The notes beneath the pieces are model-generated. The model was not told the DNA's origin. It worked only from the letters and a program-made list of their open reading frames with translations, and did no database searches. Shown here piece by piece: positions 1 to 37,144 of a stretch of 37,144 nt of DNA. The stretch lies in contig JAKPTZ010000096.1 in the NCBI GenBank assembly GCA_029555025.1, positions 1 through 37,144 on the forward strand, written 5' to 3'. Position numbers and translations under genes: made by a program. Source of the stretch: Deltaproteobacteria bacterium (GTDB lineage Bacteria; Myxococcota_A; UBA9042; DTJE01). Every line of letters begins with the position of its first letter. Position 1 is the stretch's first letter.

Positions 1-2
1 TG

Positions 3-530
3 CTGAACCGGTGCCGCGAGAAGGAAGAGGAGGCCCAGCGCCTTGTCCGCCTGCTGCACCTGCTGAAGGCGGGTGCTGTCGTGCGTCTGGCTCCCGGTCG
101 TGAAGTGCCGGCAGCCGCGTTTGATGCCCCGATGCTTAACGTAATCGAGGAAGCCGTCATGAACGAGTCGTTTTCGTTCTTTGTCGGATATTCCTTCGCG
201 CCTGGCGACGAGGTCGTGCGCGGAAGGGTTTTCCTGGATCGCACCGCCGAAATTCTGGGCGGCATGATAGATCTTTGGAAGTTCTGCATGTGGAAGCCCA
301 CCTCGAACTTCCTGGTTTCGCCAAAGGCCGCCGACGGCCAGCCACAGGAAACCGTCATCGATAACGGTACCGTAGTCAACTTTCACAAGGGCAGCACCGT
401 CCGCCTGTCCGGCGGCATCTTCGCGGGCCGAACCGGCGTCGTCCAGGACATGGATGCCAAGGGCAACGTCAAGGTCCTGGTTGGCCGAGTCACCGTCCGC
501 ACCGAATCCCACATGGTCCGCGCCGTCTGA
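3..530 (+). CDS. Unrecognised protein with KOW-like C-terminus, 5' end cut by window edge
   Basis: An open frame runs in from the left edge and stops at 528-530, so the first 175 codons seen are a C-terminal part. A GTG at 81 could be a start, but the frame upstream of it is open and reads as a charged helix (LNRCREKEEEAQRLVRLLHL), so the gene probably begins outside the window. The last 45 residues read STVRLSGGIFAGRTGVVQDM followed by basic beta-strand residues. This matches the KOW/NusG C-terminal pattern (hydrophobic, GxFxGxxGxV), a fold that binds RNA or ribosomal protein. The middle (SFSFFVGYSFAPGDEVVRGR) is not a family I know. It is on the same strand as xerC, about 90 bp upstream. 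I propose no function beyond a possible nucleic-acid or ribosome contact. Confidence 0.7.
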   Translation: MNRCREKEEEAQRLVRLLHLLKAGAVVRLAPGREVPAAAFDAPMLNVIEEAVMNESFSFFVGYSFAPGDEVVRGRVFLDRTAEILGGMIDLWKFCMWKPTSNFLVSPKAADGQPQETVIDNGTVVNFHKGSTVRLSGGIFAGRTGVVQDMDAKGNVKVLVGRVTVRTESHMVRAV

Positions 531-587
531 TTTCGGCTTTTGGATGACGACCGAATCCGCCCGTGTAATCAAGGTTTCCAGGCCGTC

Positions 588-616
588 GGGACAAGATGTG
601 TCTGCCGGTTTATAAT
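588..616 (+). promoter_or_regulatory. Sigma70-type promoter of xerC
   Basis: GGGACA (588-593), a 17-bp spacer and a perfect TATAAT (611-616). The expected start of transcription is about 622-624, which coincides with the ATG at 624. This would give a leaderless or nearly leaderless mRNA. There is no Shine-Dalgarno sequence ahead of the start codon, which fits. Confidence 0.5.
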
Positions 617-623
617 GCCCGTC

Positions 624-1541
624 ATGATGGAGACGACACCACGGCAGGCGGCGGACGAGTTCCTGGCGCACATAGGCATCGCGAAAAGCGCGTCGCCGAA
701 CACCATCAAGGGATACGGCATCGACATTGTCGAATTCTTCCAGATTTGTGACGATGCGGGTCTGGATCCGTTCAAGTCCGGTCGCGACCTGGTCGCGGCA
801 TGGTTCCAGGCGGTTCACGACCGGCACGCGCCGTCGTCGATTACCCGCAAGCTGGCCGCGATTCGCGGGATGTACAAGTACTGGAAGCTGCGCGGGTGGG
901 TGCCGTCAAACCCGTTTTCCGGCGTGCGCGGGCCGAAGCTGCCCCAGACGCTGCCGGATTTTCTGCCGGTTGACCAGGCGTTCACGCTTATCGACGGCAT
1001 CCAGGGTGACGATCCGGCGGCGTGTCGCGACCGCGCCATCCTCGAGCTTCTTTACGGCGGCGGGCTGCGCGTGTCGGAACTTTCCGGCCTTGACATACGC
1101 GACGTCAACCTTCGATCCGGCGAGGCAAGGGTCCTGGGGAAGGGCCGCAAGGAAAGGATTGTCCCGCTTGGTTCAAAGGCCGTTTCCGCCGTTGACTCGT
1201 ATCTTGCAGTCCGCGCCCGCGTCCCGTCGGAAAAGTCCGGGGTCGTGGATGCTGCGGCGCTGCTGTTAAACCGGTTCGGCACGCGGTTGACGGTCCGCGG
1301 CATCGCCAGGGTCATCGACAAGGCTGTCGAACGTGTCGCGCTGGCCAGGAACGTGCATCCCCACACGCTGCGCCATACGTTCGCGACCCATCTCCTGGAA
1401 GGTGGCGCCGACCTGCGTGACATCCAGGAACTGCTTGGTCATTCGCGCCTTTCAACGACGCAGAAGTACACGCACGTCACGCTGGCCCGCCTGCAGGACG
1501 TGTACGACCGAGCCCACCCCCGCGCCAGGTCAGAGGATTGA
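624..1541 (+). CDS. xerC: Tyrosine recombinase XerC
   Basis: Site-specific tyrosine recombinase of about 305 residues that would resolve chromosome dimers at dif. The N-terminal SAM-like core-binding domain covers roughly residues 5-90 and the catalytic domain 110-300. The catalytic set is complete: R149 (GGGLRVSEL), K173 (GKGRKER), H247 and R250 (HPHTLRHTFATH), H273 (LLGHSRLSTTQ) and the nucleophile Y282 (QKYTHV). The frame is open back to a TTG at 540, but family members start just before the AADEFLAHI segment, so ATG 624 (or 627) is preferred. The order xerC-hslV-hslU is the known arrangement in many bacteria (codV-clpQ-clpY in Bacillus), which supports a housekeeping role rather than a phage or integron integrase. 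XerC and XerD cannot be separated with certainty by eye. Confidence 0.9.
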   Translation: MMETTPRQAADEFLAHIGIAKSASPNTIKGYGIDIVEFFQICDDAGLDPFKSGRDLVAAWFQAVHDRHAPSSITRKLAAIRGMYKYWKLRGWVPSNPFSGVRGPKLPQTLPDFLPVDQAFTLIDGIQGDDPAACRDRAILELLYGGGLRVSELSGLDIRDVNLRSGEARVLGKGRKERIVPLGSKAVSAVDSYLAVRARVPSEKSGVVDAAALLLNRFGTRLTVRGIARVIDKAVERVALARNVHPHTLRHTFATHLLEGGADLRDIQELLGHSRLSTTQKYTHVTLARLQDVYDRAHPRARSED

Positions 1542-1591
1542 GATCCCGCCGCCCTATTCAGCCCGCCATCGAAGTGCCGTGTCGGGCCAAC

Positions 1592-1620
1592 TTGATGTCA
1601 GTGGTATGGTTATGGATAAT
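1592..1620 (+). promoter_or_regulatory. Sigma70-type promoter of the lipoprotein gene
   Basis: TTGATG (1592-1597), a 17-bp spacer and GATAAT (1615-1620). Transcription would start near 1627, leaving a leader of about 45 nt before the ATG at 1671. It lies between xerC and the lipoprotein gene, so the downstream genes can be expressed independently of xerC. Confidence 0.5.
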
Positions 1621-1670
1621 GACGAAATCATAGTCCAGGGGCATCGGGGATGCGCCTTCAAGGGGATTCC

Positions 1671-2066
1671 ATGACCAGAACCGGGCTTTTCCGCATGGTC
1701 GCACTTTCACTAATCGTGATGTCTTCCTGTCCGGGATGCGGATCCGATGACGACAGGGGACTGGATACCGGGTTGTCGGATACGGATTCTCCGGATATCG
1801 ATGGTTCGTCCGGACTCGATTGCAGGATCGAAGGGCTGCCGATCGATTGCAGCACGGCCCTGTTCCTTACGCACCAGGGGATCGCCGGCGACAGCGCCCG
1901 CGCAAAGTGCCATTTCGTCTGCGAAAACGGCCTGGAGGCCGGCGAGAACGGCCTTGCCGGAAGCTGGTGCGATGTCGCCTGCGATTCATGCATTTCGATT
2001 CATGGACTTACCTGCGATAACTGCAATTTGCTTTCCGAGGATGAAGGGACTCCACAGTGCCCCTGA
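1671..2066 (+). CDS. Small cysteine-rich lipoprotein, unknown function
   Basis: A 131-residue protein. It starts at an ATG four bases after AAGGGGA (1660-1666). Residues 1-23 are a signal peptide (MTRTGLF, then a hydrophobic stretch to VMSSCPGC). Either Cys of SSCPGC could be the lipidated residue, and the following GSDDD would favour outer-membrane sorting under the usual Asp+2 considerations. The mature part has an acidic Ser/Asp linker and then ten cysteines in about 85 residues, several as close pairs (WCDVACDSC, TCDNC). This suggests disulfides formed outside the cytoplasm or metal binding. I recognise no family. It sits between xerC and hslV, which are normally adjacent, and has its own promoter, so it looks like a lineage-specific insertion into a conserved cluster. 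Small Cys-rich lipoproteins of this style are common in Myxococcota-like genomes. Confidence 0.8.
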   Translation: MTRTGLFRMVALSLIVMSSCPGCGSDDDRGLDTGLSDTDSPDIDGSSGLDCRIEGLPIDCSTALFLTHQGIAGDSARAKCHFVCENGLEAGENGLAGSWCDVACDSCISIHGLTCDNCNLLSEDEGTPQCP

Positions 2067-2218
2067 ACAGGACGGCATTTCCGGCGTCGCATCAGATCCG
2101 GCTGCAATAATTCCGAATAAATCGTAACCGGGGCTTGCCCAATGGGCAGTTCGGCACAAGATTAACTGGCAGTGATTCTTCCGGGCCAGATCGACCAGGT
2201 CAGTTTTTGGGGGTTACG

Positions 2219-2767
2219 ATGCAGGAACAGCAGGGAAGTCCCATCAGGGGAACCACCGTCATATGCGTCAGGAAGGGCGGCCGCGTCGTCATCGCCGGCG
2301 ACGGGCAGGTCACGTACGGCAACACCGTGCTGAAGGGTTCCGCGGTTAAGGTTCGCCGTGCCGCGGACGGCCGTGTCCTGGTCGGCTTCGCCGGATCGAC
2401 CGCCGATGCGTTCACGCTGTTTGAAAAGTTCGAAGGCAAGCTGAAGGACTTCAACAACAACCTGGCCAGGGCCGCGCTGGAACTGGCCAAGGAATGGCGC
2501 ATGGACAAGGCGCTTCGTCGGCTTGACGCGCTTCTGATCGTGGCCGACCGTGAAAAGACCCTGCTGTTGACCGGCAACGGTGACGTGGTCGAGCCGGAAG
2601 ACGGGATCGTCGCGATCGGATCGGGCGGTCCATATGCCCAGGCGGCCGCGCGGGCCCTGACCATGAAGACGTCGCTGGACGCCGCGGAAATCGCGGCGAC
2701 GGCAATGCAGGTGGCGGCCGGGATGTGCATTTACACGAACGACCGCATAACAGTCGAGGAATTGTGA
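2219..2767 (+). CDS. hslV: ATP-dependent protease proteolytic subunit HslV (ClpQ)
   Basis: Threonine protease that forms the double-hexameric core of the HslUV proteasome-like machine in the cytoplasm. The 182-residue product reads [10 protein letters not shown] from residue 12, followed by [32 protein letters not shown] and [16 protein letters not shown], all close to E. coli HslV. The mature N-terminal nucleophile should be Thr12, exposed after removal of an 11-residue propeptide ([11 protein letters not shown]). The open frame extends upstream to 2135, but that stretch is unlike the family. The ATG at 2219 follows a G-rich ribosome site (TTTTTGGGGGTTACG). The hslU start overlaps the stop codon by one base (TGATG), indicating translational coupling. 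No clear separate promoter was seen, so transcription probably comes from the promoter at 1592. Confidence 0.95.
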
Positions 2768-4110
2768 TGTCGAAGGAAATCCAGGCGCCGTCATCGCGGG
2801 AATTCACGCCGCGCGAAGTGGTGGCCATGCTTGATCGCTATATCATCGGCCAGTCGGAAGCCAAGAAGATGGTTGCCATCGCACTGCGCAACCGGTGGCG
2901 CCGGATGCAGGTGCCCGAGCCGCTTCGTGACGACATAACGCCGAAAAACATCCTGATGATCGGTCCCACCGGCGTCGGCAAGACCGAGATCGCCCGACGG
3001 CTGGCCAAGCTGTCCGGCGCGCCCTTCATCAAGGTCGAGGCGTCCAAATATACCGAGGTCGGCTATGTGGGACGCGATGTCGAAAGCATGGTTCGCGACC
3101 TTGTCGAGGTCGCGGTGAAGATCGTGCGCCAGGCCGAGGGCGAACGCGTCGCGGCAAAGGCTGAAGTCAGGGCACGCGAGAAGGTTGCCGATACCCTGGT
3201 TCGGCAGGCGCCGGTCAACGCGCCGCTTGACCGCCAGACACTGCTTCAGGCCATCGCGGACAAGGATCCGGCGACGATGAAGATGACGCTGCGGATCGAG
3301 ATTCCGAAGCCGCAGTTTCCCGGCGTCTCGATCTTTGCCGGCGGCGGCATGGACGATATCGGCGCGCAGGTTCAGGAAATGCTTGGCAACTTCATGCCGG
3401 GCAAACCGAAGGACCGAGCGGTCACCGTATCCGACGCGCTTCGGATCTTTGACGAATCCGAGCGCGAGCAACTGATGGACGCCGAAAAGATAAAGGAGCT
3501 GGCGTGCGCGCTTGCGGAGCATTCCGGGATCATCTTCATCGACGAGATGGACAAGATTGCCGGGCGCAACAGCGGCGGACACGGCCCGGACGTTTCCCGC
3601 GAGGGCGTCCAGCGCGACATCCTGCCGATCGTCGAGGGGACACAGGTCAGCACGAAGTACGGGCTGGTCAAGACGGATCACATCCTTTTCATCGGCGCCG
3701 GGGCGTTCCACATCAGCAAGGTGTCCGACCTGATTCCCGAACTGCAGGGACGCTTCCCGATACGCGTTGAACTGGACAGCCTGACCGGCGAGGACTTCCG
3801 GCGCATCCTGGTCGAGCCGGACAACAGCCTGGTCAAGCAGTACGTTGCCTTGCTGGCCGCCGAGGGCGTTACCCTTGAGTTCCGCGATGACGGTATCCGC
3901 CGCATCGCCGAGATCGCGGCCGACCTGAACGGGCGGCTGGAAAACATCGGCGCGCGCCGGCTGCACACGGTTCTGGAAAAGGTACTCGAGGAAGTCTCGT
4001 TCATGGCGCCCGAGATCCAGGGCGGGGTTGTCCCGATAACGGCCGATTATGTCTCGCAGCGGCTTGAAAAATTCGCCGAATCGGAGGATCTTGCCCGGTA
4101 CATACTTTGA
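2767..4110 (+). CDS. hslU: ATP-dependent protease ATPase subunit HslU (ClpY)
   Basis: AAA+ unfoldase that feeds substrates to HslV. It has 447 residues, matching the usual length of about 445. Walker A is GPTGVGKT at residues 66-73, the pore loop GYVGRD follows near 99-104, and Walker B is IIFIDEMDKIAG with D259-E260. The insertion (I) domain lies between them. The C-terminal tail EDLARYIL matches the conserved HslU tail that docks into HslV. The start at 2767 shares one base with the hslV stop; the open frame extends upstream into hslV but that part is not homologous. Together with xerC and hslV it forms a conserved chromosomal cluster. Confidence 0.96.
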   Translation: MSKEIQAPSSREFTPREVVAMLDRYIIGQSEAKKMVAIALRNRWRRMQVPEPLRDDITPKNILMIGPTGVGKTEIARRLAKLSGAPFIKVEASKYTEVGYVGRDVESMVRDLVEVAVKIVRQAEGERVAAKAEVRAREKVADTLVRQAPVNAPLDRQTLLQAIADKDPATMKMTLRIEIPKPQFPGVSIFAGGGMDDIGAQVQEMLGNFMPGKPKDRAVTVSDALRIFDESEREQLMDAEKIKELACALAEHSGIIFIDEMDKIAGRNSGGHGPDVSREGVQRDILPIVEGTQVSTKYGLVKTDHILFIGAGAFHISKVSDLIPELQGRFPIRVELDSLTGEDFRRILVEPDNSLVKQYVALLAAEGVTLEFRDDGIRRIAEIAADLNGRLENIGARRLHTVLEKVLEEVSFMAPEIQGGVVPITADYVSQRLEKFAESEDLARYIL

Positions 4111-4145
4111 ATTGATTGCGGCCTTGGGGCCGACTGGAGATTGAA

Positions 4146-4436
4146 ATGCCACCAGAGCGCAAGAAATCGATACCGGTAAAGATGAAGGACGAGGTCATCG
4201 GCGGAGTCTATACGAACAACATGATGGTCGCGCACACGCGGGAGGAGTTCGTGATGGACTTCCTGTACGTAACGCCGGTCCAGGGCGTGGTCAACGCCAG
4301 GGTAATCACCAATCCGGCCCACATGAAGCGAATCATCCGCGCGCTGCAGGACAACGTGGCAAAGTACGAGGCGCAGTTCGGGCACATACCGGAAGTCGTC
4401 CCGGCCGAGCCGATGCCTGACATGGAACCGAACTGA
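4146..4436 (+). CDS. DUF3467 family protein
   Basis: A 96-residue protein. The core GGVYTNNMMVAHTREEFVMD, followed by FLYVTP..ARVITNPAHMKRIIRALQDN and AKYEAQFG, matches the DUF3467 pattern as I remember it: a short strand-rich start, an HTREEFVMDF block, and a helix that ends in the KYE.QFG signature. The molecular function of the family is not established. ATG 4146 is chosen because GGAGA lies six bases upstream; a TTG at 4116 is possible but adds unrelated residues. It starts 35 bp after hslU, and malQ begins nine bases after its stop, so hslU, this gene and malQ are probably co-transcribed. The C-terminus is acidic and Pro-rich (EVVPAEPMPDMEPN). Confidence 0.75.
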   Translation: MPPERKKSIPVKMKDEVIGGVYTNNMMVAHTREEFVMDFLYVTPVQGVVNARVITNPAHMKRIIRALQDNVAKYEAQFGHIPEVVPAEPMPDMEPN

Positions 4437-4445
4437 AGGTTGCAG

Positions 4446-6026
4446 ATGGATTTGATCGATAACCGGCCCTTGAACCGGGTGGCGCCTGTCTGCCCCGAGC
4501 TTCCGCAGTTTCTGGTTAAAACGGATGCCGCCCGCCACTGGGCGGCTGCGACCGGTGGCCGCAGGATCAAAGGTGTCTGTGTCCCGTTGTTTTCCCTTCG
4601 AAGCGATCGTGGGTGCGGGATCGGCGATGTCGGCGACCTGCCCGGGGCAATCGACTACTGTGCGCGTTCCGGCATGGAGTTGCTTCAACTGCTGCCGATC
4701 AACGACTCCGGCCTGGATGGCGTCCCATATTCGGCGATGTCGGCGTTCGCGATTGATCCCGCCTTCATTGCAATCGATGATATTCCGGGACTGGATGAAA
4801 CCTTTCTTCTGCACGTATCCAGCGTCACGGCGCCGTTTCGCGAAGCCGGCCGAATCGACAATCCCCGGGTTCGCCGGTTGAAGATTGAGCTGCTTCGGCA
4901 GGCCTGGGCTCTTGTTCGAACCGACACGTTGCTTGCCGCCCTGGATGCGTTCTGCGCCGACAACCCGTGGGTCGTCGGATATGCGGCTTTCAAGGTGGTC
5001 AAGGATATCGAGGGGCTTCGGCCATGGGAGGAATGGGCGTCCGTGGCGGGCCTTTCGACGGATCAGGTGATTAAGCTGGCCAGGGCCACGCCTGATTTCA
5101 ATTTTCACGTATTCTGCCAGTACACAGCCGACCGGCAGTTCACACAAGCCCATCGGTATGCCAGGTCACGCGGCGTCCTTCTGGAAGGCGACATCCCGAT
5201 ACTTGTGGCCCGCGACAGCGCGGACGTGTGGGCCGAGCGCTGGATGTTCCACCTGGATTTCGCCGCCGGCGCGCCCCCGGACATGTACGCCGAGGACGGC
5301 CAGCATTGGGGCTTCCCCACATACAACTGGGACGCCATCGAACGTGATGACTATCGCTGGTGGCGTCAACGGCTGCGTACTGCCCAGCGTTACTTCGACT
5401 GTTACCGCATCGACCACATCGTCGGGTTCTTCCGAATCTGGACCATCGACGTGCACGCGCCGAACGGACGTCAGGGCTGGTTCGACCCGTCGGATGAGGC
5501 TGTCTGGGGTGATCATGGCCGGAAGATCCTGGGAATGATGCTGGATTCAACCGATATGCTGCCGCTTGGCGAAGACCTTGGCACCATTCCGCATATCTGT
5601 CGAAGCACGATGCTTGACATGGGCATCTGCGGCCTGAAGGTCCAGCGCTGGGAAAAACGCTGGGAAGGCGACCGGAAGTTCATCGCCCCGGCGGACTATC
5701 TGCCCGTTTCCGTGGCGACCCTTTCGACCCACGACTGCGAACTGGCCCCGGAATGGTGGCGTAACGCGGACGCGGCCGATCGGCAGGAGCTCTGGGAACT
5801 GCTGGGCGGGCAGGGCCCGGCTCCCACAGAGATGTCGCCCGAACTTGCCACCACCTACCTGCGCTGGTTTGACGGCTGCGGATCGCTGTTTACAGTGCAC
5901 GCCCTTGGCGACCTGCTGTACGCGGCCGGCCGTCTTCCAGGCGACCCCGCGGACCATCGGATCAATGTCCCGGGACAGGTCGGTCCCCGCAACTGGTCCT
6001 GGCGCTGTCCCGTATCACTTGAGTAA
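4446..6026 (+). CDS. malQ: 4-alpha-glucanotransferase (amylomaltase, GH77)
   Basis: Cytoplasmic disproportionating enzyme that transfers alpha-1,4-glucan segments in glycogen or maltodextrin metabolism. The 526-residue product carries the GH77 landmarks in order: GIGDVGDL, LLQLLPINDSG, PYSAMSAFAIDP, EGDIPILVARDSADVW, the nucleophile D323 in YRIDHIVGFFR, the acid/base E376 in LGEDLGTIP, D430 in STHDCE, and the terminal RINVPGQVG..NWSWR. The ATG at 4446 follows GAAGG by six bases; a TTG two codons earlier is a weaker option. No glycogen or maltose genes are adjacent, and its neighbours are hslVU and DUF3467, so the genomic link is probably by co-transcription rather than by pathway. Confidence 0.92.
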   Translation: MDLIDNRPLNRVAPVCPELPQFLVKTDAARHWAAATGGRRIKGVCVPLFSLRSDRGCGIGDVGDLPGAIDYCARSGMELLQLLPINDSGLDGVPYSAMSAFAIDPAFIAIDDIPGLDETFLLHVSSVTAPFREAGRIDNPRVRRLKIELLRQAWALVRTDTLLAALDAFCADNPWVVGYAAFKVVKDIEGLRPWEEWASVAGLSTDQVIKLARATPDFNFHVFCQYTADRQFTQAHRYARSRGVLLEGDIPILVARDSADVWAERWMFHLDFAAGAPPDMYAEDGQHWGFPTYNWDAIERDDYRWWRQRLRTAQRYFDCYRIDHIVGFFRIWTIDVHAPNGRQGWFDPSDEAVWGDHGRKILGMMLDSTDMLPLGEDLGTIPHICRSTMLDMGICGLKVQRWEKRWEGDRKFIAPADYLPVSVATLSTHDCELAPEWWRNADAADRQELWELLGGQGPAPTEMSPELATTYLRWFDGCGSLFTVHALGDLLYAAGRLPGDPADHRINVPGQVGPRNWSWRCPVSLE

Positions 6027-6035
6027 CAACGAAAA

Positions 6036-6063
6036 TTGACAATCTTTGTTAAAGCCTTAAACT
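6036..6063 (+). promoter_or_regulatory. Sigma70-type promoter of zapA
   Basis: Perfect TTGACA (6036-6041), a 16-bp spacer and TAAACT (6058-6063), immediately after the malQ stop. The predicted start near 6070 leaves a leader of about 19 nt containing GGAGG at 6079-6083, five bases before the GTG start of zapA. Confidence 0.6.
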
Positions 6064-6088
6064 TTCGAAGATCGGTTCGGAGGTTCCG

Positions 6089-6421
6089 GTGGAAAAGCGG
6101 GTTGTTGAAATTACCGTTCAGGGCCAGAAATTCGTTCTGAAGACGGATCTGGACGACAACGCGCTCGAGTTCATCAGCCAGACCGCGAACAACCGCATCG
6201 ATTCGATTTCTTCGGCGGCTCCATCCTTTTCCCCGCACAAGACGGCGCTTCTGGCGGTTTTGGATCTGGCCGAGGAACTGTTCCATGAGAAGAAGAATTT
6301 GACGGATTTGAAGGAAAATATACGTACGCAATCGACGAAGCTGCTTTATGCCTTAAATGAAAGCCGGAATCTTCAGTCGAAGCGTACTCTGGTCGGGGAC
6401 AACCCTCCGGGCGAGGGATGA
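6089..6421 (+). CDS. zapA: Cell division protein ZapA
   Basis: A 110-residue protein. The N-terminal strand-rich part (RVVEITVQGQKFVLKTDLDD) followed by one long helix with LLAVLDLAEELFHEKK is the ZapA pattern: a globular head plus a coiled coil that bundles FtsZ filaments at the division site. The start is GTG with an excellent ribosome site (GGAGG, 5-base spacing). The basic, Gly/Pro-containing tail (NLQSKRTLVGDNPPGEG) is not conserved in the family. zapA next to rny is an arrangement I know from deltaproteobacteria and supports the call. Sequence identity in this family is low, so the assignment rests on the combination of pattern, length and position. Confidence 0.85.
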   Translation: MEKRVVEITVQGQKFVLKTDLDDNALEFISQTANNRIDSISSAAPSFSPHKTALLAVLDLAEELFHEKKNLTDLKENIRTQSTKLLYALNESRNLQSKRTLVGDNPPGEG

Positions 6422-6448
6422 GCATATATTTTTTGATCTGACTGGTTA

Positions 6449-6477
6449 TTGTATTGCGCGGATTTTTTGAATAAATT
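6449..6477 (+). promoter_or_regulatory. Possible promoter between zapA and rny, overlapped by a dyad
   Basis: TTGTAT (6449-6454), a 17-bp spacer and TAAATT (6472-6477). The AT-rich patch stands out against the GC-rich background. A dyad CGCGGA (6457-6462) / TCCGCG (6477-6482) overlaps the spacer and -10 and could be an operator. It would drive the possible small RNA from about 6484 and/or rny. Confidence 0.4.
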
Positions 6478-6483
6478 CCGCGA

Positions 6484-6615
6484 GTAAGGTATTCGACAAG
6501 ACGTTCGGGCGGCCAGATTCGGCCGATCCCGGCGGACAGCGCGCGGTACGACGCCAGCAGTCCTCATCCCTCTACGGGGCCACATTTCCCGGGCCCCCGG
6601 ATCCCAGCCTGGAGT
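6484..6615 (+). ncRNA. Possible small RNA between zapA and rny (6S-like by position)
   Basis: A roughly 200-bp gap between zapA and rny that is large for this compact region. It starts at the predicted promoter and contains self-complementary GC-rich segments: GGCC..GGCC around 6511-6524, and GGGGCC / GGCCCC flanking 6576-6597. The piece CGTTCGGGCGGCCAG followed by GCCGAT resembles the 5' half of E. coli 6S RNA (TTCGCAAGCGGGCCAG..GCCGAT), and ssrS lies beside zapA in gammaproteobacteria. I could not build a convincing long 6S rod with a central bubble by hand, so this may equally be an untranslated leader of rny. Confidence 0.3.
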
Positions 6616-6683
6616 TATTAACTGATATGCCGCACCTTGTGCGGCGGGGACGCGGGTTGCGCCGCCGTTCCGGGAGGTTCGTT

Positions 6684-8237
6684 ATGGTTGGGATACTTCT
6701 GGCTGCCATTGGAGGCATTGTCGGCGGCGGCGCGATCGCTTTCCTTGCGACACGCGCTACCGTCAAGTCGAGGCTTGAAAAGGAGAAGGAAAACCTGGAT
6801 GCCGCCATCCAGGAGAGTTCGGTCAAGTGGGAGGCAAAGGTTCAGCAGGCTCTGTCGCAGGCAAGAAATGCAGATATCCGTGTCAAGGCGCTTGAAAAGG
6901 AACTGAACAAGGTCAAGAGCGATGCCGACCGCAAGGAAGAGCGGCTGGCCAAGCGCGAGGAAACCGTTGATCGTAAGATGGACACGCTGGTTCAGCGGGA
7001 AAGCGAAATCGTTTCCCGCGAAAAGGAAACCGTTCAGCGGGAATCCGATGTGAAGGCCCGGATGGCCGAGGCCGAAAAGATGACCGCCGAGGCAAGGACC
7101 GTCCTGGAATCGGTCGCCGGCCTGAGCCAGGAAGAGGCCAGGGCGATGCTGACGGAACGCCTGATGGAAGACGTCAAGCTCTCGGCCGCGAAAAGCATCA
7201 AGATAATCGAGGAAGAGGCCAAGGAAGAGGCCGAGAAGCGCGCAAAGAAGATTGTCGGCGTGGCCATGATGCGGTACGCCGCCGAGTTCGCCAATGAAAG
7301 GACCGTTTCCGTCGTCCAACTCCCGAGCGAGGAGATGAAGGGGCGCATCATCGGGCGCGAAGGTCGGAACATACGTGCTTTCGAACAGGCGACCGGCATC
7401 GACGTGATTATCGACGATTCACCGGATACCGTTATCGTTTCCGGTTTCAATCCCGTTCGCCGCGAGATCGCAAGGCTCGCGCTGGAAAAACTGGTTCAGG
7501 ACGGCCGGATTCATCCCGCAAGGATCGAGGAACTGGTCGAGAAGACGGCCCGCGAGGTCGATCAGAACATCAAGGAAACCGGTGAGGACGCGCTGTACCA
7601 ACTCAGCCTGGGCACGATGCACCCGGAGCTTGTCAAGCTGATCGGTCGCATGAAGTACCGCACCAGTTATGGCCAGAACGTCCTTCAGCACAGCCTTGAA
7701 GTTGGCGGGCTTTCCGGACTGATGGCTGCCGAGATGGGCGTTCCGGTCAAGATGGCCCGCCGCGCCGGGTTGCTGCATGACATCGGGAAGGCGATTGACC
7801 ATGAGGTCGAGGGACCGCACGCGCTGGTCGGCGCCAATTTTGCCCGCAAGTTCGGTGAAAACGCCGAGATCGTTCATGCCATAGCGTCGCACCACAACGA
7901 GGAAAAGCCCCTTACGTTGCTGGCCCACATCACGGCCGCCGCCGACGCGGTGTCGGGTTCACGCCCCGGTGCCCGCCGCGAAAGTCTGGAAAATTACCTG
8001 AAGCGCCTTGGCGACCTGGAAGAAATTTCGAACTCGTTCGCCGGCGTGAACAGGTCTTATGCCATCCAGGCCGGCCGCGAGGTTCGCGTCATCGTTGAAA
8101 ACGAAAGGATCGACGATGACGGCGCCACCATCCTTGCCCGCGACATCGCCCGCAAGATCGAGGAGCAGCTTTCCTACCCGGGCCAGGTCAAAGTCTGCGT
8201 GATCCGGGAAACCCGCGCCGTCGATTTCGCGAAGTAA
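6684..8237 (+). CDS. rny: Ribonuclease Y
   Basis: Membrane-anchored endoribonuclease that starts mRNA decay. The 517-residue product has an N-terminal membrane anchor (residues 2-22), a long charged coiled coil to about residue 200, a KH RNA-binding domain (GRIIGREGRNIRAFEQATG), and the HD catalytic domain with H365-D366 in LLHDIGKAIDHE. ATG 6684 is chosen over the in-frame ATG at 6627 because GGGAGG sits six bases upstream and the protein then begins directly with the anchor, as in the family. It ends facing ybeY, with a repeat-bearing gap between them. YbeY, itself linked to RNA processing, is on the opposite strand. Confidence 0.95.
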   Translation: MVGILLAAIGGIVGGGAIAFLATRATVKSRLEKEKENLDAAIQESSVKWEAKVQQALSQARNADIRVKALEKELNKVKSDADRKEERLAKREETVDRKMDTLVQRESEIVSREKETVQRESDVKARMAEAEKMTAEARTVLESVAGLSQEEARAMLTERLMEDVKLSAAKSIKIIEEEAKEEAEKRAKKIVGVAMMRYAAEFANERTVSVVQLPSEEMKGRIIGREGRNIRAFEQATGIDVIIDDSPDTVIVSGFNPVRREIARLALEKLVQDGRIHPARIEELVEKTAREVDQNIKETGEDALYQLSLGTMHPELVKLIGRMKYRTSYGQNVLQHSLEVGGLSGLMAAEMGVPVKMARRAGLLHDIGKAIDHEVEGPHALVGANFARKFGENAEIVHAIASHHNEEKPLTLLAHITAAADAVSGSRPGARRESLENYLKRLGDLEEISNSFAGVNRSYAIQAGREVRVIVENERIDDDGATILARDIARKIEEQLSYPGQVKVCVIRETRAVDFAK

Positions 8238-8248
8238 TCTGTTGCGCA

Positions 8249-8292
8249 GGGCGGAGGTAATCCCCGCGTACGGGCGAATGAAAATTCGCCCG
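8249..8292 (+). repeat. Dispersed hairpin repeat, copy 1
   Basis: A 44-nt unit whose 3' half is GGGCGAATGAAAATTCGCCC (8272-8291). It is a perfect 8-bp stem, 9 bp with the flanking C/G, closed by a GAAA loop of the GNRA type. It lies between the convergent rny and ybeY genes. Copy 2 repeats the whole unit 80 bp downstream with two differences. Further copies lie at 14507 and 36905-36999. Confidence 0.85.
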
Positions 8293-8328
8293 CCGGAACG
8301 ATGCAAGAACATCATGCTGAACCGCAGC

Positions 8329-8376
8329 GGGCGGATGTAATCCCCGCGTACGGGCGAATGAAAATCCGCCCGTACG
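8329..8376 (+). repeat. Dispersed hairpin repeat, copy 2
   Basis: Direct repeat of copy 1 (42 of 44 bases). Here the stem extends outward through CGTAC / GTACG to 13 bp (8347-8359 with 8364-8376), with one A-C mismatch and the same GAAA loop. A further half-copy (TTTCGCCCGGGC) follows near 8392. No U-tract follows, so this is not a standard intrinsic terminator. Confidence 0.85.
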
Positions 8377-8415
8377 AGGACGGCACAGGAAATTTCGCCC
8401 GGGCAATCCTCGAAT

Positions 8416-8886
8416 CTATGAAATCTCTGCCATGACCGCGGCGAAGACCTGTTCCTGTCTTTCGAACATGATTCGCTCGTCTTCCGGTCCGGTCTCGTGG
8501 TCGAACCCGATCAGGTGAAGCAGGCTGTGAATGAAAAGGAAGACGACCTCGGAAAAGAAGGGATCCGTCCCGGCCGCCGCGTCCTTGACGTGAATCGGTC
8601 CCTGAGCAGCCGCCTGTTCCAGGGAAATGACGATTTCACCAAGCGGCGCCCTGACTTCGGGCGGCATCGGCACGTCAGGCGCGAATGGGAACGAGAGGCA
8701 GTCGGTCGGGCCGGACTTGCCGCGCCATTGTGCGTTCAGTTCGGCAATCACGGCATTCGACACGAACGTGACTTCGACGTCATCGTCCGCATGGCCGGCA
8801 ATGCGCAAGGCCGTTTCAAACGCGACGTCGAAGCAGCCACGGACGATTTTGACTTTCCTCTGGTTGTTATAGACGTGAACCGCCAT
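8416..8886 (-). CDS. ybeY: Endoribonuclease/rRNA maturation factor YbeY
   Basis: Single-domain metal-dependent protein needed for 16S rRNA 3'-end maturation and ribosome quality control. The 156-residue product has the diagnostic zinc motif HSLLHLIGFDH and, earlier, the ELNAQWRGKSGPTDCLSFPF block. The start chosen (ATG ending at 8886) has GGGGGAG just upstream. The frame is open to 8937, but that would overlap phoH much further. As chosen, it overlaps the 3' end of phoH by 20 bp, so the two are translationally coupled. The phoH-ybeY pair is very widely conserved. Confidence 0.94.
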   Translation of the reverse strand: MAVHVYNNQRKVKIVRGCFDVAFETALRIAGHADDDVEVTFVSNAVIAELNAQWRGKSGPTDCLSFPFAPDVPMPPEVRAPLGEIVISLEQAAAQGPIHVKDAAAGTDPFFSEVVFLFIHSLLHLIGFDHETGPEDERIMFERQEQVFAAVMAEIS

Positions 8887-9862
8887 CGGCTCCCCCTTTG
8901 TCGAGTCCATCCCACGCCCGGATGATTCGGCGGACAAGCGGATGGCGCATCACATCGGCGTCGGTAAACCTGGAAATTGCAATCCCCGGCACGTCGGCAA
9001 GGACATTGACCGCGTACTCCAGGCCGGACGGGACGCCGGCCGGCAGATCCGTCTGCGTGAGGTCGCCGGTTACAACGGCGCGCGACCCGCAGCCCAGGCG
9101 GGTCAGGAACATCTTCATCTGGTCGGCGGTACAGTTCTGGGCCTCGTCCAGGATGATGAAAGCGTTTGAAAGAGTGCGGCCCCTCATGAATGCCAGGGGC
9201 GCGATTTCGATGACGCCCTTGTCGATAAGGCGCTGGCCGCGGTCATTGTCCATTATGTCGTAAAGTGCGTCGTACAGCGGCCGCAGGTACGGATTCACCT
9301 TTTCCGCCAGGTCGCCGGGAAGGAAGCCAAGGCGTTCCCCGGCCTCGACCGCGGGACGCGTCAGGACGATTGATTTGACCTTGTGGGATTGAAGGAAGCC
9401 AAGCGCCGTCGCCATTGCCAGGTAAGTCTTCCCGGTACCGGCCGGCCCGACCGAAATCACCAGATCGTTGTCCCGCATCGCCCGGATGTAGCCTTTCTGG
9501 GCTGGCGTGCGTGGGCGAACCGGCGACGGGACGCCGCCGATTGATACGCCGGACGCGAAGACGTCGGCAAGGTCGGCGGCCGGGTCGGCCTCGAGCACGG
9601 CCACCGCACGGTCGATATCGACAGGGGTAACGTCATGCGAAGCCTGGCAAAGCGTGTAAAGCTGCTTGAGGATGCCCTGGGCGACCTTGACGACGTCCGG
9701 CTGGCCGTAAAGGCTGACCTGGTTTCCCCGGATGCGGACGACCACGCCAAGCAGGGCTTCCAGGCGGCGGACATTTTCGTCACCCTGGCCGCAAAGCGAC
9801 ATGAAGGCGTTGATATCGGAAAATTCGATATCGACCTGGATCGATTGATTACTTTGTATCAT
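8867..9862 (-). CDS. phoH: PhoH-family ATPase (PhoL-like)
   Basis: Cytoplasmic P-loop ATPase of 331 residues. It has an N-terminal KH-like region with GDENVRRLEALLGVVVRIRG, Walker A GPAGTGKTYLA, a VLTRPAVEAGERLGFLPGDL block, Walker B FIILDEAQN, and a sensor GDLTQTDLP. This is the PhoL/YbeZ type that is paired with YbeY and thought to act in rRNA and ribosome metabolism. The start at 9862 (MIQSNQSIQ) is preferred because it begins at the conserved region and overlaps the upstream DUF4388 gene by only 14 bp; a longer start at 9889 is possible. The whole four-gene set on this strand overlaps head to tail. Confidence 0.93.
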   Translation of the reverse strand: MIQSNQSIQVDIEFSDINAFMSLCGQGDENVRRLEALLGVVVRIRGNQVSLYGQPDVVKVAQGILKQLYTLCQASHDVTPVDIDRAVAVLEADPAADLADVFASGVSIGGVPSPVRPRTPAQKGYIRAMRDNDLVISVGPAGTGKTYLAMATALGFLQSHKVKSIVLTRPAVEAGERLGFLPGDLAEKVNPYLRPLYDALYDIMDNDRGQRLIDKGVIEIAPLAFMRGRTLSNAFIILDEAQNCTADQMKMFLTRLGCGSRAVVTGDLTQTDLPAGVPSGLEYAVNVLADVPGIAISRFTDADVMRHPLVRRIIRAWDGLDKGGADGGSRL

Positions 9863-11180
9863 CGGACGGTTCCGCTCCCATCCCGGCATCGGCCGGCTCC
9901 GGGGCCTTTGCCGTTTCCGGGGCGCTGTTTTGTGCCGGGGCTTCCCGGTCCTGCAACTCACGAATGATCAGAAGTTTCCGAACCCGTTCCTTTTCTGCCT
10001 GCTCTTCAGCGGCGGCCTGAAGGATCTGTTCGGCGACAACCGCGTCGTTATCGTCGATCAGTCCATCGTTAAGCAACTTATCAACCGTGATGTCGTTCTT
10101 TGATGTCAGCAGATGGTAAGACAGGATGGCGCCGGACACCCGATCCCGAATCGAATCCATGATGGTCGAGCCGTAGGCGGCGGTTCTCAACCCGTAACGG
10201 GTGCTGACGTGCGGAAGCCGTTCCGGGGAAATCCGGGTTCCGACCAGGAACCCAAGCCCGGTCAACACCAGCACCAGGCTCAGGGCGCGAACCAGATTCC
10301 AGAACGTGTGATTTGTTCCGGAACGATCGGGGGGATCCACGGTCGCCACGACGTACCCGGTATCGATAAGGGCGGCAAGTGCGCGCATGACGGAAAAGCG
10401 CGATTGGCCGCTTGCGGTCTGAAGGTCGTCGATGGTTCGATGTCCATCGACAAAGAAATAAATCTGCTTTTCCGCCGAACCGAGGTCGAGATCCTCCCAA
10501 AGGTATTCTTCCGGGTTTGAATCGAGTTGGGACGTTCTGACAAAACCAACCGAATCGTCCGGAAAATGAGCCATGATTCCCGGTAGTTCCGCTGCGCGCC
10601 GGGACACTTCCTTCAGCAGGAAGGGAATCGGCAGGTGGCAGTTCCTTCGAAGACCGGCCGGAAGGTACTTGAAAAAAGTGAATTCCAGGTCGCGTTCGCC
10701 CATCACCTTCAGAAGGATTTCCGTCAGGGTGGCCTCGAGCAGGTTTGCCGCGGTTGTCATGGAAATGCGGTTGGCCTTTACCAGTTCGACCTCGATGGAC
10801 GTATTGTTGTGATCGGCCTTGCGGACGGCGGCCTTGAAGTGCTTCATGCTGACAAGGCCGTTGTCCAGGAGCAGTTCGGGAATCGTGTCCTGGGTAAGAT
10901 CCTGGTGGGCCACGCTGACCACTCGTCCCTTTTCCACCGTTGCCGAAAGAACGTCCTTGCCATCACGCCTTGCGGTAAGAACCCCCGTCAGGTTCCTGCG
11001 GTAGATGACGGCCAGAGCCGCGAACAGCGGCGGATATTTCTGCCTTCCGGCCGGTCCGGTTTCAAACGGATTGAAGGCGCGCGTCTTTGACGAGTCATCG
11101 TCGTACCCGTCCGACTGGTCGTCATGCATTTCGACGTCCAGGCGAATCGGGGACATCGCTATTTCAAGATCGTCGCTCAT
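9849..11180 (-). CDS. DUF4388-type membrane protein
   Basis: A 443-residue protein. Residues 50-115 (PPLFAALAVIYRRNLTGVLT..VLSATVEKGRVVSVAH..) follow the DUF4388/PATAN pattern, a domain linked to signalling and regulatory proteins in deltaproteobacteria, with helical material continuing to about 215. Residues 240-280 (FVDGHRTIDDL..SRFSVMRALAALIDTGYV) look like the small winged-helix unit often found with DUF4388. A single hydrophobic segment follows at about 296-315, then a charged helical tail and a Pro/Ala/Glu-rich end. With one TM and no signal peptide, the DUF4388 part would be cytoplasmic. It starts in an ATGA overlap with the stop of the 686-residue TPR membrane protein and overlaps phoH at its end, so expression is tied to both. 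Its biochemical role is unknown. Confidence 0.75.
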   Translation of the reverse strand: MSDDLEIAMSPIRLDVEMHDDQSDGYDDDSSKTRAFNPFETGPAGRQKYPPLFAALAVIYRRNLTGVLTARRDGKDVLSATVEKGRVVSVAHQDLTQDTIPELLLDNGLVSMKHFKAAVRKADHNNTSIEVELVKANRISMTTAANLLEATLTEILLKVMGERDLEFTFFKYLPAGLRRNCHLPIPFLLKEVSRRAAELPGIMAHFPDDSVGFVRTSQLDSNPEEYLWEDLDLGSAEKQIYFFVDGHRTIDDLQTASGQSRFSVMRALAALIDTGYVVATVDPPDRSGTNHTFWNLVRALSLVLVLTGLGFLVGTRISPERLPHVSTRYGLRTAAYGSTIMDSIRDRVSGAILSYHLLTSKNDITVDKLLNDGLIDDNDAVVAEQILQAAAEEQAEKERVRKLLIIRELQDREAPAQNSAPETAKAPEPADAGMGAEPSDDTK

Positions 11181-13237
11181 CTTTTCCTTGTGATGATTAC
11201 GTCAATCACCGACCACAGGTAAGCCGAGACCAGCAGGATCGGCGGCAGCAGTGGAAGGCCACGGGCCTGCTGCGGAATATATGCGAAACTGTCGATGATC
11301 GGCGCGCTTGGCGTTATCACCATCATCGCGCCAAGGCCAAGCAGAAGCATCATCGTAAGCCCTCGGAACGGGCGGCCGCCGAGTATCTGCCCAGAGCCGG
11401 GAACCGCGATTGACATCGCGGGCAGCCAGTACCTGGCGGCAAGACCGCGATGCTGGAAGGCGGACATGGCCGCGACGTCCTTGGGATCCAGGAATGCCGG
11501 CCGAACCTGGTCGAAAAGGCATATCGGGCAATGCTCGAACCCGGAAGCCCGCCTGTTGCAGGAAGGACAGATGACGTGGCCGCAGGCCGGGCAACGAACC
11601 GCCCGTCGCCGTCTTGGATTGACGAAGACAAGCGCGACGCCCACGGCAAGCATTACCGCGAGGATTAACGGAATCATCTGCGGGCTGACGGCCCCCAGAA
11701 GAACCGACTTGAACGGGAGCAGCGGCGGCGTCCGGGTCAGAAGCTCGAAATTGGAAAGCCCGTCAAAGTAAATTTCGTGATTGGACGATGGCCGCGGAGG
11801 GCGAAGCTCGCCCGCCAGTTCCACCAGGTGATCGCATGCGTCGCTGGACGCCGTCAGCGTCCTGACCTGGGCCATGAAATCAAGATCGGATTCCTTCGTA
11901 ATCTCAAGGACGCGCTGCAGGCTGAGTTCCATGCCCTTGCGATCGCCGGCCAGACCGGACGCAACTGCCATTCCACGATTCGCGGCCTCGTTGTCGGGGG
12001 AAGCCGTGAGCGCCCGGCTGTACCAGCCCATCGCCGAGGCCATTACTGCCGTGTCGTGCCGCCCGGCAGGGCATTTGTGAAGTCCGTCAAGAACAATGAC
12101 GTTGCCCATAAGAACCTGGCCCAGCGGAGATTCAAGGCTGTCCTTGCGGGCTTCCATGAAACTTCGGATGGCTGGTATCTGATCCGGCTGCCCAATCGCG
12201 AACTGGAGCCTGCCCAGCGCGACAGCAACGATGGTCGATTCGTGTCGTGCCCGGTCGCCGACGCCAGTGGCGCCAACCCCGTCGTCCAGAAGAAGTTCAA
12301 GAGCCTGTCGGGACTCCTGCGGGCAGTATTCGGTGATGCACGACCAGCGCAGCGTGCCGGCGGTACCGTTCACATGCCCGGGAAGCGCGGTCAGCGAGCC
12401 TGTGGTCGGCAGGGCCGCCGCCACGACGGTCATGACAACGATCATGATGCGCTCGGAAAGACGTCCGTATGGAAACACCAGCAGCATCCAGAGCGCGGCG
12501 GTCAGAAGCAATCCAGCCCCAAGGACGAACGGGGCGAAACAGATGACCAGGAGCAGCAGTGTCAGCAGGCCGTTCGACAGGCCCCGACTGAAGCTCTGCA
12601 GGGGCCCCCTTGATTTTCGAATTTCGGCTGCGGTGAAGTGGGTTGTTTCAGCGTTCGGGAGGATGTCGCCAATGTCGTGGCGGATCATGGGGAAGTATCG
12701 AATCAGGAAGCCGAGACCCAGGATGATGTATAGAATCAGCAGGACGCCGATCAGATAGAAACTGGACTCGGCCGCCAGAATGGAAGCGCTGCGCGGGAAA
12801 CGCAGCATTCGTTCGAAACCGTCCATGGCGATTGTGGCCGCCGGGCCGATGTTCTGAATTCCCTGGAAAAGGCGAACCTTGGCCAGCTTGAAATAGACGG
12901 CAGGATAGTCGGGAGCAAGTTCAATCGCGGTCTCGAGAAGCTGTCTTCGCTTCTTCGGGGTCGATTCGGTGGTGCCGGGATCAAAATAGCCGATGAAGGC
13001 AGCCGCAACCGGCGACAGATTGGCAATGTTGTATTGTTTGCGCAGGGTTATGAGCTGTTTCAGAGCGACTTCGGCCGTATCGATCCGGCCGGCACGGAGG
13101 TTGGTCAGTAGTACCCCGGCCTGCTTGTCGATTTCGGGCGGGGGCAGCGGAATTTCCGTGTAGGCAGCTGCCCCCGGCGATAACGCCGAAAAGATAACTG
13201 CGGCCAAGACGGGTATTAGTATGCGTCCCGTGTTCAT
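11177..13237 (-). CDS. Multi-pass membrane protein with TPR-like regions and a zinc ribbon
   Basis: A 686-residue protein of no family I know. Residues 1-25 are a signal peptide (ending PGAAAY). TPR-like helices occupy about 35-150 (LLETAIELAPDYPAVYFKLA). Hydrophobic segments lie at about 158-180, 222-256 and 264-280. A second TPR-like region follows at about 330-460 (WYSRALTASPDNEAANRGMA), then a membrane segment at 521-539. A cytoplasmic-looking zinc ribbon carries CPAC, CPSC and CPIC pairs (C549/C552, C557/C560, C570/C573). The VPGSGQILGGRPFRGL stretch near 612 resembles the PGxGQ motif of TM2-like membrane proteins, and hydrophobic segments follow near 628-642 and 664-682. No Shine-Dalgarno precedes the ATG; a promoter sits seven bases upstream. 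It is the first gene of the overlapping set with DUF4388, phoH and ybeY. Confidence 0.8.
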   Translation of the reverse strand: MNTGRILIPVLAAVIFSALSPGAAAYTEIPLPPPEIDKQAGVLLTNLRAGRIDTAEVALKQLITLRKQYNIANLSPVAAAFIGYFDPGTTESTPKKRRQLLETAIELAPDYPAVYFKLAKVRLFQGIQNIGPAATIAMDGFERMLRFPRSASILAAESSFYLIGVLLILYIILGLGFLIRYFPMIRHDIGDILPNAETTHFTAAEIRKSRGPLQSFSRGLSNGLLTLLLLVICFAPFVLGAGLLLTAALWMLLVFPYGRLSERIMIVVMTVVAAALPTTGSLTALPGHVNGTAGTLRWSCITEYCPQESRQALELLLDDGVGATGVGDRARHESTIVAVALGRLQFAIGQPDQIPAIRSFMEARKDSLESPLGQVLMGNVIVLDGLHKCPAGRHDTAVMASAMGWYSRALTASPDNEAANRGMAVASGLAGDRKGMELSLQRVLEITKESDLDFMAQVRTLTASSDACDHLVELAGELRPPRPSSNHEIYFDGLSNFELLTRTPPLLPFKSVLLGAVSPQMIPLILAVMLAVGVALVFVNPRRRRAVRCPACGHVICPSCNRRASGFEHCPICLFDQVRPAFLDPKDVAAMSAFQHRGLAARYWLPAMSIAVPGSGQILGGRPFRGLTMMLLLGLGAMMVITPSAPIIDSFAYIPQQARGLPLLPPILLVSAYLWSVIDVIITRKR

Positions 13238-13243
13238 GGCGCA

Positions 13244-13271
13244 AGTCTAGCAAGACGGCGCCAGTTGTCGA
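13244..13271 (-). promoter_or_regulatory. Sigma70-type promoter of the TPR-membrane/DUF4388/phoH/ybeY operon
   Basis: On the minus strand, TCGACA (13271-13266), a 16-bp spacer and TAGACT (13249-13244). Seven bases separate the end of the -10 from the A of the ATG at 13237, so transcription should start at or next to the start codon, giving a leaderless mRNA. Confidence 0.45.
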
Positions 13272-13321
13272 ATGGAAATTTGAAGGAATTTTACAAATGG
13301 ACGAGCGGCAGCGGGTGCGGA

Positions 13322-13423
13322 CTACTTTCCGCGCTTGCGGCGTTCGTGGCGCATCTTCTTGCGCATCTTTTCGTACTTGTGCTTCCGCATCTTCTTACGC
13401 CGCTTCTTGATCACGCTGCCCAT
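13322..13423 (-). CDS. AURKAIP1/COX24 domain protein (33 residues)
   Basis: A very short gene found by reading the minus strand. It reads MGSVIKKRRKKMRKHKYEKM and continues RKKMRHERRKRGK before TAG. This is the bacterial AURKAIP1/COX24 (DUF1713) pattern: an almost all-basic helix beginning MGSVIKKRRK.M and ending in RRK.GK. The mitochondrial relative mS38 is a small-subunit ribosomal protein, so a ribosome-associated role is likely here, but that is inference. GAGG lies eight bases before the ATG, and a TTGACA promoter stands upstream. It is 84 bp ahead of the operon that ends with ybeY, a ribosome maturation gene, which may not be a coincidence. Confidence 0.85.
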   Translation of the reverse strand: MGSVIKKRRKKMRKHKYEKMRKKMRHERRKRGK

Positions 13424-13470
13424 ATCGAAAACCTCGTAATGTTTACGCCCAAAGAAAACGAACGGCGTGT

Positions 13471-13499
13471 AGGTTACCGGGGCCGGTACAATCTGTCAA
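13471..13499 (-). promoter_or_regulatory. Promoter of the COX24-like gene
   Basis: On the minus strand, a perfect TTGACA (13499-13494), a 17-bp spacer and TAACCT (13476-13471). Transcription would start near 13464, about 40 nt before the ATG at 13423. The -10 is weak (three of six). Confidence 0.45.
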
Positions 13500-13548
13500 G
13501 GCCCGATGGCACCGAAGTGCCGTTTCGGAGGGCTGGTGGCGGTCGCGG

Positions 13549-13576
13549 TGGACAATGATGGTGGATTGGACATAAT
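13549..13576 (+). promoter_or_regulatory. Promoter of lipA
   Basis: TGGACA (13549-13554), a 16-bp spacer and CATAAT (13571-13576), with five of six matches in each hexamer. Transcription would start near 13583, about 20 nt before the ATG at 13604. No clear ribosome site lies in that short leader. Confidence 0.5.
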
Positions 13577-13603
13577 TGCGTCCGATTGTTCGATGGTGCG
13601 CCC

Positions 13604-14491
13604 ATGTCCTGCGAAAGAAAGAGGCTTCCCGAGTGGTTCAAGGTTTCACTGCCTGCCGGCCGAACCGCTGCCGAAATGCATCGGCGGCTGTCGCGTCTCG
13701 GGCTGCACACCGTCTGCGAGTCAGCGCGCTGTCCGAACCAGGCGGAGTGCTGGGGCGCCGGAACTGCGACCGTCATGATCATGGGGGACGTGTGCACGCG
13801 CGGTTGCAGGTTCTGCAATGTTAAGACCGGGCACCCGGAATGCGCGCCGGATCCGGAGGAGCCGGGCAACGTCGCCCGGGCCGTTGCCGATGCCGGTCTC
13901 AAATACGTCGTGCTTACGTCCGTCGATCGGGACGACCTTGCCGACGGTGGCGCGGGGCACTTCGCCGCGACCATCCGGGCCGTAAAGGGTCTTAGCCCGG
14001 AAATACGGGTCGAGGCGTTGATACCTGATTACCGCGGCGATCGGCTGACAACGGTTCTGGAATCGGGGGTCGATGTCCTTGCGCACAACGTCGAGGTCGT
14101 GCCGCGCATGACCCCGAAGCTGAGGGATCGCAGGGCGTCCTGGGAAAATTCGATTGGGGTGCTTGTCGAGGCCGGCGCATACCGTCGGCGGGACGGGGCA
14201 TGCGTTCTGACCAAGTCTTCATTGATGGTTGGCGTTGGCGAATCGGACGACGAGATCCGTGACGCGATTCGACTGCTGAGCGAGGCCGGCGTCGCGATGA
14301 TCACAATCGGCCAGTATCTGCAACCAACCGCAAGGCACTGGCCGGTCGATCGCTATGTGGAACCAGTCGTGTTCGATTCTTACCGCGAGTTCGCACTTTC
14401 GCTGAATATTCCGTTCATCGCAAGCGGCCCGCTTGTCAGGTCGTCTTATCGCGCCGCGGAACTGTTCGCGTTGAACAGGCTTCAAACCTGA
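13604..14491 (+). CDS. lipA: Lipoyl synthase
   Basis: Radical-SAM enzyme that inserts two sulfurs into octanoyl groups on lipoyl-dependent enzyme subunits. The product has 295 residues. Auxiliary cluster cysteines are C38, C43 and C49 (CESARCPN..ECW). Radical-SAM cysteines are C64, C68 and C71 (CTRGCRFC). The conserved TSVDRDDLADGGA, HNVEVV and KSSLMVGVGE blocks follow, and the C-terminal RSSY supplies the Ser ligand of the auxiliary cluster. ATG 13604 is preferred; a TTG at 13586 is in frame and lies close to the predicted transcription start. No lipB is seen nearby. The gene is transcribed away from the COX24-like gene and ends facing deoC across a hairpin repeat. Confidence 0.96.
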   Translation: MSCERKRLPEWFKVSLPAGRTAAEMHRRLSRLGLHTVCESARCPNQAECWGAGTATVMIMGDVCTRGCRFCNVKTGHPECAPDPEEPGNVARAVADAGLKYVVLTSVDRDDLADGGAGHFAATIRAVKGLSPEIRVEALIPDYRGDRLTTVLESGVDVLAHNVEVVPRMTPKLRDRRASWENSIGVLVEAGAYRRRDGACVLTKSSLMVGVGESDDEIRDAIRLLSEAGVAMITIGQYLQPTARHWPVDRYVEPVVFDSYREFALSLNIPFIASGPLVRSSYRAAELFALNRLQT

Positions 14492-14506
14492 TGCGCGACC
14501 CGGCCC

Positions 14507-14568
14507 GATCCGCCCCATGATCCGTAAGGGCGAATGAGAATTCGCCCGCCTGCGTGGAAATCCGCCCG
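14507..14568 (+). repeat. Dispersed hairpin repeat, copy 3 (62-nt form)
   Basis: Lies between the convergent lipA and deoC genes. The hairpin GGGCGAAT / ATTCGCCC spans 14528-14547 and here has a GAGA loop, so the GNRA pattern is kept although a base changed. The surrounding 62 nt align without gaps to 36938-36999 with six differences, which shows that the mobile or amplified unit is longer than the hairpin. Confidence 0.85.
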
Positions 14569-14588
14569 CCCCGGGATAAGCAGGATCG

Positions 14589-15389
14589 TTAATTGATGGC
14601 CTTGAAACCTTCGACAATCGCGATCGATGCCGATGCGCCAATCCGGTTGGCGCCGGCGGCAACCATGGTCAGGGCGTCGTCGGTGCTGCGAATTCCGCCG
14701 GAAGCCTTCACGCCGAGACCAGCGCCGACCACCAGCCTCATCAGCGAGATGTCCTCGGCGGTCGCTCCAGATGCCGCGAAGCCTGTCGATGTCTTGACGA
14801 AGTCGGCGCCGCCGAGCGCCGCAGCGACGCACGCGCCAACCTTGGCGTTCATGTTCAGGTTGCAGGTCTCGATGATGACCTTTACCAATGCCCCGCCAGA
14901 TGCGTCGCAAACCGCCCTGACGTCGTCGATGACATCGTCCCAGTGGCCACCCAGCACGTCTCCCTGGTTGACCACCATATCGATTTCGGTGGCGCCGTCG
15001 GCAATCGCCCTTGTGGTCTCGACGGCCTTGGCAATCGTCGTCGTCGCGCCAAGCGGGAAACCGACGACCGTGCATACCTCGATTCCGCTGCCGTCAAGGG
15101 CGTAGGCACACTGCATCACGTACGTGGGATTGACGCACACCGATTTGAATCGATTGGCAACGGCCTGTTCGCACAGTACCCTGATGTCATCGACCGAAGC
15201 CGTCGGTTTCAGGAGCGTATGGTCGATTATCGCCGCAAGCTGGGATGGCTTGTCTATTCTCGCGAAGCCCGGCCAGTCGTGCCGATCCTGGAGGAATTCC
15301 TGCAGGATGTCGGCAACGTCGTGCGTAACGTGCGGAAGAAGCGCGGTGACGTCGTTTCGGCGAAGAAGATCCTTTACATCAAAAAGCAC
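14589..15389 (-). CDS. deoC: Deoxyribose-phosphate aldolase
   Basis: Class I aldolase that splits 2-deoxyribose 5-phosphate into acetaldehyde and glyceraldehyde 3-phosphate. With a GTG start at 15389 (GGGGGG seven bases upstream) the product has 266 residues. The core begins near residue 50 (IDHTLLKPTAS). The Schiff-base lysine is K199 in DFVKTSTGF, the second lysine K228 is in GVKASGGIR, and D137 is in TEIDMVVN. The first 45 residues or so (FDVKDLLRRNDVTALL..) are an extension over the short bacterial form. The frame is open to 15530, but that portion overlaps the upstream gene and is not homologous. It starts 16 bp after the cyclophilin-like gene and is the last gene of the bactofilin unit. 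Confidence 0.93.
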   Translation of the reverse strand: MLFDVKDLLRRNDVTALLPHVTHDVADILQEFLQDRHDWPGFARIDKPSQLAAIIDHTLLKPTASVDDIRVLCEQAVANRFKSVCVNPTYVMQCAYALDGSGIEVCTVVGFPLGATTTIAKAVETTRAIADGATEIDMVVNQGDVLGGHWDDVIDDVRAVCDASGGALVKVIIETCNLNMNAKVGACVAAALGGADFVKTSTGFAASGATAEDISLMRLVVGAGLGVKASGGIRSTDDALTMVAAGANRIGASASIAIVEGFKAIN

Positions 15390-15405
15390 TGCGACCCCCC
15401 GAATT

Positions 15406-16614
15406 TTAAGGGTTTCTTGAAAAGGTAATACCCTGGACAAGTACCTGGCGTTTTTCCCGTTCCGCTGCGGCGAAATCGGAAAAAAGCCTGGTCGTTGACT
15501 CCGTATCGCAGGCGCCGATGATTGTGCCACGGTCGTCGTGCTCGCGAATCGCGCCGCGGGTAATCGCGACTGCCCCGTTTCCCCACTCGGGCCGTTCCGG
15601 GAGCGTCGTCAGCAAACCGGGGCGGTCATGCCTGACCCCGGCGGCGAATTCGTCCGGCACCATGAAGCCGGGATCGGATGTCCGTCCGAATGAAATGGCG
15701 GCCCCGCCCAATGCACGTCCCAGAACCATGCCGTCGTACCAGGGGCGTTTGGCCCAGGAAGAAAATGAGCCGCCGCCGTTATCCTGCCCGGTCGGCGTCT
15801 GACCGGCAGCGTCCGAGACGTCCCCTGCCGGGCCTGCGCCGTGATCCGGCCCGACCGTCATCCTTGTGCTGCGCAGTCCGCGGGCAAGCGAAACGAACGC
15901 CGCGACGTTCTCCGGGGCGCTGTCGGAAAACAGGGTGCATTTCACGGCGATTCCGTTGTCGAATGAAATCGTCGCCGCCGGTGATCCGGTGCCCGGAATG
16001 TCCGCAAGTGCTTCATCAAGCCCGATGGTCAGGTTCTGCGGAGATGGCTCCGGTGGCGGAACAGGGCGAAGCCGTGAACTGGCATCCAGATCAATCCTGA
16101 AAGTGCCGTCGGAATAAAACAGCACGAGTGGCTGCCGAAGGATGGCCGGGGCAGGCGCGGGTGCCGCGTCGCCGCCTGAACCCATTTCCGCGGAGGCACC
16201 CCCGGCAGGATCCGCAAAGCTGACCACGAACCTGAGCCCCTTGATCACCACCGAGGACGGTTTGCGGGAAAGCAGGGCTCGAATGTCGGCGGGCTGCATC
16301 GCGCCAGCCATTCTGCGGCAGACCGACGTCTTGAGGAACGGCTCAATCGCCGCGAGAAGGCTGGCGTCCGGAGCGCGCTCGGCAAATCCATGGACGGCGG
16401 CCAGGAAGCGGACGGCATCCAGGCCCTCGGGCCGCCATTGAACGGCAGATCCGGAGTGCGGCGATGCGGCATTGTTTTCGCCTGAATGGCCCCGGCGGTC
16501 TTCAGGCAGACGATCGCATCCACCCAACCCGAGCAGGATGGCAACAACGGGCAGTCCAACTATCGCGACAGTCTTCAAGGCCCTGGCTCCGTGGGGGAGG
16601 CCTTCGCCGCGCAT
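15406..16614 (-). CDS. Lipoprotein with degenerate cyclophilin-like domain
   Basis: A 402-residue protein. It has a signal peptide with lipobox LGLGGC (lipidated Cys at about residue 33), followed by a Ser/Gly linker. An N-terminal region (FLAAVHGFAERAPDASLLAAIEPFLKTSVCRRM..) of unknown family follows. From about residue 215, the pattern of peptidyl-prolyl isomerases of the cyclophilin type appears: ATISFDNGIAVKCTLFSDSA, then PENVAAFVSLARG, WYDGMVLGRAL, VPDEFAAGVRHDRPGLL and GTIIGACDT. Compared with active cyclophilins, FHR..PGFM.QGG has become LGRALGGAAISFG and NGSQFFIT has become NGAVAITRG. Most active-site residues are therefore lost, and the protein may be a binding module rather than an isomerase. 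Its ATG overlaps the bactofilin stop by one base (TGATG). I am confident of the lipoprotein call and moderately of the cyclophilin relationship. Confidence 0.7.
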   Translation of the reverse strand: MRGEGLPHGARALKTVAIVGLPVVAILLGLGGCDRLPEDRRGHSGENNAASPHSGSAVQWRPEGLDAVRFLAAVHGFAERAPDASLLAAIEPFLKTSVCRRMAGAMQPADIRALLSRKPSSVVIKGLRFVVSFADPAGGASAEMGSGGDAAPAPAPAILRQPLVLFYSDGTFRIDLDASSRLRPVPPPEPSPQNLTIGLDEALADIPGTGSPAATISFDNGIAVKCTLFSDSAPENVAAFVSLARGLRSTRMTVGPDHGAGPAGDVSDAAGQTPTGQDNGGGSFSSWAKRPWYDGMVLGRALGGAAISFGRTSDPGFMVPDEFAAGVRHDRPGLLTTLPERPEWGNGAVAITRGAIREHDDRGTIIGACDTESTTRLFSDFAAAEREKRQVLVQGITFSRNP

Positions 16615-16976
16615 CAAGCGTCGGTCGGGGCGGTCATCGAGCAGTTGCCGTCGAAGATGGCACCCTGGTGAACCGCGAGCCCGGATGTCCTTATGTTACC
16701 GCGAAGCCTGCCATTGGCGTGCAGATCGACCAGGTTGACGGCCTTGACGTTTCCGATCACGTCTCCGTGGACGACAAGTGTGCCAACCGAAACTTCGGCG
16801 GTTACCCTGGCGCCTTCCCCGATCACCAGGGTTCCTTCGGAAGAAATCTCGCCAGAGAACTTGCCGTCAATCCGGACAGTCCCCTCGAACGCAAGTTTCC
16901 CTTCAAATTCGGCGCCTTTTCCAAGAATGGCGTTGGCGTCGCCAATCGATCCGGCCGGCTTGGGTCCAGTGTCCAT
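16614..16976 (-). CDS. Bactofilin (polymer-forming cytoskeletal protein)
   Basis: A 120-residue protein with a short unstructured start (MDTGPKPAGSIGDANAILGK) and a beta-helix of short repeats: KLAFEGTVRIDGKFSGEISS, EGTLVIGEGARVTAEVSV, GTLVVHGDVIGNVKAVNLVD and onward. These rungs are characteristic of bactofilins, which polymerise without nucleotide and organise cell-wall or chromosome-associated proteins near the membrane. The ATG at 16976 follows GGGGG. A good promoter stands upstream (17045-17073). It is the first gene of a three-gene unit with the cyclophilin-like lipoprotein and deoC. Bactofilins often sit next to M23 peptidases, so this context is different. Confidence 0.9.
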   Translation of the reverse strand: MDTGPKPAGSIGDANAILGKGAEFEGKLAFEGTVRIDGKFSGEISSEGTLVIGEGARVTAEVSVGTLVVHGDVIGNVKAVNLVDLHANGRLRGNIRTSGLAVHQGAIFDGNCSMTAPTDA

Positions 16977-17044
16977 GAAAACCCCCGCGGTGCAAAAAAG
17001 CCTGTCAGCTTCAACAAGTGAAGTGCTTCGATAATCCGCAACAG

Positions 17045-17073
17045 AATTTAGAACACTTGCAGGACGCCGTCAA
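17045..17073 (-). promoter_or_regulatory. Sigma70-type promoter of the bactofilin operon
   Basis: On the minus strand, TTGACG (17073-17068), a 17-bp spacer and TAAATT (17050-17045). The predicted start near 17038 gives a leader of about 60 nt. It lies back to back with the 5' region of the 1180-residue TPR gene. Confidence 0.55.
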
Positions 17074-17137
17074 TTTGCCATTTACGGTTCATCGCGCGGA
17101 AGAATAGTAGTATCATCGGGCGCAACTGGAGGTTGCG

Positions 17138-20100
17138 ATGGCTCAGAAGTGTCCAATCTGCAAATGCATGGTTCCAACAGACGGCTTCATGCCAGGTGAA
17201 ACGGTCACTTGTCCGGACTGCGGAACCGGTATCGTCGTGGATCCGCAACTCCCCGGGGCGGCGGCGCGAGGCAAGGCAATCCAGGATGCCGAACCTCAGG
17301 CATCCGGAAAGGGGCGATCGGCCTACGGCTCGGCCAAGGCTCAGGTGAATTCGGCGGTTGGTTCATACTCCTTTAAGTTTGGCGACAAAAAGGCGCCGGC
17401 TGAACGCGTTTTCGATCCGAAAGCCGGTTCATCATCCAGGGCGACACCGCCACGGCCGGAGGCTGCTCCGAGTGCTGGTCGTCAGGCGGCTGTCCGGCCC
17501 GAGCAGCCTAAACCGGATCCGAAGGCGGCCGCGGCAGCCGACTTTTTCTCCCGACCGGCCGAAGGTGGCTGGAACCCCTTCCAGGGGGCGCCGAAGGCCG
17601 CACCGGTCGAGAAGAAGCAATCCGTTGACCCTGACATGACCATCGGTTTCGGCGACGGTGCTGATTTTGAATTCAAGCGACCGGACGATTCCAGGCGGCC
17701 GGACAACGATACCGTCAAGCAGGCTCCGGTCGATTCCTTCAATTTCTTCGACCCGCAGCCGCAGGCATCCCAGTCTGCCCAGCCAGCGCCCCGGCAGGAT
17801 TCGGGTGATCTTGGTTTTGATCTGGATGCCGTTCTCGGTTCCGACGTCGCCTCTGGAATCGGCGCGCCGTCGCAGGCCGATCCGTTCGGCTGGGGCGGCG
17901 ACATCCAGCACGGCAACCCGCCCGGCGTTCCTCAGGAGGACGTGTGGACAACGGCCGAGACGGTTCCACTTTCGGTTGATCACCTTGGCCGGAACGACTT
18001 TGGCGGAACCGGGGATTTCGGCGATGCGGCCGATTTCGACGAGAGCGTGAGTTCACAGCTTGACGGCGGTCAGGACGGAATCGACCCGAATCAACTCCTT
18101 TCCGATGATTTCGATTTGAAAGGCGGCCTGATGGCCGACCTGATTTACGACGTGCCTCCGGACGAAGCAGCCCCCCTGAAGGCGCTTGCGGTCGATGCGC
18201 CGGGGAAGGGCTCCAAGGCACGGGCCCGTGCCGGTCGTTCCCAGCGCAAGACGACGGCGACCCCACAGCGCCGGCGGCTTGGCCGAATCCTGATTATCCC
18301 CCTGGTGGTCGTGCTCATTGGTGCCATCCTCGGGCTGACCGACTACGGCTATTTCGGCATCAACCTGCTGTCAGGCGGGGCCAAGCCAAGTAACTCGTAT
18401 TACAAGACGATCAAGTCCGACATCGTCGTCGTCAACGATTCAAGGGAAGCCTTCATTGAAAGGATTGCAACGCTCGAACGTTTGTATCGCGATGACGACT
18501 CGGACGACAACCTGGTCGAACTGGTTCTGACCATGAACCGGTACAAGGAGCGCTATCCCTCCGCGTTTTCAAGTGACTCACGGATGACGGCCAGGCTGGA
18601 TCAACTCAAGCAGCTCGCGGCCGGCAAGGATGCCCGAACCGGCAACATGACAAAGGTCATGGATCTTGTGGGGCAGGGCAAGTACACCGAAGCCAGGGCC
18701 ATGCTCGACAGCATGGTGGCGTCGTCCGCCCAGGATGTTGATGTCCTTTACTACTACGGCAAGATTGCGCTGGCGACGGACAAGCCCGACGAGGCGCAGA
18801 AGTACTTCGAACTGGCCCTGATCAAGAATCCCGGCCTGATTTCCGCAAAGTACTTTCTTGCCCAGGCATTCTGGAACCAGAAGAAGACCGTCGAGGCGAA
18901 GGCGCTTCTGTCGGAAATCATGGCCAAGGAGGCCACGCACCTTCCCAGTCGCATCCTTTCGGCGACTATCGCCCTGGACGAGTCCAGCGTCGATGAAGCG
19001 GCAAATCTTGCTCAGCACGTCATCGCCGCCGGCACGCCAGGCTCCGATACCGAGGAGATTTTCCAGGCACATCGAATCATGGCCCGCGTCCATCTTCTTG
19101 GCGGGAAGCCGGCCGAGCGCCTGGCATCGCTGCGGGCCGCACTGCTGCTCAAGCCCGCGCACGAGGAGACCGCCGTCGAGGCCGGCGAAATTCTCCTGCG
19201 AACCGGAAAACGCGGCGAGGCGCTTGACGCGCTTACCCCATGTCGTGAACACGGATGTGTTTCCCTGGCATTTCTCCTGGTGTTTGCCCAGGCGGCCTAT
19301 GCCGACGACAAGGTCGATGTCGCGCGGGCGGCAATAGCCCAGGGCGAACAACGTTATCCCGAGTCGCCTCGCTTTGGCGTCATCGAAGGCAGCTACCATC
19401 TTCGCGAGAGGCGGTTCCGGTCGGCCGAGGACGCGCTCGAGAAGTCCATCAAGCTGGATCCTAAGCATGTCGAGGCATACCTTCTGATTTCCGATGCCTT
19501 CATGGAGGAAGGCATGGCCGACAACGCCGCCTCCTATCTTGAAAAGGGGCTGGCGCAGATTGGTCCGGAGGCGCGGCTTCTTATCAAGCTGGCCGATATC
19601 AGGATTGCCCGCAAGGAATTGCCTGAAGCCGAAGCCGCGCTGCGCCAGGCGGTGCAGATTGACCAGAACAGTGACTCGGCGCAGTTGAAGCTGGGAATGG
19701 TCGTAAAGGATCAGGGGCGTAACGACGAGGCCGCTTCCATCCTGAACGTCCTGGAAAAGCGCCGCGCGCTTGATTTCAATGGCAGCGTCGCGCTGGCTGA
19801 AGCTTATCTGGAAATGAAGAATTTCGAGCGTGCCCGCGACATCCTTCAGCAACTCTACTCCGCCAATCCCGACAGTCCCGAGGCCGGTAACGCCTTCGGT
19901 CGGGCACTTGGGGAAGGGCGCGAATATCAGAAGGCCATCGAGGTGTTGTCCAGGGTCGAAACCCGCTTTCCGAATAATTCAAGGGCCCCGTACCTTCTTG
20001 GAAACGTCCTGATGGCCCAGGGCAAGTTCCAGGACGCGATAAACAGCTTTGAAAAGGCCATCAAGCTGGATTTCTCGAGGCATGAATACCGGCTGGCGGC

Positions 20101-20680
20101 CTCGGCGGCCTACATCGCGCTGGGTAGCGTCGATTCCGACGTGGAAGCCCGCAAGCACCTGGATCTGATTATCACCGATTACCAGTCCGGGAAGATCGCC
20201 CCGGAGGATCAGAATCCCGAAGCGTACCTGATGCGCGGGCGGATACTCTTTTCCCGCCAGAAGTACGGCCAGGCCATGAAGGATTTCGAGGCGGCTCTTT
20301 CCCTGGCTCCATCGCGTCGCGACATCATGGTTGAGTTCGGGCGATCGCTGTTCGAGATGCAGCGGTATGACGATGCGACGGCATACTTCAAGCAGGTTCT
20401 CGCCAGCGACTCGCTGAATCCGGTCGCCAACTACTTCATGGGCAGGATCCATCTTCGCGACGGGGATACTGAAACGGCACAGAAGTTCCTTACCAACGCG
20501 GTCAAGCGCAATCCCGGGATGTTCGCGGACGCGCACAAGCTGCTTGGATTCATCTACAAGGACAAGGGACTGCGCTCGCTGGCACGGGACAGTTTCAAGG
20601 CTTTCCTGAAACACACGAAGGATCGCCAGGCCGCCGACGCGAAGGAAATCACCAGGATCCTGGAAAAGGGCTCGTACTAG
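17138..20680 (+). CDS. Zinc-ribbon, single-TM, TPR-repeat protein (1180 residues)
   Basis: The protein begins with a small zinc ribbon (C5, C8, C25, C28 in CPIC..CPDC). A linker of about 350 residues rich in Pro, Ala, Gly, Gln and Asp follows. A basic stretch and one hydrophobic segment lie at about 380-400 (LIIPLVVVLIGAILGL). From about residue 520 to the end come tandem TPRs, for example KPDEAQKYFELALIKNPGLI and QDAINSFEKAIKLDFSRHEY. The expected topology is ribbon and linker in the cytoplasm with the TPR array outside it. GGAGG lies six bases before the ATG. A possible -10 TATCAT (17111-17116) has only a weak -35. The CxxC-linker-TM layout resembles deltaproteobacterial proteins that begin with an MJ0042-type zinc finger, but I cannot name a function. 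It ends 31 bp from the convergent dnaE stop. Confidence 0.85.
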   Translation: MAQKCPICKCMVPTDGFMPGETVTCPDCGTGIVVDPQLPGAAARGKAIQDAEPQASGKGRSAYGSAKAQVNSAVGSYSFKFGDKKAPAERVFDPKAGSSSRATPPRPEAAPSAGRQAAVRPEQPKPDPKAAAAADFFSRPAEGGWNPFQGAPKAAPVEKKQSVDPDMTIGFGDGADFEFKRPDDSRRPDNDTVKQAPVDSFNFFDPQPQASQSAQPAPRQDSGDLGFDLDAVLGSDVASGIGAPSQADPFGWGGDIQHGNPPGVPQEDVWTTAETVPLSVDHLGRNDFGGTGDFGDAADFDESVSSQLDGGQDGIDPNQLLSDDFDLKGGLMADLIYDVPPDEAAPLKALAVDAPGKGSKARARAGRSQRKTTATPQRRRLGRILIIPLVVVLIGAILGLTDYGYFGINLLSGGAKPSNSYYKTIKSDIVVVNDSREAFIERIATLERLYRDDDSDDNLVELVLTMNRYKERYPSAFSSDSRMTARLDQLKQLAAGKDARTGNMTKVMDLVGQGKYTEARAMLDSMVASSAQDVDVLYYYGKIALATDKPDEAQKYFELALIKNPGLISAKYFLAQAFWNQKKTVEAKALLSEIMAKEATHLPSRILSATIALDESSVDEAANLAQHVIAAGTPGSDTEEIFQAHRIMARVHLLGGKPAERLASLRAALLLKPAHEETAVEAGEILLRTGKRGEALDALTPCREHGCVSLAFLLVFAQAAYADDKVDVARAAIAQGEQRYPESPRFGVIEGSYHLRERRFRSAEDALEKSIKLDPKHVEAYLLISDAFMEEGMADNAASYLEKGLAQIGPEARLLIKLADIRIARKELPEAEAALRQAVQIDQNSDSAQLKLGMVVKDQGRNDEAASILNVLEKRRALDFNGSVALAEAYLEMKNFERARDILQQLYSANPDSPEAGNAFGRALGEGREYQKAIEVLSRVETRFPNNSRAPYLLGNVLMAQGKFQDAINSFEKAIKLDFSRHEYRLAASAAYIALGSVDSDVEARKHLDLIITDYQSGKIAPEDQNPEAYLMRGRILFSRQKYGQAMKDFEAALSLAPSRRDIMVEFGRSLFEMQRYDDATAYFKQVLASDSLNPVANYFMGRIHLRDGDTETAQKFLTNAVKRNPGMFADAHKLLGFIYKDKGLRSLARDSFKAFLKHTKDRQAADAKEITRILEKGSY

Positions 20681-20711
20681 GATTCGCACCTCGACCCGAC
20701 CCGCGCCGGAA

Positions 20712-23700
20712 TCAGTTGATTTCGATTGGGGTCGGCCCGCAGCCGCATTCATGGCCATCCAGAAGCTGGCGCAGCTCGCGCAGAAGTTCCTCGGACGGAT
20801 CGACCGCCCATCTGGAATTGGCGCGAATCATCATGCGGCCAGTCCCGGGCAGAACCATCTCGATTTCAATCGGGGTGGGGCCTGGGTGGTTCTTGACGAT
20901 GCGGTACATCTCGTCGATTGTTTGCGAACGCGCCGCGCAGGCATCGACATGTATCCTGACCGACTTCGTCAACAGACGCCTGGCATCGTCCAGTCTTTGA
21001 ATTCCGTCGCACAGCAGGCGATACCTTGACTCTTCGGTCTCGATGTTTGTCTCGACATCGAGTCGCCCGGAAAAGAGGAGTGGTTCGGGGCTGTTCCGAA
21101 CGCTTTCCCACTTGTGGTAGTGCTTGGAGAACACGCTGCATTCAAGCTGGCCGGTTCCGTCGTCGATCTGCAGGAAGGCCATCGGATCGCCGGTCTTCTT
21201 GGAAATTTTTTCCTCGACCGTGAGAACCATGCCGGCGACCTGGACGCTTTTGCCCGACATGGTTTCGTCCATGTCGCTCAGGCGCAGGACGTCGAATTTC
21301 GCGAGGCTGTCCCTGTATTCGTGTATCGGGTGACCTGTGACGTAATAGCCGAGCGCGTCGCGTTCAAGCGCAAGCTTTTCGCGCTGGGGCCATTCGGGAA
21401 GGGGCGGTGGCCCGGAAACCGTCTTTACCGAGGTGTCTTCCGACAGGTCGAAAAGTCCGCCCTGGCCGGACTCCCGGTCCTCGCTCAGGCGGGCCGCAGC
21501 GTCGAACAACTGGTTGATTCCTTCGGCAAGCGATCGCCTGGTGTGCCCGAAGGCGTCAAACGCGCCGGCCTTGATCAGGCTTTCGACGACCTTCCGGTTG
21601 ACCTTCTGCTTGTCGATCCTGGCCAGGAAGTCCGCCACGGATTCGAACGGGCCATCTTCGCGGGCCTTCAGCACCAGAGCGATTGCGGTGGTTCCAACAC
21701 CCTTGACCGCCGTCAGTCCGAACCTGATCGCGCCTTTTGTCGTGCCGTCCGGATCCTTGACGTCCTCGACCGTGAAATCGGCCTGGGACCTGTTGACATC
21801 GGGCGGAAGCACCGGAATCCCGGATTCCTGCGCCTCGTAAATGAACCTCATCACGTCGGACTGGTTGCCCTTCTTCGCGTACAGCACGGCGCAGATGAAT
21901 TCCACCGGGAAGTGGGTCTTCATGTACGCCATCTGGTACGAAACGTAGGCGTAAGCGACGCTGTGGCTTTTGTTGAATCCGTATGAACCGAACTTTTCGA
22001 GCTTCTCGAACAGTTCGCGTGAAACCGATGTTGGAATCCCGCGTTCGCTGCACCCCTTGATGAATGGATCCTTTTGACGCTCGATTGCGGCGTGATCCTT
22101 CTTGCCCATGCCTTTGCGCAGGATGTCTGCTTGACCAAGCGAGAAGCCGCCAAGCCTGGAAGCGATCAGCATCACCTGTTCCTGGTAAAGGATGGTTCCA
22201 TAGGTGTCCTTCAGGATTGGTTCGAGCAGCGGGTGGGCATACTGGGCTTTCTTCTGGCCGTGCTTTACCGCAATGAATTCCTCGTCCATCTTGTTTTGCA
22301 GCGGCCCGGGACGGAAGAGGGCGATAGTCGCGACGATATCTTCGAGGGTATCTGGGCGAAGCCGCTTTACCTGGTTCGTGATTCCCCTTGTTTCAAGCTG
22401 GAAGACTCCGGCCGTCCGTCCGCTGCAGAGCAGGTCGAAAGTGGCGCGATCGTCAAGCGGAATGCGGCCCAGATCGAATCCGGGATCCTTGCGTGCCCGG
22501 ATGTTCTTCAGTGCGTGGGCGATTATCGTCAGGGACAGCAATCCCAGGAAGTCGAACTTGATCAGCCCGACCGTGTCCAGGTTGGCCATGTCGTACTGGG
22601 TGACGATTGAGCCGTCGTCGTTGACGTACAGCGGCGCGTATTCCTTGACCGGTCGATCCGCGATGACCACGCCGGCGGCATGCTTGCCGGTCTGCCTGGC
22701 CAGCCCCTCCAGCTTCAGCGCGACTTCCCACAGACGGCCGAAACGAGCGTCGGACTTGCACACCTGCTCGATGCGGGAATCGATCTCGGCCGCCCTGGCA
22801 AGGGTCATCCCGGGCTCCTCCGGAATCATCTTGGTCAGGACGTCGCTTTCATCGAAGCTGAAGCCCAGAACGCGCGCGGCATCCTTGATTGCCGCCCGCG
22901 CCTTCAGCGAGCCGAAGGTGACGATCTGGCACACCTGTTCGCGCCCGTAACGGTTGGTGACGTATTCAATGGTTCTGGAACGTTCGTCCTTGCAGAAGTC
23001 GATGTCGAAGTCGGGGGGCGATATGCGCTCCGAGTTCAGGAACCGCTCGAAAAGCAGGTCGTACGACAGGGGATCCACATCGGTTATGCCGATTGAGTAT
23101 GCGACCAGTGAGCCTGCGCCCGACCCGCGTCCAGGGCCGACCGGGACGTCGTTCTGCCGGCTCCAGTTGATGAAGTCCCATACAACCAGATAGTAGGTGT
23201 CGAAGTGCTGGCCGATGATGACTTCCAACTCCCGATCCAGTCGTGCCCAGTACTCCGCCGGATCCTTTTCGAAGCCGGTCTTGCGGGAATTGGCCAGCCT
23301 GTCCGCGAGGCCTTCCTTCGCCAGTTTCGTAAGGTACTCGCCGACCGTCATCCCCTCGGGCGGCTGATAGACCGGAAAGAAGTGCTTCTGGGATGAAAAC
23401 AGGATGTCCGGCTCGATCATTTCGGCAATTTTCACCGTATTGTCAACGGCTTCCGGAATCCAGCAAAAGGCCCGCCGCATGTCGGCCTCGGACGCGAAGT
23501 GAAACGAGTCCAGCGGGAAGTTGTCCAGGGACTCGAAGGAAAGGCGCTTGCGCTGGCCGATCGCGACGAGGATTGCGTGTGCCGGGGCATCCGAACGTTC
23601 AAGATAATGGACGTTGTTCGTCGCAACGCAGGGAAGGCCGATGCGCTGGCCGATCGCTGCCAGTTCACGGTTGACTGTCTTCTGCTCCTCGAGATCGTTG

Positions 23701-24200
23701 CCCTGCAACTCGAGGAAGAAACAGCCGGGTTCGAAAATCGATGCGTATTCGGAGGCCAGTTGTTCGGCCTGACCGCCAGTCAGGATGGCATGGGGAATCT
23801 GCCCGCCGAGGCTTCCGGAGAGCCCGATGAGACCTTTCGAAAGGGATGCCAGTATGTCGCGAGTCGTGCAGTGACAATCGTCCCGGGGCGATTCCGTGGC
23901 GGCGCGTGAAAGGATTTCGCGCAGATTGGCGAACCCCTCGCGATTCCTGCAAAGGACGACCAGGCTGAAGGGGGCGACACCCGGATCGGTCGAAATCAGC
24001 AGTTCGGCGCCGTAAATCGGTTTGACACCCTTTCCCCGTATTTTCTTTTCAAGTTCCAGGCTGCCGAACACGTTCATGGTGTCGGTAAGGGCAACCGCGG
24101 GCACGCCGCTTGAAACGGCCTTGTCGACCAGATCCGTAATCCGGATTGTTGAATTCAGCAGGGTGTAGTGCGAATGAAGATGAAGATGAACAAAGGACAT
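20712..24200 (-). CDS. dnaE: DNA polymerase III subunit alpha
   Basis: Replicative polymerase catalytic subunit of 1162 residues. It starts at ATG 24200 with GGAGG seven bases upstream, although the frame is open to 24383. An N-terminal PHP domain begins at once (FVHLHLHSHYTLLNS). The palm carries GPGRGSGAGSLVAYSIGITD and the catalytic acidic triplet in PDFDIDF (D397, D399, D401). The fingers carry DTYGTILYQEQVMLIA and the KFGSYGFNKSHSVAYAYVSY block. The helix-hairpin-helix region and an OB fold (VQVAGMVLTVEEKISKKTGD) follow near the C-terminus. The length is typical. Near the C-terminus the phrase GPTPIEI occurs twice, about 45 residues apart, the second time as the last residues. It is a single gene on this strand, divergent from the giant TPR gene. 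Confidence 0.96.
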   Translation of the reverse strand: MSFVHLHLHSHYTLLNSTIRITDLVDKAVSSGVPAVALTDTMNVFGSLELEKKIRGKGVKPIYGAELLISTDPGVAPFSLVVLCRNREGFANLREILSRAATESPRDDCHCTTRDILASLSKGLIGLSGSLGGQIPHAILTGGQAEQLASEYASIFEPGCFFLELQGNDLEEQKTVNRELAAIGQRIGLPCVATNNVHYLERSDAPAHAILVAIGQRKRLSFESLDNFPLDSFHFASEADMRRAFCWIPEAVDNTVKIAEMIEPDILFSSQKHFFPVYQPPEGMTVGEYLTKLAKEGLADRLANSRKTGFEKDPAEYWARLDRELEVIIGQHFDTYYLVVWDFINWSRQNDVPVGPGRGSGAGSLVAYSIGITDVDPLSYDLLFERFLNSERISPPDFDIDFCKDERSRTIEYVTNRYGREQVCQIVTFGSLKARAAIKDAARVLGFSFDESDVLTKMIPEEPGMTLARAAEIDSRIEQVCKSDARFGRLWEVALKLEGLARQTGKHAAGVVIADRPVKEYAPLYVNDDGSIVTQYDMANLDTVGLIKFDFLGLLSLTIIAHALKNIRARKDPGFDLGRIPLDDRATFDLLCSGRTAGVFQLETRGITNQVKRLRPDTLEDIVATIALFRPGPLQNKMDEEFIAVKHGQKKAQYAHPLLEPILKDTYGTILYQEQVMLIASRLGGFSLGQADILRKGMGKKDHAAIERQKDPFIKGCSERGIPTSVSRELFEKLEKFGSYGFNKSHSVAYAYVSYQMAYMKTHFPVEFICAVLYAKKGNQSDVMRFIYEAQESGIPVLPPDVNRSQADFTVEDVKDPDGTTKGAIRFGLTAVKGVGTTAIALVLKAREDGPFESVADFLARIDKQKVNRKVVESLIKAGAFDAFGHTRRSLAEGINQLFDAAARLSEDRESGQGGLFDLSEDTSVKTVSGPPPLPEWPQREKLALERDALGYYVTGHPIHEYRDSLAKFDVLRLSDMDETMSGKSVQVAGMVLTVEEKISKKTGDPMAFLQIDDGTGQLECSVFSKHYHKWESVRNSPEPLLFSGRLDVETNIETEESRYRLLCDGIQRLDDARRLLTKSVRIHVDACAARSQTIDEMYRIVKNHPGPTPIEIEMVLPGTGRMMIRANSRWAVDPSEELLRELRQLLDGHECGCGPTPIEIN

Positions 24201-24243
24201 CGGCGCCTCCGGATACCGGAACCCAGTCTTGTCTGCCATCGCA

Positions 24244-24272
24244 AATTTAACAGCATCCGGTCGTTCGTTGAA
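24244..24272 (-). promoter_or_regulatory. Possible promoter of dnaE
   Basis: On the minus strand, TTCAAC (24272-24267), a 17-bp spacer and TAAATT (24249-24244). The leader would be about 37 nt. The -35 is weak, but the -10 is the same hexamer as at the bactofilin and zapA-rny promoters. Confidence 0.3.
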
Positions 24273-24349
24273 GGGCCGCGAGTGATTGTGAACAGGATAT
24301 TTGGAGAGGTTGGCGGTCGTGCCGCCCCCCGGCGCGTCAAATGCGGCCG

Positions 24350-24369
24350 TGCACGCGTACGTACGTGCA
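24350..24369. promoter_or_regulatory. Dyad upstream of the giant-gene promoter (possible operator)
   Basis: Inverted repeat TGCACG-N8-CGTGCA. The centre (CGTACGTA) is itself alternating and palindromic. It ends seven bases before the -35 hexamer of the promoter at 24377, which is a position for an activator or repressor dimer. It is the only such dyad in the 244-bp dnaE/giant-gene gap. Confidence 0.35.
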
Positions 24370-24376
24370 TAATCTG

Positions 24377-24405
24377 TTGCCAATATACCGTGTAAAGGGT
24401 AAAAA
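24377..24405 (+). promoter_or_regulatory. Sigma70-type promoter of the giant TPR gene
   Basis: TTGCCA (24377-24382), a 17-bp spacer and TAAAAA (24400-24405). Transcription would start near 24412, about 33 nt before the ATG at 24445. The leader carries AAGGAG at 24430-24435. Confidence 0.55.
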
Positions 24406-24444
24406 AGTACGACCCGCAGAGGGCACTAAGGAGCATCGCAGCCG

Positions 24445-27400
24445 ATGAGCACATCCAGCCTGGACAAGATGTTCGAGATCATATTTTCCGACACTCCGGA
24501 TTTTTCGGTTGCTCGGGAATGCGGCGCCGACATGAGCGGTGCCGAACTTATTGAAACACTTTCGCTTATTCGCGAAAAGGCGCTCGAGGCGTCGGGGCCG
24601 GAAATGGTTCATTCGCTGGCCGCCGTCGTCGCGAACCTGCTGCTTGGGGCGGCGTTGGACAATCCGTTCGATGCCGAGGCCGACAAGACCGCAAGGAACT
24701 CCGTTTCACGGATTGCCGGTGCGGCGGCCGATCTTTTCGACCAGGACGTCGGTGATCAGTCCCTGGCGCAGGTGGCAAGGCTTGCCGAAGCGATTCTCAG
24801 TCTGAATCCGGCTGCGCTGGCGGACGTGTACGACCTTTTCGGCCAGGGGCTTGATGAGGATGTGAAGATACGGCTGCTTCGTCTTCTGGCCGGCTGCGGC
24901 GACGCGGACTACAACCGTCGTTATGGGCCGACGCTTGGCGAAGCCCTTGCGGCGCGTCGTGCCCGGATGGCGGCCGAAGCGACTCCCGCGGATGGAGTCG
25001 AGCAGGTTATGCAGGAGGATGTATTTCCGGAGGATGTCGGGATTTCGGAAGATGCCGGGATTTCCGAGGATGCCGGGATTTCACCGGAAAAGAACGTCGA
25101 TGCCGGCGACGATTCCAGTCCTGATCTGGACGACCCCGCTCAGCGCCAGCAGACGCTTCAGTTTGAACCGGAGGATCGGGAAGCCGACGGCATCGCTTCC
25201 AGCGAGCCCGCGGAGGATGCGGACAGTGGCGACGCCGGTTCCTCGGATGCTGACGTTTCCGTCCCGGCCGACCTTGCCGGTCTTGAGGCCGGTCTGAACA
25301 GGGCCCCGAAGGATCGCGATCTTCGCGGGGCCTACATCCGTTTGGCGATTGAACAGGAAGTGGCCGAACGCGCAGTCAAGTTCATTTCGCGCATCGCGGC
25401 CGGTCTTCATGATGCCGACAAGGCTGCCGCCCTTGTCGATCTTGCCGCGCTGCATCTCATGGGTGGCGGTACGGAAGCCGCGATGACGGCGCTCGAGGCC
25501 GCGCTGGAGGCCGACAGAACCAGTCGCGAGGCTCTGGACCGTTATGTGGCCATTGCTGAAGAAGGGGGGCTGTCCGAGCGCGGGGCCGCCTTTCTGGAAA
25601 CCGTTCGACGAGCGTTGACCGGGACTCCTTCGGAAATCCCTCTCCTGACCAGTCTCGGGCGCCTGCTCGGGCTGTCGGGTCGCGACGACGACGCCGAGAA
25701 ACTGTGGCGTCGTCTGCGCGCCCTGGATCCGCGCAACATCGAGGCGCTGGAATTCTACATCGGCTATTACGGTCGCAAGTCGGATTGGCAGAAGCAGTTT
25801 GCGACCGCGCAATTTGAATTGTCGGTCGTTGACAGCGACCGTGATCGGATTCGCTTGAACCTGCTGATGGCGGATGTCGCCGAAAATCGACTTAACAATC
25901 TGGATCGCGCGGCCGAGGCTCACAAGCGGATTCTCTTGCTGGCTCCCGAGAATCTCGATTCCTTCGAGGCGCTGGTGTGTCTGTATGAGAAGTCCAGGAA
26001 ATGGCACCAGCTTGTCGAGATGTATAACGACCGTATTCGGCGGCTTCCGGCAGAGGACGTTGATCAGAAGGTCGCCTTGCTGTTTCGGATTGTCGAGGTC
26101 TATCAGAACCCGGAAAAGCAGCCGGGCCAGGAAAACATGCTGGCGGCTTACAGCCGTATCGCCGACATTTCCCCAACCAATGTCCAGGCGCTGGATACGC
26201 TCGATCGCGGTTACCAGACGTCCGAGCGGTGGCCGGATCTGTTGAAGGTTCTCGAAAAGAAGATTGAGCTGACCGAGGATCCGGTCGAACTTCTTGAACT
26301 GTTCAATCGTGTCGCCGAAATCGTTATCAACAGGATGTCGAACGAGACCCAGGCGATACCTTTCCTGGAAAAGATCCTGGAACTCGACCCCGAGAACCTG
26401 GATGTCGTCCTGAAGCTTAAGAGCATTTACAGTCATAAGCACAACCAGGAAAAGCACTATGCGATGCTGAAGAGGGAAATCGCGATGGTTCAGGGCGCCG
26501 AGCGGGAAAGGATCCTGCTTTCGGCGGCCGAGATGGCGCGCGACAAGCTGCTTCTTTTCGATGAAGCGCTTGAGTTGTACAGCGAGGCATACCGGCAGAA
26601 CGGGACCCTTCGGGAGGCGCGCGAAAACATGCACGCGCTGTTCGACCGGATGGAGCGATGGGCCGATTACGCCGTTTTCCTGGATTCGGAAGTCGAGTGC
26701 GAGATGCCTGACCGGCGTCGGATTGAGCTTCTGCACAAGCTGGCCGAAATCCGCGCGACGCACCTTGGCGATCCTGTCGGCGCGGAAACTGTTTTCCAGA
26801 AGATCCTTTCGATTGATCCCAGCGACGACCTTGCGACCGACCGCCTGGAGGCGATGCTTCTTCAGCAGGGGCGCTTCCAGGAAATCTACGACGTTTATCG
26901 GAAGATGGACGACGTCAGGAAGTTCGTTGCCCAGATTACTTCATTCGACGCGCAGAAGGGGGTGAATCCCGGGTTCCGCAAGGAGATGTGCCTGATACTG
27001 GCCCGGGCCTGCGAAGTCGACCTGAAGGAGCCCGAGCGTGCGCTGGAGTTCATGGAGCAGGCTTTCCAGGCCGATCCGGCGGACGATTCCGTCGGCCGCA
27101 AGGTTCTTTCCACCGCGATGAAGAAGAAGGACTTCAAGCGCGCCGAGCGCGTCTTGAAGATTCTGACGGCCACCGCATCGGAACCGGCGGCGCGGCAGGA
27201 AGATTTCGTTAAACTTTCGAAGCTTTATCGCGATACCGAAAGGCCTTCCGATGCATTCGACGCGCTTGCGGACGGCATCAGGGCGGATCTGGACTCGGAC
27301 GGGCTTCAGAAACTGGTCGCGGAAGCCATCGATTCGGGAACCGCTGGCGAATTGTGGCAGCCGCTCGCCACGCTGCTTTCGGACGTCGTCACAGCCCCTT

Positions 27401-30400
27401 CCGATGATAAGTGGCGTCAGCAGATCCTGATGGTTCTGGGCCGCATCCAGGCCGAGCGCCTTCTTTTTCACGAGGACGCCAGGACAACTTTTGAAAAGGT
27501 TCTTGCCATTGATCCCGGTGCGCTGGAGGCCCTGGATGTTCTTGAATCCATAGCGATGCAGCAGCAGGACTTCACGGCTCTTGAAGGCGTCCTTATCCGG
27601 CGCATCGATGCCTTGAAGCTCGATTCCGACAGGCAGGCTGTTCTTGTCAGGCTTGGCGCCCTTTACGAAGACCTGATCGGTGATGACGAAAAGGCCGCCG
27701 CCGCCTTCGCAAGGGCGGCGGAACTGGCTGCTGAGCCGGACAGGGCCGTGCTGGCCGGGCTTCATCGTACCTACGACAGGCTCGAGAGGTTCCCGGAACT
27801 TGCCGACGTCATCAGGAAGGAAAGGCTGCTGGCGCCCCAGGACTGGGAGCGGATCGCCCTGGATATCGAACTCGCGGCCGTGCTTGCCGACGGGCTCGGG
27901 CAGTTCGACGATGCCCTGGCCGTCCTTGACGGCATTCTCTGCGACGCCGACAACGACAAGGCGTTGGCGCTGGTCAGGCGGATTTTTGACGATGGGTCGG
28001 ATACCGACACCGCTGGAAGCATCCTTCGAACCGTCTATGCAAGAACCGGGGATTCCGCCGGTCTGCTCGGCGTGATCGAGACGATGATCGAGAGAGCCGG
28101 CCGTAACGATGCAAAGGCGGCCCTGCTTGTTCAGGCGGCCGGAATCCTTTCGGCTGACCTCGGGGATCCGTCCGGCGCCTTCGAGCGTCTTGCTTCATCG
28201 ATCAGGCTGTTCCCGACCGAGGAGAATGTCTCGCTGGCCCTGGGCCTTGCACAGGAAGTCGATGGATTCAGGCTGCTGGCCGATGCCATCCAGTCCGTCG
28301 TTGATCCCGATGTGGCGGCCGCGGAAGACCTTCCTGAACTGGATCCCGAAATCCAGGCGCTTCTTTTTGGGACGCTCGGAAACCTTTACGGCAGGAAACT
28401 GGGGCAGCCCGGGAAGGCGGTCATGGCGATGGAACGCGTCATGGCCCTGACCGACGTCGATGAGTCCTTCCTGGCCGAGATGTTGACGCTTTACCGCGCG
28501 GTCGATGCTGTCGATTCGGCGCTTTCGGCTTTTGACAGGCTTCAGGCTGCTCAATCGGTCGCCGATGCCAGGAGCACTCTGATTGAAAAGGCGATGTACG
28601 CCGCCGCCAATGGCCGGATCGATACCGCGGTCGCGGCTCTTCGGGACGTGGCGGGTCGCACCTTCGATCCGGAAGCCGACAGCCTTCTGGAGGAAATGCT
28701 TCTTGAACATGGCAGGTACGGCGACCTGATCGAGCTGTTGCAGGCGAGGATCGAACGTCCGGAATATGAGTCAGAGAGGGCCGAGACGGCCTTCAGGATT
28801 GCGGGCGTCTTCAGAACCCATATGAAGATGGCCTCCGAGGCAGCCCGGTTCGTGAGGCAGGCCATAAAGGAGTCCCAGGGCCGCGCCGACATCGTCGCCT
28901 TTGCCGTGGAAATGGTGCTTGATCGATCGATTTCGGATCGCAGGTCTTTCGCGCCGGAACTGGCCGAGACCTTGATAGATACCCTTGAGGCAGGGCAGGG
29001 TGATTCCGGCACCGTCGCGGATCTGCTTCGCCTCCGGGCAGAGTTCTGCAACGATTCAATCCAGCGTGTTGCAATCCTGAACAGATTGGCCGCGCTTCAG
29101 GATTCGACCGGTGACCACGTTGGCCGATTCGACACGCTTTCCCAGGCGCTTGGCAACACGCCAGGTGATGCCGAACTTGCCGAGGCCTTCGTTGCCGCCG
29201 CCGTCAAGGCCGGCGCCGCCGTTCGCGCGGTCGAGCGTCTTGGACGTTTTGCGTCATCCGCATCCGGTTCCGACCGCGTTCGCCTTTTGATGGCCGCCGC
29301 CGCGCTGGCAAAGGATCACGCCGGCGACGAGCCTGGCGCTGTCCAGATTTATCGCGGGCTGCTGACTGAGTTTCCGGATGACGTCCAGGTCATCGAGGCG
29401 CTTGAACAGTTGCTTCAGGCAATGGGAAGCGATGCCGAACGGGTTCCGTTGCTGGAACGCCTGGCCGTCCTGGCGGACGACCTTTCCCGGCGAAGAACGA
29501 TTCGCCTGAAGGCCGCCATTATCGCGGCGTCCTCCAATGATCCCCTGACGGCTTCGGGGTTCCTGAAGTTCGTCGTCGATGCAAGACCGGATGAGGATGC
29601 GCTTGATGCCGAGTCCGAGGATGCGGCCAGGCGCCTTGTCGATGTTTCGATGGAACTGGACGATTTCGACACGGTGGCTGAAATGCACCTGCTTCTTGGT
29701 CGGCTGCTTCCGGATGCCGAGGCGCGCCGGGCCTGCCTGCTGGCCGCCGCCGAAGTCACCCGGGATCGGCTTGGTCATCCGGCCGATGCCCTGACTATCT
29801 TCACCGGTTTGCTGAAGGTTGATGAAAATGATGCCGTGGCAAGGGATGCGGCGCGCGACCTTGCCCGCAAGACCGAAAATGTCCGGGTTCTGATGGACAT
29901 CCTGCGTCACGACGTGGCGACCGCCGTTGATTCGAACGCTCGAAACGCGGCCCTGCTGGAATCCGCCACCGTATCGCTGCGGATCGATGTCAACGATACC
30001 GATGGCGCGATCGAGGCGCTGCGCCTGGTTCTTCTTGATGATCCGTCGAACGCTGCGGCGGTCAGGCTGTGCGAGTCGATCTATGACGACCATGAAGCTG
30101 CCCCGGAGGCCGCGCGTCTGCTGATAGATGCCGCGGAGCGTTCAGGGGACGGCGAACTGCTGGTTCGGACGTTGAGAATCGCGATCGGACAGACCGGCGA
30201 TCCGGTCGAGAGGGCCGCGAAGCTGAAGACCGTCGGGACAACCCTTGTCAAACTGGATCGTAACGCCGAGGCGGTTGAGGCCTTCGCGGACGCCTTCCTT
30301 GAAAGGCCGTCGGAACCGGAAACCCTGCGGGATCTGTTCGATCAGCTTGTCAGGCTGGAAAGACCCGAACTTCTTTCGGAAAGGGTCGATGCGGCGTGTG

Positions 30401-33400
30401 ACCTGATGCCGGACGGCGCGATTGACGACGTAATCGATCTTCGGCTGCGGGCCGCCGCGCTTCTGAACACGATACCGGGCAAGGCCGAGGATGCCTTCGT
30501 GATATTGCGCCGGGCTCTGGCCTTGCGTGAAAGCGACCCGGCCGTTATCCGGGCGATAATCGATCTGACGCAGGAAGCCGGAATGTGGCGGCATTACGTC
30601 GAGATCCAGCGCCTGAACATCGCCTATCTGCTTTCGACGCCGGACGAGAAGGCCGATGCCTGGCTTGAGTGCGGCGCGATTTACGCCGATGCCGACCGTC
30701 TTGACGATCAGGATCTGGCCGCCGAGTGCTACCGCGAAGTCCTTGCCATCAGGCCGCTGGACAGGGCGGCTCTGGACGTCCTGGCCCGAATCCTTGGCGC
30801 GGCCGGCGACACCGAGGGGCTTCGGATTCTGTGGCAGTGCGAGCTTGCCGCGTGGGAAGGGCTTTCCCCGGAGAAGCGGGACGAGGGGCGCATGACCAGG
30901 CTGCGGATCAGCGTGGCCGAAGGCGCGCTGGCGTCGGGCGGCGGATCCGACGCGGTTTCGGCGGCGATGGCAATCATCGAGTCAAAGGCCGCGGATGCCC
31001 ATTCGCTTGACGTTGCGGTCAAGATTTATCGGGAAACCCTGGATCTTGAACTGTTCAACCAGCTCACCGCATTGCTTTCCGAACGCAACGAGCATCGCCG
31101 CCTGCTGGATCTTTACCGCTTCGTCTATTCCAGAAAGGATGTTCCGCCGGGGCCGGAAGCCTGCCTGCGGAAGTCGATTGAGCTTGACGAGAAACTGCGG
31201 CTTCACGATTTCAGGTTCGAGGATCTCGGCCGTCTGGTCGAACTGGTGCCGACCGATGCGGCGAACATGGCGACCTATGTCGAGGTGGGACGGAAACTTG
31301 GGCGGATGGTCAAGGTGGCGGCACTGCTTGAAAAGACGCTGGCCGCCTTCCAGGATCGTGAAGTTGCTTTCGAAGTTGCGATGCAACTTGCTGAAATTTA
31401 TGAAGTTGACCTGAAGAAGCCGGAAGACGCCACAAATTACCTTCGGCTTGCTTTCCTTCGGCGGCCGGAAGATCGCCTGGTGGTTGAAAGGCTTGCCGCG
31501 GCTTACATCGGGCTTGGTCAGTTCGGCGATCTGGCGCTGCTTTACGAAAACCTTGGTGACTTGACCGTTGACGCGTCCGAGCGCATCGAGCATTACTTCA
31601 AGGCGGCCGAGGTCCAGCGCGAAAAGGTTGCAAGTCCCGATGGCGCCATCGAAATCCTGAAGAAAATCATGGATATCGATCCGTCGAACATGGCGGCAAT
31701 CGATGCGCTCGAGCAGGTCTCCCGTCAGACCGGCAACTATCCTGAACTGGCGGTCTGGCTGCAGCATCGGGCCGACGTGACAACGGATTCCGGGGCAAGG
31801 CGAACCCTGTTGCTGGAACTCGCGGATCTTTATTCCACAAGGTTGGGGCGTCCCGGTGATGCAGCCTCGGTGCTTGAGAGTCTCCAGGAAGCGCTTCCCC
31901 AGGATCTGGAAGTCTGGGCGCGGCTGGAAAAGACTCTTGTGTCTCTTGGAACCTTCGACAGGCTGGCCGACATGTACATGCGGCTGGCGGGCGTCGTCGA
32001 GGCCGATGAGCATCGTCTTGCCGCGTTGAAGAAGGCGGCCTCGGTGTTCGAGGCACGCCTGGATGATCGCTTCCAGGCCGTTCATGCCTTGCAGGAGATC
32101 CTGAAGATCGACCCGCGGGACAGCTTCGCGTGCGTCCGTCTTGGCGAGATGCTCGAAGCCGATGAGGACTGGCCGGCACTTGCAAGACACCTGGCCGGGT
32201 GCTGCAACGCATCCGAGGACGCCCAGGCGCGGGCCGGACTGGCCCTGCGGGTCGCCGACCTTTACATGTCCAGGCTTGATCGCCAGGCCGACGCCATCGC
32301 GTACTTCAAGATGGCGCTGGACTTCGATCCGAAGATTGCCGAGGCCCGCGAGGGGCTTATGTCGCTTGTCGGCGAGGGCGAGTGCTCCGTCGATGCGGCG
32401 GTGATTCTGGAAGAGGTCTTTTCAAGAACCGGGGAAAGCGCGAGTCTGCTGGAAGTCCTCAGGCGCCAGCTTGGAACCGTGCATACCGGGAGCGAGCGGG
32501 CGGCAATTCTGATGCGGATGGCCGAGGTTCAGGCAGCCCTGCCTGGAATGGCCGGCGAAGCCGCCGCGCTTGTCGGTCAGGCGCTTGCCGAGGCACCTGG
32601 AAAGGTCGATGTGCTTGCCAGGCTGCAGGCGATGGCGGAAGGCGCGGGGCTCTGGCAGCAGGCTTACGACCTGGTCGCGGCTGCCCTGGCGAACGCGGCC
32701 GACGACGAGGCGCTGGCCCGGCTGCACCGGTTCGCTGGAACGGTGGCCGGTGGGAAGCTGGATGACTTCGAGCGGGCCGCGGCGCATTTGGAGACGTTCC
32801 TGGCGCTTCAGGATGTGGACGCGGAAGTCCTTGAAATGCTGGACATGATCTACGGTCGTCTTGGGCGCCGTGCCGACCAGGCAGATATTTTGAGGCAGCG
32901 TATATCGCTTGCGGGAGACGATGTTGATTCGGCTCTGCAGCTTCGGCTGGCCGCGGCGTTGATGGACGATTCCAGGGACGTTGATACTGCTTTTGATATT
33001 GCCCGCAGGGTTCTGAAGCGCGAGCCATCGAACCAGGATGCGCTGAAGTTCATGACGGACATCACCAGCGATCCTATCGTCGGGCGCAGGGCGATGGACG
33101 TGCTTCGTCGGGCATTCCGGGAGTCTCGTAACGATTCCGAGCTGTTGCGCGCAGTTGAAAATCAGATTCTGAATTCACACGAATCAGCGGAACTCATCGA
33201 GCTTCATTGCGAGGCCGCCGGGGCGGCCGGCTCCCTGGGCAACAGCGAATTGCAGCTTGTGCATCTTGGCGCGGCACTGGCCCTGGATCCGTCCAGCGAC
33301 AAGGTGCTTGCCGACGTGCTCGAGACGGCCGGAAGGAATGGAAACGGCAAGCTGGCGTGGGCCATATTGAAGCGTGCGGCCCAGGCCGCATCATGGCCTG

Positions 33401-35283
33401 ATCTGGAAAAGAAGTTGCTGCTTGACGCCGTTGCGCTGGCCGGCCGGACCGGTTTTGATGATCAGGGCCAGACCGAGGCGGCGTTGCGCCGCGTGCTTGA
33501 AATTGATCCGGCCAACAGGACGGCGCTTGACGCTCTGGACGCGACCTTCAAGGATGCAGGTCGGCAGACTGACCTGATGGCCATGCTGCGTCACAAACTG
33601 CGCTTGAACCTGTCCCAGGAAGAGAGGGTTTCAACCCTGCTGCGTCTTGGTGGAATCCTTGAAGGCTCGGGCGAGTTGAAGCAGGCGGCCGAGTCGTTCG
33701 AGGAAGCGGTCGTCCTGGAACCTGGCGACTTGAACCTGTTGAACAGGCTGCGGGCCATATATGCCAATCTTGGCGACGTGAAGGGCCAGATAGACACTAT
33801 CGAGCGCGTGTCGATCGCGGCCAGGACCCCCAAGGCCAGGATTTCCGGTCTGCTGGAGGTTGCGGCGCTTCAGAAGGATCAACTTGGCGACCTGAAGGCG
33901 GCGATGGCGACCCTGGAACGCGTTATCGCGGACGATCCCGGCAATCTGGCCGGCAGGCAGCGCCTGGAAGAAGTCTATGAGGAACTCGGTGACTTCCAGG
34001 CCCTTGTCCGGCTTCTGTCGAACGTTCTTGATTCGAAGGCCGAAGCAGCCGAAAAGGTTCGGTGCGCGATGAAGGCGGCCCAGATTTCCGAAATCGAACT
34101 GGACAACGTGCCGATGGCCATTTCGCTGGTTAGAAGGGCGTGGTCTGTCGAGCCGGAAAATCGTGAAGTGATTGACGATTTAATGCGTCTTTACTTCAAG
34201 ACTGAAGACTGGACGTCACTGATCGGCGTGGTTCGAGCCCGTGCGGCTATCGAAACCGACGAGGCCGCGAGGATGCAGGCTCTGGTCACCGCGGTTCAGA
34301 TTGCGGTCGAGCAGGTCGGCGACCAGGGGCTTGCAGCCATCATTTCGCGGGAAATTCTGCAGATTCGGCCGGATCACCACGAATCGATCCTGCTGCTTGC
34401 GGAAATGGCCGAGTCCCGCCAGCAGGATTCAGAGGCCCTTGAACTGTTCAAGCAGCTTGCGGAACCGGATGTGCCGGCGAAGTTCAGGATCGACGGACTG
34501 CTTGGAACGGCGAGGCTGCTTGTTCGCGCCGGCGGGGAAGGCGATGTCGCGGCCGAGTACATACGCCAGGCGGCCGCCCTTGATCCCGAGCACCCGGCGG
34601 TGCGCAAGTTCCTGAAGGCGTCATACCTGGAAGATGGCGAGTACTCCAAACTGGCCGAATGTCTTGATCTTGAACTGGCCGCGGCCGGAACCGACGAGGA
34701 GCGCGCTGCCGTAAGCATGGACATGGCCGAGATTTACCTGAACCATCTGTCCGATGGCGAGAAGTTCCTGGAGTACGCGCTGAAGGCTTACGGTTATCGG
34801 CGCGACGACCCGCGAACCGTGACGGCGCTGGTCGATTTCTTCCTGAAGAACGGCCGCGATTCCGAGGCGGTTCCTTACCTGGAATGGTTGGTGAACTACC
34901 TGGAAGCAAAGCGCCTTCTGAAGGAACTTCCGCCTTACGCCAACGCGCTTGGCCGCATTCTTGAAGCGTCCGGCGACGGGCGCAGGGCCGTCGATTTCTA
35001 TCGGATCTGTCACGAACATGATGCCGCGAACATCGACAACGCCCTTGCGCTGGGCAGGCTCCACATCCGTCATAACGACATGGAGAAGGCGCTTCGCGTG
35101 ATGCAGCCGATGCTGCTTCGCATTGATTCGCTGCCGCTGGATCAGAAGAAAGAGATCCTGCTTTCCCTTGCCCGCATCAACGAAAACCGCGGCGACCTTA
35201 AGAAGGCCAGGCAGTTCGTCAACAGGCTGCTGACCGAGCAGCCTGACTGCGCCGAGGCTCGCGAGATGCTTTCGAGGTTATAG
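24445..35283 (+). CDS. Giant TPR-repeat protein (3612 residues)
   Basis: A single uninterrupted frame of 10.8 kb encodes a protein of roughly 390 kDa. AAGGAG precedes the ATG. Residues 1-190 are helical but not clearly TPR (MSTSSLDKMFEIIFSDTPDF start). Residues about 190-265 are an acidic linker with a threefold EDAGIS-type repeat. From about 270 to the end the chain is built of degenerate TPR helices. More than twenty copies of a phrase like ILELDPENLDVVLKL or ILKIDPRDSFACVRL can be counted, usually spaced by 70-115 residues, with RLA.LYEDLIGDDEKAAAAF-type helices between. There is no signal peptide, TM segment or catalytic motif, so it should be a soluble, acidic cytoplasmic scaffold. It ends five bases before nadB, whose ribosome site GAGG (35274-35277) lies inside this gene. 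Codon use looks like that of its neighbours. The function is unknown. Confidence 0.93.
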   Translation: MSTSSLDKMFEIIFSDTPDFSVARECGADMSGAELIETLSLIREKALEASGPEMVHSLAAVVANLLLGAALDNPFDAEADKTARNSVSRIAGAAADLFDQDVGDQSLAQVARLAEAILSLNPAALADVYDLFGQGLDEDVKIRLLRLLAGCGDADYNRRYGPTLGEALAARRARMAAEATPADGVEQVMQEDVFPEDVGISEDAGISEDAGISPEKNVDAGDDSSPDLDDPAQRQQTLQFEPEDREADGIASSEPAEDADSGDAGSSDADVSVPADLAGLEAGLNRAPKDRDLRGAYIRLAIEQEVAERAVKFISRIAAGLHDADKAAALVDLAALHLMGGGTEAAMTALEAALEADRTSREALDRYVAIAEEGGLSERGAAFLETVRRALTGTPSEIPLLTSLGRLLGLSGRDDDAEKLWRRLRALDPRNIEALEFYIGYYGRKSDWQKQFATAQFELSVVDSDRDRIRLNLLMADVAENRLNNLDRAAEAHKRILLLAPENLDSFEALVCLYEKSRKWHQLVEMYNDRIRRLPAEDVDQKVALLFRIVEVYQNPEKQPGQENMLAAYSRIADISPTNVQALDTLDRGYQTSERWPDLLKVLEKKIELTEDPVELLELFNRVAEIVINRMSNETQAIPFLEKILELDPENLDVVLKLKSIYSHKHNQEKHYAMLKREIAMVQGAERERILLSAAEMARDKLLLFDEALELYSEAYRQNGTLREARENMHALFDRMERWADYAVFLDSEVECEMPDRRRIELLHKLAEIRATHLGDPVGAETVFQKILSIDPSDDLATDRLEAMLLQQGRFQEIYDVYRKMDDVRKFVAQITSFDAQKGVNPGFRKEMCLILARACEVDLKEPERALEFMEQAFQADPADDSVGRKVLSTAMKKKDFKRAERVLKILTATASEPAARQEDFVKLSKLYRDTERPSDAFDALADGIRADLDSDGLQKLVAEAIDSGTAGELWQPLATLLSDVVTAPSDDKWRQQILMVLGRIQAERLLFHEDARTTFEKVLAIDPGALEALDVLESIAMQQQDFTALEGVLIRRIDALKLDSDRQAVLVRLGALYEDLIGDDEKAAAAFARAAELAAEPDRAVLAGLHRTYDRLERFPELADVIRKERLLAPQDWERIALDIELAAVLADGLGQFDDALAVLDGILCDADNDKALALVRRIFDDGSDTDTAGSILRTVYARTGDSAGLLGVIETMIERAGRNDAKAALLVQAAGILSADLGDPSGAFERLASSIRLFPTEENVSLALGLAQEVDGFRLLADAIQSVVDPDVAAAEDLPELDPEIQALLFGTLGNLYGRKLGQPGKAVMAMERVMALTDVDESFLAEMLTLYRAVDAVDSALSAFDRLQAAQSVADARSTLIEKAMYAAANGRIDTAVAALRDVAGRTFDPEADSLLEEMLLEHGRYGDLIELLQARIERPEYESERAETAFRIAGVFRTHMKMASEAARFVRQAIKESQGRADIVAFAVEMVLDRSISDRRSFAPELAETLIDTLEAGQGDSGTVADLLRLRAEFCNDSIQRVAILNRLAALQDSTGDHVGRFDTLSQALGNTPGDAELAEAFVAAAVKAGAAVRAVERLGRFASSASGSDRVRLLMAAAALAKDHAGDEPGAVQIYRGLLTEFPDDVQVIEALEQLLQAMGSDAERVPLLERLAVLADDLSRRRTIRLKAAIIAASSNDPLTASGFLKFVVDARPDEDALDAESEDAARRLVDVSMELDDFDTVAEMHLLLGRLLPDAEARRACLLAAAEVTRDRLGHPADALTIFTGLLKVDENDAVARDAARDLARKTENVRVLMDILRHDVATAVDSNARNAALLESATVSLRIDVNDTDGAIEALRLVLLDDPSNAAAVRLCESIYDDHEAAPEAARLLIDAAERSGDGELLVRTLRIAIGQTGDPVERAAKLKTVGTTLVKLDRNAEAVEAFADAFLERPSEPETLRDLFDQLVRLERPELLSERVDAACDLMPDGAIDDVIDLRLRAAALLNTIPGKAEDAFVILRRALALRESDPAVIRAIIDLTQEAGMWRHYVEIQRLNIAYLLSTPDEKADAWLECGAIYADADRLDDQDLAAECYREVLAIRPLDRAALDVLARILGAAGDTEGLRILWQCELAAWEGLSPEKRDEGRMTRLRISVAEGALASGGGSDAVSAAMAIIESKAADAHSLDVAVKIYRETLDLELFNQLTALLSERNEHRRLLDLYRFVYSRKDVPPGPEACLRKSIELDEKLRLHDFRFEDLGRLVELVPTDAANMATYVEVGRKLGRMVKVAALLEKTLAAFQDREVAFEVAMQLAEIYEVDLKKPEDATNYLRLAFLRRPEDRLVVERLAAAYIGLGQFGDLALLYENLGDLTVDASERIEHYFKAAEVQREKVASPDGAIEILKKIMDIDPSNMAAIDALEQVSRQTGNYPELAVWLQHRADVTTDSGARRTLLLELADLYSTRLGRPGDAASVLESLQEALPQDLEVWARLEKTLVSLGTFDRLADMYMRLAGVVEADEHRLAALKKAASVFEARLDDRFQAVHALQEILKIDPRDSFACVRLGEMLEADEDWPALARHLAGCCNASEDAQARAGLALRVADLYMSRLDRQADAIAYFKMALDFDPKIAEAREGLMSLVGEGECSVDAAVILEEVFSRTGESASLLEVLRRQLGTVHTGSERAAILMRMAEVQAALPGMAGEAAALVGQALAEAPGKVDVLARLQAMAEGAGLWQQAYDLVAAALANAADDEALARLHRFAGTVAGGKLDDFERAAAHLETFLALQDVDAEVLEMLDMIYGRLGRRADQADILRQRISLAGDDVDSALQLRLAAALMDDSRDVDTAFDIARRVLKREPSNQDALKFMTDITSDPIVGRRAMDVLRRAFRESRNDSELLRAVENQILNSHESAELIELHCEAAGAAGSLGNSELQLVHLGAALALDPSSDKVLADVLETAGRNGNGKLAWAILKRAAQAASWPDLEKKLLLDAVALAGRTGFDDQGQTEAALRRVLEIDPANRTALDALDATFKDAGRQTDLMAMLRHKLRLNLSQEERVSTLLRLGGILEGSGELKQAAESFEEAVVLEPGDLNLLNRLRAIYANLGDVKGQIDTIERVSIAARTPKARISGLLEVAALQKDQLGDLKAAMATLERVIADDPGNLAGRQRLEEVYEELGDFQALVRLLSNVLDSKAEAAEKVRCAMKAAQISEIELDNVPMAISLVRRAWSVEPENREVIDDLMRLYFKTEDWTSLIGVVRARAAIETDEAARMQALVTAVQIAVEQVGDQGLAAIISREILQIRPDHHESILLLAEMAESRQQDSEALELFKQLAEPDVPAKFRIDGLLGTARLLVRAGGEGDVAAEYIRQAAALDPEHPAVRKFLKASYLEDGEYSKLAECLDLELAAAGTDEERAAVSMDMAEIYLNHLSDGEKFLEYALKAYGYRRDDPRTVTALVDFFLKNGRDSEAVPYLEWLVNYLEAKRLLKELPPYANALGRILEASGDGRRAVDFYRICHEHDAANIDNALALGRLHIRHNDMEKALRVMQPMLLRIDSLPLDQKKEILLSLARINENRGDLKKARQFVNRLLTEQPDCAEAREMLSRL
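25030..25083 (+). repeat. In-frame 18-bp tandem repeat in the giant gene
   Basis: Three tandem 18-bp units (25030, 25048, 25066) encode EDVGIS, EDAGIS and EDAGIS, residues 196-213. Units 2 and 3 differ only at synonymous positions. They sit in the acidic linker before the TPR array and could expand or contract without breaking the frame. Confidence 0.85.
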
Positions 35284-35288
35284 CCCAG

Positions 35289-36914
<1,626 letters not shown>

Positions 36915-36937
36915 AAATTCGCCCGCCGGGCAGATGC

Positions 36938-36999
36938 GATCCGCCCCCAGATCCGTAAGGGCGAATGAAAATTCGCCCGCCTGCGTGAAGATTCGCCCG
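36938..36999 (+). repeat. Dispersed hairpin repeat, copy 5 (62-nt form)
   Basis: Aligns without gaps to 14507-14568 with six differences in 62. The hairpin is at 36959-36978 with a GAAA loop. A half-stem ATTCGCCCG (36991-36999) follows, as in the other 62-nt copy. Together with copy 4 it makes a pair downstream of nadB. Confidence 0.88.
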
Positions 37000-37144
37000 T
37001 GGGCCCTTCGCTTCGCTCAGGGGACGAGGAGCTGCCGTACGCCACTTGTTCCTTGCCACTGGGGGGCCTTCGGGGTTACCCGTCCCGGGAATCGCGGTCG
37101 CGCACGGGGCCAGCCCCGTGTCGCGCCGCTGCCTCTCGGCGCGC
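37000..37144. other. Non-coding, palindrome-rich tail of the window
   Basis: I see no gene in this stretch. It holds a CCCTTCGCTTCGCTCAGGG-like imperfect hairpin near 37004-37022 and a perfect CACGGGG-CCAG-CCCCGTG hairpin at 37103-37120. No U-tract follows either. With copies 4 and 5 it makes at least 230 bp of non-coding DNA after nadB, the densest repeat patch in the window. Confidence 0.6.

Follow-up and report, generated by a model that had tools for sequence, protein, structure and literature searches.

The window, that is, the whole stretch of 37,144 nucleotides analyzed here, contains four genes that are all located on the minus strand in the order p686-p443-phoH-ybeY. The first gene of the operon, p686 (11177-13237), encodes a protein that is predicted to be polytopic in the inner membrane, to contain two TPR solenoids and to carry a putative cytoplasmic zinc ribbon, and it is followed by p443 (9849-11180), whose product is a predicted single-pass membrane protein with a PATAN/DUF4388 domain, a winged helix, a transmembrane (TM) helix and a periplasmic tail. 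The third gene (8867-9862) codes for a P-loop ATPase of the PhoH (YbeZ) type, as indicated by its profile match (PF02562, 9e-89, 296.8 bits, above cut-off) and by its Walker A (GPAGTGKT) and Walker B (IILDEA) motifs. The last one (8416-8886) codes for YbeY, the 16S rRNA 3'-end endoribonuclease, which scored 98.1 bits with its model (TIGR00043/PF02130; cut-off, 45) and carries the HxxxHxxxxxH metal motif as HSLLHLIGFDH. An earlier note on this DNA had described an overlapping four-gene operon at 8867-13237; the overlaps of 4, 14 and 20 bp at the three junctions were all confirmed, and that range includes p686, p443 and phoH but stops within ybeY, which reaches 8416. The p686/p443 overlap consists of the tetranucleotide ATGA, the 14-bp overlap between p443 and phoH assumes that phoH starts at the ATG at 9862 (a longer version from a GTG at 9961 is possible), and the internal starts of the operon are preceded by Shine-Dalgarno-like stretches. 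The host genome, a 3.49-Mb draft from an uncultured myxobacterium, has one copy of ybeY.

The operon of the window terminates with ybeY, without lnt, and a convergent rny gene lies beyond it. This gene (6627-8237, plus strand), which encodes the membrane-anchored RNase Y, is separated from ybeY by 178 bp and is also close to ybeY in families f5 and f30. Two copies (8262-8280 and 8342-8360) of a hairpin-rich repeat, CCCCGCGTACGGGCGAATG, whose exact 19-mer has no other occurrence in the host genome, are located between rny and ybeY and possibly form a two-way terminator. At the other end, 84 bp upstream of p686, there is an unlisted 33-amino acid gene, MGSVIKKRRKKMRKHKYEKMRKKMRHERRKRGK (13322-13423, minus strand), whose product is a ribosomal protein of the bS22/AURKAIP1 type (COX24_C, 1.9e-8). 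This gene adjoins lipA and is near-identical across the window's family; it was rejected as a member of the operon because it travels with lipA, its distance from p686 in sister genera being 1-5 kb.

The p686 protein of the window did not exceed any family cut-off in the profile search, and a fold search with its AlphaFold (AF2) model (mean pLDDT, 76) returned TPR solenoids only, with no significant single relative. According to hydropathy and the positive-inside rule, p686 is predicted to consist of a signal-like N terminus, a periplasmic TPR region, a TM cluster, a second periplasmic TPR region, a TM helix, a cytoplasmic zinc ribbon and a C-terminal membrane hairpin, with about seven TM helices in total. 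The first TPR region (residues 34-150; 12788-13138, minus strand as for all domains below), which is preceded by a signal-like helix (residues 6-24), is supported by the helices of the AF2 model, a TPR_11 match (3.6e-5) and topology, and the second one (residues 293-490; 11768-12361), which contains Cys300, Cys305, Cys389 and Cys468, by the model, the fold search and hydropathy. In the window protein itself, the TPR regions proposed in the earlier note do not reach the Pfam cut-off (TPR_11, 23.8 against 26.8 bits required); they are clear in the AF2 model and, at up to 1e-14, in homologues. The cysteines of the predicted periplasmic region are conserved in the window's family but not outside the class. 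The putative zinc ribbon (residues 549-573; 11519-11593) was recognized by CxxC conservation, and the three CxxC pairs noted previously do exist in the window (C549/552, C557/560 and C570/573). However, conservation across families is limited to the first and third pairs, with C549, C552, C570 and C573 invariant across 22 homologues and at least 90% conserved in 36, whereas the middle pair is variable; the core of the motif consists of two CxxC pairs. The C-terminal membrane hairpin (residues 603-682; 11192-11431), assigned by conservation and hydropathy, contains a near-invariant PGxGQ..G.P.RG motif and is DUF6677-like in 6 of 22 homologues.

As to p443, it is predicted to expose to the cytoplasm a PATAN/DUF4388 domain (residues 56-198; 10587-11015; profile and AF2 model) and a winged-helix-like domain (residues 230-286; 10323-10493; weak MarR_2/TrmB similarity), which are followed by a single TM helix and a periplasmic tail (residues 293-443; 9852-10304; hydropathy and comparison with family f19) with the motif RxxxALxxYxxxxGRxPxSLxeLv..L. 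The AF2 model (mean pLDDT, 76) gave weak winged-helix/Nprl2-3 matches in a fold search and no significant single relative. The DUF4388 assignment made previously is above the cut-off in the window protein (PF14332, 26.6 bits against a gathering cut-off of 25), and the profile matches 30 of 34 p443 homologues (best, 4.5e-34), but this domain is not the conserved core of the protein. The p443 of family f19 retains nothing but the TM helix and the periplasmic tail and is still placed between p686 and phoH, which indicates that the membrane/periplasmic part forms the conserved core and rules out PATAN both as the conserved functional core and as the general docking site. Although p443 shares PF14332 with the PATAN proteins PatA, PixE and PixG, it differs from them in being membrane-anchored, in having a periplasmic tail and in lacking a receiver domain.

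The PATAN domain of p443 has a helical insert (residues 99-160) that corresponds to the region of the MshEN motif, defined as RLG...G...L...L..Q repeated twice in a c-di-GMP receptor domain (Wang 2016, PMC5013675). In the p443 homologues of three families, a 53-residue double motif is inserted in PATAN and exceeds the cut-off of the MshEN c-di-GMP model (NF053729, 38 bits), with 55.6 bits in f14, 46.0 and 45.8 bits in f30, and 39.2 bits in f5, so that these proteins score as putative c-di-GMP receptors. In contrast, the motif is absent from the f19 p443 and degenerate in the window and its family; the match decays stepwise among families down to none in the latter, and the window p443 did not match the model and retains at most 4 of the 14 key residues, off-site. 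On the basis of this motif, c-di-GMP binding by the window p443 was rejected.

The linkage of the pair to phoH and ybeY was analyzed by searching 53 relatives with p443 and p686 and 191 phylum genomes with a p686 profile, fetching the DNA around the matches and scoring the neighbours by profiles. A set of 62 p686 loci was found without reference to phoH. In this blind set, p443 immediately followed p686 in each of the 60 loci that a contig end did not interrupt, and phoH and/or ybeY came next in 55 of the 58 loci with a long enough contig (phoH in 53, ybeY only in 2), the exceptions being G007, the second copy of G010, and G019. Families without a match were inspected upstream of phoH, and divergent pairs appeared in f17, f32, f39 and f44. 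With the wider profile, full-length p686 (at least 226 bits for whole matches, genes split over pieces scoring lower per piece) was present in 75 of 191 genomes, and TPR-only partial matches elsewhere did not exceed 63 bits. Four of these 75 genomes were cut by contig ends; phoH was next to p686 in 67 of the 71 resolvable ones, across 18 families, and ybeY alone in another (G005), although the loci from which this profile was made included some picked for their position beside phoH, and the unbiased figure is thus 55 of 58. By coordinates, phoH lies downstream of p686 on the same strand and within 3.2 kb in 62 genomes; a phoH fragment or broken phoH is next in G011, G052, G140 and G177, and the locus of G107 continues across a contig break. 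The pair is unlinked to phoH-ybeY in G007, G019 and G193, and these three together with the second copy of G010 indicate that it can exist without the adjacency. That copy (L095, 5480-9849) includes p443, and a second p686 was also observed at a contig start in G004 (L086).

Therefore, the p686-p443 pair is linked to phoH/ybeY across much of the Myxococcota, and it is not found mostly away from these genes in relatives (55 of 58 blind loci; 68 of 71 resolvable genomes), in agreement with the undescribed association that the earlier note had put forward. Moreover, a literature search, with subscription journals mostly outside its coverage, found no account of the pair. A within-family alignment search yielded 12 named loci, all from Deltaproteobacteria/Myxococcota-type metagenome-assembled genomes, one of them titled Oligoflexales; nothing was found in a contig scan with a single p686 sequence as query or in a plasmid search. 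The co-occurrence with ybeY was uninformative, since almost every genome has this gene (49 of 53 relatives). The genes lipA and deoC are near p686 only in the window's own family, while rny recurs in f5 and f30. Gene order elsewhere was reshuffled and p686-p443-phoH was retained, so that the cluster is a selectively kept, vertically inherited unit, which many other Myxococcota lack.

At an E value of 1e-60, phoH was undetected in G005 and in seven genomes of family f18 (G057, G077, G080, G084, G108, G123 and G168); most of these genomes are near complete, which points to an apparent repeated loss of phoH. In addition, the phoH gene of G118 and that of G140 are each distributed over two reading frames (L187, 5829-6860; L191, 5794-6901), which may reflect a true break or an assembly error.

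Taken together, these results suggest that RNA-processing enzymes are tied to the membrane in these bacteria and, in some lineages, linked also to c-di-GMP. The reading that we favor, with no more than even confidence, is that p686 and p443 together constitute a single inner-membrane complex, which is produced along with the PhoH-YbeY machine and acts on it. We infer that such a complex would position PhoH-YbeY or regulate it, and that c-di-GMP would feed into this control in some lineages. The core of the complex would arise from pairing between the TPR part of p686 and the p443 periplasmic tail, and the zinc ribbon of p686 and the PATAN domain of p443 would face, and dock or gate, the PhoH ATPase, so that the 16S rRNA 3'-end processing mediated by YbeY would be placed at the membrane and adjusted to the state of the envelope. 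Binding of c-di-GMP to the MshEN insert of p443 would be an added input in some families, the corresponding residues having been lost in the window's lineage. In Pseudomonas aeruginosa, YbeZ binds YbeY and aids 16S rRNA maturation, and the exact role of this ATPase partner, YbeZ/PhoH, has been described as unknown (PMC7327168). The PATAN protein PixE has been hypothesized to bind the pilus ATPase PilB1 (PMC7690835), which provides a precedent for a PATAN domain acting on a P-loop ATPase. The earlier note had proposed a membrane-linked sensor arm attached to rRNA quality control: the membrane arm fits the predicted topology and the operon partners, and that it also serves as a sensor and influences rRNA quality control is our inference. 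Against this reading, four resolvable pairs are not adjacent to phoH-ybeY, and p686 is missing from many Myxococcota that have phoH-ybeY. The true client might be any of several operon partners, i.e. phoH, pgpH, ybeY or lnt. YbeY is a broadly conserved RNase, and a phylum-wide membrane complex of this kind would offer a handle on the location and control of PhoH-YbeY.

The main rival explanation, which we consider possible though not probable, is that p686 and p443 serve the cell envelope, through membrane or lipoprotein homeostasis, and belong to the operon in the way that ybeX and lnt do in Escherichia coli, with no action on RNA processing. The E. coli cluster miaB-ybeZ-ybeY-ybeX-lnt resembles the operons described here in that a phoH-type ybeZ overlaps ybeY, membrane/envelope genes belong to the same operon and lnt is downstream in several Myxococcota families: f17 and f21 have lnt and then prfB after ybeY, and f13 and f37 carry lnt a short distance beyond phoH/ybeY. 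An envelope role shared with lnt is also in agreement with the predicted periplasmic location of the p686 TPR domains and of the retained p443 tail. The operons described here differ from the E. coli cluster in that p686 and p443, which are placed upstream of phoH, do not correspond to CorC, MiaB or Lnt, and in the window ybeY is not followed by ybeX and lnt. Against the envelope reading, the window and its relatives end the operon at ybeY without lnt, the linkage to phoH being the constant feature. The known phoH-pgpH-ybeY arrangement was found in f19, where PgpH (7TM-HD) is encoded between phoH and ybeY; there p686-p443 precede phoH, and the window operon lacks pgpH.

A stronger version of c-di-GMP involvement, in which a membrane-embedded, c-di-GMP-responsive complex of p443 (PATAN-MshEN) and p686 directly controls PhoH-YbeY and some lineages have lost the ligand site or the receptor domain, seems unlikely to us. 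Those lineages would have kept the membrane core, and rRNA maturation would be, if this reading were true, a direct output of the second messenger. The MshEN-bearing p443 proteins make the link between c-di-GMP and rRNA processing directly testable.

It is rather improbable, in our judgment, that the arrangement is an ancient gene order without shared function, kept for coordination of expression, e.g. growth-rate control. The gene overlaps would favor retention, the pair is often lost, and p686 and p443 diverge much more rapidly than PhoH (median identities of 21%, 24% and about 55-56%, respectively). The distance matrices of the four genes agree (r of 0.81-0.89), as expected for the shared vertical inheritance of an old operon, which is no proof of function. 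On the PhoH tree, the pair is clustered but patchy, which fits an old origin and repeated loss; the 10 changes counted are an overestimate, and the tree, in which several pair-bearing families were labelled as lacking the pair, was used only for age and repeated loss. Against a mere relic of gene order, the unit has persisted through 18 families with identities of about 20%, even as the other neighbours changed, and the pair still adjoins ybeY where phoH is missing, as in G005 (f7), where p686-p443 directly abuts ybeY. Finally, a coupling of export to ribosome maturation, in which the TPR regions and cysteines of p686 would sense the translocation or periplasmic folding load, is very improbable; the predicted periplasmic TPR region with conserved cysteines in the window's family speaks for it, but there is no signature of an export partner and those cysteines are not conserved outside the class.

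Elsewhere in the window, an open reading frame of 1180 amino acids (17138-20680, plus strand) matches the p686 profile in its C-terminal part, probably through TPRs only, and another one spans 3612 amino acids (24445-35283, plus strand).
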